Shown: piece after piece, positions 1 to 64,000 of the stretch
How the letters are laid out: every line of letters starts with the position of its first letter
Position numbering within the stretch: the first letter of the stretch is position 1
DNA from: Desulfoscipio sp. XC116
Lineage (GTDB): Bacteria; Bacillota; Desulfotomaculia; Desulfotomaculales; Desulfallaceae
Length of the DNA stretch: 64,000 nt
Assembly (NCBI RefSeq): GCF_039851975.1
Contig: NZ_CP156660.1
Location: 3,105,035 to 3,169,034, forward strand
Reading direction: 5' to 3'
Made by a program: the position numbers and the translations under genes
The notes under the pieces: generated by a model
Told to the model about the DNA's origin: nothing
Seen by the model: only the letters and a program-made list of their open reading frames with translations
Databases searched by the model: none

Positions 1-1411
1 TTTTAATGCCCAGTTCCCGGCAATAATTATAATATTCTTCAAAATCCTTACCCGGAGTTCTGACATCAATAAAGAAAATATACACCTCGGTATCCGGATA
101 TTTTTCTTTGATCAAACGGGCTTCCTTAAGCATATACATGCAGCAGACTTTGGAACAATAGACATGGTGTTTTTTGTCCCGGCTGCCGACGCAGGATATG
201 AAAGCCACGGATTTGGGCCTTTGATCGTCCGAGGGACGGTGAAATTCCCCATCCGTGGGGCCGGTGGCCGAAAGAATCCGCTCCAGCTGCATGCAGGTAA
301 TTACATTGGGCGACTCGGGAGAATATTCTTTAAAAGGCTCTTTGGGCATGGTTTGATAACCGGCGGCAACAATAATGGTGCCAACCTTTATATTAACCAA
401 CTCGCCCTCCGGGTCATAAGCCCGGGTCCGGTCACAAGCGCCAGTTTTGCAAGCTTTTTCGCAGGGCGCCAGCATGGCTTCCCCGGTTTTGGGATGCACC
501 CGGTGCTCTTTACCCAATTGCGAACCGGCACAGTTAAGGCAGTGCTCCGGATCCAGTACCGCTCTCTTGGGCACTGCCTGAGGAAAGGCTATATATATGG
601 CCTTGCGATTATCCAATCCCTCATTAAAATCATTGGAGGCTTTGCCCAAACAGGCAGTGACGCAGTCACCGCAGCCGGTACATTTGCCCCAATCAACATA
701 GGTTTGCTTTTTCCTTACGGTGATATTAAAATTACCGATGGAGCCGTTGACGGTCTCCACCTCCGAATAAGGCAGCAGCTCAATATTGGGGTGGTTGGCC
801 ACCTGCACCATTATCGGTGTAAGGATACAAGCGGAGCAGTCGTTGGTGGGAAAAGTTTTGTCCAGTTTGGCCATATTCCCCCCTACCGAAGGGTTGCGGT
901 CCAGCAGCCAAACCTTATAGCCCATGCCGGCCAGATCAAGCGCGGCAAAGATGCCGCTGACACCGGCCCCCACCACTAATGTGGATTTGTCCACCTCTAC
1001 ATATCTTTGTTCCAGCGGCTGCAGCAAATTGGCCTTGGCCACCGCACTGGCAACCAGCTTTTGGGCCTTTTGGGTGGCTCCTTCTTTATCTCCCCAGTGC
1101 GCCCAGCTGTCCTGGTCCCGGATATTGGCCATCTCCAAGAGATACGGATTTAGACCGGCATCCTCCACAGCTTTCCTGAAAATAGGCTCGTGGGTCCGGG
1201 GCGTACAGGCGGCCACCACCACCCGGTCAACCATGCCCGCCTCAATATCCTTGCGAATCAATTCCTGACCGGGGTCCGAGCACATAAAAAGATATTCCCT
1301 GGCCACAACAACATCAGGTAATGTTGCGGCAAAGCCAACCACTTGACCAACGTCCACCGACCCGGCTATATTTTCGCCGCAGTGACAGACGTAAACACCT
1401 ATTCTTGACAC
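1..1411 (-). CDS. hdrA: HdrA-like heterodisulfide reductase subunit A (3' part outside window)
   Basis: Translating the minus strand from a GTG at 1411, with GGAGG 7 nt upstream, gives about 470 residues open to the window edge. Residues ~148-153 carry the FAD-binding GAGVSG motif, ~244-254 a 4Fe-4S motif CTGCGDCVTAC, and further on come the HdrA-typical Cys-rich stretches DCSACILTPI and CVGSRDKK...YCSKVCC. HdrA proteins are flavin/iron-sulfur subunits of soluble heterodisulfide reductase-like complexes; in sulfate reducers and syntrophs they are linked to flavin-based electron bifurcation with hydrogenases or Mvh/Flox partners. The neighbouring hydrogenase-type regulator and hydF fit a hydrogen/electron-transfer role. 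The C-terminus and any partner genes lie outside the window, so the complex cannot be named. Confidence 0.9.
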   Translation of the reverse strand, partial: MSRIGVYVCHCGENIAGSVDVGQVVGFAATLPDVVVAREYLFMCSDPGQELIRKDIEAGMVDRVVVAACTPRTHEPIFRKAVEDAGLNPYLLEMANIRDQDSWAHWGDKEGATQKAQKLVASAVAKANLLQPLEQRYVEVDKSTLVVGAGVSGIFAALDLAGMGYKVWLLDRNPSVGGNMAKLDKTFPTNDCSACILTPIMVQVANHPNIELLPYSEVETVNGSIGNFNITVRKKQTYVDWGKCTGCGDCVTACLGKASNDFNEGLDNRKAIYIAFPQAVPKRAVLDPEHCLNCAGSQLGKEHRVHPKTGEAMLAPCEKACKTGACDRTRAYDPEGELVNIKVGTIIVAAGYQTMPKEPFKEYSPESPNVITCMQLERILSATGPTDGEFHRPSDDQRPKSVAFISCVGSRDKKHHVYCSKVCCMYMLKEARLIKEKYPDTEVYIFFIDVRTPGKDFEEYYNYCRELGIK

Positions 1412-1591
1412 TATCTTTCCTCCTTGTCCTCAAAAGCATTTTTTTGAGCTATTTTCCCATTCACAAACCATCATGGGGACAACAATACATGTTACTACCT
1501 CGCTTTCTGTGACGCAAGAACTAACATTTGCCAAATCATGTTATATAATGGTATTTTTCTGAATTTTATGATTTCTCACTTAAGACACGCA

Positions 1592-1620
1592 AAAGAAATG
1601 CCAGTCTAAAAGACCGGCAT
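1592..1620 (-). terminator. Terminator-like hairpin between the sigma-54 regulator and hdrA
   Basis: Arms 1598-1607 and 1611-1620 (ATGCCAGTCT / AGACCGGCAT) pair with a 3-nt loop. Read on the minus strand they are followed by a T-rich tail, as expected for a rho-independent terminator of the regulator gene ending at 1745. The surrounding sequence resembles hairpins near 49306 and 50909. Confidence 0.6.
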
Positions 1621-1632
1621 TGGCAGCATTGC

Positions 1633-1708
1633 TATTCCAAATTATATACACTCCGCATGAGAAACCCGCTGTACAGCTAACATTTGCGGTATTCCAAATT
1701 ATATACAC
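1633..1708. repeat. Two 19-bp direct repeats upstream of hdrA
   Basis: TATTCCAAATTATATACAC occurs at 1633-1651 and again at 1690-1708, 57 bp apart start to start. The pair lies between the 3' end of the sigma-54 regulator and hdrA. Tandem regulator-binding sites are possible, but no -24/-12 sigma-54 promoter with correct spacing was found nearby. Confidence 0.6.
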
Positions 1709-1744
1709 GTCCAAAATTTAGACAGTTAATTCGGAATGCTCTGA

Positions 1745-3943
1745 TTAATGAATGTTGTATTCCTTTAATTTCAGGTAAAAGGTGGCCCTTGGCATACCAA
1801 GTATACTGGCTGCGTCCACCTTGTTATTGTTGGTTTCCTTAAGAGCCTTGAGAATAAGATTCCTTTCCAAATTCTTTACCGCCTTTTTCATCGGCGTTAA
1901 TCGAATGACCTTACGATCACCGTCTAATTGCCGGATATAATCGGGAAGATGCTGAACCTGGATGATACTTTCTTCAGCGGTATAAAATGCCCGTTCAATA
2001 ACATTCTTCAATTCCCTGACATTACCGGGCCATTCATAGGCGGCCAAAAGAGCGAGCGCCTCACTTGAAATCAGTTTCACGGACGACTTTTTTTCCGCAG
2101 CCAATTTCCTTAAAAAATATTCGGCCAACGGAGGAATATCCTCTTTCCTGTGCACCAGCGCGGGAACTGTAACCGATATTACATTCAGCCGGTAAAACAG
2201 GTCGCTTCTGAATTTACCTTCTTCAATAAGTCTATTAAGGTCCTGATTGGTGGCCGCTATAATCCTGGCGGTCAGCCTGATGGCGGTGGTCCCCCCCACC
2301 CGCTCGAATTCCCTTTCCTGCAGCACCCGCAGGAGCTTTGCCTGAGTACTTAAGGGCAGCTCGGCTATCTCATCCAGCAGCAGGGTACCCCCCCGGGCCT
2401 GATCGAACTTACCTGGCTTGCCGCCCTTGCGGGCTCCGGTAAAAGCCCCTTCCTCATAACCGAAAAGTTCCGATTCAATCAGTTGTTCCGGCAAGGCGGC
2501 GCAGTTGATGGCAATAAACGACTCCTGGCTTCGGGGGCTCATCATGTGCACAACACGTGCCAAAACCTCCTTGCCCGCGCCGCTTTCGCCAAGTATCAAA
2601 AGCGTGGCGTCATTTTGCCCCAATTTAATGGCTGTTTGCCGCAGGCCCTGAATGTAAGGGCTGTCTCCTACAAGATAGTCCTTTATTTCATCGCTCATCT
2701 TCAAGCGCTTTTTGTAATACTCCAACTCACCCCGGGATTGTTCCAATAGGTACGGAAGGCACATTTCTATCTCCGCCAGTCCCTGGCAAACCGCAACGGC
2801 CTTGTCCCGGCAGGAATTATACCCGCAAGCCCCGCAATTCAATTCATCTTCCGGCTTATTTTTATTGGTGTATTTTAAAACCTTTACAATATCTTCTTCG
2901 CTGGGGGTTAGCAAAGGTTGATATCTATTGGAGAAGGAGCGCTCCAATTGCAGTTTGGGAAGCCGCCCGAGGCTCTCTTTTTTTCTGGACCGGGAATACT
3001 GGTAAATCTGGTATTGCCTATTAAAAATGTCCAGCTCACTGTCTATTTCGGGACCGTCTATACAACCGCCCTTACAGAACAGCATGTCTATCAGGCGGTG
3101 TTTAATATGTCCCTCCTGCAGTTTTTGCAGAAACTGAACACACTCTTCCTTTCCTTCCACCACCGCCACCTCATCTTCCCGGTAAATGTTGCCCTTGGGA
3201 TCGACATTTTTAATCAGCCCGCCGGACAGCGGAAAAGTGGACGGCAAATAGCTTTTATCAAGGGATGAGACGGGAGCGGTATCTTTGGTCTCCCACTTGT
3301 CCTTGAGCATTTCTTTTAATTCCTTGAAGGTCAGCACGGCATCTATAATGCCTTCCGGGGCATCAAGCACTTCTTCCTTTTTGGCTATACAGGGTCCGAT
3401 AAAGACCAACCGGCTGTTTTTTTTGCGATGGCGAAGCAGCTTGGCTGTGGCCATCAGTGCAGAGTCGATAGGAATCAGATACTGTATCAGGTCCGGAAAA
3501 TGTTTTTCAATCAGATTCACCACTGCCGCACAGTGGGAACCGATAGCCGGCTCTTTTCTGCCGACCAGATATTCCCTGTATTTGGGCATAGTCAACTCAA
3601 CCCCGATGGTTAACTCATGCACTTCACTAAAGCCGGCTTCCCGCAGCAAATTAAAGAAATCTCCGGGATCAAGGGGATATATTGAGGCCGGAAAGGACGG
3701 AGCCAGAAGAGCGATGGCTCTGCCTTCCTTTAGATAGTCCTTTACCTGGGGAACAAAGGTAACCACTTCTTTGGCATTTTGCGAGCACGCCTTGATACAG
3801 CTTCCGCAGCTGATGCACCGCTCCGGAACAATCATCGACTGCCCTACCTCAACTTTAATGGCCTTCACCGGGCATTGGCGCACACATGAATAACAGGCTT
3901 TACACCTGTCTTTAATAGTAGATACAACCGACACCTCACCCAC
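1745..3943 (-). CDS. Sigma-54-dependent activator with ferredoxin and [FeFe]-hydrogenase-like sensor domains
   Basis: The 732-residue protein begins at a GTG behind GGAGG. Domain order is two 4Fe-4S motifs (Cys14/17/20/24 and Cys43/46/49/53), a domain like the [FeFe]-hydrogenase large-subunit C-terminus (~70-345) with H-cluster-like loops SHCAAVV, IGPCIAKK and LFCKGGCIDGP, and a CGACGYNSC iron-sulfur motif. These are followed by an AAA+ sigma-54 activator module with Walker A GESGAGKE and the sigma-54 contact GAFTGA, then a Fis-type HTH at the C-terminus. The first hydrogenase loop deviates from the classic TSCCP form, so sensing rather than catalysis is likely. The inferred role is switching sigma-54 promoters in response to H2 or redox state. 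Lying between hdrA and aspA-hydF supports a link to hydrogen metabolism; its targets are unknown. Confidence 0.88.
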   Translation of the reverse strand: MGEVSVVSTIKDRCKACYSCVRQCPVKAIKVEVGQSMIVPERCISCGSCIKACSQNAKEVVTFVPQVKDYLKEGRAIALLAPSFPASIYPLDPGDFFNLLREAGFSEVHELTIGVELTMPKYREYLVGRKEPAIGSHCAAVVNLIEKHFPDLIQYLIPIDSALMATAKLLRHRKKNSRLVFIGPCIAKKEEVLDAPEGIIDAVLTFKELKEMLKDKWETKDTAPVSSLDKSYLPSTFPLSGGLIKNVDPKGNIYREDEVAVVEGKEECVQFLQKLQEGHIKHRLIDMLFCKGGCIDGPEIDSELDIFNRQYQIYQYSRSRKKESLGRLPKLQLERSFSNRYQPLLTPSEEDIVKVLKYTNKNKPEDELNCGACGYNSCRDKAVAVCQGLAEIEMCLPYLLEQSRGELEYYKKRLKMSDEIKDYLVGDSPYIQGLRQTAIKLGQNDATLLILGESGAGKEVLARVVHMMSPRSQESFIAINCAALPEQLIESELFGYEEGAFTGARKGGKPGKFDQARGGTLLLDEIAELPLSTQAKLLRVLQEREFERVGGTTAIRLTARIIAATNQDLNRLIEEGKFRSDLFYRLNVISVTVPALVHRKEDIPPLAEYFLRKLAAEKKSSVKLISSEALALLAAYEWPGNVRELKNVIERAFYTAEESIIQVQHLPDYIRQLDGDRKVIRLTPMKKAVKNLERNLILKALKETNNNKVDAASILGMPRATFYLKLKEYNIH

Positions 3944-4221
3944 ACCTCCATATAGAAAAGGATGTCCTTATATAGTTAACATCTGAATTAATTAGTTAAA
4001 GCAAACCGTATAACAGCCAATGCAAAGTGCTGTTTACTAGCCTATAATACCACAAAACCCATGGGTATTATATAAATAGTCAGAATTTTGTAATTACCAA
4101 ATTTCATAAAAGACCTCCATGCCGCTTGTGCGGCATCGGCAGAGGGTGAAAATATAGTCAGTTTGTCATTGTTATGAATACAATTTAAAGTTCGAAAAGT
4201 CCGCACGAGATTCTCTCTTGC

Positions 4222-4284
4222 TCTGGTGCCGGGTGTAAAATGTTGAAAATCTAAGATTTTCAACATTTTACACCCGGCACCAGA
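4222..4284. repeat. Perfect 31-bp palindrome with 1-nt loop
   Basis: Arms 4222-4252 and 4254-4284 are exact reverse complements around a single A at 4253. The outer arm starts TCTGGTGCCGGGTGT and the inner part is AT-rich. No T-run follows, so it is not a typical terminator. It could be a miniature element, a head-to-head junction of two repeat ends, or a strong cruciform. Confidence 0.9.
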
Positions 4285-4337
4285 AGCACGCCTTTTCGCA
4301 CACACACTTAAAAATAAATAAAATGGCAGACAATACC

Positions 4338-4366
4338 TGTCCTTACAAAGAAAAGGTCTCTATAAT
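4338..4366 (+). promoter_or_regulatory. Possible aspA-hydF promoter
   Basis: A perfect -10 box TATAAT lies at 4361-4366, with only a weak -35 (TGTCCT, 4338-4343) at 17-bp spacing. It sits ~136 bp upstream of aspA. Confidence 0.35.
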
Positions 4367-4502
4367 AGAAGCATAGGCAAACCTTGTCCAAATAATTAGG
4401 ATAAAGACATTTACCATACATGTCAAGGCTGCCGCCAAATCCACCTGTTATCGTTATCGCATGGACCGTTGACGGAAATACTGATGAAAAAGGACGTTGC
4501 CA

Positions 4503-5960
4503 ATGACAGATTTTCGGCTGGAAAAAGATTTACTGGGCGAATTGCCGGTGCCCGCGCGGGCTTATTACGGCATACATACTATGCGAGCTTTTAAAAATTT
4601 TAACGTTAGCGGTTATAATGTCCACCCCCGACTGGTGCAGGCGCTGGCCGAAGTAAAATGGGCCGCCGCTCGCGCCAACCACCGAAGCGGCCTGCTTTCG
4701 GCAGACATTGCGAAAGCTATTGGCAGCGCCGCCGGAGAAGTGGCCGGGGGTAAACTGGCGGATCAATTCATCGTGAACGCTTTTCAGGGCGGGGCCGGGA
4801 CATCCACGAATATGAACATGAACGAAGTCCTGGCCAACCGGGCCATCGAACTGCTGGGCGGTCAAATAGGCGATTATGAGTTAGTCCACCCGATCAATCA
4901 CGTTAATCTTTCGCAATCCACCAATGACACTTACCCTACCGCTCTCCGCGTCGCCGCCATCCGGCTGGTGCTGGACCTGAGCGAAGCCATGGCCGAACTG
5001 CAGACGGCCCTGCAGAAAAAAGAGGCGCAGTTCGCCGGAGTACTCAAGCTGGGGCGCACCGAATTACAGGATGCTTTACCGGTAACGCTGGGGCAGGAAT
5101 TCAGCGCTTATGCCGAGGCCGTGGCCCGGGACAGATGGCGGCTGTATAAGGTGGAAGAACGCCTGCGGCAGGTAAATCTGGGCGGAACAGCTGTCGGTAC
5201 GGGACTGAACGCCCCCAGAAAATATATTTATCATGTAGTGGAGGAACTGCGCCAGATAACCGGCATGGGCCTGGCCAGGGCCGAGAACATGATTGACCTG
5301 ACGCAAAATGCCGATGTCTTTGCCGAAGTATCGGGGCTGGTGAAAGCAGCGGCAGTAAACCTTACTAAAATCGCCGGCGACCTGATGCTTTTATCGTCCG
5401 GCCCGGCCGGAGGACCTGCGGAAATCAATTTGCCCCCGCTGCAGGCAGGCTCTTCCATTATGCCCGGCAAAGTAAACCCGGTTATTCCTGAAATGGTAAG
5501 CCAGGTGGCCTGGCAGACCATGGGGGCCGACCAGGTAATCTGCCAAGCCTGTGGAGCCGGACGGCTGGAGCTGAACTCTTTTTTGCCGCTGGTGGCGCAT
5601 AACCTTTTACCCACCCTGGAGATGCTGGCCAAAACAGCCAGGATTTTCGCCTATGACTGCATAGCCGGCATCAGTGCCAACGAGCAGCGCTGCCTGCGCT
5701 GGCTGGACGAAAGCTTAACTATGGTGACAGCGCTGGTTCCTTACATCGGTTATGAACAAGCCACAGAACTGGCCCGGCGAGCACATAAAGAGAAAAAAAC
5801 CTTAAAAGAACTGGTCATGGAAACAGGCCTTTTTTCCGAGGATGAATGGCAGGATATATTCAAACCGCGCGAGCTGACCCGGCCCGGCATTGCCGGAGCA
5901 CGCAAACTGGAGGGCCGGCTGGAAATAAAAGATCGGAGGGAAATGAAAACCAATGAATGA
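4503..5960 (+). CDS. aspA: Aspartate ammonia-lyase
   Basis: The family signature GSSIMPGKVNPVIPEM is present, together with GTSTNMNMNEV and the N-terminal ARAYYGIHTMRA typical of aspartases and fumarases. The ~485-residue length fits aspartase. The reaction is L-aspartate to fumarate plus ammonia, in the cytosol. I start at ATG 4503 because AAGGAC lies 7 nt upstream; TTG at 4497 is the alternative. The 3' end overlaps hydF by 8 bp, so the two are co-transcribed and probably translationally coupled. Aspartase genes recur beside hydrogenase maturation genes in clostridia; a role in supplying ammonia for the azadithiolate bridge of the H-cluster is an inference. Confidence 0.93.
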   Translation: MTDFRLEKDLLGELPVPARAYYGIHTMRAFKNFNVSGYNVHPRLVQALAEVKWAAARANHRSGLLSADIAKAIGSAAGEVAGGKLADQFIVNAFQGGAGTSTNMNMNEVLANRAIELLGGQIGDYELVHPINHVNLSQSTNDTYPTALRVAAIRLVLDLSEAMAELQTALQKKEAQFAGVLKLGRTELQDALPVTLGQEFSAYAEAVARDRWRLYKVEERLRQVNLGGTAVGTGLNAPRKYIYHVVEELRQITGMGLARAENMIDLTQNADVFAEVSGLVKAAAVNLTKIAGDLMLLSSGPAGGPAEINLPPLQAGSSIMPGKVNPVIPEMVSQVAWQTMGADQVICQACGAGRLELNSFLPLVAHNLLPTLEMLAKTARIFAYDCIAGISANEQRCLRWLDESLTMVTALVPYIGYEQATELARRAHKEKKTLKELVMETGLFSEDEWQDIFKPRELTRPGIAGARKLEGRLEIKDRREMKTNE

Positions 5961-7167
5961 AACACCTCGCAGCGGCAGGCTGCATATTGCCCTGTTCGGC
6001 AGGCGGAACGCTGGAAAATCAAGCTTGATCAACGCCCTGACCAGTCAGGAACTGGCCATTGTCTCTCCGGTTGCCGGAACCACCACCGACCCGGTATATA
6101 AGTCCATGGAAATACTGCCCATCGGTCCGGTGGTCTTAATTGACACCGCCGGGCTTGACGATGAGGGTGAACTGGGTGCCAAGCGGGTCGCCAAAAGCAT
6201 GGCGGTGCTCGCTAAAACCGATCTGGCCCTGCTGGTAATAGATCCGGAGCAGGGAGTCAACCAAACCGAGCTAGAGCTGGTTGAAACAATCAAACAAAAA
6301 AAGCTGCCGGTAATCGGCGTGATTAATAAAACCGATCTCTACGAAGTAAATACCGATTTTTCCGAGCAGCTGGCCGGTATTCCCACCGTTAAAGTAAGCG
6401 CCCGCACCGGGCGCGGCTTAACCGAGCTGAAACAGATGATGGTACAGCTGGCTCCGAAAGACTGGACAGCGCCCACTATTGCCGGAGACCTGGTACCGCC
6501 GGGGGAAGTGGCAGTGCTGGTTTGTCCCATCGACCTGGCGGCTCCCAAAGGACGGCTGATACTGCCCCAGGTGCAGACAATCAGGGATATGCTGGACCAC
6601 GACTGTTTGACCATGGTAGTGAAGGAAAGAGAACTAAAAGCCGCCTTAAACAAGCTAAAAAAGCCCCCGGCGCTGGTAATTACGGATTCGCAAGTTTTTT
6701 CAAAAGTGGATGCAGACACACCACCCGGCGTGCCCATGACCTCCTTTTCCATCCTGTTCGCCCGCTACCAGGGGGATCTGGCTACCCTGGTTTCCGGCGC
6801 GCTGGCCGTGGAAGACCTGGAACCGGGGGATAAAGTTTTAATTGCCGAGGCCTGCACCCACCACCGGGTAGCCGATGATATAGGCACGGTCAAGATACCC
6901 CGCTGGCTGCGCCAGTCGGTGGGCGGCGAGCTTGATTTCCACTGGTCCAGCGGCATTGAGATGCCCTCCGACCTGGAAAGCTACAAACTGGTAGTCCACT
7001 GCGGCGCGTGCATGATCAACCGGCGGGAAATGTTATCCCGCATGATGACCGCCGGCGCCGCGGGAGTGCCCATTGTCAACTACGGGGTAATAATTGCTTA
7101 TATGCTGGGCATTTTGCGCAGAGCCCTGGAACCTTTTCCCGATGTGCTGGCGCTGCTGGATAATTAA
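5953..7167 (+). CDS. hydF: [FeFe]-hydrogenase H-cluster maturation GTPase HydF
   Basis: 404 residues, the usual HydF length. The N-terminal Ras-like GTPase domain shows P-loop GRRNAGKSS (~16-24), G3 DTAGLDD and G4 NKTD. The C-terminal domain carries the cluster-binding residues of the family: EACTHHR and VHCGACMINRREM. HydF is the scaffold on which the 2Fe subcluster made by HydE/HydG is assembled and passed to apo-hydrogenase. hydE and hydG are not in the window. The 8-bp overlap with aspA implies one operon. Four degraded copies of its 3' end occur elsewhere in the window (26661, 40060, 49428, 53826). Confidence 0.96.
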   Translation: MNETPRSGRLHIALFGRRNAGKSSLINALTSQELAIVSPVAGTTTDPVYKSMEILPIGPVVLIDTAGLDDEGELGAKRVAKSMAVLAKTDLALLVIDPEQGVNQTELELVETIKQKKLPVIGVINKTDLYEVNTDFSEQLAGIPTVKVSARTGRGLTELKQMMVQLAPKDWTAPTIAGDLVPPGEVAVLVCPIDLAAPKGRLILPQVQTIRDMLDHDCLTMVVKERELKAALNKLKKPPALVITDSQVFSKVDADTPPGVPMTSFSILFARYQGDLATLVSGALAVEDLEPGDKVLIAEACTHHRVADDIGTVKIPRWLRQSVGGELDFHWSSGIEMPSDLESYKLVVHCGACMINRREMLSRMMTAGAAGVPIVNYGVIIAYMLGILRRALEPFPDVLALLDN

Positions 7168-7184
7168 AACCCCCATGCCAAAAT

Positions 7185-7231
7185 AAGCCACCGGCTATTT
7201 TCAGGCATCAATGCCCGGAAGCCGGTGGCTT
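7185..7231 (+). terminator. Hairpin after hydF
   Basis: The 12-bp arms AAGCCACCGGCT (7185-7196) and AGCCGGTGGCTT (7220-7231) are perfectly complementary. The T-tract after the stem is weak. The same hairpin with a diverged loop follows the hydF fragment at 40060-40369. Confidence 0.65.
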
Positions 7232-7232
7232 T

Positions 7233-7440
7233 CGCTGTTATAAATCCGTCATACCTTGTTGCCTTCCTGCCAGTCCACAAGGTCGGCACCCCGAAAGGGT
7301 ATTTCAGAGCTCTATAGCTAGCCTGCGTTTTCCTCTATCAACGCTTCACATGCAGGCTCGCGACCAGCCGCGCATGACTCGGTGTCATTGGTGTTGCTAA
7401 TCTTTCACATGGGGCTCTTTCATCCCCCACTCTATGCCGG
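7233..7440. other. Noncoding block rich in inverted repeats
   Basis: No gene is seen. The strand sense is uncertain. Possible stems include AGCCTGC (7319) with GCAGGCT (7351), and a CACCCCGAAAGGGT stem-loop. The look is of a structured RNA or the noncoding end of a lost insertion element, but it does not share the conserved core of the two IS110-linked blocks described below. Confidence 0.3.
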
Positions 7441-7441
7441 T

Positions 7442-8122
7442 TTATCCCGGCACTTTCGGACTGTCCCTTTTTGGTAGCTGTTGGGAATAGTATAGGTCAG
7501 GCCCAACAGCTAACCGAGCATGATTGGTTGTATCTTGCAATGTTAGTATAATATAAGCGGAATAATCTTTATTTAAATCGATTGTTAAGGGGACCTCAAA
7601 TTCCACATCGCTTGTCCGTTTTTTAAAAATAAAACCAATCCAAGCATCTTTACTTGAATCTATTATTTGATATGAAGAATAGCCAATTGCATTACGAACC
7701 TGCGAAAGGTTTTTACTATTAATGCGAGCAATTGAATATGAAGTTTCGTTGTCATATTGAATTTCTATTTCTGCTTGTTCATCGAGGTATGCTGAGTCGA
7801 TAATTAAATCGAGATAAATATAATCATCCTTATGATAGAGATTTTTTAATATGTAAATAACCTTACTTTTATCTTTACTACTTCTCATATCCAGTTTTTC
7901 ATTTTGATTGCCAGAAACGATAAAACCCACATCATTCATATATTTATTAAAATCTTCAGATGTTAAATTAGAACGTTTTATGCCTATGGATTTTGATAAT
8001 TCAAGTTCAGAACCATCTTTATTTCCAGCACTAGGATTTTCATTTTTAGTGTTATCTAATGATTCACAACCCACTGCCAATAAAAACAATAGTGATATTA
8101 ATAAAGATAATAGTATCTTCAT
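7442..8122 (-). CDS. Putative lipoprotein of unknown function
   Basis: 226 residues. An N-terminal hydrophobic stretch ends in a lipobox (LLAVGC, Cys at ~19), so it should be lipid-anchored on the outer face of the membrane. The rest is polar with no recognised domain. RBS GGAAGGGGG lies just upstream of the ATG. The last ~22 residues are encoded inside a repeat also found at 39990-40052, so the native C-terminus was probably replaced by an insertion. Upstream on the same strand is a fragment of another gene (8138-8316), suggesting a damaged operon. Confidence 0.6.
   Translation of the reverse strand: MKILLSLLISLLFLLAVGCESLDNTKNENPSAGNKDGSELELSKSIGIKRSNLTSEDFNKYMNDVGFIVSGNQNEKLDMRSSKDKSKVIYILKNLYHKDDYIYLDLIIDSAYLDEQAEIEIQYDNETSYSIARINSKNLSQVRNAIGYSSYQIIDSSKDAWIGFIFKKRTSDVEFEVPLTIDLNKDYSAYIILTLQDTTNHARLAVGPDLYYSQQLPKRDSPKVPG
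7459..7521 (-). repeat. ~63-bp repeat, copy 1
   Basis: On the minus strand it reads TGCTCGGTTAGCTGTTGGGC...CCAACAGCTACCAAAAAGGGACAGTCC and matches 39990-40052 on the plus strand. Each copy holds an inverted repeat AGCTGTTGG/CCAACAGCT. It forms the 3' end of the lipoprotein gene. Confidence 0.75.
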
Positions 8123-8137
8123 TATTTAACCCCCTTC

Positions 8138-8316
8138 CTAAAAAAAGATTAAGATATACATGACTATAAGAGGCTCAGCATAGGTACCCATTGGTGTTAC
8201 TTCACTTGAAATATCGTAAAAACCGGGATATTCTTCTTCAGTTACAACAACAGGTGTCTGGGCACCATCAATGGTTTCAATATTAATTTTGACAGTAGAA
8301 TCTGGATCTTTTTTCT
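8138..8316 (-). pseudogene. 3' fragment of an unrecognised gene
   Basis: The minus strand is open for ~58 codons (for example TVKINIETIDGAQTPVVVT and EEEYPGFYDISSEV) and stops at TAG 8138-8140, just before the lipoprotein RBS. No start is present; the 5' side joins the partial ECF-module copy at ~8316. It looks like the tail of a gene formerly co-transcribed with the lipoprotein. Confidence 0.45.
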
Positions 8317-8394
8317 ATATGACGGGCAAGAGAAAGCCGTCCACTTTCCGTCATGAAATGTGACTGGCTGCATTTATATCGCACCCCTAATTGC

Positions 8395-8799
8395 TTATTT
8401 TGTGTCCAAGGCTTCAGGATAGTAGCGCATAATAATATCATTAATGTTATTATCTCTTTTAGCATGTATAAACCTTGAGTAGATTTCGGTTCCAGGTGCC
8501 AACTCCTTGTCATTAAGTTCAAATGAGTGTAATATGCTTACAGATTGCCATTTTACTAATTCGCCATAAACGTTAAAATATTCATGCTCTAATTTCTTAG
8601 CCAGGTCTTCCGCAATCTCATATGCCTGCTTCATTGTTATTGCTTTAACAAGAATAATACTTTCTTCAAAAAGCTTCTCGTTATCAGCATAGTGTTGTTG
8701 GTCATTTTCATTAGGAATTAGATTGCCGGAATGTATAGATTCAAATAATAATTTAACTGCGTACCAATTGACTTAAAGTTCTTGTAAATTGTATTCCAT
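8395..8799 (-). pseudogene. Degraded copy of the 136-aa ECF-module protein
   Basis: This is a near-copy of the gene at 14606-15016, starting at ATG 8799 behind GAGGTG. Codon 9 is a TAA stop where the intact copy has CAA, and 6 bp are deleted further on. An internal ATG at 8634 would still give 79 residues identical in most positions to the intact C-terminus, but without a clear RBS. The function of the family is unknown. Confidence 0.75.
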
Positions 8800-8824
8800 A
8801 AAAACACCTCTTTTACCAATTGCA

Positions 8825-9216
8825 ATTGCTTTATTCAGCCCGGCTATGGATTTCGCTATTTTACCACAGGCATCCCTTGCGGCAATATCATCAAAAACCA
8901 GCTCGTTATATTCCGAGTATCCAATATAGTCCTCAAACGGCCTTGTTTGATTGCGGTGCCTTCGCAATAGGTCAAGTGAAATATTTCTAACTATGATAAC
9001 TACAAATGCCCTTGTTTTTTGATCGTCAATTGTATCAATTCTTTCCAGATTATTAATTATTCTGATAAAAGCTTCAGATACGGCGTCCTCCGCAAGATGG
9101 GACTCATGTAAGATGCTGTTAGCTATGTAAAGCATGATTCCACGATAAAGCTTATAAATCTGGGTAACCTTATACCGGTCGTCTTCATTTTCAATTGTTG
9201 TTATTAGTGCGAACAT
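8825..9216 (-). pseudogene. Truncated ECF sigma factor, copy A
   Basis: The first ~128 residues match the sigma factor at 24900-25466 (region 2, LYIANSILHESHLAEDAVSEAF). Region 4 and the whole anti-sigma gene are missing: at ~8825 the frame runs into sequence normally found upstream of the 136-aa gene. The open frame therefore ends in a meaningless tail at 8773. Without region 4 it cannot recognise a -35 element. The upstream sequence (9217-9385) matches that of copy C. Confidence 0.85.
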
Positions 9217-9468
9217 AATCTTACCCCTGTAACCAAACAGAATATCTGCATTTATGTGTTCATTATACCGTAAATTTTACTTATTTTCGCCATGTCTTCA
9301 AGTTGCTGCAGGTCTGATCAATACAAGAGTATCGGTAAAATTTCGACGGGAAAAGATAGAATACTTCCATACCATGATGTTGACGCGGCCTCTAAAAATG
9401 ACATTCTATCAGAACAAATTCAACATGACATTATCACAGAATAACTAGGGAATTCTATTTTTGGGCAC

Positions 9469-9517
9469 TTGACAATTATATCGAGGTACGCTACTATTTT
9501 TATAGCGTACTTCGATA
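9469..9517 (+). promoter_or_regulatory. padR promoter overlapped by an inverted-repeat operator
   Basis: TTGACA (9469-9474), a 17-bp spacer and TACTAT (9492-9497) make a near-consensus sigma-A promoter. A 15-bp inverted repeat with one mismatch covers it: TATCGAGGTACGCTA (9479-9493) and TAGCGTACTTCGATA (9503-9517). It lies 18 bp before padR, so autorepression is likely. Confidence 0.8.
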
Positions 9518-9534
9518 CATAAAGAGGGGCTTTT

Positions 9535-9855
9535 ATGGATAAGAGGATTCGAAGATTTTATGCTCCCATGACTGAAACAAGTTTTTATATTTTGTTTGCT
9601 TTGCAAGATGAAATGCACGGCTACAGTATTATGCAGTATGTAAAGGAACTCACGAACGGAGAAATTATTTTAGGAGCTGGAACAGTCTATACCAGCCTAT
9701 CTAAAATGGAAAAGGATGGACTAATTACTTTGGTAAAGTCTGAAAACAAACGAAAAATATATAAGATTACAGGCTTGGGAAATGAAGTATTGGACTTTGA
9801 AATTAGACGAATTGAAAGATTATATAGAAATACACGGACGAGGGGGGAGCGGTAA
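9535..9855 (+). CDS. PadR-family transcriptional regulator
   Basis: 106 residues with the PadR winged-helix pattern: YILFALQDEMHGYSIMQYV, then GAGTVYTSLSKMEKDGLI for helix 3 and wing, and a short C-terminal helix. RBS GAGGGGC precedes the ATG. PadR proteins repress operons, often for membrane or detoxification functions, and respond to small ligands. The palindrome over its own promoter supports autoregulation. The next two genes follow without a gap or with a 24-bp gap and encode membrane proteins, a usual PadR-DUF2812 arrangement. Confidence 0.92.
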   Translation: MDKRIRRFYAPMTETSFYILFALQDEMHGYSIMQYVKELTNGEIILGAGTVYTSLSKMEKDGLITLVKSENKRKIYKITGLGNEVLDFEIRRIERLYRNTRTRGER

Positions 9856-10433
9856 TAAACGAACATAAAACTATTAGGCGATATTTTGACATATCGGATT
9901 TCGAGGAAGAACAAGTATTTTTAACGTCTCGTCATGCCGATGGGTGGCGGCTGATTTCAATCAAAGGCAGCAAGTACACCTTCGAAAGATGTAAAAATGA
10001 AGCAGTTTCTTATCAAATAGACTTTAATCCAAATGAACACCAGAAGGAGGAATATATCCAATTTTTTACTGATTTCGGTTGGAAATTTATTTTGGAAAAA
10101 GACGGTAGATTTTATTTTTTGAAGTCAACAACATCTTGCAATGAAAATGAAAACAAACTATTTAGCGACAGAGAAACCAAAGCTGCCATGTATCAGAAGA
10201 TTATAAAACACAATCGACAGCAGCTTATCCCGCTGTCGATTGTTACGATTTTGGTTTCGTGTGTTATGGGTTTGCTTTTGTTTAGATATCAGATTTTCCC
10301 ATTGGCTATTACTGCATTTGTTTCGTTAGTATTGTTTAGCGGAATAATATTGACACTATACTCAAAAAAATATTTAACAAGTTTTTTTAAAATAAGAAAT
10401 ATAGCCAAAGAGGATTATATAACAAGTAAATAA
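9855..10433 (+). CDS. DUF2812 membrane protein with ATA at the start position
   Basis: The frame runs from the end of padR as I-N-E-H-K-T-I-R-R-Y-F-D, the usual DUF2812 N-terminus, but the expected ATG is ATA at 9855, overlapping the padR stop by one base. A strong RBS (AGGGGGGAG, 9841-9849) is correctly placed. The first downstream ATG is 10092, which would lose the whole DUF2812 domain. Two transmembrane helices lie at ~120-165 (LIPLSIVTILVSCVMGLLLF and a second). The likely role is a membrane partner of the PadR operon; the substrate is unknown. Either ATA is used at low efficiency or the start has mutated. Confidence 0.7.
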   Translation: MNEHKTIRRYFDISDFEEEQVFLTSRHADGWRLISIKGSKYTFERCKNEAVSYQIDFNPNEHQKEEYIQFFTDFGWKFILEKDGRFYFLKSTTSCNENENKLFSDRETKAAMYQKIIKHNRQQLIPLSIVTILVSCVMGLLLFRYQIFPLAITAFVSLVLFSGIILTLYSKKYLTSFFKIRNIAKEDYITSK

Positions 10434-10457
10434 ACAGAAATTTGAAAGGAGAAAGTT

Positions 10458-10781
10458 ATGTTTGAAGCTGGTTGGCTTAATTTAGGAAGTCTTGTACTTG
10501 GGCTGATTGCATGGATACTTCCTGTTATTAATCTCGTGCAGCACAATAAGACTGACCACAGGAACTGGGTTATCTTTTCCGTAGCAAGCCTCAGTGCCAG
10601 TGCCATCTCACTGTGTATGCAAATTTTCTATACCAATCATTTGGTAAAAATAGAAGATTGGTCAGCACTTATGGATACTTCCTCTGCTGTGGCATTCTTC
10701 GCCACATTACTTATTGTAGTTACAATTATACTTAATGCAATTACATTGGTTTTATATTATGAGAAAAAGTTAAAAGACTGA
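10458..10781 (+). CDS. Small membrane protein of the padR operon
   Basis: 107 residues behind AAAGGAG. About three hydrophobic helices are visible (LGSLVLGLIAWILPVINLV, then VIFSVASLSASAISLCMQIF, then AVAFFATLLIVVTIILNAI). No domain recognised. It is 24 bp after the DUF2812 gene on the same strand and so probably the third gene of the operon. Confidence 0.75.
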   Translation: MFEAGWLNLGSLVLGLIAWILPVINLVQHNKTDHRNWVIFSVASLSASAISLCMQIFYTNHLVKIEDWSALMDTSSAVAFFATLLIVVTIILNAITLVLYYEKKLKD

Positions 10782-10869
10782 TTCCAATTTGTCAATGAAA
10801 TCATGAACATAATTTGAAGTTATTAAATGCCTAAACAGTTGTTTTAGGAAAGTAAAACAGATATACTAG

Positions 10870-11115
10870 GCGTTAACCCTGGAGGAAGCAGAAATGGACT
10901 TTGAAATATTCAAAGGGAATTGGATAAAAACAGCTTATTTCAAATACCCATACGAAATACGTAAGATAATTATACTACCAATATCATTGAGGGGTACCAT
11001 CGCCAACTCTGGAAGGCAACCAAAACTAAAACTGCATATCCGACCGATGAAGTTCTAAAAAAAATCATTTACATGGCCACTGTTAGCAGCCAAGAAATGG
11101 ACTATTCCGGTCAAA
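10870..11115 (+). pseudogene. IS256-family transposase C-terminal remnant
   Basis: Broken frames give EEAEMDFEIFKGNW, then TTNIIEGYHRQLWKATKTK and AYPTDEVLKKIIYMAT, the IS256 C-terminal pattern around the catalytic Glu. Frameshifts and stops interrupt it. It parallels the better-preserved fragment at 26843-27109. Sequence from 11115 to ~11300 is unrecognised. Confidence 0.75.
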
Positions 11116-11299
11116 GGGCGCCGGGCAATAAACCGACCGGCAACCCTGACATGGAGCCTTTGATCCTGTGCTTTTGGGAGCCCACCGAAGAATCCGCGCT
11201 TTGCCTTGCCCTCCAACAAAATAAGGCTAACACAGGCCCCACTCCATATAAAGGGCTACCTGGTTAATTCTATTTAAGATAGTTTTAATCTATGAGGAT

Positions 11300-11885
11300 A
11301 AACCATTGTCGAGTAGAAGTGCGCCTTTCTAACTTTAGGGGCAGGTTTGTTTTCACCGTTTCTCCCCGTTTCCTCTGGGAGTGTCACAATTTGCTCCTTG
11401 GTTAAATTGAACGCACAACCCTCACAGAACCGTGCTTGCGCTATTTACGCACACGGCTCCTCACTCGGAGTTTCGCACCTTTATGCCGACTACTGTTGGC
11501 CGTAGAATATGCTATTGTATATTCTAGGTCGAGGTAGTGGTTTTATTTTAAGCAGCATTAGAAATTTGTCCCAGGTATAGCTATTACGTTGACTTCTTCG
11601 GTTAAGCCATTTAAATAATAACCTCGTTACCTCATACCAGTATTGACGGATCATTGACCCATTATCTATAATGCCATAATATCTATAATAGCCTATTAGT
11701 TTTGGCGCAATCTGTTTTAGTAATTGGCTTACTGGCATGGTACGATTAGCTTTTATCCACTGTTTCATTTTGTATAATGATGCTTTGAATTTCTTTCTGC
11801 TGGTCTTTCGTTTTACTCTGAACTTACAGTTATGACTTTTGCCACAATAATGAGTAAAGCCTAAGAAATCGAATGCTTCCGGCTT
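11300..11885 (-). mobile_element. 3' part of a group II intron (maturase C-terminus plus domains V/VI)
   Basis: Minus-strand translation from ~11885 gives EAFDFLGFTHYCGKSHNCKF, then MKQWIKANRTMPVSQLLKQI and FKWLNRRSQRNSYTWDKFL, the domain X/DNA-binding end of a group II intron reverse transcriptase/maturase, with a stop at 11490. Downstream is a 33-nt domain V hairpin at 11427-11459. The 5' intron RNA and the RT domain are gone, so the element is dead. Its broken end lies inside a histidine kinase gene. Confidence 0.85.
11427..11459 (-). ncRNA. Group II intron domain V
   Basis: On the minus strand it reads GAGCCGTGTGCG, a short loop, then CGCAAGCACGGTTC, the canonical domain V hairpin with the catalytic AGC-type triad. 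It is followed by a possible domain VI. Confidence 0.85.
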
Positions 11886-12442
11886 TTACCTTGATTCTCC
11901 CTTCGTACTTGTCCACCAGTTTCTTAACCAAATACAAACCATAGCCGCGAGCTTCGGACTCTTTGGTGGTGTAGCCTGCGGTAAATAATCGCCGCCTAAC
12001 TTCTGCAGAGATTTTCGGCCCGGTATTATAAACATATAGGATATAATTGGTGTCTTCATATTTTATTTCTACAGCTACTCTACGGTCGGCAGGGTCCAGA
12101 ATAGCGGCCTCAAAGGCATTATCCAAAAGGTTGCCAAGTATGCTGCATAAGTCCCAGGGGCGAACATCTAGCTTTGTAATATTGACTGGCAATAACAACT
12201 GCCAGAAACACTGAAAATATTATTAGAATTATTGTGTGAAATCCGAACGGTAGCGGCAATTCTCTTGCAGAAACCGCGGCAACGCCAACTATCAAAGACA
12301 ACATTAATGCTCTTGAACAGCTTAAATGCAGGTTAAAAAGCTGGAACCCGGTTTTAGCAATGAGAAACGTTTGCGGGACGGAGATTATCAAAACAATGTA
12401 CCAGGGCAATAGCATTGGCCGCATAGGGAATTTCCTCCTCAA
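11880..12442 (-). pseudogene. Sensor histidine kinase, deleted and truncated
   Basis: Two frames of one former gene. 12119-12442 encodes an N-terminal membrane domain (several hydrophobic helices from MRPMLLPWYIVLIISVPQTF). The other frame, from 12198, encodes a GHKL ATPase domain with N-box ILGNLLDNAFEAA and G-box GYGLYLVKKLVD. The linker and phospho-accepting His region are missing, with a frame change at ~12190. The C-terminus is cut at ~11880 by the group II intron fragment. The Spo0B/CitA-like ATPase suggests a two-component or AgrC-like sensor; no response regulator is nearby. Confidence 0.75.
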
Positions 12443-12888
12443 ATGAGCGGTTGATTACTGAAAGCCGGTATATGCCTATACAGATAAGAAAACATATGAG
12501 TGGAGTGTATGTACATATTTTGCAAAATGGTAATATGCTCCAAAGAAGTTAACGGTGTTCTTATTCGTCGGCATATCTAATTTGAATACACATTCAAAAA
12601 TTATAATCATTGTTTGACATAACTAACTATTTCTTCACTTTTTTACGAAATTCCTTTCAATAGACATAAATAACCCAAATCTAGGTATAAATAACCAATT
12701 GCAAAATATTAAACCTACGATTATTCAAGTTGGAAAGCTGATGGTTATTTTTATGTCATGAAGCAGCAACTGGGCGACCACATTCTTTTCCGGAGGATCC
12801 CAGCCAAGAACCGCCCGGCAATGTGCTGCTGCTTACCATACAGCCCGAAAAAACTCCGAACGAGCTTACTACATGGAGAGATATATGA
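12443..12888. other. Intergenic region, nothing firm
   Basis: About 445 bp. The 12443-12750 part is AT-rich with no gene. A plus-strand frame at 12758-12985 overlaps the next gene and has no RBS. The stretch at 12770-12870 is GC-richer and may be a gene remnant I cannot identify. Confidence 0.4.
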
Positions 12889-13119
12889 TTATTTTTTTTT
12901 ATATCCAGAAACAAAAAAGGCTAAACCTAAAATAATAAATATAAGGAAGAATACATTAGAAAATAATGGGTTTAGTTCTGGTTGACTTGGAAAACTACCA
13001 GTACGGCCAATCTGTTCTCCAATCCATACAAAATAAGAAATAGCTCTTTCAAGAGTATAGATAATGCTGCCTGCAATTATAAAAACAGTTGAAAATATAT
13101 AACACATTTTTTTATCCAA
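12889..13119 (-). CDS. Small membrane protein, unknown
   Basis: From TTG 13119, placed ~9 nt after AAGAAGGTG, this gives 76 residues with two hydrophobic helices (MCYIFSTVFIIAGSIIYTL and FSNVFFLIFIILGLAFFV) and a Lys-rich end. An ATG at 13173 is also in frame but lacks an RBS. No family recognised. Confidence 0.5.
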   Translation of the reverse strand: MDKKMCYIFSTVFIIAGSIIYTLERAISYFVWIGEQIGRTGSFPSQPELNPLFSNVFFLIFIILGLAFFVSGYKKK

Positions 13120-13198
13120 TTTCGAACACCTTCTTAAAATATGAAGTTTATAACAAAAATTATTTTCCTGCATTACTAAACACTTACTTTCTCGATAA

Positions 13199-13331
13199 GT
13201 TTATCAAACGGATTTAAGAACATCTGTTACCCATTCTTTAAATGCAACTTCGGTATCTTCATCTGCCTTTACGCAAATCCAACGTTTGTCCAGTGGTATT
13301 TGTGCATAAGCATCTAACTAATTAACGCTAA
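13199..13331 (-). pseudogene. 3'-end fragment duplicated from the gene at 26101-26634
   Basis: About 130 bp nearly identical to 26097-26227, covering the last ~40 codons (LDKRWICVKADEDTEVAFKE) and the stop. The rest of the gene is absent. Confidence 0.85.
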
Positions 13332-13393
13332 AAGAATACTGTACCAGTTGAGCGAACCCCGATCAAGTGTCCGAGGTTTTTGAGGGAACATTC

Positions 13394-13750
13394 TTAAAAA
13401 GAAAGGAGCCGTGTTTGCAGCCCCTTTCTCCTGTCCACATTTTTGGATAACCTTTGGTTGCCATATTCCCGAACATGATCAACCATGCTTGGATCTCCCG
13501 CTTCATACGCGGAATCCTGGGATATGGATTCAGTTGCCATATCAAATATTTGCTGTACAATAAGCCGGTCGCTTCTAAGAAGGTCATCTACCTTGGTCAT
13601 AATATTCGCTCCTATGTTTGGGCCCTCTTCAGACTTGGTATGGAATAACCACTCCCATAGTATTGTTTCCGGAACTCCCGATGCACCGGCAAAATGTATC
13701 CAAACATGGATATTGTCTAGTCCACATTCGATTTCTTTTTTACCAGGCAT
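13394..13750 (-). CDS. Hypothetical protein
   Basis: 118 residues from ATG 13750, after a good GGGGGAAAGG RBS. N-terminal half has HVWIHFAGASGVPETILWEW, the rest is helical and charged. No family recognised. The 3' end runs into a terminator-like hairpin (GAAAGGGGC / GCTCCTTTC followed by T5, 13395-13430, minus strand), so the last residues may be read-through of a lost stop. Confidence 0.45.
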   Translation of the reverse strand: MPGKKEIECGLDNIHVWIHFAGASGVPETILWEWLFHTKSEEGPNIGANIMTKVDDLLRSDRLIVQQIFDMATESISQDSAYEAGDPSMVDHVREYGNQRLSKNVDRRKGLQTRLLSF

Positions 13751-13762
13751 TACCCTTTCCCC

Positions 13763-13962
13763 CTTGCGCTTATTATATTAATTGACCCAGGGAGTGAAAG
13801 TAAAAGGTGACCGGGTCGATCTTGTGTTCGCGCTGGACGTAGCCAACTTTGGCTGCTGTGCCGGATCCACCCCGGAGGGAACATTTTATTCAAAACGTTT
13901 TCGATTTCATGCGGGTCAATATTTCCAGGGATAAAGGCCAAGGTGGTTCCTCCTAATAAGCA
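13763..13962 (-). pseudogene. Possible IS4-family transposase N-terminal remnant
   Basis: After TAGGAGG and a TTG the frame gives FIPGNIDPHEIENVLNKMF, and after a frame change VGYVQREHKIDPVTFYFHSL, which resembles the start of IS4-type transposases. Nothing further is present. Confidence 0.4.
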
Positions 13963-14118
13963 TTGTTTAGGGGAAATTTCCACAAGGAAGGTGTCATTCC
14001 TTCTTTAATTAGCGGATAATCCCAATTCCCAAGGATAAAGTGTCATTTTTAACTGTTAATGGTATGCAGCTGACTTAACCGAAAACGGATGTATTAAAAA
14101 CAGATAGCAATCCCACTG

Positions 14119-14397
14119 CTAGTGATTATAATTTATTGTACTCTCACTGGTTTCCTTTTCTTCAATAATTAAAGTACCATCTTTTTTATAATACTTTGTA
14201 TTTATTACTATTTTTCTTTCTATATGATCTAATTCTTCAAAGCTTTCGACGCCAATTTTTGTTTTTATTTCATTATCTAATAAAGCACTTTCGCGGTAGT
14301 CCATCACCTTTATTGTCCCAAATGCAGTTGCAATAATAACCAGAAAAGCTATTACTATAGTTAGTATGAAATTTATTATAGAGATTTTATTAATCAA
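14119..14397 (-). CDS. Single-pass membrane protein, unknown
   Basis: 92 residues. One N-terminal helix (IINFILTIVIAFLVIIATAF) then a charged domain with KIVINTKYYKKDGTLIIEEK. RBS GGGGGGAGG precedes the start. No family recognised. It lies downstream of the ECF module copy B on the same strand, separated by ~210 bp. Confidence 0.55.
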   Translation of the reverse strand: MINKISIINFILTIVIAFLVIIATAFGTIKVMDYRESALLDNEIKTKIGVESFEELDHIERKIVINTKYYKKDGTLIIEEKETSESTINYNH

Positions 14398-14605
14398 TTC
14401 TACCTCCCCCCAGCACTTATAATATTATAGTTAAAATTGTTGACACTCTTTTTTCTATCTTGTTGCTTAAATTATAGAATGAGAGAGTCTCTTATTCTTA
14501 ACATTTGGTTTATGCAGATTTAACCATAGTTCTTTATGTGCATTTGTGCTATCAAACAGTCGAATCGGCAAAAAGAAAAAAAGGTTTATATCGCACCCCT
14601 ATTGC

Positions 14606-15016
14606 TTATTTTGTGTCCAAGGCTTCAGGATAGTAGCGCATAATAATATCATTAATGTTATTATCTCTTTTAGCATGTATAAACCTTGAGTAAATTTCAG
14701 TTCCAGGTGCCAACTCCTTGTCATTAAGTTCAAATGAGTGTAATATGCTTACAAATTGCCATTTTACTAATTCGCCATAAACGTTAAAATATTCATGCTC
14801 TGATTTCTTAGCCAGGTCTTCCGCAATCTCATATGCCTGCTTCATTGTTATTGCTTTAACAAGAATAATACTTTCTTCAAAAAGCTTTTCGTTATTAGCA
14901 TAGTGTTGTTGGTCATTCTCATTAGGAATTAGAATTGGATTGCCGGAATGTATAGATTCAAATAATAATTTAACTGCGTACCAATTGACTTGCAGTTCTT
15001 GTGAATTGTCTTCCAT
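14606..15016 (-). CDS. Uncharacterised 136-aa protein of the ECF module
   Basis: Starts at ATG 15016 behind GAGGTG. Soluble, acidic, mostly helical; contains MKQAYEIAEDLAKKSEHEYF and ELNDKELAPGTEIYSRF. No domain recognised. It follows the anti-sigma gene by ~95 bp, and a degraded copy sits in the same relative place in module A, so it belongs to the unit. In module C its place is taken by a secreted protein gene. A regulon member or immunity-like role is a guess. Confidence 0.6.
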   Translation of the reverse strand: MEDNSQELQVNWYAVKLLFESIHSGNPILIPNENDQQHYANNEKLFEESIILVKAITMKQAYEIAEDLAKKSEHEYFNVYGELVKWQFVSILHSFELNDKELAPGTEIYSRFIHAKRDNNINDIIMRYYPEALDTK

Positions 15017-15110
15017 AAAAACACCTCTTTTACCAATTGCAATTGCTTATACTATATAAACGATTGGAGGTATGATTTGGTAACACTTTTATTTGAAAAA
15101 AATTTCTAAA

Positions 15111-15815
15111 TTATTTTTTCAGGCTTTCTCCAATACGTATTAATTCTGTGCTATCTATTTTGGATGTCAGTTCATAAACTAAGCCGTCTGATTGCCAGAT
15201 CAGTACATTGGAATCATCCGTAGTCACTGCCTTAAACAAATACGCTGTATTGCCTGATAGGCTAACTTTTGTGTACTCTGTATTTTCATTGTCTACTAAT
15301 GAAGTTCCTGATTCCGCCGGCCGCTGGTCAAATAGAATTTCCTCCCCGGCATTATTCGTGTATATTATCGTAAATGTATTGCCATACCTTTCAGCAGTTG
15401 TTTCCTTATAGCCCTCCGGCAAATAAGTTGGGCGGTAAACATTGTCTTGTTGACTTTCTTTTTTCGACTCACCAAATTTCACTTCCGTATATTTTTCCTG
15501 CCAGGCAATAATAGCGTTAAATATTGAATTTCTCGTTGCTTCGACGCTCAACAGCACAGCATTTAAAAACGTAAATACTATAGCGATACAGACAGCAACT
15601 TTAGCAAATCTCTTTGCAAAATGCCGTATTTTTGACTTTCTGCGGCTTTGATAAATAAGCTTTTTAATCCGTCTGTCCAGTTCCAGTGATGGCTTATAGG
15701 TTTCATTTAATTCTTCATTAGAGGGGAGCGCGTCCAATTCTTTCTGGAATGCTTCGGTAACGGCTACTTTTAGCAGAGCATCAAACAGCATTTCACTTCG
15801 TTCTTTGCCGGCCAT
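15111..15815 (-). CDS. Membrane anti-sigma factor (DUF4367-type), copy B
   Basis: 234 residues. N-terminal cytoplasmic helical part (~1-80), one transmembrane helix (VAVCIAIVFTFLNAVLL, ~73-92), then an extracellular domain with VYRPTYLPEGYKETTAERYG and LIWQSDGLVYELTS, like DUF4367 proteins. Its start overlaps the sigma gene by 23 bp, the usual ECF sigma/anti-sigma arrangement. It should hold the sigma factor inactive until an envelope signal. Its own sigma gene is truncated by a transposon, so this copy could only act on the copy C sigma factor. It differs from copy C at only a handful of residues. Confidence 0.85.
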   Translation of the reverse strand: MAGKERSEMLFDALLKVAVTEAFQKELDALPSNEELNETYKPSLELDRRIKKLIYQSRRKSKIRHFAKRFAKVAVCIAIVFTFLNAVLLSVEATRNSIFNAIIAWQEKYTEVKFGESKKESQQDNVYRPTYLPEGYKETTAERYGNTFTIIYTNNAGEEILFDQRPAESGTSLVDNENTEYTKVSLSGNTAYLFKAVTTDDSNVLIWQSDGLVYELTSKIDSTELIRIGESLKK

Positions 15816-16140
15816 AAAAGTCCCCCTCCTTTTTAAGCTGTTTTTTCAAAGCCTTTCGCGCCCGGCTAAGGCGCATTTTAACATTCTCCTGGCTGATACC
15901 GAGTATTTTAGCGATTTCCTTATTCGAATGCTCCGATCCCATTTTAAGGTACAGAATATCGGAATAATTTTTATTCAGCCTGGCTATGGATTTCGCTATT
16001 TTATCACAGGCATCCCTTGCGGCAATATCATCAAAAACCGGCTCGTTATATTCCGAGTATCCAATATAGTCCTCAAGGGGTTTTGTTTGATTGCGGTTTT
16101 GCCTTCGTAATAGGTCAAGTGAAATATTTCTAACTATGAT
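15793..16140 (-). pseudogene. ECF sigma factor, 5' end lost (copy B)
   Basis: The last ~115 residues match copy C, including region 4 (SNKEIAKILGISQENVKMRL). At 16140 the coding sequence meets the TGTT end of the transposon at 16141-18591. The N-terminal half of region 2 is not found on the far side. Confidence 0.88.
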
Positions 16141-16317
16141 TGTTCCTGCCGCCCTGTAATGCCCGAAAGCTGATGGTGTTGCCTGTCCAGAAGTTGCCAT
16201 ATATAATGACCATATCATGAAGAAAGGAAAGACGCCCCTTTTTTTGGTGTACTGCTGCAGCAACAGCAATACCAGGGGCGCCACCACGTATGGTCATTTT
16301 AACAGAATATGAGCTAA

Positions 16318-16839
16318 TTGAAAACCTTGAAAAAAGTGTTTTTTGTAAAGAGCGCGGAGCAGATTCCCTGTCCCTGTTGTAACGGGCCACTGGATGTCAT
16401 CGGCAGCCGGCAACGCAAGTACATAAATGGCCTTGGCGATCAGATCGTGCTCATCATTCGCCGGCTCCGTTGTGAACACTGCCGTCGGATCCATCACGAA
16501 CTTCCGGATATACTCGTCCCGTACAAACGCCACAGCAGAAAAAGCATTGAGGCGGTCATAGCCGGAGACACCGCACTGACCGTCACCGCTGACGAATCCA
16601 CATTAGGCCGTTGGCGCAGTTGGTTTAGTGAAATGTATTATCACTTCCTGGGTTGCCTGGCCTCCATCGCTACCTTACTCGGTAACCAATCTGTGAAAGA
16701 ATCGTCCTGTCTTTCCCAGTCTGCGCTCACAAGGATTTGGGACTATGTTGGCAACGCCACCGGCTGGCTGGCCAGAGTTGTCCGATCAGTGGCAAACACA
16801 AATTGTTGGGTACATACCCGTTCTGCATTCCCGTCCTGA
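16318..16839 (+). CDS. Transposon-encoded zinc-binding protein (DUF6431-like)
   Basis: 173 residues from TTG 16318. N-terminal Cys motifs CPCC (~18-21) and CEHC followed by HH suggest a zinc ribbon; then RRIHHELPDILVPYKRHSRK and a helical C-terminus. Found 49 bp before the DDE transposase. It is probably a DNA-binding accessory of this transposon type. The start is uncertain, as no RBS is seen. Confidence 0.65.
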   Translation: MKTLKKVFFVKSAEQIPCPCCNGPLDVIGSRQRKYINGLGDQIVLIIRRLRCEHCRRIHHELPDILVPYKRHSRKSIEAVIAGDTALTVTADESTLGRWRSWFSEMYYHFLGCLASIATLLGNQSVKESSCLSQSALTRIWDYVGNATGWLARVVRSVANTNCWVHTRSAFPS

Positions 16840-16888
16840 CGGTCAGGATATAAACTCATGCTAAGCCTAAAAATTAGGGGGTTTTAGC

Positions 16889-18241
16889 ATGAAAGACCAA
16901 CAAAAGGCCGAAGAGATTGCCGCTCAGCGGATGCAACTACTATCCCCGCTGCTAGCGGACGGGCTTGATGCGGCCAAAATCAGGGAAATTAAGAAAGATA
17001 TCTGCCAGCAGACCGGACTATCCGAGCGTACGCTGCGCAGATACCTGGCCCAGTACCGGGCAGTCGGCTTTAGGGGACTAAAACCTAAAGGCAAAGGCCG
17101 GCAAACCGAAGAAGCTATACCATCAAATATCCTAACTCAGGCCATCCTGTTGCGTCGTGAGGTGCCCGGTCGCAGCATCGCTCAGATCATTCAGATTATG
17201 GAATGGGAAGGGCTGATCCAGGAAGGGCGGATTAAACGCAGCACCCTGCAGGAGAAGTTGGCCGAGAAAGGCTACAGCACAAGACAGATGCGCATGTACT
17301 CCGACAGCGGCGTGGCGGCTCGGCGATTCCAAAAGAAGCACCGCAACCAGCTCGTACATTCCGACATCAAATACGGCCCCTACCTGCCAATCGGCAAGGA
17401 TGGCGCTAAAAAGCAGGTCTACCTGGTCACCTTCATCGACGATGCCACCCGCTTTGTGCTGCACGGCGAGTTCTACCCGACGCTGGATCAGGTCATTGTA
17501 GAAGATTGCTTCCGTAAAGCGATTCACAAATACGGAGTTCCCGAAGCGGTATATTTCGACAACGGTAGCCAGTATCGCACTAAATGGATGCATCGCACCT
17601 GCAGCAAATTAGGCACCCGGCTAGTATTTGCAAAACCGTACTCTCCGGAGGCAACCGGTAAAGTAGAAAGGTTTAACCGGGTGGTGGACGCCTTCTTAGG
17701 CGAGGCCAAACTGGAAAAACCACAATCGCTGGACAAGTTAAATGAGCTGTTTTGGGTCTGGCTGGAGGAGTGCTACCACAACAAGCCGCATTCCGGGCTA
17801 GATGGTAGCGCCAGCCCGCATGCTGCCTACCGCAGTGACAACAAGGCACTAAGGTATTTGGATCCACAAACCATCGCTAACGCCTTTTTGCACTGTGAAA
17901 AACGGAAAGTGGACAAGGCTGGCTGCATCAGCTTTAACGGCAATAAGTACGAAGTCGGGCTGCCGTTTATCGGGTGTAAAGTGCAAGTCATCTACGACCC
18001 CGCTAACATCACTGAACTGACTATTGAATATGAAGGGCACGCACCCTGGACAGCTAGGCAGTTAGTAATCGGCCAGCGAGCCGGGAAACGCCCCCCGCTG
18101 CCGGAACACCTGCAGCCCAAGCCCGCCGAATCGTCGCGACTCCTGGCTGCAGCCGCCCTGAAAAACCAGCAGCGTAAAGAGCAGCAGGCTCCAGCCATTT
18201 CTTTTAGAGCCGTGAACAAGGAGGATAACAGTCATGTTTGA
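16889..18241 (+). CDS. DDE (Mu/IS481-like) transposase
   Basis: 450 residues after GGGGG. N-terminal HTH region (GLSERTLRRYLAQYRAVGF), RNase H-like core with catalytic D (VHSDIKYGPY), D (YFDNGSQY) and E (GKVERFNR), and a Mu-type C-terminal beta domain (NKYEVGLPFIGCKVQVIYD). It overlaps the ATPase start by 8 bp. All catalytic residues are present, so the protein may be active, but the partner ATPase is broken. Confidence 0.9.
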   Translation: MKDQQKAEEIAAQRMQLLSPLLADGLDAAKIREIKKDICQQTGLSERTLRRYLAQYRAVGFRGLKPKGKGRQTEEAIPSNILTQAILLRREVPGRSIAQIIQIMEWEGLIQEGRIKRSTLQEKLAEKGYSTRQMRMYSDSGVAARRFQKKHRNQLVHSDIKYGPYLPIGKDGAKKQVYLVTFIDDATRFVLHGEFYPTLDQVIVEDCFRKAIHKYGVPEAVYFDNGSQYRTKWMHRTCSKLGTRLVFAKPYSPEATGKVERFNRVVDAFLGEAKLEKPQSLDKLNELFWVWLEECYHNKPHSGLDGSASPHAAYRSDNKALRYLDPQTIANAFLHCEKRKVDKAGCISFNGNKYEVGLPFIGCKVQVIYDPANITELTIEYEGHAPWTARQLVIGQRAGKRPPLPEHLQPKPAESSRLLAAAALKNQQRKEQQAPAISFRAVNKEDNSHV

Positions 18242-18499
18242 ATCCTTCTACGGCCTGTCTAAAACACCGTTCTCCCGGGACATCCCAACGGATCAGTTGT
18301 ACCAATCGCTGATGCTAGATGAGACACTGGGCCGATTGGAATATGCCGCCCGTAGGCAACTTTTCGCCGTGGTTACCGGTGACTGCGGTACCGGTAAAAC
18401 AACCACCATCCGCCTGTTCAAGGCCTCTTTAAATCCGGCCATGTTCGGATTATTGATGATCACATGGTGAAGTTGGTTATCCAGGGAGAATTGTTATAA
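18234..18499 (+). pseudogene. ExeA/TniB-like AAA ATPase, internally deleted
   Basis: Starts normally (FESFYGLSKTPFSRDI, Walker A GDCGTGKTT) but after ~70 residues jumps, with a frame change, to the protein's end (RIIDDHMVKLVIQGELL, stop 18497-18499). Walker B and most of the AAA domain are missing. Such ATPases choose targets for DDE transposases. Confidence 0.82.
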
Positions 18500-18591
18500 T
18501 TCTCCCTTCCCCGGGCCGGTGGGCACTAAGTCCGTCAACTCACGGACAACTAACACCGTCTATTGCTGGACGTTACAGATCGTCAGTAACA

Positions 18592-19018
18592 CCCAATCCA
18601 CCATCAGCTTGTCTCCCGGCTTGTGCCGGATATGCATTGTAAGGCGGTGTTGGTTCACATAGTCCTGATAAAGTTTGCAGAATTGGGAGTACATGTACGG
18701 AGGCTTTTCCGAACGGCGGCAGGTATCAACGTATTCTTCCCATAAGAGCTTTAGTGTCACGCCGCTTTTCAAAAGTTCCTTGTGGACGTAATCGTAATCA
18801 GGAGTGACAAGAACAGGCACCTGTGATTCCTCTGGGAATAGCTGTTGGCGCAGTTCCTGATCGTTCAAGGAATTCAGGGAATCTTTGAAAACCGGATGGT
18901 CCTGCAACGCCTTAAAAACCTTTGCCACCGTGTTTCTGGACACTTTCAGGGTATTCGCAATTCTCCGCTGGCTATAGCCCTTAGTGCGAAGCTGCAAAAT
19001 TTGTTTTTCTTTGGACAT
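18592..19018 (-). pseudogene. IS21-family istA fragment
   Basis: 142 residues of an IstA N-terminus: HTH QRRIANTLKVSRNTVAKVF, then DYDYVHKELLKSGVTLKLLW and the catalytic-core start GDKLMVDW, cut at 18591 by the transposon end. Upstream (19035-19075) an inverted repeat AAGTATTAC/GTAATACTT may be the element's own control or end region. istB is absent. Confidence 0.85.
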
Positions 19019-19316
19019 AAATATGTCCCCCTTTCGTAAGTATTACGGCATTACCGCAATTTCATTGTAATACTTACTTTGGGGGCTCTTGATAGCGGAT
19101 TCTACTTCTAAAACCACTGGATCTCAATCCCGGATTGCATGGCTCTGTATATCGGATTTAGTGGCTCAAAACCGCCGGAATATTCAACAGTAGAGCATAG
19201 TTTACCATAATTAATCTATTAGTTTGAAGTAAAGATGGAATTGTACAAATTAACTCTAATGAATTATCGCATCAGTGGTTAATCCCACCCCACCTGCCAA
19301 CGATTTAGTCACCAGT

Positions 19317-19829
19317 TTAATTGTCAGCTTTCTCTAATTCTTCTTCGATAAAGACAATTAGTTCTTCGACTGTTTGTGGTGTTAATTCATTTGTATCACC
19401 ATAAGCTACATCTCCAGCCTTTTCAGCAATATTTAAAAACATTTGCGTAAGGTTAGCCGCACCTTTATCCCTGGTAATATCTTCAATTTCCTTGATCACA
19501 GTTAATAATTTTTGAATAGAATACTCTTCTGAGAAGTTCGTTTTTTGAGAGTCAATTCTTACTTCAATTTTTCTAATCTGTCCCATAATAGACTCTAAAT
19601 CAGCAAGTTCATAGTTAACTATAATATTAAATAATTCGTGGTCGGAATCCTTTTCAGATATTTTTGCCAGGTTATTAAAAGTTCTACTTAACTGTATCAA
19701 GGTTTCTTGAAAATCTACAAACTGCTGTAACTGGTATCTTTCTATTTGTCTTTTCTGGGCCACCCAAGATACCGCTAATACTACTAAAAATCCTATAAGT
19801 AAAACGAAAATAAGGTTTTTTCTGGTCAA
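19317..19829 (-). CDS. Membrane-anchored hypothetical protein
   Basis: 170 residues. One N-terminal transmembrane helix (NLIFVLLIGFLVVLAVSWV) followed by a mostly helical, probably coiled-coil extracellular part and an acidic end. No family recognised. RBS GGGGTGG lies upstream. Stand-alone gene. Confidence 0.6.
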   Translation of the reverse strand: MTRKNLIFVLLIGFLVVLAVSWVAQKRQIERYQLQQFVDFQETLIQLSRTFNNLAKISEKDSDHELFNIIVNYELADLESIMGQIRKIEVRIDSQKTNFSEEYSIQKLLTVIKEIEDITRDKGAANLTQMFLNIAEKAGDVAYGDTNELTPQTVEELIVFIEEELEKADN

Positions 19830-20022
19830 GTGTAACCACCCCCTGGGAATATATTATTAATTCTCTAGTACCCACAAAATACCTTCTCAAATACTTTTTG
19901 TTGTTACACAAAGAAACTGCGTAACTAAAGCCGGTGTTTTTTTTAAAATGGACTGAAAGTCCGTTCAAGGCTAAAGCCTGTTGAAAGCAACCTTTGGCCA
20001 AAAGCCAGGTAATAACCAAAAG

Positions 20023-20275
20023 TCATGTGTTTATTTTGAAATTTTCTTTATCACCATCAGTCTGCTGTTTTTCGATGTATTTCTTTATCATTTCATCCGT
20101 AACGGTTCCTATTGTGGCACAAAAATACCCTCTCGCCCAAAGGTGCTGCTCCCAGTAACGTTTCCGCAAATGTGATAATTCTTCCCAAAGAACTCGTAAT
20201 AAACACCCCTTTAGATACTGTACGATTTTTAATGTAAACAATTGAGGCAGGCACCCAATCAGAATATATGTTCTT
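20023..20275 (-). pseudogene. IS200/IS605-type TnpA C-terminal remnant
   Basis: YWEQHLWARGYFCATIGTVT followed by DEMIKKYIEKQ is the end of a Y1 transposase, including the catalytic Tyr. The HUH half is missing. No TnpB is seen. Confidence 0.8.
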
Positions 20276-20281
20276 TACCAA

Positions 20282-20555
20282 TGCTGCCTTTTAATATCAT
20301 TGTATTTCTGCTAGATAACTTTGTCTGGTTAAGCTCATGCAATCTTTAAACTATTTCATCTTTTACCACTTGGTACATGTATTTTGTTAACTATACAACA
20401 TTCGTTTTATACCATAAACTTTTGACTACCTTTTTTGATACCCGGACATACACTCACCCCTTAGGTGAATGATTTCCTTGCCGTTCAAAAAGTAATCATG
20501 CTAAAACTGTCCGCCTGAAGGTTTTAGGCCTAGTACTTGGAAAACAAAATTAAAT
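20282..20555. other. Intergenic, nothing seen
   Basis: AT-rich sequence without a gene or clear repeat between the TnpA remnant and a terminator. Confidence 0.4.
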
Positions 20556-20600
20556 AAAGCCCATAATCCTTGATCAACAAGAAATTATGGGCTTTTTCTT
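20556..20600 (-). terminator. Terminator of the 20661-21782 gene (possibly bidirectional)
   Basis: 12-bp perfect arms AAAGCCCATAAT (20556-20567) and ATTATGGGCTTT (20584-20595), T-rich on both strands after the stem. It lies 60 bp downstream of the minus-strand gene. Confidence 0.85.
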
Positions 20601-20660
20601 TTGATATATCACCATTTCAGTGATATATCCATGAACATGACTACTTGGGTGTATCATTTA

Positions 20661-21782
20661 TTATTTTGGTTCATACCATACATCTTCAGAGGCTCTGAAC
20701 TTTAAATATTCCCTATAGTTCCCTACAACTTCATATTGGTTCCAGCAGTTCACATCCACTACTATATACCCATATTTGTTACGTGGCGTATCATCATTAA
20801 AGAAAAAAGTGTGTTGTGATAAGATACCTTCGTCATCTTCACCTTTCTCGTAATATTTGGCTTTTTTGAAAGTCCAATAGTATTTAACTGACTGTGGGTT
20901 GGAAAAACCGGGATCATCAACATCTACACTGCTAATCTTAACTGGTATCTTAATCGTACGCCCACTAACAGTAAATGGAACTGAAAATGATTTATCTTTG
21001 TTGTCATCTGGATGAACCGATTCGAATGTAGATTTAGAAGGGCCATCATTTTCGATATAAGAACGCAATATATTTATCCTGGTTATTGCAGATGACGATT
21101 GCTCAGCTTCATCAATTACATCGTCGACATCTGTCCATACCCTTACAACCCAAGGAGTATCATCAGTTCGATCTTCATAGCCTTGGACTTTAAATTTAAT
21201 TCCATCCTTTGATTTATAACCAATGGTATCAAAATCGGAAGAAAGAACCCGTATGTTGTGGGCAGATGAAACTCCATATACATCTTCAACCACAGAAACT
21301 GGAGCTGTTAATTTTTTAGAGACAGTTTTAACATCACTTTCATCTAACCTAATTGTAGACGCATCTATCCTATTACCTTCACCGTCTTCCTTGAATATAT
21401 TTATTGTTACCATGTTTGCATCAGCTTTTTGTGGAATAAATGCTTCAAATTGGTGCTCGGAATTTTTCACATTACCTTTATAACCCATTATATTATCTGT
21501 TACTTGAAACTGTTCAACAGATAACAAACTATATTTTTCTCCTTTGATTTTTAAATTACCGGAAAGGGTTTGCTCTTTTAACTTAAGATTGGCAGTTACT
21601 GGTACGCCACGGGTTTCTGTAATAATAACTTCAGATTGAGAAATCCTGTCTATTTCCCTGCCAAATTCACATAATATACCTTTTGTTGGCAGGGTAGCCT
21701 CTTCTGCAGAACTGATTGAAACCACTAAAAACAGACTAATTAACGCAATTACAGCACAGAACAAGTATTTACTTTTCACCAC
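20661..21782 (-). CDS. Secreted protein, unknown
   Basis: 373 residues with an N-terminal signal peptide (LFCAVIALISLFLVVSISSA, cleavage after SSA-EE likely). The mature part is beta-rich and acidic with no recognised domain; the C-terminus is aromatic-rich (FFFNDDTPRNKYGYIVVDVN). RBS GAGGAGG precedes the start and its own terminator follows, so it is monocistronic. Probably exported to the cell surface or medium; role unknown. Confidence 0.7.
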   Translation of the reverse strand: MVKSKYLFCAVIALISLFLVVSISSAEEATLPTKGILCEFGREIDRISQSEVIITETRGVPVTANLKLKEQTLSGNLKIKGEKYSLLSVEQFQVTDNIMGYKGNVKNSEHQFEAFIPQKADANMVTINIFKEDGEGNRIDASTIRLDESDVKTVSKKLTAPVSVVEDVYGVSSAHNIRVLSSDFDTIGYKSKDGIKFKVQGYEDRTDDTPWVVRVWTDVDDVIDEAEQSSSAITRINILRSYIENDGPSKSTFESVHPDDNKDKSFSVPFTVSGRTIKIPVKISSVDVDDPGFSNPQSVKYYWTFKKAKYYEKGEDDEGILSQHTFFFNDDTPRNKYGYIVVDVNCWNQYEVVGNYREYLKFRASEDVWYEPK

Positions 21783-21907
21783 TAATTCCTCCTCTTCAAT
21801 AAATTGAGGTTATCTTTAATTTTCTCACTCATTCACATGATTTTATTTTTAATAAATAGATTTATATGGAATATATTAACCAAGTAGTTAATATATGGGT
21901 TTAAACC

Positions 21908-22134
21908 TTTATGCAAGAACAGAGGTGCCGTGCACCATTTTTTAAAACGACTATGGTCGCACATCGGATCTCCACATCTACCCTTGCGGTTTACCCTCCC
22001 ATGTCTCCCTGGGTCTATGCCCTCACATTCCTTCGTTCGACCTATCAAGGGGTGGATGCCAGGTTAGCTCGTATACGGGGTCTCTGCCCTAATGCAGGTG
22101 ATTCCTCCCGGCTCTCCGTGCTTCGTTTGTCCAA
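21908..22134 (-). ncRNA. Candidate bridge/seek RNA of IS110-family copy 1
   Basis: Downstream of the transposase on the same strand is a noncoding block sharing islands with the one at 62870-63090: CGGAGAGCCGGGA, CATTAGGGCA.AGACC, GATAGG.CGAACGAAGGAAT-like and AGACCCAGG.AGACATGGG. Intervening stretches differ, as expected for an RNA with a fixed scaffold and variable guide loops. In the IS1111 group of IS110 elements the guide RNA lies downstream of the transposase. A variable stretch contains TATACGAGC, also found at the element's left flank (23585-23593). Confidence 0.65.
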
Positions 22135-22209
22135 AAAAGTTGTCAACATGTGAATAACTAGATGCAGATACTGTAATTCCTGTGTATATGTGAATTATGC
22201 GGCTTGAAG

Positions 22210-23479
22210 TTATGTCTCACGATAGGGTCCCAACACCTTACTCGCATCATAATCCTGTTGCTTTTGACCCAGTTTAAATAGAATGCGAACCAGTTTTCCA
22301 CAGAGTGCAATTAGCGACTGTTTCTTCTTTAATGGGTTGTCCCGGCGTGTGGTCAAGTATTGATGCAACGCCCGAAATTTAGCATTCTTAGGCACTAATA
22401 TTAGTACCGTCTTGTATAAAATTGCACGTAACCGTGAACGCCCACGCTTGATGATCGTCGTTTCGCCTTTATGTTGACCGGAACTATTTTCCTTGAGGCT
22501 TAGTCCTGCGTGGCGGATAATTTGTTGGGGATGAGCATAACCGGTGAGATCCCCGATTTCGGCATATAATCCGGCAACGGTCTTTACTCCCACACAGGGC
22601 GTGGTGAGCATAGCCTGTGCCCCCGGAACCAAAGTGAGTTCCTCTTCTACTTGCTTCATCAGTTCATCTATTTGACGGCTTAGCATAGCGTAGTGCTCTA
22701 ACAATTCTGCCAGCTCTATTCGAGCGGCGTTGACGCCCGCCGTGATGCCAATGGATTTCTTGGCCGTCCGTACCAATAGCTGAGCCCGTTTGAGACCAAC
22801 CGATCGTTGTACTTCTTTTTTCCACTCTTTTGCAATGTGTTCTTCGCCGGCATTGACCACATCCTGTGGAAGTGGAAAACAACTAAGAGTGATCAGTGAT
22901 GCTTTTCCTTCCCAGTTTTTGAACACCCGGGTATGCTCGGGAAAGTAACGATCAAGCCAGTTGTGGATTCTTCCTTTGCTCCGAGTCAGATCCTTGTTGA
23001 GACGATCACTTTGGTTCATCAGAATGCGAAGTTCTGCATACACCCCTTCCGGTAGCTTAGGTTCGGTATACCGGCCGTCTAGTACCAATTTCCCTATAAC
23101 GCGCGCGTCTTTGGTATCGTTTTTTGTAGGGGAGTTGTCATCAAGCTCTTTGCTTTTCCTGACATGGTGCGGATTAACCAATACCACCGGGATATCTTCT
23201 TGTTTCATATAATGATACATTGGGAACCAATAATGTCCTGTGAACTCTACTCCAATCAACACTTTCATCCTTTTGTTTCAAATCCTCTATCCAGTTCAGC
23301 AGTACCTTCATCCCTTCCAGATCATTGGTGAATGCACACCATTTCCCAAGTTCTAGTCCTCTGAAATTAAAGGCACGGGCGATGTGATTCTTTTTCGCAA
23401 TATCTGTTCCAATGACTAGCGTGGTCTCCGAGATACGTTCAATCCGTTGATTTTGTTTGCAAGATTGTATAGAATTCAT
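22210..23479 (-). pseudogene. IS110-family transposase, frame-shifted (copy 1)
   Basis: Two overlapping frames make one transposase. 23174-23479 gives the N-terminus with the RuvC-like GTDIAKKNHIARAF. From 23268 the other frame continues as VEFTGHYWFPMYHYM, DDNSPTKNDTKDARVIGKL and the C-terminal Transposase_20 region with the catalytic-Ser motif ENSSGQHKGETTI. Comparison with the intact copy at 61453 places a 1-nt insertion near the AAAAGG at ~23267-23272. It may be inactivated, or a sequence error. The RBS lies in an 11-bp inverted repeat (23485-23546). Confidence 0.88.
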
Positions 23480-23484
23480 TTAGT

Positions 23485-23546
23485 GAGTACCTCCTCTTTT
23501 TTAATTAGGGAACGTTCCTTCGTTACCCAGTATAAAGGAGGTACTC
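23485..23546 (-). promoter_or_regulatory. RBS-sequestering inverted repeat of IS110 copy 1
   Basis: GAGTACCTCCT (23485-23495) and AGGAGGTACTC (23536-23546) are perfect complements. The proximal arm holds the GAGGAGG ribosome-binding site of the transposase (ATG 23479). In a read-through transcript the two arms would pair and hide the site. Confidence 0.65.
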
Positions 23547-23683
23547 CTTTCTTTTCAAACCGCAAATTAATTTATTACAGGAATGCTCGTATAATTTTTT
23601 GTTATATAGTTGTGGGAAAGTGTAGAACATATTACGAATGAGAGTATGAATAATTAGATTCCTTTAATTATTTATACATAATA

Positions 23684-24121
23684 TTACTGCGCATAAGCTT
23701 CATAACTACCGGATACGGTTTCAGCGGTACCATTTCGATAAACCGTTGCGGTAATCGTCAATCGATATGAATACCCTGTTGCTACATAATAGGTCTTATC
23801 GAAGAGCAGTTTTTCACCTGTAACCTTAAGATCGCTCCATGTTTTTACAGCGGCATATGTTCCATCCGAGTTTTCACGTGCCAACACCACTTTGCCGGTG
23901 ATTTTTGCCGTACCTGATTTGCCAAGCACACGAGCGCCGCAAGTTCCTTTTCCATCATCAAAAGAAAGATTTACATTTACTGAAGTGGTGTTTGTCCATT
24001 GCGGGGATACCGTTTTCCGTGAATCATTTACTGTAGCGAGCGCCGCTCCTCCCAGGGAAAAGTACAATGCAAGCGCCAAAAGCAGAAAGGTAGATTTCTT
24101 TAACCTCACAATCATTATCAT
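23684..24121 (-). CDS. Small secreted beta-rich protein of ECF module C
   Basis: 145 residues with signal peptide (FLLLALALYFSLGGAALA). The mature part is beta-strand rich with TAKITGKVVLARENSDGTY and GYSYRLTITATVYRNGTAET, resembling small clostridial secreted proteins (DUF6147-like). It lies ~100 bp after the anti-sigma gene on the same strand, so it is a likely member of the sigma regulon. Function unknown. Confidence 0.65.
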   Translation of the reverse strand: MIMIVRLKKSTFLLLALALYFSLGGAALATVNDSRKTVSPQWTNTTSVNVNLSFDDGKGTCGARVLGKSGTAKITGKVVLARENSDGTYAAVKTWSDLKVTGEKLLFDKTYYVATGYSYRLTITATVYRNGTAETVSGSYEAYAQ

Positions 24122-24217
24122 TCCTTCTTTCGTTTTTTTGAGAAATTATCCCGTCCTTTACTATATAAACGATTGAAGGTATGATTTGGTAACACTTTTA
24201 TTTGAGAAATTTTTAAA

Positions 24218-24922
24218 TTATTTTTTCAAGCTTTCTCCGATACGTATTAATTTTGTGCTATCTATTTTGGATGTCAGTTCATAAACTAAGCCGTCTGATT
24301 GCCAGATCAGTACATTGGAATCATCCGTAGCCACTGCCTTAAACAAATACGCTGTATTGTCTGATATGTTAACTTTTGTGTACTCTGTATTTTCATTGTC
24401 TACTAATGAAGTTCCTGATTTCGCCGGCCGCTGGTCAAATAGAATTTCCTCCCCGGCATTATTCGTGTATATTATCGTAAATGTATTGCCATACCTTTCA
24501 GCAGTTGTTTCCTTATAGCCCTCCGGCAAATAAGTTGGGCGGTAAACATTGTCTTGTTGACTTTCTTTTTTCGACTCACCAAATTTCACTTCCGTATATT
24601 TTTCCTGCCAGGCAATAATAGCGTTAAATATTGAATTTCTCGTTGCTTCGACGCTCAACAGCACAGCATTTAAAAACGTAAATACTATAGCGATACAGAC
24701 AGCAACTTTAGCAAATCTCTTTGCAAAATGCCGTATTTTTGACTTTCTGCGGCTTTGATAAATAAGCTTTTTAATCCGTCTGTCCAGTTCCAGTGATGGC
24801 TTATAGGTTTCATTTAATTCTTCATTAGAGGGGAGCGCGTCCAATTCTTTCTGGAATGCTTCGGTAACGGCTACTTTTAGCAGAGCATCAAACAGCATTT
24901 CACTTCGTTCTTTGCCGGCCAT
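24218..24922 (-). CDS. Membrane anti-sigma factor (DUF4367-type), copy C
   Basis: 234 residues, almost identical to copy B (differences cluster around residues 168-200, e.g. VNISDNTAY versus VSLSGNTAY). Same layout: cytoplasmic helical part, one transmembrane helix, extracellular DUF4367-like domain. It overlaps the sigma gene by 23 bp. This is the only module with both sigma and anti-sigma factors intact, so it is probably the functional envelope-stress switch. Confidence 0.88.
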   Translation of the reverse strand: MAGKERSEMLFDALLKVAVTEAFQKELDALPSNEELNETYKPSLELDRRIKKLIYQSRRKSKIRHFAKRFAKVAVCIAIVFTFLNAVLLSVEATRNSIFNAIIAWQEKYTEVKFGESKKESQQDNVYRPTYLPEGYKETTAERYGNTFTIIYTNNAGEEILFDQRPAKSGTSLVDNENTEYTKVNISDNTAYLFKAVATDDSNVLIWQSDGLVYELTSKIDSTKLIRIGESLKK

Positions 24923-25466
24923 AAAAGTCCCCCTCCTTTTTAAGCTGTTTTTTCAAAGCCTTTCGCGCCCGGCTAAGGCGCATTTTAACATTCTCCTGGC
25001 TGATACCGAGTATTTTAGCGATTTCCTTATTCGAATGCTCCGATCCCATTTTAAGGTACAGAATATCGGAATAATTTTTATTCAGCCTGGCTATGGATTT
25101 CGCTATTTTATCACAGGCATCCCTTGCGGCAATATCATCAAAAACCGGCTCGTTATATTCCGAGTATCCAATATAGTCCTCAAGGGGTTTTGTTTGATTG
25201 CGGTTTTGCCTTCGTAATAGGTCAAGTGAAATATTTCTAACTATGATAACTACAAATGCCCTTGTTTTTCGATCGTCAATTGTATCAATTTTTTCCAGGT
25301 TATCAATTATTCTGATAAAAGCTTCGGATACGGCATCTTCCGCCAGATGGGGTTCATGTAAGATGCTGTTGGCTATGTAAAGCATGGTCCCACGATAAAG
25401 CTTATAAATCTGGGTAGCCTTATACCGGTCGTCTTTATTTTCAATTGTTGTTATTAGTGCAAGCAT
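24900..25466 (-). CDS. ECF-type RNA polymerase sigma factor, copy C (intact)
   Basis: 188 residues. Region 2 with LYRGTMLYIANSILHEPHLA and EDAVSEAFIRI; region 4 with HSNKEIAKILGISQENVKMR and RLSRARKALKKQ. It should direct RNA polymerase to a small regulon and be restrained by the overlapping anti-sigma gene product. The upstream region (25467-25660) is repeated before copy A (9217-9385), so the promoter was duplicated with the gene. A TATAAT-like box lies at ~25514-25519 on the minus strand. Confidence 0.93.
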   Translation of the reverse strand: MLALITTIENKDDRYKATQIYKLYRGTMLYIANSILHEPHLAEDAVSEAFIRIIDNLEKIDTIDDRKTRAFVVIIVRNISLDLLRRQNRNQTKPLEDYIGYSEYNEPVFDDIAARDACDKIAKSIARLNKNYSDILYLKMGSEHSNKEIAKILGISQENVKMRLSRARKALKKQLKKEGDFYGRQRTK

Positions 25467-25580
25467 AACCTTACCCCTGTAACCAAATAGAATATCTGTA
25501 TTTATGTGTTCATTATACTGTAAATTTTACTTATTTTCGCCATGTCTTTAAGTTGTTGCAAGTCTGATCAATACATTTGG

Positions 25581-26008
25581 TCACTGAACAAGAGTATCGG
25601 GAAAATTTCGCCGGGAAAAGATAGAATACTTCCATACCATGATGTTGACGCGCTGACACGCGTTTATCCGTTCCGGAAGGCGGTGTGACCCGGGCCTGCA
25701 AAGAATTACGACGGTGATATAAATGCCGGACCCGGTGACTGCGGCATCTGGCGATGTGATCTCGGTTTTGATGTTGCCCGAGAGTATCGGCAAGCTCACG
25801 GAGATACAACTAAAACAGTATAATAACGGTTCTTGAAAACCCATATTACACCAGAATAGACGCCGCAGAAAAAAGAACAAAAGAAGGCGGAGTTTATGCT
25901 GCAAGTTCATCACTAGGAACTGCAAGCAGATCACACTTTCAGCAGTCTCTTTTAAACGTGCCATAATACGTGCCAAACCATAGCGACGTTTGCCTTCTCG
26001 AATTTAGC
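25581..26008 (-). pseudogene. IS5-like transposase C-terminal remnant
   Basis: REGKRRYGLARIMARLKETA followed by ESVICLQFLVMNLQHKLRLL matches the C-terminal pattern of IS5/IS1182-like DDE transposases (the stretch after the catalytic Glu). No N-terminal part is present, and the frame drifts into unrelated sequence before 25581. Confidence 0.6.
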
Positions 26009-26100
26009 CGGTTCGACCCTCTATTATATAACTGGAAGTTATTATTATACTAAAGTGCATAAAGCGGAACTAGGCATAAATCCTTGTGCGAGCCGGTTTA

Positions 26101-26634
26101 TCAAACGGATTTAAGAACATCTGCTACCCATTCTTTAAATGCAACTTCGGTATCTTCATCTGCCTTTACGCAAATCCAACGTTTGTCCAGTGGTATTTGT
26201 GCATAAGCATCTAACTGATTAACACTAAACCACTTTTCCTCATTTTCGCAGTATTCATCCAAGAAGATTATCTTTTCTTCGTTATTATCTAAGTAAAAGC
26301 AATAACCTTCATAATCTACACCTGCCATGGTTACATGTAGATGTTCATGATTTTGTTTACATAAGCATACATTTCCATTTAACTCCTTAAAGATTGCCAT
26401 AAATTTAGAGAAATATTCTTGTTTCACCGGCACAACAGTTATATAGTTACGATTTTTCCTATAACTAAGTCCTGTATATCTTTCCTCAACCCAAATTTCA
26501 TAGTAATTATCTTCAATAAAGTCTCCTTTCCTTTTATCATTCAGATAGTATTTGTAATATTTTCTTATAATTCTATCAATATGTTTAAATGGCGGCAATA
26601 CAGACCCATATAATAGGAGGACTTTTACTTGCAT
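26101..26634 (-). CDS. Hypothetical protein
   Basis: From ATG 26634, 10 nt after AGGAG, 178 residues (MQVKVLLLYGSVLPPFKHID...). The longer frame to 26691 runs into a hydF fragment and is not real. Mixed alpha/beta, no family recognised. The last ~40 codons are duplicated at 13199-13331. Confidence 0.65.
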   Translation of the reverse strand: MQVKVLLLYGSVLPPFKHIDRIIRKYYKYYLNDKRKGDFIEDNYYEIWVEERYTGLSYRKNRNYITVVPVKQEYFSKFMAIFKELNGNVCLCKQNHEHLHVTMAGVDYEGYCFYLDNNEEKIIFLDEYCENEEKWFSVNQLDAYAQIPLDKRWICVKADEDTEVAFKEWVADVLKSV

Positions 26635-26660
26635 AAGTTTAACACTCCTGTTCTCAAAAA

Positions 26661-26847
26661 GGGAGTCAACCAAACCGAGCTGGAGAGCCACAAGCTGGTA
26701 GTCTACTGAGCGCGTGCATGATCAACCAGCGGGAAATGCTATCCCGCATGATGGCCGCCGGCGCCGCGGGAGTGCTGATGGTTAACTACGGGGCAATAAT
26801 TGCTTATATGCTGGGCATTTTGCGCAGAGCCCTGGAGCCTTTGAATT
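26661..26847 (+). pseudogene. hydF fragment 1 (internally deleted)
   Basis: 26661-26684 matches hydF 6253-6276; directly after, the sequence matches hydF from ~6974 to ~7131 (AGCCACAAGCTGGTAGTC..., CGTGCATGATCAACC). About 700 bp between are missing and a stop interrupts the frame. It joins the IS256 remnant. Confidence 0.9.
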
Positions 26848-27109
26848 AACAGTTTATTTTAAATACCCATATGAGATCCGTAAAATGATTTATACTACCA
26901 ATATCATCGAGGGCTACCACCGGCAACTACGAAAGGTAACCAAAACTAAAACTGCCTATCCAACAGACGATGCACTGAAGAAAATTATTTACCTGGCTAC
27001 CATTGAAGCAGCCAAAAAGTGGACTATGCCAGTTAAAGATTGGAAAAATTGCATCTCCCAATTTGCCATATACTTTGGTGATAGGATAGAATCAGAGATG
27101 GCTATATAA
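26843..27109 (+). pseudogene. IS256-family transposase C-terminal fragment
   Basis: An open frame gives YPYEIRKMIYTTNIIEGYHR and QLRKVTKTKTAYPTDDALKK, ending FAIYFGDRIESEMAI. It contains the IS256 catalytic Glu region (NIIEG). The N-terminal two thirds are missing; the 5' end abuts hydF fragment 1. Confidence 0.85.
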
Positions 27110-27308
27110 AGCTATCAATAACAACAGCATATGTTTAAAAAATTTGCCCTGTCATGGGGAGGGGAAGTTATGTCTATTTCAGCATGATTAACGCTGCTTT
27201 GATACATTTTGCTATCAAGTTTCCCTTAATGCTATCTAAAATTAGACGGAAAAATAAATATTTAATCCCCATAGCGGGAGCATCAATCAGCGCGGTTTCG
27301 TGCAATGT

Positions 27309-27410
27309 AATTATCCAAAGTTAGGGCTAGCAGCTTCTCCACGATAATCTGCAACTTTACTCAAACTCTGAAGTGGGTTTGAGCTTTTTTACGCCTAACT
27401 TCGGATAATT
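27309..27410. repeat. ~100-bp element with 17-bp inverted repeats
   Basis: AATTATCCAAAGTTAGG (27309-27325) and its complement with one mismatch (27394-27410) bound a segment holding a CTCAAAC/GTTTGAG terminator-like hairpin followed by T6 (27359-27390). Could be a miniature inverted-repeat element or a strong terminator structure. The rest of 27110-27429 shows nothing. Confidence 0.55.
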
Positions 27411-27429
27411 TGCTAGACATAATGCGTAC

Positions 27430-28437
27430 TTATTTTTTATCGCTTCCACCTAGTAATTTAATTTCCATATCTTCTAATGCCTCTATATAGTCTTTCTCCG
27501 CCTTGGAAACATCACCTAAATATAGCTCCTTATATTTCTTATACTCTTCCTTTGCTTTGAGTTCAGCTGTCTTAGCACTGATCTTCCCAGCATGGGTTAG
27601 AATTTCATGCTTGGACAATTTCAGAAATCCATCCAATGTTTCAATCCAATCTGACATATACATTGGTATTCTTCTTCTTGCTTGCATTTCAGCAAATTCA
27701 AGATAAGCAGAAACTATGCTGTTTAATGCAGATAACTCCTCTTCTGTACAATAGTTTTTTGCTACTAATGCATCCGCTTGTTTAGGCTGTTCTCCTTTAA
27801 AACTAAGCATTCCCATATAAGGTTTATCTGCATCCGCCGAGTAATAAATCTTTTCTGCTGCAGTTTGCCCATGAGCTGCCCAATGCATCTTATTCTGTAC
27901 CGTCTTAAAAAACAAAGTCGATACTTCTGTTCTTGGGTCATAGTCAACACTTGTCGCATAAATATCAAGTACTTTTCTCCAGAATACTTTTTCTGATGAC
28001 CGAATATCACGAATTCGCTCCAACAATTCATCAAAATAAATTCCGCCACCATTATTTTTTAAAAGGTCATCATTCATCGCAAAGCCTTTTTTCATAAATT
28101 CTTTAAGTACGCTACTTGCCCAAATCCTAAACTGAGTTCCTCGCAAAGATTTTACACGATAGCCCACAGAAATAATTACATCTAAATTATAGTAGTCTAC
28201 TTGATATGTTTTACCGTCAGCTGCAGTTGTTGCAAAATTTGCAACAACTGAATTACGTGTCAGTTCACCTTCATTAAATATGTTTTTTATGTGACGAGAA
28301 ATTGTAGACTTATCACGCTGAAATAATTCTGCCATTTGGTCAATAGATAACCAAACGGTATCACCGTCAAAAGTAGTTTCTATTTTAGTTAAACCATCTT
28401 CTGTATAGTACATTATGATTTCAGAGTTCATATTCAT
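27430..28437 (-). CDS. RhuM-family protein
   Basis: 335 residues with the RhuM hallmark: VWLSIDQMAELFQRDKSTIS, then HIKNIFNEGELTRNSVVANF, YNLDVIISVGYRVKSLRGTQ and FRIWASSVLKEFM. RhuM proteins carry a BRO/KilA-like N-terminal DNA-binding region, occur in genomic islands and phage-linked loci, and have no settled biochemical role. Stand-alone gene at the left edge of the defence block. Confidence 0.9.
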   Translation of the reverse strand: MNMNSEIIMYYTEDGLTKIETTFDGDTVWLSIDQMAELFQRDKSTISRHIKNIFNEGELTRNSVVANFATTAADGKTYQVDYYNLDVIISVGYRVKSLRGTQFRIWASSVLKEFMKKGFAMNDDLLKNNGGGIYFDELLERIRDIRSSEKVFWRKVLDIYATSVDYDPRTEVSTLFFKTVQNKMHWAAHGQTAAEKIYYSADADKPYMGMLSFKGEQPKQADALVAKNYCTEEELSALNSIVSAYLEFAEMQARRRIPMYMSDWIETLDGFLKLSKHEILTHAGKISAKTAELKAKEEYKKYKELYLGDVSKAEKDYIEALEDMEIKLLGGSDKK

Positions 28438-28685
28438 TCCCCTTAAACACTTTTCCTTTATTATACATGTTTCAACAAAATATTTCCATTATATTACTTT
28501 TTGCAAGATTTAAATTTTCAGTTTTTTTACTATCCTATCAATAGGAATCTGTCCTTCCTCATCATCAAACTCTACATTTATGTTGATATGTGTGTCTGCT
28601 TTTTTGTGGGAGAGCGATACAACCGTCTCCACATGCCTTCTAGGATACAAAAAAGATGCCGCTGGAAGCTGGTTGGGCCTTGGTG

Positions 28686-30419
28686 TTACAAAAGTTGCCG
28701 TAACTCATTCAACTCGTGTGCTTTTCTTAAATAATCTTCATTAAGCATTTTTTTATCGCTATCACTTAATTTACCATTGAGTTCTCCGCCAATAAAGGCC
28801 AGGTCACATTCAAGCTTAAGAATACGGGTGCGAATGTTTTTTAAATCTATCTCTCGGGTATTTCCGCTATATTCATTTTTTCTCTTGCTCAGGTAATAAT
28901 CATAATTCCCGTTGTAAAGCTTAAGCGAACCGTGCTCAATCAGCATAATTTTGGCCGCAATCCTTTGTACAAAATAAATATCATGGGAAACAAACAGGAT
29001 TCCGCCTGCATATAGCTCCAAAACTGCTTCAATTTTTTCCTTGGCATATATATCTAAATAATTTGTAGGTTCATCTAAAACAAGGAAATTGGCACCTGAT
29101 AAGATTAACCTGGCAAATGCTACCCGAGATTTTTCTCCCATACTCAACTGCTTTATCTTCTTAAAAACATCATTTTTCCTGAAGAGAAGACAGGCAAGAA
29201 GGGTCCTTGTATCTTCTATTGATTTATTTGCTGTCCCAACATTATCAAGAATAGTTTCATCAGCGTTAAGTTCCTCAAATCCTTGTGAAAAGTATCCAAT
29301 TTTAAGTGCCGGATCTAAGGATAATTCACCTTGAAAACATTGGTCAATACCGCAAATTATTTTCAAGAGCGTTGTTTTGCCTGCTCCGTTATCACCTAAT
29401 AGGGCTATTTTATCTCCCCTGCCGATCGCAAAAGACAGGTCCTCTAACACGACCTGATCTCCATAGGCCTTGGATATCTGGTTTCCCCGTATGATAACAG
29501 GGGACAGCTTATTACTCTGACCATGAGATTTGTTAATAAAGTCAAAAGCCGGCAGTGGAATTTGTAACGGTTTTTCTATTTTATTATTTAATAAACGCGC
29601 AAGTTCTTTCTCTTTGGCCTTTAAGGCACTGGCTTGCGTTCTGGCAGCATTTTTATAATCGGAACTTTTCTGGGCGCTTGCCAGCCAGTTTCTTCTCTTG
29701 CGAATAACCTGATTTAATTGTTCAATCCGCAATTGCTGCTTTTCATATTCCTTGGCAAAATGTTTATCTTCATTTTCCTTTTGTACTTTATAGGCAGAAT
29801 AATTGCCTTTATAGGATTTTAAACCCACGGCAGTTAATTCCCATATGCGATCCGCTACCTGATCCAACAGGTATCTGTTATGCGATATGATTAAAACGGA
29901 TTGTTTAATTCGTTTAATCGTCTTTTCCAGTGACGCGGCACTATCCGGATCCAAATGGTTGGTAGGCTCATCGAGAATTAATAAGTCAAAATCTCTGGTA
30001 AGAACTTTACAGAGCATAAGTTTTGTTTTTTCTCCGCCGCTTAAACTCGTTGCTTGCTTCTCCCAGAAAGATTCGGAGATTTCCATTTGATTGAGCGATT
30101 TCTTTACAATGGTGTCAACTGATTCATTGCTGCCGTAATTTTTACTAACCGCTTGATATAATTCTTCATACACAGACGCGCCCGGCTGAAAATCCGGGGA
30201 TTGCTGTAAATAGATGATTAACGCGTTACGTGGCGTGTACTCAATATGGCCTTTATCCGTAATGTCTATACCTGCTAAAATTTTGGACAGTATTGTTTTC
30301 CCTATGCCATTGCTGCCAATAAGGCCAATCTTCTCACCATTGCTGATTCCACCGCTGATGTTGGAAAGTACCATCTTGTCATGGTAACTCTTGTATAATC
30401 CCTCAAATATTAAATTCAT
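28686..30419 (-). CDS. ABC-F ATPase, probable ribosome-protection antibiotic resistance protein
   Basis: 577 residues from ATG 30419 (AAAGGAG upstream); the frame extending to 30443 is not needed. Two ABC domains: Walker A GSNGIGKT and GDNGAGKT, signatures LSGGEKTK and LSMGEKSR, Walker B LLILDEPTN and FLVLDEPTN. No transmembrane helices. A long inter-domain linker contains KRRNWLASAQKSSDYKNAAR, as in ribosome-binding ABC-F proteins. Such proteins dislodge 50S-binding drugs (lincosamides, streptogramins A, pleuromutilins). The leader region (30461-30615) looks like a drug-responsive attenuator, which favours resistance over housekeeping. The drug range cannot be read from the sequence. Confidence 0.88.
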   Translation of the reverse strand: MNLIFEGLYKSYHDKMVLSNISGGISNGEKIGLIGSNGIGKTILSKILAGIDITDKGHIEYTPRNALIIYLQQSPDFQPGASVYEELYQAVSKNYGSNESVDTIVKKSLNQMEISESFWEKQATSLSGGEKTKLMLCKVLTRDFDLLILDEPTNHLDPDSAASLEKTIKRIKQSVLIISHNRYLLDQVADRIWELTAVGLKSYKGNYSAYKVQKENEDKHFAKEYEKQQLRIEQLNQVIRKRRNWLASAQKSSDYKNAARTQASALKAKEKELARLLNNKIEKPLQIPLPAFDFINKSHGQSNKLSPVIIRGNQISKAYGDQVVLEDLSFAIGRGDKIALLGDNGAGKTTLLKIICGIDQCFQGELSLDPALKIGYFSQGFEELNADETILDNVGTANKSIEDTRTLLACLLFRKNDVFKKIKQLSMGEKSRVAFARLILSGANFLVLDEPTNYLDIYAKEKIEAVLELYAGGILFVSHDIYFVQRIAAKIMLIEHGSLKLYNGNYDYYLSKRKNEYSGNTREIDLKNIRTRILKLECDLAFIGGELNGKLSDSDKKMLNEDYLRKAHELNELRQLL

Positions 30420-30460
30420 TAGCCCTAACTCCTTTTCTAACAATCTGCGGAGGAGGGCAT

Positions 30461-30490
30461 AAAAAAAAGACGACAGAGAACATCTTCGCC
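30461..30490 (-). terminator. Attenuator terminator in the ABC-F leader
   Basis: Minus strand: GGCGAAGA, short loop, TCTGTCGTC, then eight T. It lies between the leader ORF and the ABC-F start, where read-through would be conditional. Confidence 0.65.
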
Positions 30491-30537
30491 TTTAATCCTG
30501 AATTTGTTGATTAGATCTCAGAGTATAAGATAAACAT

Positions 30538-30615
30538 TCAGCAATAAAGATGTGCCTCCTCCTGAATTTCAAGATTAAGTTTGTGTTGATTCCAGCGAAA
30601 TTCAGTTTTACCCAT
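30538..30615 (-). CDS. 25-aa leader peptide upstream of the ABC-F gene
   Basis: ATG 30615 follows AGGAGG by 9 nt and encodes MGKTEFRWNQHKLNLEIQEE plus five residues, stop 30538-30540. It is 48 bp upstream of the terminator hairpin. Resistance ABC-F genes in Firmicutes are often controlled by ribosome stalling on a short ORF that prevents terminator formation; the arrangement here is the same, though the peptide itself is not recognised. Confidence 0.65.
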   Translation of the reverse strand: MGKTEFRWNQHKLNLEIQEEAHLYC

Positions 30616-30639
30616 CTTTTTGTACCTCCTGTTCTCAAT

Positions 30640-31131
30640 GATATATTAACAATACTACATTTAACTTTGCTTAGCAAATGGAGTAAAGCATGGCACCAAC
30701 TCACTATCAGACACTAGGCATTTCGGCAGTATGCTACTGCTCACAAACGTACTTTTTCTTTCTTACTGCCGCCCCCGAAACACCTTCACATTATAATAAT
30801 TCAGACATTTCACCGAACAAAATTTACTCCGGGAGTTAGCATAATAATACGCTTCTCCGAAGCACTTGCAAATCTTTATTTTCAATCCTCAAAATACTTA
30901 TTTTTTCCTATCAAAAAAACCAATATCATCTTTTTTATCTTCTCAAAGGTCTCAATACTTCTGGGCGTGGCAAACTCGCCCAAACCCCTTTTCTATCAAT
31001 GCTTTTCCCTCACTCAAGCAAGCAAACCGTTTCTGTATGCCTTGAGGAGATAAAAAAGATGCCGCTTGAGCCTGGTGGGGCCTTGGCGGACAGTGCTATT
31101 TTGACTACAGTTGTTCCATCTGGCCCAATAT
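30640..31131. other. Intergenic region between the ABC-F leader and jetC
   Basis: About 490 bp, AT-rich, no gene. It holds one copy (~31020-31080) of a ~65-bp direct repeat also found just downstream of the ABC-F gene (~28615-28682), so the ABC-F unit is flanked by the two copies. Confidence 0.5.
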
Positions 31132-34100
31132 CTACGCTAAAACTTTATCCGTTTTTTTCTCTTCTGCTTCAAGTTCAGCAAAGAATTCATCAAGTACTTC
31201 TTTGTTGCGTTCTTTAAGTACTACGATGCCGTGCCGGTTAGGTGTATTAATTACTCGTAAAAGCAAGCCAAACTCACTGAGATAGTTACGGGAACTACTC
31301 CTTGGCGTAATACTGATAATTTTCTTCCTGAGTTTTTTCAAAACCTGAAATACAGTTTGCGCTTTTAAGGGGTCCAGATTGGCATCCCATTCATCAAGCA
31401 GTAAATATCCACCGCTCTTACCTTCCATTTTCTTTTCTTCTTTCACGCTAAGAATAGAATACATCATCATAAGCGATACAATGGCGTGTTCACCGCCGGA
31501 TAAACCACCACGCTCGGTCACCACCCTCATCTGTTGTTCATGGGTCTTTTTAAACCACATTACCAGACGGCGATGGCCACCGCCCTCTTCTTTATTGCGA
31601 TATTCGAGTTGAACCGTGTAGTTCATAGGAACGAAAACTTCATTCAGTCTTTCAGAAATTGCCCGGATAGAACTGGTAATGATACCTTCAACCGTTCTAT
31701 AATCGGACTCAACGATATTTCGGAAAGAGGCAAGTTCCTCCTCAAGCCGTTGTTTGTCACTCATATTCTTCTCAAACTCTAGTTTTAGAATTTCATAGTC
31801 TTTGACTGCGGACTCTTTAATTGGCCTCATTGTCAGAATGCGCAATTGCTTTAATGAGTGATTAATAACCAGACGGCCCTGAGTATATTTTTGTTCTTCA
31901 ATAATTTCCTGACTTTCAAGGTTGAGTAATTCCATAAACACATCGAAGCCTGGCATATACTCTTGTTGAACAGCTTCATAAAACTTGCCATTATACAGAA
32001 GACGAAAAATCGGCAAACAATCTCCTAACGTAATCTGCGAAAAGTTATCTTCACTAAGGCGCCGGTAATCGTATTCATCGTCCAGAGTCGGCGTAACATC
32101 TTTTTTAAGCTCCTCTAATTGCTTCGCTAAAAGATTATTATCCTCGTTTAGTTTTTGAATAACACCGTCTATCTCTTTTAATTCCTTTTCAACCGGGGCA
32201 ATTCTGAGTTGGATTTGTTCAAGCTGTTGACGATACTCGTCTTGCTTAATGGCCAGATTATGGAATTCTTGCAGCAGCTTACGATGTTTCTCCCGTTCCA
32301 CCTTTAATCTTTCAAGTGCAAGCTCATATTGATTTAAAAATTCAAAATCAATTTCCTGGTGCTTGTTAAAATATTCCTGGTATTGTTCTAAACTCCTTTG
32401 AAATTTCTCCTGATTTTCCTTTAGCTCATTGATCTTCTTTTTCAAGACTCCAATATCGATTGAACAGTTATTGGCCTGATTGCGCAGCTCTGTAATGGAC
32501 TCTACCAGTTGCTTCTTTTCAGGCATACGATCAATTACTTTTTGAGCGTCTACAACTTTAACGCGTTGCTCTTCCCGCCGCGACTTTTCAAGTCTGAGAT
32601 TTTCAATTTCCTTAGTTAGGTTACCACTATCAGTCAGAATTGCGTTAAGCTGCTGCTCATAAAGATATAGATTTTCTGACTTGGCCTGAGTTTCCTCCAG
32701 AGATAAAACGCCTTCATCTTCCAGCAAAGAATTCTCGATTTCAAGATAAAAAGTTTGCCGGGAAAAGTATCTGTCAAATTCATTGTTCCATTGCTCAAAG
32801 CTACTTAAAAGCTTATTCTTTGCTTCATAGGCTTGCTTAAGAGTTGCCAGCTTGTCTTCCTCCTGCGCCAACAACCCAAGCCAAACTTGAATATCTGAAT
32901 TGACTTTCTCCAGTTTTTCTTGATTTAACTTGTAGTCCGCTAATCTTGATTCCAGTTTAGATGTTTGGGCAATGTTAGCTTCGATCTTACTCTTTGTCTC
33001 TATCTGCAGTTTTTTGCTGCTTTCCAACAACTCAATCTGCTCTTTTAACTCTGTCGCTTTTGTAAGGATCTCATTTAATTCAAATGATAAGGTTGGATTT
33101 TGTTGATCATACGCTTCTTTAAATACATCTTTAACTGAATTGATTATTTCTTGGAACCCGCGGCATTTTGTTTCCTCCACCTGAAAAGCATCTTCGTTCT
33201 TACGATACTCTTCAAGATTTTTTCTTAATTGAGCGGTTTTTTCTGTTAATTCGCTTAGTTTGGAAAGTAAATTATCAAGATCATGCTTTTGGGCTTCAAG
33301 CATTGCTGTGATTTCTTCTTGTTTAGAGTACCGAGCACTTAATTCGATGGTTCTTGCTTCTGCTGTACTGATTTTTGCCTGCAAAATAGTCCTGGTATAT
33401 TCTCTGGCGGCAGTACTCAGAAAATAACTTACCTTGTCAGGATCATACCCTCTTATTCCGATGTTATCTTTAATAAGTCCGTTATCACTGAGGTACCCGC
33501 TGATTTGCCGCAACCAGGAAACTGCTTTCTTGGCATTCGCGGGATTAATATTGTTTTTGAACGAAAGGCCAAATGGTAAAGGCTCTAGAGAATTGTCCGA
33601 GGCATACTCATTCAATGGAACATGATAGTGCCCGGAAAAAGGAAGCAAATCCTTTTCATCCGCCTCAACCAGGATGGTATATTTTAAGAGGGATAAATTC
33701 TTCTCTTTCTCTTGATTAAGTTCACTATCCTTAAATTCGAACACATCTTGAAAAGCATAGGTTTCAAAACCCTGTTTAGCCATCGACTCCCGTTGGGAAG
33801 AGTCAAATATTCCTTGGTCAATTGTTTCAAGTTGATCTTTAAACTCAACGATTTGTTGATTTACCCGTTCCGTTTCCAAATTCAACTCATTTTCTATTTG
33901 GCGGGATTCTTTGATCTTTTGCGCATATTCCGCTGAACCCAGAGGGTATTTTTCTAACTTTGCTTGCGCTTTTTTTTGCTCGGCATAAAGATCGTCCATC
34001 GACTGCTGGGTCATATCAACTTGTGTTTTTACTTGCTGAAGGCCGTCTTCGATCTCTCGTATTTGCCTTGCTAATTCTTCGCCCGTTTTCTGTATACTGT

Positions 34101-35829
34101 GATATAAACCGACTACCGTTGGGCCATTCTGCTCAATAATTTCTTGATAACCCTTTTCCTTGACATTAAGATTCTCATTTTCATTGGTAAGGAACGAGAT
34201 AGCGGCACGCAATTGTTCGGCAGATTCCTTAGATAATTCATTTTCCAAGATAATCTTGTCCCGGTCTAACTCTTGGAGATCATCGCGGCATTGCTTAATC
34301 TGGGTTTCTTCCTGCGTGATATCCTTTTGTAAACTTTCAGTATCCTTTTCCAATACCTTTTCATGAAAACCAAGGGCCCGGGCAATTAAGGTTAGTTCCT
34401 TTTCAAGTCTTAATCTATCGTTCTCCCTATTGGAAAGTACTTCTCTTTTATCTTCAATATCCCATACAATACCTTCAATCCATTCCAGAAGAGTAGCTGC
34501 GTCCGGGTTTTCTTCCAGGATGGATTGGGCGCGGGCAATTTTCCGTTCAAGTTCTTCTTTCTCCGACTCTAAAGCTGCGACTTTTTCTTCATATTCTTTC
34601 TTAGCCTTTTCCTTATTGGTTGACTCTAATTCGTTTTGTTGAATCGCTAGTTTAGTCGTTACTAAGTCTGATTGCAGTTTTTCGATCAGTCTTTGCAATT
34701 CTTCAACGCCAAGTTCCTTTTGCTTAAGAATATCGAGAAATTCTTTAATTTGATGATACTTACTCTTGCCTTCGTCAATTTCATGTTCAAGATTCGATAC
34801 TGCTTGGCTTACGCTCACCATTTGCTCATTGACTTCCTGTATTTGGGATATACACTGGTCGGACTCAGTCTGAATTGTTTCCTTCTGCTTCAGAATAGCA
34901 TTCAATTCTTCTTCGACTTGAGCTCTTTGGACATTCTGTTCATTTAGGGTCTGGTCATTTACCGAAATCTTGACTTTGATGCCTTCCAATGTTTTTGTAT
35001 TGTAGTCAATGAGCGCATATAATTTACCGACAAAATCAGCGGAGCCGGCCATGAGTTCCTCATCACGCCGTTCCTTCTCCTTCTTGTCAATTTCTTTATT
35101 CCTGAGATCGAGTTCCAATTGTAAACAGTTATTCGAAACAGTTACAACATCCTTCTCTTTCTCGGCTTGTTGCTGGATCATCCGATCAAGGTTCGTAATG
35201 CTTTCTTCAATACCCATCATCCGTGCGAATTGGTTGAAGCGCTCAACATCTTTAATCTGGGTAAATTTACTGGTCTCCCCTTGTTTCCAATACAAAAGAT
35301 ATTTGTCCGGAGATATGCCCAAAGCCTCGATTTGTTTCCTATACTCATCCAATTTACCGTACTTATCATTTTTATTACTATACACATACTCGCGGACAGT
35401 CTTTAATCCTTCGATTGAATCCGATTCTTTAATTGTAAAATACTTGGAACGTATTTTAGGTTTTTCATGTTCTGTAATTCCCTCAAAGCGAGCGTTAATC
35501 TCGATAAACATCTTATTATCTTCCAGTGACCCGTCATTATAAAAGATCAAGCGTCCTTTGAAGAGCCAGGGGTTCTCATCAGAATACGCTTGACTTGAAG
35601 AGATTAGATCAACTGGATCCGCTTCATTGACATCAGCGTTGAGAATACAAATAAACACAGCCGCAATTGTGGACTTTCCCGTACCATTCAGACCGCCAAT
35701 AAGGACGTTGTCCTTATAATGGTTGGCGATTTCAGAAATAGTTTCAAACCCTTGGGGATTGGCAAAATAAACCGATTGCTTCTTGAATTCCCGGGCATTT
35801 TCAAACGTCAACTCAATAGGATAAAGCAT
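31132..35829 (-). CDS. jetC: Wadjet SMC-like ATPase JetC
   Basis: 1565 residues. Walker A GGLNGTGKST (45-54) at the N-terminus, ~1300 residues of coiled coil interrupted by a hinge-like globular part near the middle, and at the C-terminus the ABC signature LSGGEHAIVSLMM and Walker B YLLLDEWDANLDP. This is a condensin (MukB/MksB)-type SMC. With JetA, JetB and JetD it forms the Wadjet complex, which extrudes and cleaves plasmid-sized circular DNA. Last gene of the operon, 17 bp after jetB. It is longer than the JetC proteins I know (about 1100 residues), mainly in the coiled coils. The subtype was not determined. Confidence 0.85.
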   Translation of the reverse strand: MLYPIELTFENAREFKKQSVYFANPQGFETISEIANHYKDNVLIGGLNGTGKSTIAAVFICILNADVNEADPVDLISSSQAYSDENPWLFKGRLIFYNDGSLEDNKMFIEINARFEGITEHEKPKIRSKYFTIKESDSIEGLKTVREYVYSNKNDKYGKLDEYRKQIEALGISPDKYLLYWKQGETSKFTQIKDVERFNQFARMMGIEESITNLDRMIQQQAEKEKDVVTVSNNCLQLELDLRNKEIDKKEKERRDEELMAGSADFVGKLYALIDYNTKTLEGIKVKISVNDQTLNEQNVQRAQVEEELNAILKQKETIQTESDQCISQIQEVNEQMVSVSQAVSNLEHEIDEGKSKYHQIKEFLDILKQKELGVEELQRLIEKLQSDLVTTKLAIQQNELESTNKEKAKKEYEEKVAALESEKEELERKIARAQSILEENPDAATLLEWIEGIVWDIEDKREVLSNRENDRLRLEKELTLIARALGFHEKVLEKDTESLQKDITQEETQIKQCRDDLQELDRDKIILENELSKESAEQLRAAISFLTNENENLNVKEKGYQEIIEQNGPTVVGLYHSIQKTGEELARQIREIEDGLQQVKTQVDMTQQSMDDLYAEQKKAQAKLEKYPLGSAEYAQKIKESRQIENELNLETERVNQQIVEFKDQLETIDQGIFDSSQRESMAKQGFETYAFQDVFEFKDSELNQEKEKNLSLLKYTILVEADEKDLLPFSGHYHVPLNEYASDNSLEPLPFGLSFKNNINPANAKKAVSWLRQISGYLSDNGLIKDNIGIRGYDPDKVSYFLSTAAREYTRTILQAKISTAEARTIELSARYSKQEEITAMLEAQKHDLDNLLSKLSELTEKTAQLRKNLEEYRKNEDAFQVEETKCRGFQEIINSVKDVFKEAYDQQNPTLSFELNEILTKATELKEQIELLESSKKLQIETKSKIEANIAQTSKLESRLADYKLNQEKLEKVNSDIQVWLGLLAQEEDKLATLKQAYEAKNKLLSSFEQWNNEFDRYFSRQTFYLEIENSLLEDEGVLSLEETQAKSENLYLYEQQLNAILTDSGNLTKEIENLRLEKSRREEQRVKVVDAQKVIDRMPEKKQLVESITELRNQANNCSIDIGVLKKKINELKENQEKFQRSLEQYQEYFNKHQEIDFEFLNQYELALERLKVEREKHRKLLQEFHNLAIKQDEYRQQLEQIQLRIAPVEKELKEIDGVIQKLNEDNNLLAKQLEELKKDVTPTLDDEYDYRRLSEDNFSQITLGDCLPIFRLLYNGKFYEAVQQEYMPGFDVFMELLNLESQEIIEEQKYTQGRLVINHSLKQLRILTMRPIKESAVKDYEILKLEFEKNMSDKQRLEEELASFRNIVESDYRTVEGIITSSIRAISERLNEVFVPMNYTVQLEYRNKEEGGGHRRLVMWFKKTHEQQMRVVTERGGLSGGEHAIVSLMMMYSILSVKEEKKMEGKSGGYLLLDEWDANLDPLKAQTVFQVLKKLRKKIISITPRSSSRNYLSEFGLLLRVINTPNRHGIVVLKERNKEVLDEFFAELEAEEKKTDKVLA

Positions 35830-35846
35830 CGACTAATACCCCCTCT

Positions 35847-36488
35847 CTAGAACAGTGCTTGCGGTTTAGGATTGGGAACTTCTTTTCTGAAAAATTCCAA
35901 AACAACATCCAGCGAATAGTTTTGCGACATGGTCACGTCAGTAAGTCGTTTAAGTAAAATCGGTGTCATAAACGCTTCACCGATACGGGTTATCTTATAA
36001 CTTTGCGTTTCCTTGTCTTCTTTTATCAGGCAATAGTCTATTAAGGGTTGCAATATGCTGACAATCTTTTGATCCGGTCTGTCTGTTACGGAAGAGTCGA
36101 TAACTTCAAGCAACTCACGGACACTGGTGGAAGGGTGCCCAAGCGTGATCTGGTTGTAATACATCAGCAAAAAAAGCAGGATGGGTGCAGTTTTTAAGCG
36201 ATCTGTCAAAATGATGGGATGAACCGTCTGGACATAAACGTAACGATTAATAATGTCATCATAAATAATCTTAGCCGGTATGGTTTCTTGTTCCAGACGC
36301 ATATTACTGATCGCTATAAAATCTTTAATTTCCTGATCACTTCTGGCGTCAAGGGCTCTTTTTAATCCATCTCTTGTCAGTCCAATCCAGTCCCGCCTTA
36401 AAATAATGCTCGAACTGGCGGCAAGTAACTGAATAGCATTTTTATATTTGGGAAGTAACGAAACGCTATTACCTGTTGTTTGTTCCAT
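35847..36488 (-). CDS. jetB: Wadjet MukE-like subunit JetB
   Basis: 213 residues from ATG 36488 (GGAGTG 8 nt upstream). Winged-helix type protein: FLLMYYNQITLGHPSTSVRE, LIDYCLIKEDKETQSYKITR. Size and position between the kleisin-like and SMC-like genes match the MukE/JetB (KITE) subunit, which binds the kleisin and DNA. Its start overlaps jetA by ~20 bp, so the two are translationally coupled. Confidence 0.8.
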   Translation of the reverse strand: MEQTTGNSVSLLPKYKNAIQLLAASSSIILRRDWIGLTRDGLKRALDARSDQEIKDFIAISNMRLEQETIPAKIIYDDIINRYVYVQTVHPIILTDRLKTAPILLFLLMYYNQITLGHPSTSVRELLEVIDSSVTDRPDQKIVSILQPLIDYCLIKEDKETQSYKITRIGEAFMTPILLKRLTDVTMSQNYSLDVVLEFFRKEVPNPKPQALF

Positions 36489-37992
36489 TTTCTTCACTCC
36501 TGACTAATCCTCTTAATTCTCCTAACGTGTTGCCTGCTTCCAGTTCATCTAATTGGGGGAAGCGTACAAGTTCATCTCCGCTCAATAAATTACTGGCACC
36601 TTTTACGGTTAGGAACTCCCAGTTACCGATTTGTTTAGTTTTTGAGGTCCCCGTTTTTAAAAGGTTAAAATAACTGGGCATTAGTGTTGATAGATAAGAG
36701 ACAAGGTCCATAAAGGTTACCGCTTTCAGACGATCCGGCTTCTCAAAAAGGTAAATCCAGTCTTTAATCGTTTCCTCTCGTCCGGCATTTAGAACTCCCA
36801 TCTCAAGCACTTCTTCAAACTCTTGAAGGTAACTGCTGTCTCCTGCTGTATTTGGATTGTATTGTCCTTCTATTTGGGCAATTTCTTTCATATCGGCATA
36901 TTCAGGAGCAGTGTTTTCAATTTCCGTATGCAGAATATCCAATCTTTTATTCGGTGTAAAATCAAATCCGAAATCACCTCGTTCACCGTCTTCGATCGCC
37001 TGCCATACATCATTCGGCGATATCCCGCCAAATATCTTCGCCGGCAAATAAGCTACAGGTTTATCCTCTGTTTCCATTTGGATCATGATTTCATAAGCCG
37101 ATTGGATTTCGCTTTCTTCGTAATATTCATGTTGAACGGCCGACTTGATCTTTTCCCGCAAGGCTATGCTGAACTTTTCTCTGGATATACTTGCAGTCCA
37201 GACTTGCAAGGCCGCGATACTTATCGCTTTGGCGACTTCTCCTAACCCTTCTTGGCCAATCAGAATAGCTTTTTGGATAATTCCCTCAATATAATGATTT
37301 CTCAGGCGAAAATCATCGAGCTTTTCCGTTATGGTCTCTTCTCTGGTATAATCTTCAATTTTATGGACAGATTCAAGGATCAAATCTTTAAGCTTACTAA
37401 TTTCCTCAAGGGCATTTTCCTTTTGGATATAATAGGGTATATTGCGCTGAACGAGCTCGGTCATGCGGTGAACCGAGTTTAATAATTGCAGGAAGTTTGG
37501 CATACTGTCCAATCTTAACTTGCGACTCGTTTCAAGGTTTAACGAAGATAACTCGGCGATAAAAATCTCTTTTTGCAAGTCATCCTTTTCATGATATACA
37601 TAGTTTCTTTGCACCATATCTAAAAGCAGCGTACCCATGCGGATTCCTGCATTGGTGATCCTAATTCCGTCCTGCTTTGTTTTATCAACCCATCCTGCGG
37701 AACGCATTTGATAAAGGACCTGCTGGACAAATTCGTCAGTGATGGGACGTTTAAAACGATTTCTTAAGCGATTGGCCAACTGATCTTCTGTGTCCAGCCG
37801 CTCATCCGGATCGAAAGCGGTTTGAAGAGCTAAATGAACCAAAAGCAAAAAGTCTAGTTGAAGATTATACTGGTTGGTTTCGCGCACCAGAAACGATAAA
37901 ACCCGGCTCAAGTGTGACAGTTCATTAAGACTGCGCCCCAAAATATCGGTATCACCCTCTGAGTTAGGCAAGAATGGAATAGGCTCAATCAT
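36469..37992 (-). CDS. jetA: Wadjet kleisin-like subunit JetA
   Basis: 507 residues from ATG 37992 with GGAGGG 8 nt upstream; the upstream in-frame start at 38013 lies inside jetD. N-terminal winged helix (LANRLRNRFKRPITDEFVQQ), a long helical middle (~170-330) and a C-terminal domain. This matches MukF/MksF-type kleisins that bridge the SMC heads. It overlaps the jetD stop by 8 bp. Confidence 0.8.
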   Translation of the reverse strand: MIEPIPFLPNSEGDTDILGRSLNELSHLSRVLSFLVRETNQYNLQLDFLLLVHLALQTAFDPDERLDTEDQLANRLRNRFKRPITDEFVQQVLYQMRSAGWVDKTKQDGIRITNAGIRMGTLLLDMVQRNYVYHEKDDLQKEIFIAELSSLNLETSRKLRLDSMPNFLQLLNSVHRMTELVQRNIPYYIQKENALEEISKLKDLILESVHKIEDYTREETITEKLDDFRLRNHYIEGIIQKAILIGQEGLGEVAKAISIAALQVWTASISREKFSIALREKIKSAVQHEYYEESEIQSAYEIMIQMETEDKPVAYLPAKIFGGISPNDVWQAIEDGERGDFGFDFTPNKRLDILHTEIENTAPEYADMKEIAQIEGQYNPNTAGDSSYLQEFEEVLEMGVLNAGREETIKDWIYLFEKPDRLKAVTFMDLVSYLSTLMPSYFNLLKTGTSKTKQIGNWEFLTVKGASNLLSGDELVRFPQLDELEAGNTLGELRGLVRSEENGTNNR

Positions 37993-39277
37993 TGGCGTTT
38001 CCCTCCAAAACAATTGCCTCTAACAAATCAAAATCCCATAAAAAATCTTCTTGCTCCGTTAAGTGGTTTGTACCGGTCAATTCTTTTAATTGCTTTAAGC
38101 CTTCCGCATAGGAAACCAGGAAGAGCGTTCCTTGTTTTTTGGCAACGAACTTAAACTGTTCAAATCCCAAAGCATAAAGTTTTTCAACCATAGCGATTGC
38201 AGCCCTGTCATAGTCGCTCCAAATAATAATTTGACCGACACCCGCATTTTTGAAATGACGCAGCAAATCATAAACAGCAGAGCGTACTTGCCCGTCAAAC
38301 CCAACGATGCCAATATGAGCCCTCTGTTCATAGGGTATATGTTTAATCAGCTTTCGAACGACCGCTCTGTTCTCAGCAGCAAAAATAGTTCTGATATTCT
38401 TGGCGTCTATTGATTGCAGATCATGCACTTCTTCGTCAGTCACTTTAGATAAAACAGGAGCTTTTTCATAGTTATACATACCAAATGTAAAAGCCAACCG
38501 GCACTGGACAGCCAGTATGATATCCCTGTTTCCCGGCCGTGTTGTCAGGTGGATACTGCTGACGGGGTCGCCTATAATTTCTTCCAGTTCTTCCAACAAT
38601 GCAACCATGTTTCCATCAAACATTTTTGACGCGGCATGAACTTTTTCTTTAAAATAAGAGTTTGTCCCGATCTCTTTCCAATCAAAAAAAGGTGCTTTAG
38701 AAGCGGTTATGAGAACAGAAAGGAAAAAATCTATACGTTTAATTGCAATTTCTCGTTCGTTGACTTGCTTCAAAAGCCATTGCCTCAATATTTCAAAACC
38801 CACATGCCCATAAGGGTTGGTCAGGTTGTTCAGAATTTCGGTAAACGCTTTTATAAATTTCTTATTTTGCTCTTCATTTTCCCGCGCTTGAGTTTTCCAG
38901 TAATTCAGCAAATTGAAACCCGGAACATAATATGTATTTTTAAGGTTAATTCCCCGGTCAGTAAATTCATTAACCTGGATAAGAATACCCAGGGTTACCC
39001 ACTTATTAGTCTGATGAAAAAATGCCAAGCCGCTTGACTCGGAACCTGACCAGTTTTTAAGTTGCGAAGCAGTCTTCTTTTTAATCCATGGAGTTTTATT
39101 TTGCATTTCTGGTGGTATATCGTTTTCTTCAAGAGAATAAATCAGTGTTTTTGTTTTGTACTGAACAATTTTTTGCTGCTGGTGTATCACTCTCTCATGA
39201 ATTCCTCTATCGTCTGCAATATCGGAAACGACGATTTCACCATTGTTCAAAAATATATTTAAATAGCCGTCATGCAT
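37985..39277 (-). CDS. jetD: Wadjet Toprim nuclease subunit JetD
   Basis: 430 residues. The C-terminal half is a Toprim domain of the topoisomerase VI/JetD type: acidic residue in FAAENRAVVRKLI, then the DxD-like QIIIWSDYDRAAIAMVEKL. The N-terminal half (DUF3322-like arm) is helical. JetD is the DNA-cleaving subunit of Wadjet. Here it is the first core gene rather than the last; its ATG immediately follows the stop of the HARE-HTH gene, indicating coupling. Active-site residues appear present. Confidence 0.8.
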   Translation of the reverse strand: MHDGYLNIFLNNGEIVVSDIADDRGIHERVIHQQQKIVQYKTKTLIYSLEENDIPPEMQNKTPWIKKKTASQLKNWSGSESSGLAFFHQTNKWVTLGILIQVNEFTDRGINLKNTYYVPGFNLLNYWKTQARENEEQNKKFIKAFTEILNNLTNPYGHVGFEILRQWLLKQVNEREIAIKRIDFFLSVLITASKAPFFDWKEIGTNSYFKEKVHAASKMFDGNMVALLEELEEIIGDPVSSIHLTTRPGNRDIILAVQCRLAFTFGMYNYEKAPVLSKVTDEEVHDLQSIDAKNIRTIFAAENRAVVRKLIKHIPYEQRAHIGIVGFDGQVRSAVYDLLRHFKNAGVGQIIIWSDYDRAAIAMVEKLYALGFEQFKFVAKKQGTLFLVSYAEGLKQLKELTGTNHLTEQEDFLWDFDLLEAIVLEGNAND

Positions 39278-39715
39278 TTACTCTTGAAGCCCCCCTTCGC
39301 CTGGAGACTTCTCAAACTTTTTCAATTTAATGATATTTCCCGGCAAGGCTTCAAACAACTCCGGATAATGTCCGCATCGTGCCCTTATTTGATTATACTG
39401 AACCTTGCCGCCATTTTTCTGTCGGTATAATCCTCTATTAGAAATCTCGTCGGCAAGAGCAGCAGCATGCATTGTATGTTCTTCCGCTTCTAAAAGTACA
39501 ATTTTCATCGCTTCCTGCAGAGTATATTTTGGTGTCTCCATATTAGATTCCTGTTCATAATTGACCATATTAGCCCCATATTTCAGGATAATATAAACAG
39601 GTTGATTGTCTTTGAGCAGCACTACCTTCCCGTTTTTTTCAACCATTTCAAACACCGAATCTGCATCCACTCTTATCTTGTCAAACGAAATAAGACTATC
39701 CAACTTTATTTCCAT
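39278..39715 (-). CDS. Phd-like / HARE-HTH fusion protein heading the Wadjet operon
   Basis: 145 residues. Residues ~10-48 (VDADSVFEMVEKNGKVVLLK, then QPVYIILKYG) look like a Phd/YefM antitoxin DNA-binding fold. Residues ~62-135 (TLQEAMKIVLLEAEEHTMHA, ALADEISNRGLYRQKNGGKV, FEALPGNIIKLKKF) look like a HARE-HTH (HB1/ASXL) domain, found in restriction and chromatin proteins. It is directly coupled to jetD. It could be the operon's repressor or a DNA-sensing accessory. RBS GAGGTG precedes the ATG; a small inverted repeat TTATAC...GTATAA (39781-39800) lies upstream near a TATAAT box. Confidence 0.65.
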   Translation of the reverse strand: MEIKLDSLISFDKIRVDADSVFEMVEKNGKVVLLKDNQPVYIILKYGANMVNYEQESNMETPKYTLQEAMKIVLLEAEEHTMHAAALADEISNRGLYRQKNGGKVQYNQIRARCGHYPELFEALPGNIIKLKKFEKSPGEGGLQE

Positions 39716-39780
39716 TATTTATCACCTCAAGATTGAGATTAACAGCCTGTGCAGCATTTGTCAATACATTTGTGCGAACA

Positions 39781-39800
39781 TTATACGCAGTTTTGTATAA
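39781..39800 (-). promoter_or_regulatory. Possible promoter/operator of the Wadjet operon
   Basis: TTATACGCAGTTTTGTATAA has 6-bp complementary arms; on the minus strand its edge forms CGTATAATG, an extended -10 box, ~65 bp before the HARE-HTH gene. Fits autoregulation by the Phd-like domain. Confidence 0.4.
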
Positions 39801-39873
39801 ACAAAAAGTAAGCGTCAAATTACAACGTGTATAGAAAAAAGCCAAAAACCATGTCATGAACTGGTTTTTAGCT

Positions 39874-39993
39874 CTATTTGCAAGCGACCTGAACTTCCGG
39901 ACTCCATGGCAGAAAATCCTCCAGGAGTTCAGGATATTGGCCGAACTCTACACCCGGCAGCTGGTTGAAAATATAGTAAAGGTACTTATATGC
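39874..39993 (-). pseudogene. IS66-family transposase C-terminal remnant
   Basis: AYKYLYYIFNQLPGVEFGQY then PELLEDFLPWSPEV is the conserved IS66 C-terminal tail, with its stop at 39874. The rest is missing; the 5' side joins repeat copy 2. Confidence 0.8.
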
Positions 39994-40052
39994 TCGGGTA
40001 GCTGTTGGGCCTGGCTTACGCCATTTCCAACAGCTACCAAAAAGGGACAGTC
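39990..40052 (+). repeat. ~63-bp repeat, copy 2
   Basis: Matches the minus strand of 7459-7521 at most positions, with conserved ends TGCTCGG.TAGCTGTTGGGC and AACAGCTACCAAAAAGGGAC. It lies between the IS66 remnant and hydF fragment 2. Confidence 0.75.
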
Positions 40053-40059
40053 CCTCACT

Positions 40060-40440
40060 AAACCACCAGGTGGCCGATGATATAGGCACGGTCAAGATAC
40101 CCCGCTGGCTGCGCCAGTCAGTAGGCGGCGAGCTTGATTTTCACTGGTCCAGCGGCATTGAAATGCCCTCCGACCTGGAGAGCTACAAGCTGATAGTCCA
40201 CTGCGGTGCCTGCATGATCAATAGACGTGAAATGCTATCTCGAATGATGGAAGCCAGCGCCGCGGGAGTGCCCATTGTTAATTACGGGGTAATAATTGCT
40301 TATATGCTGGGCATTTTGCGCAGAGCCCTGGAACCTTTTCCGGATGTACTGGCACTGCTGGATAATTAAAACCCCCATTGCCCAATAAGCCACCGGCCAT
40401 TTCAGGAATCGATACCTGCAAGCCGGTGGCTTTTGCTGTA
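40060..40440 (+). pseudogene. hydF fragment 2 (last 99 codons plus hairpin)
   Basis: Matches hydF 6860-7240 through the stop and the downstream hairpin. The frame from GTG 40070 to 40369 is intact and keeps the cluster-ligand motif VHCGACMINRREM. By my codon-by-codon comparison 20 codons differ synonymously and 3 change the residue (V to I, T to E, G to S). Without the GTPase domain it is presumably non-functional, but a 99-aa product is possible. Confidence 0.92.
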
Positions 40441-40452
40441 ACCGTTTCATTG

Positions 40453-41103
40453 CTACTTAACAACGACACCCCAAAGGCTAATCAAATTTGCTGCCTGAAA
40501 CATATTGATAATAGCTCCTTTTAGCTCAATGGGAGGAGTGGATACCATCGGTGCAACAAGCTCATTACTGGTAAAATCTACTTTTGCCAACATCGTTTTG
40601 CAAAAGTTATTCTTCACAAATATTGAATCCTCTGCAACAAATCGTTTTAGCTTTGCTTCAACCATAGACGATTCAGTAAAATCAATGTGATCAAATAAGA
40701 CATCAGTTATTTTCGTTTTATCGAAATATGAAAACCGAAAATTTGATTGCTCAAAGGTTGTTTGCTTAACAACCGTATCGCTCATATCCACGCCAATACA
40801 TTTACAGGATACAAACCGGCATCGTTCAAAATAGACTCCTGCAAATTTACTGTTTGACAAATCGCAAGATTGAAATACAACATCAACAAAACTTGCTTTT
40901 TCAAAGTTGCAATTATGAAAAGTGCAATTCTCAAAAATGCTCTTGCGGATTTCTATTTTAAAAAATCCTGACCCTTCAATTTGTTCTTCACAAATTTTAA
41001 TACCCGATATTGGCAACTCTTCCAATAAAAAGTCCTGAGTATAGGAAGAAAAATCATCAATCTGAATGAGTTCTTTTGATATTTGTGGACGTTTTATATT
41101 CAT
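40453..41103 (-). CDS. Pentapeptide-repeat protein, Qnr-like
   Basis: 216 residues from ATG 41103 (AGAGGAAA upstream), the length of Qnr proteins. Repeats of the A(D/N)LXX type from ~45: [80 protein letters not shown]. The C-terminus [20 protein letters not shown] resembles the dimer helix of Qnr/MfpA proteins. These right-handed beta-helix dimers mimic DNA and protect gyrase from quinolones or toxins. That role here is inferred. Confidence 0.75.
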
Positions 41104-41317
41104 ATTGTTGTTTCCTCTTAGATTAACGAGCTGACTCGCTATAGTTCTCATATTTTACGGTATCCCAAAGTGGTTTTCTCTTAGTGTTATGGCGGTTAGC
41201 CATCAATACTAATATCCTTGCCATCAGCGCAACCACCGCCAAAAACACAGATAGCCAATTATTTTTCATTGCAGACAGCATCTCTCAGGCTAGTGCGGTG
41301 TGTATAAATGAAAGTGA

Positions 41318-42109
41318 TTAGTTATAAAAACTTGCTATGATTTTCGCAGCCGGCAAAAAAATCACCTGTCCCAATAATGTTCCTATAATTTTAGTTGTGA
41401 TGAGTAAGACTACCAGGGCTTTTACATCCTCGTACGGTCTTTTTTCCCTTAGCGCCTGATCCGTAATAATTGCAGACTTTGGGTCAATGAATAAGGTCAG
41501 CAAGATCGCGGCAATTCCGTTAATCATGCCCGATGATCCCGCAGCCGCTAAACGATGCTGCTCGGCGACCAATAACGCTGAATAATTGGCAGCAAGTACA
41601 CCTATAGTATAAATTCCTGTAACCAGGGCGTTTAAAATAAGTAATCTTTTGGGGATTTCCCGATATCTCAGCCTTTCCAGCATTTTCTTTGTAGGTCTGG
41701 CAGCACGCCTTACAATTTGCCTGATATTGTTTACCTGCAATGCTTCCACGACCAGGGATGGAACAGAACCATTTACCTCTAATCGTCTAACAGCCACTTC
41801 AAATACCCTAAGAAAGGTTGGGATAAATAATATCCCGACTAATGTACCTATTGTTGAAGCAAAGATTACTTTGCGCATATCGGCAAGGGGATCCAGGCCA
41901 TGTAAAATACTTGTTCCAATAATACCCCCGATGAGCGGGGCCTGAAATGTATTGGCGGTTCGGGAAATTAGAACGAACACGTTAAAAAGAGAAAACGACA
42001 AGGCTACTCGCCCGCTTTTAACTGAGTTCAATCTAACCGAATAAGCCAGAGTATCTATCAAATGAATGATAAATGTCAAAAGTAATAGTTCCAGCAGCGT
42101 TCTTTCCAT
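41318..42109 (-). CDS. amj: Lipid II flippase Amj
   Basis: 263 residues, about six hydrophobic helices. Begins ERTLLELLLLTFIIHLIDTL and contains SVRLNSVKSGRVALSFSLFN, FIPTFLRVFEV and the conserved DPKSAIITDQALREKRPYED near the end. Amj is a polytopic membrane protein that moves lipid II across the membrane and can replace MurJ in Bacillus. No obvious operon partner. Its 3' end is duplicated at 53868-54058. Confidence 0.85.
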   Translation of the reverse strand: MERTLLELLLLTFIIHLIDTLAYSVRLNSVKSGRVALSFSLFNVFVLISRTANTFQAPLIGGIIGTSILHGLDPLADMRKVIFASTIGTLVGILFIPTFLRVFEVAVRRLEVNGSVPSLVVEALQVNNIRQIVRRAARPTKKMLERLRYREIPKRLLILNALVTGIYTIGVLAANYSALLVAEQHRLAAAGSSGMINGIAAILLTLFIDPKSAIITDQALREKRPYEDVKALVVLLITTKIIGTLLGQVIFLPAAKIIASFYN

Positions 42110-42327
42110 TAATAAATCATGCCTTTTCAGAAGTTAAAGCTAACAATTTCCTTTGATTATAACATTAATATTAATGCTTTTTTAGTGGTGTATTTATAAT
42201 TACTGCCAAATTAGGATGATTTTCATAATAGGATGTCCGCTTTTAGTTACATTATATGGATAATGTGCAGTTCGCAACGCGACAGAGTTAGTCAGTTATA
42301 AACATTAAGCGAAGTCGGCAAAAATGA

Positions 42328-43446
42328 TTATTCTTTATCCATGGGTTCGATTGTAACGTCACTCTTGTCAACGATGCGTACTAATTTATTTGTTTCATCC
42401 AAAAATACGCTCATTCCGGCAGGCGCTTTTGCAGAGACATCTTGCATTTTTCCGCTTACTTCATCATATATGGCGTTCAAATAACCACCAAACTTGAGAA
42501 CGTATTTTTTTGCATGATACTCGACACCTTGAATAATCGTTACACCCTCTTGCTTATTCACGATAACACTTTGAGGAATATCGAGAGAGTACTCCTGCGG
42601 ATAACCTTCGATTACAATATTTTTTACCCCATTACTATTAATGTCGAATTCAGCATACATGATTTTGCCGTCAGGAGTTTTAGTTTCGCAACGGGCTTCA
42701 TCGCCATCTATTTGGAGCATGGTATTGCCTTGCTTAATTAGCTCATTTGGTGTAACAACTTTTCCTGTATCCGAACGAGTCCATGTCTTAATCGTTTGCA
42801 TGTTATTATCATTGATATTTTTATAATCTTTTTCCTTTAACCATCCGATAATCTTTTTTTCATATTCATCTTTACTTACAGTTTTACCTTTAGTTCCCAA
42901 GAACATATGAAAAGATAGTAATGCATAAGCAATCACTTCCAAAGTAGGATAATCTATATCGTAGTCCCTTAAAGAGATGAAACGATTTAATGAATCCCTT
43001 ATTACACCCATTAGATGATTTTCGTCAAACGGCATCAATATGATATTTATGGTTTTAGCGTTAAGATATTTCTCAAATCCATTTATGCTGGAAGTAGCTT
43101 CCTTATCCATTTTATTTGCATAATATTTGTCAACTGATTTGATAAAGGTATTAGCTGGTTCTTGACAGTTACCAATGAGAATTAATTGATATACTTTAGA
43201 GGGGACATCATTTATTAGACTTATGAGCCAACCCCAAATGTCATCTTTAGAAAAGAGATTAACTGACGATTTGACTTGTATTGCCCTAAGAACAGAGCCA
43301 TCGTCATCTATAAGTGCAATATCAACTTTATCATTCGGAGTTGTATATTCAACAGATATTTCATGCCAATCGTTTTCTGTACAAGCATTAAAAATTGAGA
43401 TTATTCCTTGATATATGTATCCACGACTTCCTTCTTGTCCGCCCAT
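42328..43446 (-). CDS. Putative Cap4/DUF4297-like nuclease-domain protein
   Basis: 372 residues. N-terminal ~100 residues look like a PD-(D/E)xK endonuclease of the Cap4/DUF4297 type: GSRGYIYQGIISIFNA, then KVDIALIDDDG and AIQVKSS, the D...QxK core. The C-terminal two thirds contain a helical part (~160-215) and a beta-rich end with no recognised domain. Such nucleases act in abortive-type antiphage defence, usually with a sensor domain or partner; neither a cyclase nor a partner is adjacent. The neighbouring helicase-nuclease gene runs in the same direction ~115 bp upstream. Confidence 0.55.
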   Translation of the reverse strand: MGGQEGSRGYIYQGIISIFNACTENDWHEISVEYTTPNDKVDIALIDDDGSVLRAIQVKSSVNLFSKDDIWGWLISLINDVPSKVYQLILIGNCQEPANTFIKSVDKYYANKMDKEATSSINGFEKYLNAKTINIILMPFDENHLMGVIRDSLNRFISLRDYDIDYPTLEVIAYALLSFHMFLGTKGKTVSKDEYEKKIIGWLKEKDYKNINDNNMQTIKTWTRSDTGKVVTPNELIKQGNTMLQIDGDEARCETKTPDGKIMYAEFDINSNGVKNIVIEGYPQEYSLDIPQSVIVNKQEGVTIIQGVEYHAKKYVLKFGGYLNAIYDEVSGKMQDVSAKAPAGMSVFLDETNKLVRIVDKSDVTIEPMDKE

Positions 43447-43562
43447 AACTACAACTCCTCATAATTAATTTCACCTATTTAATGATTTCGCATTATTGCT
43501 ATAATTACTGCTTGCACGAACTACGTGTTATTAGCCTTATTTCCAGCTGCGATTTGCCTTAC

Positions 43563-46310
43563 TTACTGTTCACTCAAAACTCTCTGTATCTTTTCCCGCT
43601 CCCTACTGCCATTGGTAGGAAGCCGCAGCATTGGCACTCCGTATTTCGCTAGAATTGCATCCTTCAGCGCGTCACGGCGCTGCTGATCCGGATTGTTTTC
43701 ATGAAAGGCAAAGCCGTCTACTTCAACCACAAGGACACAGGCCTTGTCCTGCTTATAGTACACAACAAAATCCAGCGATGCTCTGTTGTTGACCAACTTC
43801 ACCTCTTCAGTGGTAAGCAAATCCACGGTGTTCAACAGGTTCCGCAGCAGCATCCCTTGCACATAGCTGTACCGGTTATATTGCGGCTCCGCAAGAATCT
43901 CCTCCAGAAGCACACGAAGAGCTTCTTCCGACTGATACCGGGCACTTTTATTCATCTTTGCTTTCAGCGGGATTAACTTGCTGGAATACTGCCGGTAAAG
44001 CAGGTCGAAGACCGATACGATATTGCTCTCAATCACGTTCTCGTCAAGGGTGCTGTACTTGATGTAGCGAATCAAATCGCCAATATCCTTGCCTTTCTTG
44101 AAAAAGAGGTCGTGATCCGTTACCAGCACAAACTGTCTTATAGCTCGGGAAACAGCCACATTGACCATCTGCGGGTCATCCACAAATTTAAGTCTCATCT
44201 GGCCGTCCCGAGTGCTGTCCAGTACGGTGGACATAATCATAACGTCCTTTTCCCGGCCCTGGTATTTATGTACCGTATCGCTTTCGATGCCGTCGGGTAG
44301 CAGTTGCTCCGCCTTGTTGGCCTGTTTTCGGTAAGGGGTAACAAAGCCGACATTCTCGCGGTTCTCCGCAAGAACGGGATTTTTCAGGATTTCCTCAACT
44401 GTAACATCAAGCTCCCGCTGGTTATAGTTCCCCTTTTTTTCACCCTCTGTAACCCGTCGCAGATGGTTTCCTTTAGCGGTTTTGTAAAGCGCCAGGGGGC
44501 ACTCCGACAGGTTCGAGTTGGTATATGGAATCAACTCTCCGTCATAATATTTCTGGTTGCAGAACTCAATGATTTGGGGATGGCAGCGGTAATGCTCCCG
44601 CAGGATTTCGCAGGGAAGGCTGCTTCCATAGAGGCTAATAATAGATGACAGGATATTGTGACGAAAATAGTTATATACAGGATTAGGCGGCGATGTTTTC
44701 AGCATTGGTTCAATTTTTTCGTCGGTAATCTGGGGAAGTTGCTTCACATCTCCTACAATAATTACATTCCGGCAGCAGGAAAAGGCCAGTGTGCCGGTGA
44801 GAATATCCACCTGAGAAGCCTCATCGATAACAACATAATCCAGCAGGTAATTCTGTGGAATAGACCGGCGCAATGCGTGGGTTGTACTAAGGATGACAGG
44901 GAATGTCTTGATAAACTCCTGGAACCTCACCTTGAAACTTTTTCTGGTAAAGTCAGGCTCCGGCAGCCCGCTGTGGCTTTGATACAGACACTTACGGAAC
45001 AACCTTTCAGAATACTGCTGGTGCTTTTCGAGCAGTGCATCAAAGGAGGCGCTGTCCAGTTGGCTTTCCTGGACAGCTATTTCGTTTTCCAACTGCCGGG
45101 TCTGCTGCCGGTAAAATTCCCTCTGAAGTGACAACAAAATAGACAATTCTTGCTGCTGCAGCCTTTTATGATCAAACACTCCATATTTAAAGAGCAGCTT
45201 CAACTTATATAGAAGCCTGTTGGTTTGATTCCGTTCTTTCACAAAAGAAGTTTCAGCCAGGAAAGAAATGATTCGGTCCGGAGTTGCCCTGAACAGGGGA
45301 AGCTTGCCAATTTTCTGGACATCCTGTCTGGCATAGTATTCCTCAAAATGCTCCTGTTCCAATTGCCAGGCCCGCAGCTCCTGCCAAAGTTGCGCCCGTT
45401 TCCGGTCTACCCTCAATAACCGGTTCAGCTTAATGTTCAGGGCTTCAATCCGCTGAATCAACTCTTCCTTATCTTCTTCGCAATCCCATCCGTCCACCCG
45501 GGCTACGGGCATATTGGCAAAAAAGGTATCCTGATTGCTACTTTTGCCTAGCAAGGCCGTTAGGAAGCCGTAACCCTGCTTTGCCATCTTTTCAATGACG
45601 TTCTTAACTGCCTCATTATTGTTAGATACAACCGCTACGCTTTTTCCTTGAACCGCTACGAGGTTTGCGATAATATTCAGGATTGTCTGGGTTTTGCCGG
45701 TGCCGGGCGGTCCTTTGATAACTGAAATAGAGCTTGTAAGGGCATTCTCCAGTGCAGCCTTCTGGCTGAGGTTAAAACTGAACGGAAAGATGATATTGTC
45801 GGTGTCGGGAGTTTGCAGATCAATCGCCTGACGGTTCAGGTAACGGCTCAGTACACTTTCCGGATGAACAAAAGTAAGGTGCTCCATTTCCCGTTTCAAA
45901 AAAGCCTCTTCTTCCGGGTTGTCTGACGTATATTGAGAGATATCCCTTAGATAGGCCAGTATTTGTTGGGCATCCTGGTCAGCGGCTCCATTCTTGACTA
46001 GCGAGAATGATTGTGGCCTTACTGTAAGGGATTCACCGTTATATCGGATAATTCGGATACGTTCCCGAAAATCAAGAATAAGCTGCGGATCATAGACAGG
46101 CATGCCTTCCACATAAGCAACTTGTCCGTCTAGTTCAATTACTTTCGGTTTATTAATAACAACCACATTATTTTTATTATATGGGTAGATGGTACTTATT
46201 CCTCGATAAGTAATTTTCACCTTCTTATTTTTGAGGTCATAATCGATACTATTTATTTCTTCGGTTTTATCTTTTCCTTTAACCAGAACCATTATTTCTT
46301 TTTTGTTCAT
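43563..46310 (-). CDS. SF1 (UPF1/DNA2-like) helicase with C-terminal DUF2726 nuclease-like domain
   Basis: 915 residues. Walker A GPPGTGKT (200-207), motif II VIDEASQVD, YRCHPQIIEFCNQKYY, VHKYQGREKDVMIMSTV and VNVAVSRA, the SF1B helicase set. The C-terminus (~815-915) has LDFVVYY then VLVVEVDGFAFHENN and QQRRDALKDAIL, a DUF2726 restriction-endonuclease-like fold (E-V-D...). A single-protein helicase-nuclease of this type is common in defence islands. The length and all motifs appear intact. The substrate (DNA or RNA) is not evident. Confidence 0.85.
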   Translation of the reverse strand: MNKKEIMVLVKGKDKTEEINSIDYDLKNKKVKITYRGISTIYPYNKNNVVVINKPKVIELDGQVAYVEGMPVYDPQLILDFRERIRIIRYNGESLTVRPQSFSLVKNGAADQDAQQILAYLRDISQYTSDNPEEEAFLKREMEHLTFVHPESVLSRYLNRQAIDLQTPDTDNIIFPFSFNLSQKAALENALTSSISVIKGPPGTGKTQTILNIIANLVAVQGKSVAVVSNNNEAVKNVIEKMAKQGYGFLTALLGKSSNQDTFFANMPVARVDGWDCEEDKEELIQRIEALNIKLNRLLRVDRKRAQLWQELRAWQLEQEHFEEYYARQDVQKIGKLPLFRATPDRIISFLAETSFVKERNQTNRLLYKLKLLFKYGVFDHKRLQQQELSILLSLQREFYRQQTRQLENEIAVQESQLDSASFDALLEKHQQYSERLFRKCLYQSHSGLPEPDFTRKSFKVRFQEFIKTFPVILSTTHALRRSIPQNYLLDYVVIDEASQVDILTGTLAFSCCRNVIIVGDVKQLPQITDEKIEPMLKTSPPNPVYNYFRHNILSSIISLYGSSLPCEILREHYRCHPQIIEFCNQKYYDGELIPYTNSNLSECPLALYKTAKGNHLRRVTEGEKKGNYNQRELDVTVEEILKNPVLAENRENVGFVTPYRKQANKAEQLLPDGIESDTVHKYQGREKDVMIMSTVLDSTRDGQMRLKFVDDPQMVNVAVSRAIRQFVLVTDHDLFFKKGKDIGDLIRYIKYSTLDENVIESNIVSVFDLLYRQYSSKLIPLKAKMNKSARYQSEEALRVLLEEILAEPQYNRYSYVQGMLLRNLLNTVDLLTTEEVKLVNNRASLDFVVYYKQDKACVLVVEVDGFAFHENNPDQQRRDALKDAILAKYGVPMLRLPTNGSREREKIQRVLSEQ

Positions 46311-46443
46311 ACCTTTTATGCCCCTTGCAGAAGTTCTAAGTTATGTGCTAGCGATATAATCCGTACTTGACCGGGATGAACATTATTAGCTGTATATGAA
46401 TAAATGTGAAACACAATCAAAATATTTTAACACCCCATAATGC

Positions 46444-46734
46444 TCATTTTCTTGGAAACTCAGTCTCTTTGGGGCTTCTACAATAAACCTTCAGTTCAGG
46501 CATTACGGAACCGTATTTTACATAGTTCTTTCTTGCTTGGGATAAAGACAATCCATGATTTTGGTCGCTTGGCTCCTTTTCCGACTGAATAAATAAATCA
46601 ATTTCCCAAAAGCAAACAGGGCAGATGTAAGCAAGAGCATCCCCACCGTTTGGAATCGTAATAAATCCGCAGCATGGGCAAGGCGCATTTCCTGCGACCT
46701 CTGTTTTTCTTTTTCTTCGGATAAATAGGAGCAA
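46444..46734 (-). CDS. CPCC-family cysteine-rich protein
   Basis: Contains APCPCCGFITIPNGG, YICPVCFWEID and NHGLSLSQARKNYVKYG, the PF14206 pattern of two CxxC knuckles. The N-terminus is doubtful: this frame starts at TTG after a stop, while a good RBS and ATG at 46772 lie in another frame, so a frameshift near residue 10-25 may have joined them. Family function is unknown; members occur beside toxin/immunity and defence genes. Confidence 0.7.
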   Translation of the reverse strand: MLLFIRRKRKTEVAGNAPCPCCGFITIPNGGDALAYICPVCFWEIDLFIQSEKEPSDQNHGLSLSQARKNYVKYGSVMPELKVYCRSPKETEFPRK

Positions 46735-46988
46735 TTGCTATCAGGGAGATATAATTTAAAGCGTTTTTCCATTTTACCTCATGCTCCTTGCTATACAAAC
46801 AATGGTAAATTTATAAATAGCAGTTTAGATTTCCATTATTAGCTTATATGGATAACTGGAAACTTAACGTTCTCTAAGACTTGGTATATTTAAACATAAT
46901 GAGCAGTTCATTTCATCCAGCAAAAGTTCAAAAATGTAAATTATTGCTTTTGAAATATTGAAGTATCGAACTTCAATTAACAATTCAT

Positions 46989-47843
46989 TTATTGTATAAG
47001 ATTAGTTAATACGCTTTCATTAATAGTACAATACGAACAGTATTTTTTTACCAATAGTTCGACAAATACTTTGGAACTTTCTGATATATCCGGTGCAAGC
47101 ATAATACTTATACTGTCAAAGCTTTCATCTCGAATTTTCAGGTCATAGTGGCTAAACGGAAGTGCGGCTTGCCCAGTCATAGTTCGCAATTGCAGTTTTG
47201 CCATCTCAGTATTTAGACCCTGCATGTGTTCCTGCATAAGTTTTGGTGCAGATATGGGTAAAAACATTAACCGATAACGCCATTCCTTTTGAAAATCCCA
47301 GTATTTGTTTTTATATATTCCTATGTCACTTAATGTGATAAAAAATTTATCATCAACAATTTTAAGTACTGTTGGCTTTAATAAACTATCGTCGTCAGTA
47401 TACTTTACTTCAAACAACTGGGTATTTATCGCATAATTCGTTAGAAAAAACTCTCCATTAAACACTTCAGATGTTGGAATAATTGTCCTCAAATTAGATT
47501 GTGTCGCCCCGTCCCCTACGAAAGTGCTATTGGTATACTTCGCCACCTCGCCTAATGTAGGGTGGTAGTCTACAAAAGGATTTATCGGAAGTTTTATTCT
47601 AACACCTCTTTGTTTAGGCGTATACATTCTCCACATTGGAATACTTTCTGCTTCCTCGGCAGTCCATGAACTCACAAAGACAAACCTGCCAAAATTCTGT
47701 TTATCTACAGACATTTGCTCTTGCAGGTCATCCATTTTATCTAAGGAATTCAAGCGAATTGTTTTGTTTTTCAAAATTAAAGCAAGAGAGTCAACATTAG
47801 TATAGTGATACAAATATTTAGGAATGTTTTGATTTTGATCCAT
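46989..47843 (-). CDS. DUF2971 protein
   Basis: 284 residues. KYLYHYTNVDSLALILKNKT, then IRLNSLDKMDDLQEQ and FVSSWTAEEAESIPMWRMY are the DUF2971 pattern. RBS AAAGGAG precedes the ATG. The family is widespread in variable regions and its biochemical role is unknown to me. It lies ~100 bp after the PIN-domain gene on the same strand. Confidence 0.85.
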   Translation of the reverse strand: MDQNQNIPKYLYHYTNVDSLALILKNKTIRLNSLDKMDDLQEQMSVDKQNFGRFVFVSSWTAEEAESIPMWRMYTPKQRGVRIKLPINPFVDYHPTLGEVAKYTNSTFVGDGATQSNLRTIIPTSEVFNGEFFLTNYAINTQLFEVKYTDDDSLLKPTVLKIVDDKFFITLSDIGIYKNKYWDFQKEWRYRLMFLPISAPKLMQEHMQGLNTEMAKLQLRTMTGQAALPFSHYDLKIRDESFDSISIMLAPDISESSKVFVELLVKKYCSYCTINESVLTNLIQ

Positions 47844-47946
47844 ATCAAAATCTCCTTTTATAGAGCGTTTGTAATGTGAATTTCGAACTGTTTATTTCTC
47901 ATTATACTATAATCTGAAACCTTTTGTAGATGGATGCTGGTATTAT

Positions 47947-49140
47947 CTAATCCTGCACACATTTACTACAAAAAACATTTCCACCGTCATTTTTAAACGT
48001 GATTTGACATCCACAAGTTGGGCATGTCATATAACCTATCCATTCTTCGTCGGGACCATTAAAGGAGATATCGTCAACCCGTTCGCTTTTAATCAATGTC
48101 TCCTCGTCAAGCGATAGGAGAAGCCTCCCATCTTCTACATCAATCTTATCTATATCTATTGTATCGTCGAATAGGCTCAATAAAATGCAAAAAGGAAAAC
48201 GCACCAAATGCTCCTCGTTGACTTCCCCAATATGCTGATAGGCATATTCATGATCTATGGTATCATAGACGGAATTTTCCTCATCAAAAAAAGTGTAACT
48301 AATATTGATATTACATTCAGCCTCCATCGAAACAACTGCCATTTCATTGTCAATTTCGTCAATAGTATCCAATCTGTATTTTATTGAATCGACGGCAATA
48401 ACCTGCGCATCATCAAATAAGTCTATATCTGGTGAAACAGCCGCATCAAATAAGACTTCTTCCAGCCGATTCACAATATATCGCATTCCGTTTTGCTCAT
48501 TGATATATTCTTTTATTTTAATATACTGATCAGCCTTAACCTTTGCATTCACTTTGTTTAGCATATCCTCTGTTGAAGTAAAAAGTAGAAAATTAATATC
48601 TCCTTCTAATGCCTTGCGAAAGCCTGTGTCATCACTAACCGCCCATATCGGTATTGATAAGGCTCGCTGGTAATCGCGTAGCGAATAAAGAATAATTGAA
48701 TCCTTAAATTCATCCTGTTTTTTTGTTTCAAATGGTGGACGCATGGCAAACAAATCAGATAGTACGTTTTCAACTTGAACAGCACCAGTGCCAATTATCG
48801 TGCAGTGCGTGTCCTCTAAAAAATCAGAGAACTGACTAAGTACCTTTTCAACCATCGTTTCAGTGGATAAAAAGGCCAAAAAACGGGAAAAATCAGGCTC
48901 ACTTCTTAAAGCAACAAGTCGCCGTTCTGACAGCAAGTGCTTGATTTTTCCGTAGCATTCTTCTAGGTCTTTCTTTATATGGGTCTCAACTTCCCTGCAA
49001 ACAACCGAACTGACAACTAGATCAATGAATCCTTCATCGCAATAACGTCTTATAGTGGCCAGTTTTCCATTTTGAAAATTATACGATGCCTTAAGGAATA
49101 TGTTTGTATCTAAAAAAACAGTAATTCTTTCATTCTGCAT
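47947..49140 (-). CDS. PIN-domain (DUF4935-type) protein with C-terminal zinc ribbon
   Basis: 397 residues. PIN domain ~5-200 with VFLDTNIFLKASY, VVSSVVCREVETHIKK, FKDSIILYSLRDYQ and IWAVSDDTGFRKA, supplying the acidic ribonuclease residues. The last ~25 residues form a Cys4 ribbon (CPTCGC ... FCSKCVQD). PIN proteins cleave RNA, as toxins or in RNA processing. Being large and lacking an adjacent small antitoxin gene argues for a defence or RNA-decay role over a VapC toxin. Confidence 0.8.
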   Translation of the reverse strand: MQNERITVFLDTNIFLKASYNFQNGKLATIRRYCDEGFIDLVVSSVVCREVETHIKKDLEECYGKIKHLLSERRLVALRSEPDFSRFLAFLSTETMVEKVLSQFSDFLEDTHCTIIGTGAVQVENVLSDLFAMRPPFETKKQDEFKDSIILYSLRDYQRALSIPIWAVSDDTGFRKALEGDINFLLFTSTEDMLNKVNAKVKADQYIKIKEYINEQNGMRYIVNRLEEVLFDAAVSPDIDLFDDAQVIAVDSIKYRLDTIDEIDNEMAVVSMEAECNINISYTFFDEENSVYDTIDHEYAYQHIGEVNEEHLVRFPFCILLSLFDDTIDIDKIDVEDGRLLLSLDEETLIKSERVDDISFNGPDEEWIGYMTCPTCGCQITFKNDGGNVFCSKCVQD

Positions 49141-49305
49141 AGTTGGGTCTCCTTTGCAAGGACATTACCGTCTTGGTTTATAAAAGGTTTGCGTTCTTTA
49201 CTTTCTGGCCATACCATCTACTATTTTGCAAACTTCCCATTATAGACATAATTGAATATATAAACTACCTGAAGTAAATTCTATCCTTGGCCGACAAAAA
49301 ACAAA

Positions 49306-49331
49306 TGCCAGCATTCACGAAGATGCTGGCA
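49306..49331. repeat. Hairpin repeat (family of 1598 and 50909)
   Basis: TGCCAGCAT (49306-49314) and ATGCTGGCA (49323-49331) are perfect complements; the following GTTGATAATGCG resembles GTTGATAGTGC after the copy at 50909. Confidence 0.6.
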
Positions 49332-49427
49332 CTAGTTGATAATGCGTTAATTCGCCAAATGATCCTAATTTCCTTCAAAAAAATACACTTTAAGAATACA
49401 GTTTTTTAAGAAATTGGTTGTGGGACT

Positions 49428-49645
49428 GATTTTCACTGGTCCAGTGGCATCGAAATGCCCTCCGACCTGGAGAATTACAAGCTGATAGTCCACTGCAGCG
49501 CCTGCCTGATTAATCGGTAGAAATATTATCCCGCATGATGGCCGCTAGTATCGATGGTCAATTACGGAGTAGCCTAAGTACTGGACATTTTGCGCAAAGC
49601 CCTGGAGCATTTTCCCGATGTGCCGGCGCTGCTGGATAATTAATT
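49428..49645 (+). pseudogene. hydF fragment 3
   Basis: Matches hydF ~6940-7167 with several stops and small deletions; the ligand region reads HCSACLI then a stop. The end GCGCTGCTGGATAATTAA is preserved. More decayed than fragment 2. Confidence 0.88.
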
Positions 49646-49780
49646 AGCCATACTTACGCCCCATCGCCGCCGTATCCCAGTACAATTAATGCTATCGCCT
49701 ACACGTTAGCTTAATATAATCCTGTTTATTTATGTTATAATTAAACAATATTCTTTACTATAACTAGAAAGGGGAATTGA

Positions 49781-49900
49781 AATGTATTTCTTCGACTTGT
49801 TTGAAAACGATCAACCCACTGTTCATTCCTAGGACGGGGATGAACAGTCAAGTTCTAAAACTGCCCCGTCTTAGAGATTTGTTTATAAAAATCTCATTAA
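49781..49900 (+). promoter_or_regulatory. Leader with short ORF and alternative hairpins before eamA
   Basis: A 16-codon ORF (ATG 49781, RBS AAAGGGG, MYFFDLFENDQPTVHS) ends in a hairpin (ACTGTTCATTCC / GGGATGAACAGT). GACGGGG within it can also pair with GCCCCGTC (~49862). The two structures are mutually exclusive, suggesting attenuation of the exporter gene. Confidence 0.4.
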
Positions 49901-49921
49901 ATATGGCGGAGGTAATAAATA

Positions 49922-50812
49922 GTGAGAAATACGCTATTCGGAGCAATATGTTTATCTTTAGCGGCTAGTATCTGGGGCGGCATGTATGTTGTTAGTAAAT
50001 ATGTACTTGATTTCATACCACCGGTTACGCTGGTCTGGCTGCGATATGTCATTGCGTTTGCTTTATTATACGCAATTCTAAAAATAGCACAGCGTAAAAC
50101 TAAAACAGCTGCCAAACTAGAAAAAAAAGATTGGCTGCTCTTAAGCTGGATTGGCTTTATCGGTTATTTTGTCTCTATCTCTTTCCAATTTATGGGCACC
50201 AAACTTTCCGATGCCCATACCGGTGCTCTGATCACATCGGCAACACCGGCCTTTATTGTTTTTTTTGGCCGGTTTGTCTTAAAAGAAGCCCTAACTGTAC
50301 GCAAGATTGTCTCGCTTGCAATAGCCACCACCGGTGTATTAATCGTTGTAGGTTGGAGTCCCAACCTGGGGAATTATTTTTGGGGCAGCGTCATTTTAGT
50401 AGGTGCTGCAATAACCTGGGCATTGCTGTCTGTATACGTTAAAGTGGCGTCCTACAAACATTCCTCTTTAACTATCACAACTTATGCCATTTTATTCGGC
50501 CTGCTCTTTACTACGCCATTCATGTTTTGGGAGCTTGCAGCGTATGACATTCAAGCTGTTAATTCTTTAACTGTCTTGGGAGTTCTTTATATAGGTATAG
50601 TATCAACTGCCGGCGCTTTCTTTTTATGGAATAAAGGACTGGAACTGATGGATGCCGGCATTGGCTCGCTGTTTTTCTTTTTCCAGCCGTTAGTCGGATC
50701 ATTTTTGGGGTGGTTACTGCTTAAGGAACATTTGGATCTAAATTTCTACATTGGCGGAACACTAATTTTGTTGGGAGTATTGATTGTAACCGTCCATAAG
50801 AAGAAAAGCTAA
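49922..50812 (+). CDS. EamA/DMT-family exporter
   Basis: 296 residues from GTG 49922 (GGAGG 9 nt upstream). Ten hydrophobic helices in two EamA repeats: SLAASIWGGMYVVSKYVLDF, VTLVWLRYVIAFALLYAIL, and in the second half GAAITWALLSVYVKVA and FFFQPLVGSFLGWLLLKEHL. Inner-membrane drug/metabolite transporter; substrate unknown. A good terminator follows and a possible attenuator precedes. A fragment of its 3' end recurs at 52704-52745. Confidence 0.9.
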   Translation: MRNTLFGAICLSLAASIWGGMYVVSKYVLDFIPPVTLVWLRYVIAFALLYAILKIAQRKTKTAAKLEKKDWLLLSWIGFIGYFVSISFQFMGTKLSDAHTGALITSATPAFIVFFGRFVLKEALTVRKIVSLAIATTGVLIVVGWSPNLGNYFWGSVILVGAAITWALLSVYVKVASYKHSSLTITTYAILFGLLFTTPFMFWELAAYDIQAVNSLTVLGVLYIGIVSTAGAFFLWNKGLELMDAGIGSLFFFFQPLVGSFLGWLLLKEHLDLNFYIGGTLILLGVLIVTVHKKKS

Positions 50813-50828
50813 AATTAAGATTCGTAAT

Positions 50829-50857
50829 AAAGACAGGAAAAATTCCTGTCTTTTTAC
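50829..50857 (+). terminator. eamA terminator
   Basis: AAAGACAGGAA / TTCCTGTCTTT, 11-bp perfect stem, 3-nt loop, T-run after. Confidence 0.92.
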
Positions 50858-50908
50858 TTTTAATTAGAACAATCGATGCCTCTGTGCATGGCTGACGCAA
50901 AAGAAATA

Positions 50909-50931
50909 GCCGGCATCTGCAAGGATGCTGA
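50909..50931. repeat. Hairpin repeat (third copy)
   Basis: AGCCGGCATC/GATGCTGACA in the context GACGCAAAAGAAAT...ACTGGTTGATAGTGC, shared in part with 1586-1620 and 49306-49345. Confidence 0.55.
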
Positions 50932-51047
50932 CACTGGTTGATAGTGCAAAGCCTGTGCAAAAACAATAAATTTATGTAAACTATTTTACTGCACCAAAAC
51001 TTATATACTTTTATGCTATAGTAAAAATGGCAGGGGGTAAGAACAAT

Positions 51048-51605
51048 TTGTCTAAGAAATTATTATGCTGCGCCATAATGCGTCACGAGTTGGAACATCT
51101 GCTGAGGGAACAAAATATAGATATTACTTATATCAACGCAGCTTTACACGTCGACCTGGATAAGCTGGCCCAATCTGTAACTAATAATTTGCGCGAAATA
51201 GCTGGAAACAATATCTCGCTGATTATAGGAAACCAATGTCACCCCGATATGGAGCAAATAGCGGAAGAGCACGGTGGACGGGTGATCAAGGCTAAAAGTT
51301 GTATCGAAATGCTTCTGGGAGAAAAAATGGCGGAGCTGGATGCGGAAGCCAAAACTTTTTACCTTACCAGCGGTTGGCTTAAAAACTGGCGCAATATCTT
51401 TATGGAAGGACTAGGTTGGGACGCTGTTGATGCAAGGCAAAATTTTGGTTATTACGATCGTATATTACTTTTGGATACTGGGATAGTACCTATCGATGAC
51501 ATGACTCTGCTTGAATTTTATGACTATGCCCAAGTACCCGTGGAAACTATGGCAGTGGACCTGGACAATTTGCGCAGACTATTAAAACAACTATTGAATG
51601 GGTGA
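51048..51605 (+). CDS. DUF1638 protein
   Basis: 185 residues from TTG 51048; the ATG at 51027 lies upstream of the RBS (AGGGGGT), so TTG is preferred. LLCCAIMRHELEHLLREQ, LIIGNQCHPDMEQIAEEHG and TFYLTSGWLKNWRNIF are the DUF1638 pattern (conserved Cys and TxGW). In anaerobes the family is seen near corrinoid and methyl-transfer genes; its biochemical role is unproven. It is 6 bp upstream of the Crp/Fnr regulator, so the two form an operon. Confidence 0.85.
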   Translation: MSKKLLCCAIMRHELEHLLREQNIDITYINAALHVDLDKLAQSVTNNLREIAGNNISLIIGNQCHPDMEQIAEEHGGRVIKAKSCIEMLLGEKMAELDAEAKTFYLTSGWLKNWRNIFMEGLGWDAVDARQNFGYYDRILLLDTGIVPIDDMTLLEFYDYAQVPVETMAVDLDNLRRLLKQLLNG

Positions 51606-51611
51606 AAAATT

Positions 51612-52298
51612 ATGTCTAAAATCAAGTGTATGAAAGAGTTAGCCCTGTTTGCCACTCTTAATTTTATCGAGCAGGAAAAAATCGGTGCGCTGGCCGGGAA
51701 AAAAGTCTACCGTAAAAATGAAATAATTTTTCGAGACGGGGAAATCGCACATACCATTTACCTGATCAAATACGGACGAATCAGGCTTTTCAAAGTTTCG
51801 GAAAGCGGCAAAGAAATTACCCTTGATATCCTTAAAGAAGATGATATTTTCGGTGAAAATACTTTTTTTGAAGAAAATGCCTGCCATTCTATGAATGCTC
51901 AGGCAATGGAAGACACCTTCATTTGCTCCTGCAATAAAGAACACTTCGCCATTTTACTGCAAAACCCGCAAACCGCCCTTAAGATAATCCAATTGTTGGG
52001 AGGCAAATTGAATAATTACACCGCTAAGGTTGCCGGCATTGCCTTTCAAGATGTAAAAGGCAGAATTTCGGCCATGCTGCTGAGATTAGCCGGTGAATAT
52101 GGAAAACCTTCTCCCGAAGGAACCGTTATCGATATCAACCTGACTCATCAGGATACAGCTTCACTGGTTAGCGCCTCGCGGGTCATGGTGACTAATGTTC
52201 TGGGCGACTTGAAGCAAGATGGGGCTATTACCACCAAGGGACACCAATTTATTCTTATAAACAGAGATAAACTTACTAATGCAATCGAAGCCGTGTAG
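51612..52298 (+). CDS. Crp/Fnr-family transcriptional regulator
   Basis: 228 residues. Cyclic-nucleotide-binding-like domain (~15-130: HTIYLIKYGRIRLFKVSESG, ILKEDDIFGENTFFEEN) and C-terminal HTH (~145-220: DTASLVSASRVMVTNVLGDL). The spaced Cys residues (ACHSM, ICSC) could bind haem or a cluster but do not match the Fnr pattern. Operon with DUF1638 before it and a small HTH-like gene after it. Confidence 0.9.
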   Translation: MSKIKCMKELALFATLNFIEQEKIGALAGKKVYRKNEIIFRDGEIAHTIYLIKYGRIRLFKVSESGKEITLDILKEDDIFGENTFFEENACHSMNAQAMEDTFICSCNKEHFAILLQNPQTALKIIQLLGGKLNNYTAKVAGIAFQDVKGRISAMLLRLAGEYGKPSPEGTVIDINLTHQDTASLVSASRVMVTNVLGDLKQDGAITTKGHQFILINRDKLTNAIEAV

Positions 52299-52308
52299 GG
52301 GCGGTGGC

Positions 52309-52620
52309 ATGATCAAAGAAAAATTTGATTACCCCAAGTTCAGCGCAGACCAAAAATAATTAGATGCCAAAATAAAAAAAATGGTCAGCCAGATAAATTT
52401 GATGCAGAATTTGTTATTTGAAGTCAAGGCTGACAGCCCTATCGGTAAAACAGTTAAAATACTTTTAAACCTGTTTATCTGCGAAGACAAGCCTGATGGC
52501 CTAACCGATATCTCTTGCTACAAACTCGCTGTCTGGACTGGTATCAGCCTTACAGAGCTGCATGAATCCCTTAGGTACTTACAACAACAAGGCATAATCT
52601 CATATGAACAAAAGTATTAA
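52309..52620 (+). pseudogene. Small HTH-like protein with in-frame TAA at codon 17
   Basis: ATG 52309 behind AGGGGCGG opens MIKEKFDYPKFSADQK, hits TAA at 52357-52359, then continues in the same frame (LDAKIKKMVSQINLMQN...) to 52620. The second part ends in a winged-helix-like ISLTELHESLRYLQQQGIIS. An ATG at 52381 has no RBS. Probably a recent nonsense mutation, or translation restarts downstream. Confidence 0.6.
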
Positions 52621-52703
52621 TCTTTAGTTGCCTATATTAACGGCAACTTTTATTTTTATTAAAAAATCATTAATTCTGTAAAGCAGTTTACTTATTTCAT
52701 TTA

Positions 52704-52745
52704 CTTGTAACCGTCCACAAAAAGAAAAGCAAAATTAGAATTTCC
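52704..52745 (+). pseudogene. eamA 3'-end fragment
   Basis: TTGTAACCGTCCACAAAAAG and following bases match 50787-50828 with few changes. Confidence 0.7.
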
Positions 52746-52767
52746 GTCGCAGTTTGAAATCCCGGCC

Positions 52768-53460
52768 TTATTTTACTTTCAGCGTCCGCAAATACGCCTT
52801 TGCTTCGTCACCGATCCGATAGCTCTCAATCGCTTTCTGGATAGTTTTGTTGTGCGTCCACTTCTCCAAACGCTGTTCCTGAATGTACGGCAAAGCCGCT
52901 TCGTACTGTTTGGCCAATGCCGTTGCAAAATACCAGGCGATCATCATGTTTACATAATATTCTTCCGACCGTATACACGCCACAAGCTCAGGCATCTCCG
53001 GCCGGAAACCGTCATCAAGATAAAAGCTCATCAGCATTCCAATCCCGAAGCGCACCGTATAGGTCCGGCCGGATATCAGCCAGACTTTGATTCTTTCATA
53101 GAGCTTGGGCAGGTGCTTTTTAAATATCTTCGGTGAAATCAGGTCACAGGTCGCCCAGTTATCTATATAGGGCAGGAATTCGTCAACGGCGGCAACAGCG
53201 GCATCATAATCCCTGATCGTTTCAATCAAGAAGCCGTGCAGGTTATTTTCTTCGTAATATGCGTGCGGCAGGATTTTGAGAAACTCCGAAGCCGCCGGGG
53301 TTTTAGAAAACTCCCGGGCGAGCTTCCGCAGATCCGGCGTACGAACGCCGATCACGGTTTCCGGATTCACCGTCGGCATAAGTTTGCACGCAAACTCTTT
53401 GTATTTCATATCCCGCAGCTCGAATAGCCGGCGCCGGATCTCTTCTTCTGTACTGCTCAT
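52768..53460 (-). CDS. AlkD-like DNA alkylation repair protein
   Basis: 230 residues from ATG 53460 (AAAGGAG 8 nt upstream). HEAT-like helical repeats: IGVRTPDLRKLAREFSK, DNWATCDLISPKIFKKHLP, TVRFGIGMLMSFYLDD and YVNMMIAWYFATALAKQY. The W in DNWATCD and the D in NWATCD match the AlkD family, which excises cationic alkylpurines. Stand-alone gene. Part of its coding sequence recurs, degraded, at 54705-54838. Confidence 0.85.
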   Translation of the reverse strand: MSSTEEEIRRRLFELRDMKYKEFACKLMPTVNPETVIGVRTPDLRKLAREFSKTPAASEFLKILPHAYYEENNLHGFLIETIRDYDAAVAAVDEFLPYIDNWATCDLISPKIFKKHLPKLYERIKVWLISGRTYTVRFGIGMLMSFYLDDGFRPEMPELVACIRSEEYYVNMMIAWYFATALAKQYEAALPYIQEQRLEKWTHNKTIQKAIESYRIGDEAKAYLRTLKVK

Positions 53461-53565
53461 ATCGTTTCTCCTTTTATCAGTCCACTTTATTCTCTGTGAT
53501 AACCAACTAAGCATATCTTTGCTTATCTTTTACATTCTCAGTACTTTTCCTTTGTAAGCCGGAGC

Positions 53566-53778
53566 TTAGTATAAAATTAATAAAAATCCTGCTAAAAGTA
53601 GTACAATTGCTATTGAATAAGGTGAGAAAGATACAAATTCAGTAAATATATATATGTATTTAGTTGTCTTGCGTTCATTTTTCATATATTTTTGGAAGTA
53701 ATCCTTATAAAGGTAATTGCTATACAGTACAATTATTAGTAAACCGGTTATTATTAATAATAAGCCAGCGATTTTCAT
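53566..53778 (-). CDS. Small two-helix membrane protein
   Basis: 70 residues: IAGLLLIITGLLIIVLYSNY, a charged loop, then YSIAIVLLLAGFLLILY. No family recognised; weak RBS. Confidence 0.45.
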   Translation of the reverse strand: MKIAGLLLIITGLLIIVLYSNYLYKDYFQKYMKNERKTTKYIYIFTEFVSFSPYSIAIVLLLAGFLLILY

Positions 53779-53825
53779 AAAATCATCTTCTTTACAATGT
53801 AAGTAATTATCTGTATCTTAACATG

Positions 53826-54058
53826 CAACGCGTGCATGGTTACCCGACGGGAGATGTTGTCCCGCATAAAGTGATTAATTAATAAAAACCTGCTATAATT
53901 TTTACAGCCGGCAAAAATATCACCTGTCCTAACAACGTTCCTATAATTTTAGTTGTAATGAATAAAACCATCAGGGCTTTGACATCCTCGTACGGTCATT
54001 TTTCCCTTAGCGCCTGATCCGTAATAATTACAGACTTTGGGTCAATGAATAAGGTCAG
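53826..54058. pseudogene. Composite fragment: hydF piece 4 joined to an amj 3' end
   Basis: 53832-53867 matches hydF 7009-7045 (CGTGCATG...CCCGCAT). From ~53868 to 54058 it matches the last ~190 bp of amj (41312-41502), including the stop, in the minus orientation. Both pieces are mutated. Confidence 0.85.
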
Positions 54059-54065
54059 TTTTGGG

Positions 54066-54557
54066 TTACCCTACTTTGAAAATCAAGCAAGTGCTCACCC
54101 CGTGAGCATATAATTCATCATTTCCGCCCTTTATGCGTCCTTCAACAGTGGCTAGTTTTCTTCCGATATGGATGGTCCTGGCCTCACAGCGCACCAGTTT
54201 ACTTTCAGCACTGACTGGTTTGATAAAATTCACTTTAACCTCAACCGTCGAACAGGTTATGTTCTGTGGAAGCGTTGTAAGCACCGCGGCGGTCATTGTA
54301 GTATCCAGCAGCGTGGAAAGAATTCCCCCATGAACGGTGGCAAAAGGATTATAGTGGTGCTCTCCAGGACGAAGTTCAAATACCGCAAAGCCATGGTCAA
54401 CTTCCTTGATCCGGTACCCGATCAGTTTTGCAACCGGTGGCGGGCTGATTTTACCATCCCTTATGGCCCTCAAATAATCCAATCCAGAAATGGATGACAC
54501 CGCATCCCTTTTGTTTATCTGAGGATCATCCCAGACGATGGTCCGCTTTCTTTCCAT
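54066..54557 (-). CDS. PaaI-family hotdog thioesterase
   Basis: 163 residues. HHYNPFATVHGGILSTLLDT is the hotdog catalytic region (HGG...D), followed by STVEVKVNFIKPVSAESKLV and ATVEGRIKG. Cytosolic acyl-CoA thioesterase; the acyl group is unknown. The 3' end abuts the amj fragment. Confidence 0.88.
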   Translation of the reverse strand: MERKRTIVWDDPQINKRDAVSSISGLDYLRAIRDGKISPPPVAKLIGYRIKEVDHGFAVFELRPGEHHYNPFATVHGGILSTLLDTTMTAAVLTTLPQNITCSTVEVKVNFIKPVSAESKLVRCEARTIHIGRKLATVEGRIKGGNDELYAHGVSTCLIFKVG

Positions 54558-54704
54558 ACCTCCTCACGCCTCCTCCCGAGTCATACAGATAGATTTTTTT
54601 ATCATACCAATTCCGGGAAATGGAATCAAATCCAGATAAGTGACCGAAGTAAGTTCCCGGTAAAATTATTCATTCGTCAAAATAGAGCTCACAACACGTT
54701 TAGG

Positions 54705-54838
54705 TCATGGTCAGGTTCACCGTCCGAAAATCATCATCGAGATAGAAGCTCAACAGCATTCAGATCCCGGAGTGCACCGTACCGGTCCAAGCAATGTCAG
54801 TCAGACTTTTATTTTTTCATAGAGCTTGGGCAGATAGG
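54705..54838 (-). pseudogene. Fragment of the alkD-like gene
   Basis: Matches 52990-53112 (e.g. CATAGAGCTTGGGCAG, CATCGAGATAGAAGCTCA versus CATCAAGATAAAAGCTCA) with indels and substitutions. No coding capacity. Confidence 0.8.
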
Positions 54839-54902
54839 TTTACTTATTTGAAAATTGATTCTTCCTACTTTAATTTTAACATAGAAAATTGTAAATGTAC
54901 CA

Positions 54903-55904
<1,002 letters not shown>

Positions 55905-56017
55905 AAGTATAATAACTTTTTATGTTCGGCATATCCTTGCCATCCTAATCTTAAGTTTATTTCTTGGCAAAAGATGCATTTTGTTAATTAAAGGACATAA
56001 AATGATTTTCTATGCTA

Positions 56018-56278
56018 TTAAATACTGCGAAGTTGCTCTTTAATCCAGCGGGTGACTAAGTCATTTAGCCTTAATCCCTTTTGGCCGGCGATTATACGCA
56101 GACGTTTCAGGTCTTCTTTTTCCAGGTCGAGGGGAATTAACAGGTTATTTCGCTTGGTAAACTGAACATCATTGGCTACTTCAACTTCATCAGTAAAGTC
56201 GGCAAGGGAATGTGTATCCCAAAATTCTCTTGCCTCTTCAATTGTTTTGAAATCGGGGATTTTATTTTTCCGACTCAT
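56018..56278 (-). CDS. CopG/BrnA-type antitoxin
   Basis: 86 residues. N-terminal IPDFKTIEEAREFWDTHSLA, C-terminal ribbon-helix-helix LRIIAGQKGLRLNDLVTRWI. Its ATG overlaps the stop of the BrnT-like frame (ATGA). It would bind the toxin and autorepress the pair. It appears intact although the toxin is frame-shifted. Confidence 0.85.
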   Translation of the reverse strand: MSRKNKIPDFKTIEEAREFWDTHSLADFTDEVEVANDVQFTKRNNLLIPLDLEKEDLKRLRIIAGQKGLRLNDLVTRWIKEQLRSI

Positions 56279-56579
56279 TTTGTAAATCTCCTTTGATAGC
56301 GTTTTCTCTCGCCCTGCTCCATGTTTCTTGCGGTAATCACCATAGCCGGCCCTGTTTAAAATAAATTATCACAATAAAGAGATGTCTGCCGGAATCGGTT
56401 TGACCGAGAACATAGTAAATAGGGTTAATACCTTTGGCAGCTTGTTTGCTTTTTATGATTAGCAGGTAACCGAAACAAACTTCTTCTATTTCCTCGGGCG
56501 TAACATTATGTCCGGCAATATGCTCAATAATATTCTCATCCCAAACGAATTGCGAAATTTGCACATAGACCACTACCAT
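56275..56579 (-). pseudogene. BrnT-like toxin, frame-shifted
   Basis: FVWDENIIEHIAGHNVTPEE and YYVLGQTDSGRHLFIVIIYF fit the BrnT ribonuclease fold. At ~56350 the frame ends early; the expected C-terminus (PAMVITARNMEQGERKRYQR) continues in another frame to 56275. A 1-nt indel explains it. Toxin probably inactive. Confidence 0.78.
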
Positions 56580-56760
56580 TTATTTATTTTATTTCAAATA
56601 GTTTACTGATTTGATATTTCTAATTGTAAATATTAATATACCATTCTCTTGTATTTATTGGTAGCCCGAAAAAACGCCAAAGGTACGATTCGATACTACC
56701 TGCCAAAATGTCTAATAGTTTGTTCATTTAATAGATAACGTTCGCATTAGTGAAAATCCA

Positions 56761-58104
56761 CTATCTATCGATAATCATCGAAATAGAGCTGGCACAAATA
56801 TCCACTGCTTTGTCAATTTCCTCTTCGTTTATGATAAGCGGAGGATTAAAATATAACACGTTACCAAGCGGTCTTAAAATCAAACCGTTTGCGAGTGCCT
56901 TTTTGTAAATTTGATATCCCATTCTAAGGTTGTTATCAAAGCCTGTTTTGGTATGCTTGTCGGCAACCAATTCTATAGCATTAATGAGGCCTATGTGGCG
57001 AATTTCACCCACGTTCGGATGGTCAAGCAGTGTTTGTTTTAACTGATTAGTTAAATGCTTAGCACGAGTTACTGCCGTTTCAATAATATTATCTTCGCGG
57101 AGAATTTTCTGAACGGCGAGCGCGGCTGAACAACCAAGGGGATTGCCACTATATGTATGGCTGTGCATAAAAGCTTTACCTGCAGAGTAATCCGCATAAA
57201 ACGCATCGTATATTTCATCAGTTGTGATTGTGATCGCCATTGGCATATAGCCGCCGGTAAGCCCCTTCGAAATACACATAATATCAGGACTAATACCGGC
57301 ATGGTCAAAAGCAAACATTTTACCTGTTCTGCCAAATCCCGTCGCAATTTCATCCGCTATCAGCAAAACACCATATTGATTGCAAAGTGCCCGAAGCTTT
57401 TTAAGGTACAGCGGCGGATAAATTCGCATACCGGCACTACCTTGCAAAAGCGGCTCAACAATCATAGCACAAGTTTCTTCTCCATATTCAGCAAATGCCT
57501 TTTCAGCGTGTTCAAAGCATTCACAATTGCAATTGTCCCGGGATTTATCATAAGAGCAGCGATAACAGTCCGGGGCCTCTATGCGGATAGTATCCATCAG
57601 CATAGGTTTGTATATTTTTGCATACAAATCCATGCTGCCTACCGACAAGGCCCCAATGGTTTCGCCGTGATAGCCCTCGGACAAACACATAAATTTTGTC
57701 TTTTGCATATGACCCGTTTGGTATTGATACTGAAAACTCATCTTCAGCGCGCATTCCACGGCCGCAGAGCCATTGTCCGAAAAGTTGAACTTGGAAAGTC
57801 CCTTTGGAATAATGCCCATAAGCTGTTCACACAGAGTGATTGCCGGTTCGTGGGAAAAGTTGGCAAAAATCACGTGTTCCAGCTTATCTAACTGAATTTT
57901 GATGAATTCATTGATCTTTGGGTTACAGTGTCCCAGCAGATTACACCACCATGAGCTAACAATGTCAATATATTCCTTGCCGTCTTTGTCATATAAATAA
58001 ACACCCTTACCGTGGTCGATGATAATTGGTTTTAGTTCCTCATAATCTTTCATCTGGGAGCAAGGATGCCAGATATATTGCAAGTCCCTTTCAACTAGAT
58101 TCAT
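56761..58104 (-). CDS. bioA: Adenosylmethionine-8-amino-7-oxononanoate aminotransferase BioA
   Basis: 447 residues from ATG 58104 (AGGTGG upstream). IWHPCSQMKDYEEL, PLLQGSAGMRIYPPLYLKKL, LIADEIATGFGRTGKMFAF and the PLP lysine in MCISKGLTGGYMP identify a class-III aminotransferase of the BioA type. It converts KAPA to DAPA using SAM, with PLP. It is 10 bp after bioD. Confidence 0.94.
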   Translation of the reverse strand: MNLVERDLQYIWHPCSQMKDYEELKPIIIDHGKGVYLYDKDGKEYIDIVSSWWCNLLGHCNPKINEFIKIQLDKLEHVIFANFSHEPAITLCEQLMGIIPKGLSKFNFSDNGSAAVECALKMSFQYQYQTGHMQKTKFMCLSEGYHGETIGALSVGSMDLYAKIYKPMLMDTIRIEAPDCYRCSYDKSRDNCNCECFEHAEKAFAEYGEETCAMIVEPLLQGSAGMRIYPPLYLKKLRALCNQYGVLLIADEIATGFGRTGKMFAFDHAGISPDIMCISKGLTGGYMPMAITITTDEIYDAFYADYSAGKAFMHSHTYSGNPLGCSAALAVQKILREDNIIETAVTRAKHLTNQLKQTLLDHPNVGEIRHIGLINAIELVADKHTKTGFDNNLRMGYQIYKKALANGLILRPLGNVLYFNPPLIINEEEIDKAVDICASSISMIIDR

Positions 58105-58114
58105 TTCCAACCAC

Positions 58115-58798
58115 CTATTCATATAATGCGGCAAGAATGTCCGCATCAATATTTATTTCCGCATCGTTTTCTCTCACCAAGGCAATCACAGGGATCCCCG
58201 TAATCTCCTCAACCATTTTCTTGTTGTCTAATTCAATCACGTTACCTCCGTGAAAATGGTTGAAGATAATCCCTTTCACTGGGATATTGCGGTGGTTCAT
58301 ATATTCCACTGAAAGTACAACAGAATTGATCGTGCCAAGTCCTGCATCGGCAACAAGGATAGTGGTTAGGTTTAACTCTTTGATAACATCTTCAAGAAAA
58401 ATTTGTGACGTACTGTCGTAACGAATAGGGCACATAATACCCCCGCTGCCTTCCATTGTCAAATAGTCGTATTGGGATGCCGCTTTTTCATATGCTGCTT
58501 TTACAACATGCATCTCCACGGGATTTCCCTCAATTTGGGCTGCCAGGTGCGGGGAAACGGCATTTTCGTAGACATAAGCAACAAGGTTTTTCATGTCCTC
58601 GTCAATGCGCGCGACCCGGCTTACGTAATCGGCATCACCGGCATAAAGTCCATTTTCCTTTTTCTCCGCCCCGCTTAGTACAGCCTTATAATAACCCGCG
58701 CTGTATCCTGCATCACGCAGTTTTTTAACGATAAGTGCAGTCACAAATGTCTTGCCCACATCCGTACCGGTTGCTGTGACAAAAAGACCTTTACTCAT
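58115..58798 (-). CDS. bioD: Dethiobiotin synthetase BioD
   Basis: 227 residues from ATG 58798. P-loop GLFVTATGTDVGKTFVTALI, MEGSGGIMCPI and ILVADAGLGTINSVVL are the BioD motifs. It closes the ureido ring of dethiobiotin from DAPA, CO2 and ATP. First gene of the bioDA operon; the BirA-like operator upstream should control it. bioB is not in the window. Confidence 0.94.
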   Translation of the reverse strand: MSKGLFVTATGTDVGKTFVTALIVKKLRDAGYSAGYYKAVLSGAEKKENGLYAGDADYVSRVARIDEDMKNLVAYVYENAVSPHLAAQIEGNPVEMHVVKAAYEKAASQYDYLTMEGSGGIMCPIRYDSTSQIFLEDVIKELNLTTILVADAGLGTINSVVLSVEYMNHRNIPVKGIIFNHFHGGNVIELDNKKMVEEITGIPVIALVRENDAEINIDADILAALYE

Positions 58799-58900
58799 TC
58801 CACAACCCAGCCTTATATCCCAATTCACCTAACAACTTCATGTCTTGCTCACTTTTTTTAAAATTATGGTTAACAATACGGTGTTTTTATATTATCATAA

Positions 58901-58933
58901 ATGTAAACCATTTTCTATAATGAGGTTGACAAT
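58901..58933. promoter_or_regulatory. BirA-like operator between bioD and bioF
   Basis: ATGTAAACC (58901-58909), 14-nt spacer, GGTTGACAAT (58924-58933) fits the Firmicute BirA box (TTGTNAACC-N14-16-GGTTNACAA). A further half-site GGTTAACAATA lies at 58868. It sits in the divergent intergenic region. Confidence 0.7.
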
Positions 58934-58958
58934 AGAGTAATACTGGGGGAACCAAGTT

Positions 58959-59243
58959 ATGAAGTTTATGGTAAATGAGCTAAAAGAACTTTATCGCAAA
59001 AACCTTTTTCGGCAGACGCAACGCCTTGACGGACCCCAGTCTCCCAGGACAGTAATAGAAGGAAAAGAGTGCATCCTTCTATCATCCAACAATTACTTAG
59101 GACTGACCGAGCACCCGGAGGTTAAAGAGACCGCGAAGAAAGCCGTTGAGAGCTGGGGCTCAGGGGCTGGCGGGTCGCGGCTGACCACTGGCAATTACGC
59201 CCTGCATGAGGAACTGGAGCAGGAAATAGCTCAATTTAAATAG
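58959..59243 (+). pseudogene. bioF: bioF (KAPA synthase) N-terminal fragment
   Basis: 94 of ~385 residues: VIEGKECILLSSNNYLGLTE and SWGSGAGGSRLTTGNYALHE match the start of 8-amino-7-oxononanoate synthase. The frame stops at 59243 and the remainder to ~59370 is unrelated sequence. RBS GGGGGAACC is intact. Loss of this gene would break biotin synthesis unless another copy exists. Confidence 0.85.
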
Positions 59244-59380
59244 GAAAAGCAAAACAAGTGGCAAAAAGTCTGGGAGCTAAACTACGCGTTGGCATGCGCC
59301 CTGGACCATGCCGGATTTGCCGATAATCCAATCTTAGAGTCTATCTATACTGGATGCGGCAGCAAATAACACAGCCAACA

Positions 59381-60187
59381 TTATTCCAATATTTTTTCCA
59401 ACAAATAAATTAACTCTTGAGGATATTTTTCTTTGCCATTTCTTAGTTCTCTTATCGCAGCGTCCATATTCCGTGGCTGCCTATAAGGCCGAAAGGATGT
59501 TATTGCATCAACAACATCGGCAATCATTACAATTCTGGCGTTGTGGCATATTTCTTCTCCCTTTAGGCCTTTTGGATATCCACTTCCGTCGAGTCGCTCA
59601 TGATGTTGCATAATAATATCCGCATATTCCTTTGGGAAATCAAATCCTTCAAGAGAACTCATACCCAACTCGCAATGCTGTCTGATACATGAAGTTTCCA
59701 TACCGGTTAAATTTCCAGGTTTTTGTATGATAGATTTTGGCACTAGCAGCTTGCCTACATCATGCAATAGTGCACTCAACCCTATATTAAAAAGTTCTTC
59801 ACCGCTGTATCCCAACTCCACAGCCATCATCAACGAAATCATGGCAACATCAATCGAATGTGTATATAGCCAGTCCACGTAATTACTCAAAGCGTTGACA
59901 TAAATCCACCAGGGCTTAGTTTTAGACTCAAATATTATAGTACTTAATATCTTATTAGGCTGCTCCAGAAGGCGATCATCTCGGATGTTCATTCTCACTC
60001 CTAATTCCTTGGCTACCGGAGTAAGAATGACACTTTGCCTGCTATTAAAATCAACCAGCTCTTCCTGTTTATAGTCTCCATGTCTTCTTAGCCTTGTAAT
60101 AGTTTCATCCGTCATTTTTTGACCTTTACTTAGTAGCAATACCCCATTTTTATCATAGACATCATTCTTTGTAAAATATCCAGACAT
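59381..60187 (-). CDS. HD-GYP domain protein (probable c-di-GMP phosphodiesterase)
   Basis: 268 residues. HD-GYP domain ~100-260 with HSIDVAMISLMMAVELG, LLHDVGKLLVP, HCELGMSSLEGF, HHERLDGSGYPKGLKGEEI and ADVVDAITSFRPYR. All metal ligands and the GYP motif are present. Residues 1-95 are a short N-terminal region. Probably hydrolyses c-di-GMP. Stand-alone gene. Confidence 0.92.
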   Translation of the reverse strand: MSGYFTKNDVYDKNGVLLLSKGQKMTDETITRLRRHGDYKQEELVDFNSRQSVILTPVAKELGVRMNIRDDRLLEQPNKILSTIIFESKTKPWWIYVNALSNYVDWLYTHSIDVAMISLMMAVELGYSGEELFNIGLSALLHDVGKLLVPKSIIQKPGNLTGMETSCIRQHCELGMSSLEGFDFPKEYADIIMQHHERLDGSGYPKGLKGEEICHNARIVMIADVVDAITSFRPYRQPRNMDAAIRELRNGKEKYPQELIYLLEKILE

Positions 60188-60712
60188 ATTACCAGCTCCT
60201 TTGCTACTATAAATTTAGAACCGGAACACAGCACCAGCCGCATTTTTCACAATTCTATGCACAAGGTACAATGAGAAGAGTAATTGGTCTGATGGCAACT
60301 CCTTTGGGCTAACGCTATCCGTATCAAAGGCTGTCAGCTATCCCTTTTGTGCTGCATTCGTTTTAAGCAGATCAAATCACCGAATTCCAAGGCGCCTATA
60401 TCAGTAAGCAAATAAAATTGGCAATGAGATAACAATGGACACCGATTACATATCATGATTAGAAGAATACCGATGAATCCTGTTACAATCGGCCTCTCCA
60501 AAGGGAAAAGAATGGTGGCATGGAAATAAAAAAAGTAAGCAGTATACAAGCTGCCTACCTTAAGTTGTTATATGGTTTAAGCTACAGCAATGCTTCTATA
60601 TAGAATTTAGTTCCTTAACCCATATTCCCATCTATTGGCATCCCAACTATCAAGGCAATTCTTGTTTTAGACTTACGCTTTGCGTATCCGTCTCTCTACT
60701 GATTTACTTTAT
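60188..60712. other. Intergenic, nothing firm
   Basis: About 520 bp. A 71-codon minus frame at 60334-60549 has no RBS and no recognisable protein character. I see no RNA gene. Confidence 0.4.
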
Positions 60713-60925
60713 TTACAATTTATCTCTCTTTCGCAAAGTATAATAATAATTCATTATAAACATATCCAACTTCCGGCTTATATCCAGAACCTCCTCGGTT
60801 ATATTTAGTGCATTTTGATCTACCAGAACATTTATTTTTTCCCTTATTTCTTCTATGATTTTTTCAACTTTTGCATTTTTAATTCCCAAATGTTCATTAC
60901 AAAGAATCCCATTCTTTAACCGCAT
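60713..60925 (-). CDS. Spo0E-like aspartyl phosphatase
   Basis: 70 residues: VEKIIEEIREKINVLVDQNA and VLDISRKLDMFIMNYYYTL match the Spo0E helix-pair with the S.KLD signature. These small proteins dephosphorylate Spo0A~P and delay sporulation. The start is uncertain, as no RBS is seen before ATG 60925. Supports an endospore-forming host. Confidence 0.8.
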   Translation of the reverse strand: MRLKNGILCNEHLGIKNAKVEKIIEEIREKINVLVDQNALNITEEVLDISRKLDMFIMNYYYTLRKRDKL

Positions 60926-61330
60926 TAGGAATGTATCATTTTAGAAATTTTGTTTCGTTTTAAATATTAAAGGAACCCATTTATATAAGCGATTTACTCT
61001 AATAATTTTGAAATATTCACGATTTTCAAATGTATACTAATGTATCTTTTTTTATAATATAATATATAAAATAGGCTTTCGTAATTTAATAGGAGGAACC
61101 GTTACGTTGCGAGAATTCAATCAAACTGACAGCAAAGCTAACCGCATCATATCGTGAAGTTTATTCGATGATAAATTTTCCAACAAAATTTTCAAGCGAA
61201 TTTTCAGTTCAATGACTACTAAAATAAAAATCCCCCCATACAAACGGTAGGAGGAATTTAATGTTGACGGTTCAAACTGAGCCTTGTGCTATCTAACTCG
61301 GCAAAATGCCGAAAGCCTATTAAAGATATA
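60926..61330. other. Intergenic region before IS110 copy 2
   Basis: About 400 bp. A 16-codon ORF (TTG ~61105, after AGGAGG, MREFNQTDSKANRIIS) is the only coding signal. The element's left end lies near 61333. Confidence 0.35.
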
Positions 61331-61372
61331 TTAGGAGCATTCCTGTAATCATTAAAAACGACCTTTGAAAAA

Positions 61373-61450
61373 AGAGACGCCCATCAATACAATGGTAATG
61401 TGCTAATCCCGCAAAAGAAGGCACAAAACCAAAATTGAGGAGGCGCCTCT
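61373..61450 (+). promoter_or_regulatory. RBS-sequestering inverted repeat of IS110 copy 2
   Basis: AGAGACGCC (61373-61381) pairs with GGCGCCTCT (61442-61450) with one mismatch; the RBS GGAGG is at 61439-61443, and GAGGCGCCTC is itself a palindrome. It parallels the arrangement at copy 1. Confidence 0.55.
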
Positions 61451-61452
61451 AC

Positions 61453-62733
61453 ATGAAGCGTACACAAAACGAGAAGATTATGCAAATCAGAATTGAAACC
61501 TTGGTAGTCGGAATCGACATTGGGAAAGAAACCCACTACGCCAGAGCCTTTGATTACAGAGGGATTGAACTGGGTAAGCTGCTGAAATTCAGCAACACGG
61601 CGGAAGGATTTAAACTCCTGGACCGATGGATGCAGGACATTTGCAAGCAGCAAGGAAAGTCGGAAATCATCGCCGGCTTTGAGCCCACTGGACATTACTG
61701 GTTTTCATTGGGTGACCATCTCAAGCGCCAAGGCCATAAACTGGCCATAGTCAACCCATTCCATGTCAAACGCACCAAGGAACTGGATGACAACAGCCCC
61801 ACCAAGAATGACCGCAAGGACCCGAAGACAATCGCCATGCTGGTGAAAGACGGGCGTTACCGGGAGGTGTACATCCCGGACAAGATCTATCAAGAACTAC
61901 GGGAAGCGGTGGATGAAAGAGAGCGGCTGCAAAAGCAGCTAACTGCTATCCACAACAGGGTTGTTCGCTGGCTGGATATCCGGTTTCCAGAGTTTGACGG
62001 TGTATTCAAGAAATGGACAGGAAAAACGGCGCTTCTGACGCTTCGGATATATTCTACACCAGCCAAGGTTTTGGAAGCCGGCGCGGACAAAATACTGGCC
62101 ACCTGGAGGACAGTTGTAAAGCGCTCTGTGGGCATAAAAAGAGCACAAGCGCTGGTAAAAGCTGCAACCAACAGCATTGGCAGAACCAACGGCCATGTAG
62201 CTTCAGAAGCCAGCTTGCAGAACCTGCTTGCTGAGTACGAATTGTACTGTGTACAGCTTGAACGCTTGGAACAACTGATATTGGAACTGTTGCTTCAAGT
62301 TCCGAACGCAGTCAAACTCTTGGGCATCAAGGGAGTTGGTTTGGTTACAGCCACAACCTTTGTCGGTGAAACCGGTGATATCCACAGGTTCGAAGACCCA
62401 CGGCAGATACAAAAGCTGGCCGGCTTCAACCTGGTAGAGAACAGTTCCGGCAAGCACAAAGGAAAGACCACCATCAGTCACCGGGGACGGAAGCGGTTAC
62501 GACATGGGCTGTTCATGACCATGATCGCCATCCTGGGCAAGAATCCGGAGTTTAGGGAACTGCACCACCGCAACCTGACCAGGGAAAAGAACCCGCTAAA
62601 CAAGATGCAATCCATTGTTGCCCTCTGTGGAAAACTCATCCGTGTATTCTACGCCATTCTCAGCAAGGGCGTTGATTACAATCCGGAGAAGATGATGGGC
62701 GATATTCAACAGTCGGTGAAAACAGCCGCATAA
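61453..62733 (+). CDS. IS110-family (IS1111-type) transposase, intact copy 2
   Basis: 426 residues from ATG 61453. N-terminal RuvC-like DEDD domain: VVGIDIGKETHYARAFDYRG, GFEPTGHYWFSLGDHL and DDNSPTKNDRKDPKTIAMLV. C-terminal Transposase_20: GVGLVTATTFVGETGD and ENSSGKHKGKTTISHRG with the catalytic Ser. The noncoding block downstream (62870-63090) is the candidate guide RNA, placing it in the IS1111 group. The frame is intact, so the element may be active. Confidence 0.93.
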   Translation: MKRTQNEKIMQIRIETLVVGIDIGKETHYARAFDYRGIELGKLLKFSNTAEGFKLLDRWMQDICKQQGKSEIIAGFEPTGHYWFSLGDHLKRQGHKLAIVNPFHVKRTKELDDNSPTKNDRKDPKTIAMLVKDGRYREVYIPDKIYQELREAVDERERLQKQLTAIHNRVVRWLDIRFPEFDGVFKKWTGKTALLTLRIYSTPAKVLEAGADKILATWRTVVKRSVGIKRAQALVKAATNSIGRTNGHVASEASLQNLLAEYELYCVQLERLEQLILELLLQVPNAVKLLGIKGVGLVTATTFVGETGDIHRFEDPRQIQKLAGFNLVENSSGKHKGKTTISHRGRKRLRHGLFMTMIAILGKNPEFRELHHRNLTREKNPLNKMQSIVALCGKLIRVFYAILSKGVDYNPEKMMGDIQQSVKTAA

Positions 62734-62869
62734 AGACGTAGAGACATCCTAACAAAACATAGAAACAACATAAGCACATCATCGCCGAGTGGAGAGTGCC
62801 GCAGCCCATCCAGACGATGATGTGAATGACCCAAACATTATCCACATGCTTTATAACGCACCTTGAGAA

Positions 62870-63090
62870 CGGAGAGCCGGGACAGTCAGGTTGAATTTTT
62901 CCATTAGGGCAAAGACCCGGTTAAGGAGCATGACTGACGTTCCACCTCTTGGATAGGCAGGACGAAGGAATTTCGGGCGGAGACCCAGGAAGACATGGGA
63001 GGTTTGCTGCCGGGAGATGGTGTGGAATCCCACTGGCCACAATACAAAAAACACGCGGCCTTGGTGAAGGTCACACGCCATCATCCAGAA
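62870..63090 (+). ncRNA. Candidate bridge/seek RNA of IS110-family copy 2
   Basis: Shares ordered islands with 21908-22134 (minus): CGGAGAGCCGGGA (62871), CATTAGGGCAAAGACCCGG (62902), GATAGGCAGGACGAAGGAAT (62951) and AGACCCAGGAAGACATGGGA (62981). Between them the sequence is variable. The stretch after the second island, TTAAGGAGCAT (62921-62931), matches the element's left flank TTAGGAGCAT (61331-61340). Confidence 0.65.
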
Positions 63091-63196
63091 TTACACATTG
63101 ATGTAAATAACAAGAGACGAGCTCTCCAAGCACAAATTGAAAAACTAAGAAAAACGAAGGTATTTAAAGATAATTGAAGATTATTAAGGGAGGAAC

Positions 63197-63766
63197 ATGA
63201 TAATTATGACCGTTGAACCGATAAGAGAAAAAGCCAAGATTAAGCAACTTTATCAATACTTGAATGGAAGTGATCCTAAATATGCGTTAATTTTTAAATT
63301 TGGAATTAATACAGGCTTGAGAATTAGCGATATTATATCTATTAAAATAAATGATATTTTTAATGAACAGTTGCAATTTAGAGAATATCTCACCATAAAC
63401 GAAAAGAAGACGGCAAAAGAAAAGAAAATTAAATTAAATGAAACCTTGCGCAAATGTCTTCATAATTATGTTAAAACTCAGCATCTTGCCTTAGAAGACT
63501 ACCTTTTTCAAAGTCAAAAGGGCGGTTATTTAGGAAGAATTCAGGTTTACAGAGTGCTGAAGGAAGCTGCAACTGTAATAGGCATTGAAAACTTTGGCAC
63601 TCACAGTTTAAGAAAAACTTGGGGCTATTGGACTTATAAATTATCTAAATACAATATAGGGCTTATTATGGATACTTTTAATCACAGCTCAGCCAAAATT
63701 ACGCTCCGTTATATTGGTATTACCCAAGATCAGAAAGATGAACTGTATTCTATTGTCCAACTATAA
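63197..63766 (+). CDS. Tyrosine recombinase, catalytic domain only
   Basis: 189 residues. Catalytic set: R in GINTGLRISDI, K in TINEKKTAKEK, HxxR in THSLRKTWGYW, H in DTFNHSSAKI and Y in LRYIGIT. There is no N-terminal core-binding domain, as in small stand-alone integrases of Firmicutes. ATG 63206 is the alternative start, since GGGAGG is only 3 nt from 63197. It may be the integrase of a mobile element continuing to the right; no att sites identified. Confidence 0.85.
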   Translation: MIIMTVEPIREKAKIKQLYQYLNGSDPKYALIFKFGINTGLRISDIISIKINDIFNEQLQFREYLTINEKKTAKEKKIKLNETLRKCLHNYVKTQHLALEDYLFQSQKGGYLGRIQVYRVLKEAATVIGIENFGTHSLRKTWGYWTYKLSKYNIGLIMDTFNHSSAKITLRYIGITQDQKDELYSIVQL

Positions 63767-63964
63767 AAAGTTCTTCTGTTAAATTTATCTGGAAACTAAT
63801 CATACTAACATAACAACAACGTAATAACCGATATGTTGACATTCCAGCAACCATAATATAAAATGATGCTAAACAAAAAACGAAACAAAATTTCTACAAT
63901 GTTTCATTACATGGCTTAGTTTACTGAAAACTACTTTTGTTTCCATAAATTCAAAAGATAAGAG

Positions 63965-64000
63965 AGTCGCAAAGTACTGGATTTCCGCTTTGCGACTTTT
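63965..64000 (+). terminator. Rho-independent terminator
   Basis: AGTCGCAAAG (63965-63974) and CTTTGCGACT (63988-63997), then T-run to the window edge. Probably ends the recombinase transcript. Confidence 0.75.

Follow-up and report, generated by a model that had tools for sequence, protein, structure and literature searches.

A putative autoregulatory leader gene of mobile cargo modules in front of a type III-like Wadjet operon of Desulfoscipio sp. XC116

Defence systems are costly and often mobile, and how new arrivals are switched on and restrained is an open question. Wadjet (JetABCD) is a plasmid-restricting immune system, and CapW is a WYL-domain regulator of defence systems. BrxR is described as a DNA-binding repressor of the WYL-domain type that binds repeats and is the leader gene of many unrelated defence systems (PMC9122601); CapK and CapS as repressors encoded upstream of diverse immune operons, CapS being STAS-like with a kinase partner (PMC13373217); and RptR as an immune-operon repressor, a helical dimer on 6-bp palindromes (PMC12255303). 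HARE-HTH domains in defence systems are reported fused to nucleases (PMC10853773, PMC12839542). In the open-access literature we found no earlier report of a HARE-HTH protein with Wadjet, or of a leader of HARE-HTH/Phd antitoxin type. Here we describe a Wadjet operon headed by a gene, p145, with relatives in front of quite different cargo.

The Jet operon and its joint with p145

The window analysed, by which we mean the whole stretch of 64,000 nt, comes from Desulfoscipio sp. XC116 (GCF_039851975.1, NZ_CP156660.1, forward strand 3,105,035-3,169,034). Consistent with the original prediction of five overlapping or abutting minus-strand genes, p145 followed by JetD-A-B-C, all five open reading frames are present (Table 1), and all four Wadjet genes stand in one type III-like operon in the order jetD-A-B-C. 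PADLOC matched JetD3 (5.6e-29), JetB3 (9e-16) and JetC3 (1.3e-64) in the window; JetA, which has no PADLOC match, was assigned from its position and from homologues in other jet operons, being 38% identical to the protein in the JetA position of genome G033 (locus L018), and its true start is probably a few codons downstream of the listed TTG. JetD also matches DUF2399 in Pfam (8.4e-7), and its E302 and D355/D357 (D-x-D), which we take to be the catalytic residues, are invariant in 3/3 aligned sequences; in JetC, the motifs GGLNGTGKST (Walker A), GGLSGGEHA (signature) and LLLDEWD (Walker B) were read by eye. The 1565 residues of JetC, earlier singled out as long, are correctly counted but not unusual, the SMCs of Wadjet-II/III being described as tending towards longer coiled coils (PMC12647877). 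Searches of solved-structure chains gave no relevant match for JetC or JetB (single sequences) or for JetD (sequence and profile); for JetA, one IMG/VR stretch fitted the pattern and none was confirmed; and, beyond its own genome, a JetD search across 398 genomes of the phylum gave a single weak match (G475). The jet frames are not due to chance, because the four Jet proteins are 90-96% identical in genome G096; identity falls to 38-49% in G033 (JetD, JetA and JetB) and to 21-25% in the distant G029. Judged by its genes, the operon is a type III-like Wadjet, for which plasmid restriction is predicted.

Table 1. Features of the p145-jet region and of the hydF repeats (positions within the window)
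Feature	Position	Strand	Description
p145	39278-39715	-	145 aa; leader gene; antitoxin-like N-domain and HARE-HTH-like winged helix (predicted)
jetD	37985-39277	-	430 aa; Toprim nuclease, type III-like; Pfam and PADLOC
jetA	36469-38013	-	514 aa; kleisin position; by position and homologues
jetB	35847-36497	-	216 aa; PADLOC JetB3
jetC	31132-35829	-	1565 aa; SMC ATPase; PADLOC JetC3
Predicted p145 promoter with repeated boxes	39736-39773	-	-10 read by eye
Joint of p145 module and jet module	39278-39317	-	family homology stops, identity to G096 jet leader starts
hydF 3'-end region and repeats	5953-7238, 26675-26842, 40062-40439, 49427-49643		

The coupling of p145 to jetD without a gap, also foreseen in the original prediction, was confirmed: the p145 stop TAA lies directly before the jetD ATG. 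The jetDABC operon of G096 is 92.4% identical in DNA to window positions 31117-39317 (the limit lying at about 39314-39317), and this identity stops inside the last codons of p145, whose C-terminal end is 8-13 residues longer in the window than in the other 10 aligned homologues. The last 12 codons of the window gene fall within a jetD 5' leader, ribosome site included (by eye), that is common to G096. Because the extra C-terminal end lies in this common leader, the gapless coupling is best understood as a recombination scar. None of the jet operons of G096, G033 and G029 has p145 at the locus, and G096 and G033, both apparently among the 113 genomes of the class that were searched, gave no p145 match at E<=1e-6. 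G033 has its jetD in divergent orientation to jetABC; in G096 (L017 12136-13050), a Phd-like antitoxin and a RelE/ParE-like toxin (by eye) stand before jetD, in the place that p145 has in the window. A tblastn search for jet genes across the 32 loci of the p145 family, with the Jet proteins of the window and three of G033 as queries, found them in the window alone and in 0/31 other loci, the downstream stretches running from 638 nt (L067) to more than 10 kb; because of this choice of queries, other Wadjet operons, of type I or II, could be missed in the count.

Further features surround the operon. The 3' end of hydF (5953-7167, plus strand) is repeated three more times (90.5%, 89.7% and 77.9% identity), a pattern like that left by tandem insertion of elements at this site; the copies at 26.7 and 40.1 kb enclose the p145-jet stretch. 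A repeat of ~54-63 bp follows jetC (31037-31090) and recurs beyond an ABC-F-like gene (28621-28683), in L017 (3846, 13084, 16722) and elsewhere in the genome itself (C1:1535432); in G096 its copies flank the toxin-antitoxin-jet stretch and a ppsA-like fragment, an arrangement that looks cassette-like. A RhuM-family protein (27430-28437; Pfam 1.1e-105, PADLOC PDC-S05 1.8e-167) adjoins the Wadjet operon, and a 372-aa protein with a PADLOC endonuclease-effector match and a 915-aa helicase (DUF2726, Mko-like matches) at 42328-46310 are likely a second defence pair. Directly upstream of the p145 promoter lies a putative remnant of an IS66-type transposase C-terminus (39870-40053, by eye).

The p145 family: protein, promoter, setting and cargo

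The original prediction that p145 joins an antitoxin-like fold to a HARE-HTH domain stood at the level of prediction, where profiles, an AF2 model and fold comparison agree, with no single line being strong. HARE-HTH (PF05066) was matched in 11/11 family members at E<=1 (best 8.7e-5), the window protein scoring E 0.017 and 15.9 bits, under the Pfam cut-off of 25.9, and PhdYeFM was matched weakly in 3/11 (best E 0.014); Pfam gave no enzymatic domain for p145 and no WYL match at E<=1, either for the window protein or in the tally of 11 members. The AF2 model that we kept was built on an 11-row alignment (mean pLDDT 75), an earlier 4-sequence model (pLDDT 59) being set aside, and consists of an N-domain (about aa 1-44) arranged strand-helix-helix-strand-strand and a C-terminal winged helix (about aa 58-134; pLDDT 78-88 per 10-residue block over aa 61-130). 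VIA-align placed residues about 58-136 near forkhead and MarR DNA-binding domains with Z from 7 up to 8.4, values near 8 being within the range it calls common; its rows for p145 were mostly winged helix, and the lack of other folds there proves nothing. Foldseek aligned the N-domain with that of the VapB46 antitoxin over 40 columns (rmsd 1.6, prob 0.99, but E 0.29) and gave no match to the model at E<=0.001, and the p145 profile reached at best E 0.12 among PDB sequences, with unrelated names. There is no toxin partner gene beside p145 in the window, where jetD comes next. Codon comparison of 13 family pairs gave dN/dS of 0.02-0.13 in 11, with dS saturated in the other 2; the p145 frame is thus not due to chance and the gene is under purifying selection. 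We regard p145 as a predicted fusion of Phd-like and winged-helix (HARE-HTH-like) folds and as probably a DNA-binding regulator.

The putative promoter of the window gene (-35 TTGACA at -49, a 17 bp spacer, and -10 TAATCT by eye) carries the hexamer ACAAAT twice with a 12 bp distance, at -58 and -46 relative to the ATG, overlapping the -35. Among 26 dereplicated upstream stretches of the family, ACAAAT occurred in 19, as against a mean of 3.7 and a maximum of 9 in 200 shuffles, the exact box being missing in the other 7; its fullest form, ACAAATRTAT, occurred in 12/26 (shuffle mean 0.09, maximum 1), and two boxes stood exactly 12 bp apart in 10/26. Such boxes, lying over a promoter directly before a winged-helix gene, suggest on sequence grounds that p145 is autoregulated. 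Of the two roles that the original prediction had offered, that of operon repressor has gained indirect support; repression itself we infer.

Full-length relatives of p145 were found in three loci of the GTDB contigs, in 3/113 genomes of the class and in 6/398 of the phylum sample (own genome counted in each); the classes of G226, G181, G298 and G308 (3, 20, 15 and 26 genomes) held no further full-length member, and plasmid and phage records gave one HARE-only match, on a Rhodococcus plasmid, and no phage match. The family examined here comprises 32 loci, of which 21 come from IMG/VR and 11, the window among them, from genomes. Left outside it were HARE-only matches (G023 three times, G016, G018, G130, G146, G431 and G317) and the divergent two-domain matches of G471 and G295; one of these 11 loci (L048) has a match to a large serine recombinase (LSR), ~6 kb distant, and around the two divergent relatives there was no LSR match in 15-19 kb and no defence gene recognised by eye. 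Within the family, an LSR match ends at most 500 nt upstream of p145 in 18/32 loci (14/26 after dereplication) and lies 1.7 and 3.0 kb upstream in L001 and L064, respectively, while 12/32 loci have no LSR match upstream (up to 6 kb searched; short for L002, L070 and L071). Loci L019, L020, L041, L042 and L055 have a broken or partial LSR gene, and the LSR of L044 matches the PHROG integrase phrog_95 at 6.5e-150. To judge from gene order and similarity, seven of the 12 loci without an LSR match lie within phage tail modules; for L073 this context was checked with PHROGs, a tail protein lying upstream of p145 and a tape measure downstream. In L045 (and its near-duplicate L064) p145 follows an HNH-like gene and has no ACAAAT boxes of its own. 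The possibility that the window copy sits within an intact serine-recombinase element was rejected, tblastn finding no LSR in the window, and this copy would therefore be a remnant or a secondary capture.

Some loci also share flanking sequence. L041, L042 and the jet locus of G096 (L017) lie near a gene resembling rumA/rlmD, and the right ends of L019, L020, L044 and L045 have in common a ~140-bp block whose end is readable as the HVECVV tail of a rumA/rlmD-like gene, which suggests integration of these four at the 3' end of such a gene.

The genes behind p145 are diverse. Apart from Wadjet in the window, p145-family genes head defence genes in six loci: PsyrT (4e-274) and PsyrA (6e-98) in L042, GmrSD-type proteins in L044, L056 and L068, SLFN_AlbA_2 in L060, and PDC-M27/Zac-like proteins in L001. 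The 1606-aa cargo protein of L041 has AAA and weak effector matches. Pfam gave nothing for a 327-aa protein in L059 and one of 342 aa in L066, nor PADLOC for a 335-aa protein in L066, so that, with part of the cargo scanned, immune cargo is supported for some of the loci and not for each. In several loci there is no gap, or even an overlap, between p145 and the gene that follows (e.g., L056-L058, L060-L064 and L066). Small second genes often follow it, of 69-71 aa ('MATYKEIQEYV') in L056-L059, L071 and L073, and of 94-109 aa in L060-L064 and L066; the former occur in both integrase and tail contexts, and the copy in L056 matches phrog_27283.

Comparing loci pairwise, we counted those with a DNA match of at least 75% identity that covers p145 and at least 250 nt upstream (n=18, including the near-duplicates L057/L058, L063/L075, L068/L069 and L071/L073). 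In 9/18 pairs the identity runs from upstream through p145 and is lost at its 3' end, and in the other 9 it continues past p145 into shared cargo. The nine stopping pairs include L045/L064, which have the HNH-like gene rather than an LSR in common upstream, and the tail-module loci L067/L070, of which L067 covers only 638 nt downstream. The break is clearest in L059/L066, where 95.8% identity over 5.4 kb (recombinase genes and p145) ends at +394; in L019/L044, identity of 89.7% ends at +389, and in L055/L056, identity of 92.2% ends at +398. On the upstream side, L044/L045 are 98% alike in p145 and cargo without sharing the DNA upstream, and L060/L063 are about 90% alike in p145 and cargo with recombinases only 34% alike. 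Breaks thus occur at the 3' end and on the upstream side as well, which makes the promoter-p145 unit a joining site for modules on both flanks.

Origin and role of p145

We consider p145 to be, with moderate confidence, the autoregulatory leader of a mobile cargo module that in this genome has been joined to a Wadjet operon. Because its relatives head different immune operons as well as phage cargo, often behind an integrase gene, it looks like a travelling switch and not like part of one defence system. As a sequence-specific DNA-binding leader protein controlling its own promoter, p145 would sit on the ACAAAT boxes over the -35 and set the transcription of whatever cargo follows. Integrative elements and prophages would carry the promoter-p145 unit, placed between a serine integrase gene and variable cargo or, as a moron, within a tail module, and the cargo, much of it anti-phage or anti-plasmid, would be swapped through breaks falling at the 3' end of p145. 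In the window, a recombination that cost p145 its own stop may have brought the unit in front of a ready-made type III-like Wadjet operon, with the result that the gene now ends right at jetD. Dimerisation of p145, its binding to the boxes, a possible inducing signal and the direction in which the joining ran are, like repression, steps that we infer.

The other role in the original prediction, an accessory DNA-sensing subunit of the window's Wadjet complex, is highly improbable. The missing gap between p145 and jetD makes translational coupling likely, and JetABC chains contain winged helices (low-probability Foldseek rows to 8dk1 and 8as8); however, that coupling stems from the joint at the end of p145, and the subunit role was rejected on the lack of jet genes in the 31 other loci, in the stretches covered, an outcome named in the original prediction as refuting, and on the G096 operon, which does without p145. 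As far as gene neighbourhoods go, p145 is not a fixed part of Wadjet, and the comparison suggests that a Wadjet-specific meaning of the gapless arrangement gives way to a promiscuous, integrase-linked leader family. A third reading makes p145 an accessory of integration, working with the neighbouring serine integrase as its excisionase or directionality factor; in its favour, p145 is small, probably binds DNA and closely follows the LSR gene in 18 loci. We hold this to be improbable, as the 12 loci with no upstream LSR match, seven of them tail modules, argue against it, as does the observation that p145 stays with its cargo when the LSR differs (L060/L063 and L044/L045).

Alternatively, one could envision p145, carried by phages and integrative elements, as a sensor or effector in its own right, perhaps a sensor of modified DNA or an immunity factor resembling an antitoxin; in that case its proximity to defence genes would reflect a shared insertion site and not regulation. 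HARE-HTH domains fused to restriction enzymes have been proposed to read modified DNA (PMC10853773), stand-alone HARE-HTH proteins of G016 and G018 lie between large defence-like genes (by eye), and the occurrence of p145 in tail modules also fits. This is unlikely in our estimation, given a protein with no enzymatic domain by Pfam, the conserved promoter boxes, and the several loci in which p145 runs up to or into the gene behind it, as co-expression would predict. Returning to p145 as the leader of a mobile module, a stronger form of the idea, which we put forward tentatively, sees in promoter and p145 together a dedicated expression-and-exchange platform of integrative elements, with a constant, self-controlled promoter and leader gene placed behind the integrase and the 3' end of p145 as a docking point for swaps of immune cargo, into which Wadjet would have plugged; it would then be like an integron in pairing a promoter with an insertion site. 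If p145 is indeed such a leader, one family over Wadjet, PsyrTA, GmrSD and Schlafen-type operons would amount to a general device of control and exchange, and the genes behind its homologues would be candidates for new immune systems, e.g., those of L059 and L066.

Comparison with known systems

The window operon resembles Wadjet type III in its JetB3, JetC3 and JetD3 matches and its long SMC, and differs from it in a JetA without a PADLOC match and in the mobile leader gene in front. The C-terminal domain of p145 is like HARE-HTH, the profile being matched throughout the 11 members at E<=1 and under the Pfam cut-off in the window protein, yet in contrast to the nuclease fusions reported from defence systems it is joined to an antitoxin-like domain. 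That N-domain may in turn be like those of Phd/YefM antitoxins, by the weak Pfam matches in 3/11 members and by a similar N-terminal arrangement in the model; unlike such antitoxins, p145 has no paired toxin in the window, and large defence or cargo genes follow it. Its gene context is similar to that of CapK/CapS and RptR, from which it would differ as a predicted Phd-like/winged-helix fusion. In gene context p145 is like BrxR and CapW, a leader gene heading diverse defence operons, whereas it differs from both in having no WYL match, other predicted folds and direct rather than inverted repeats, and in being tied to serine integrases and phage tail morons.
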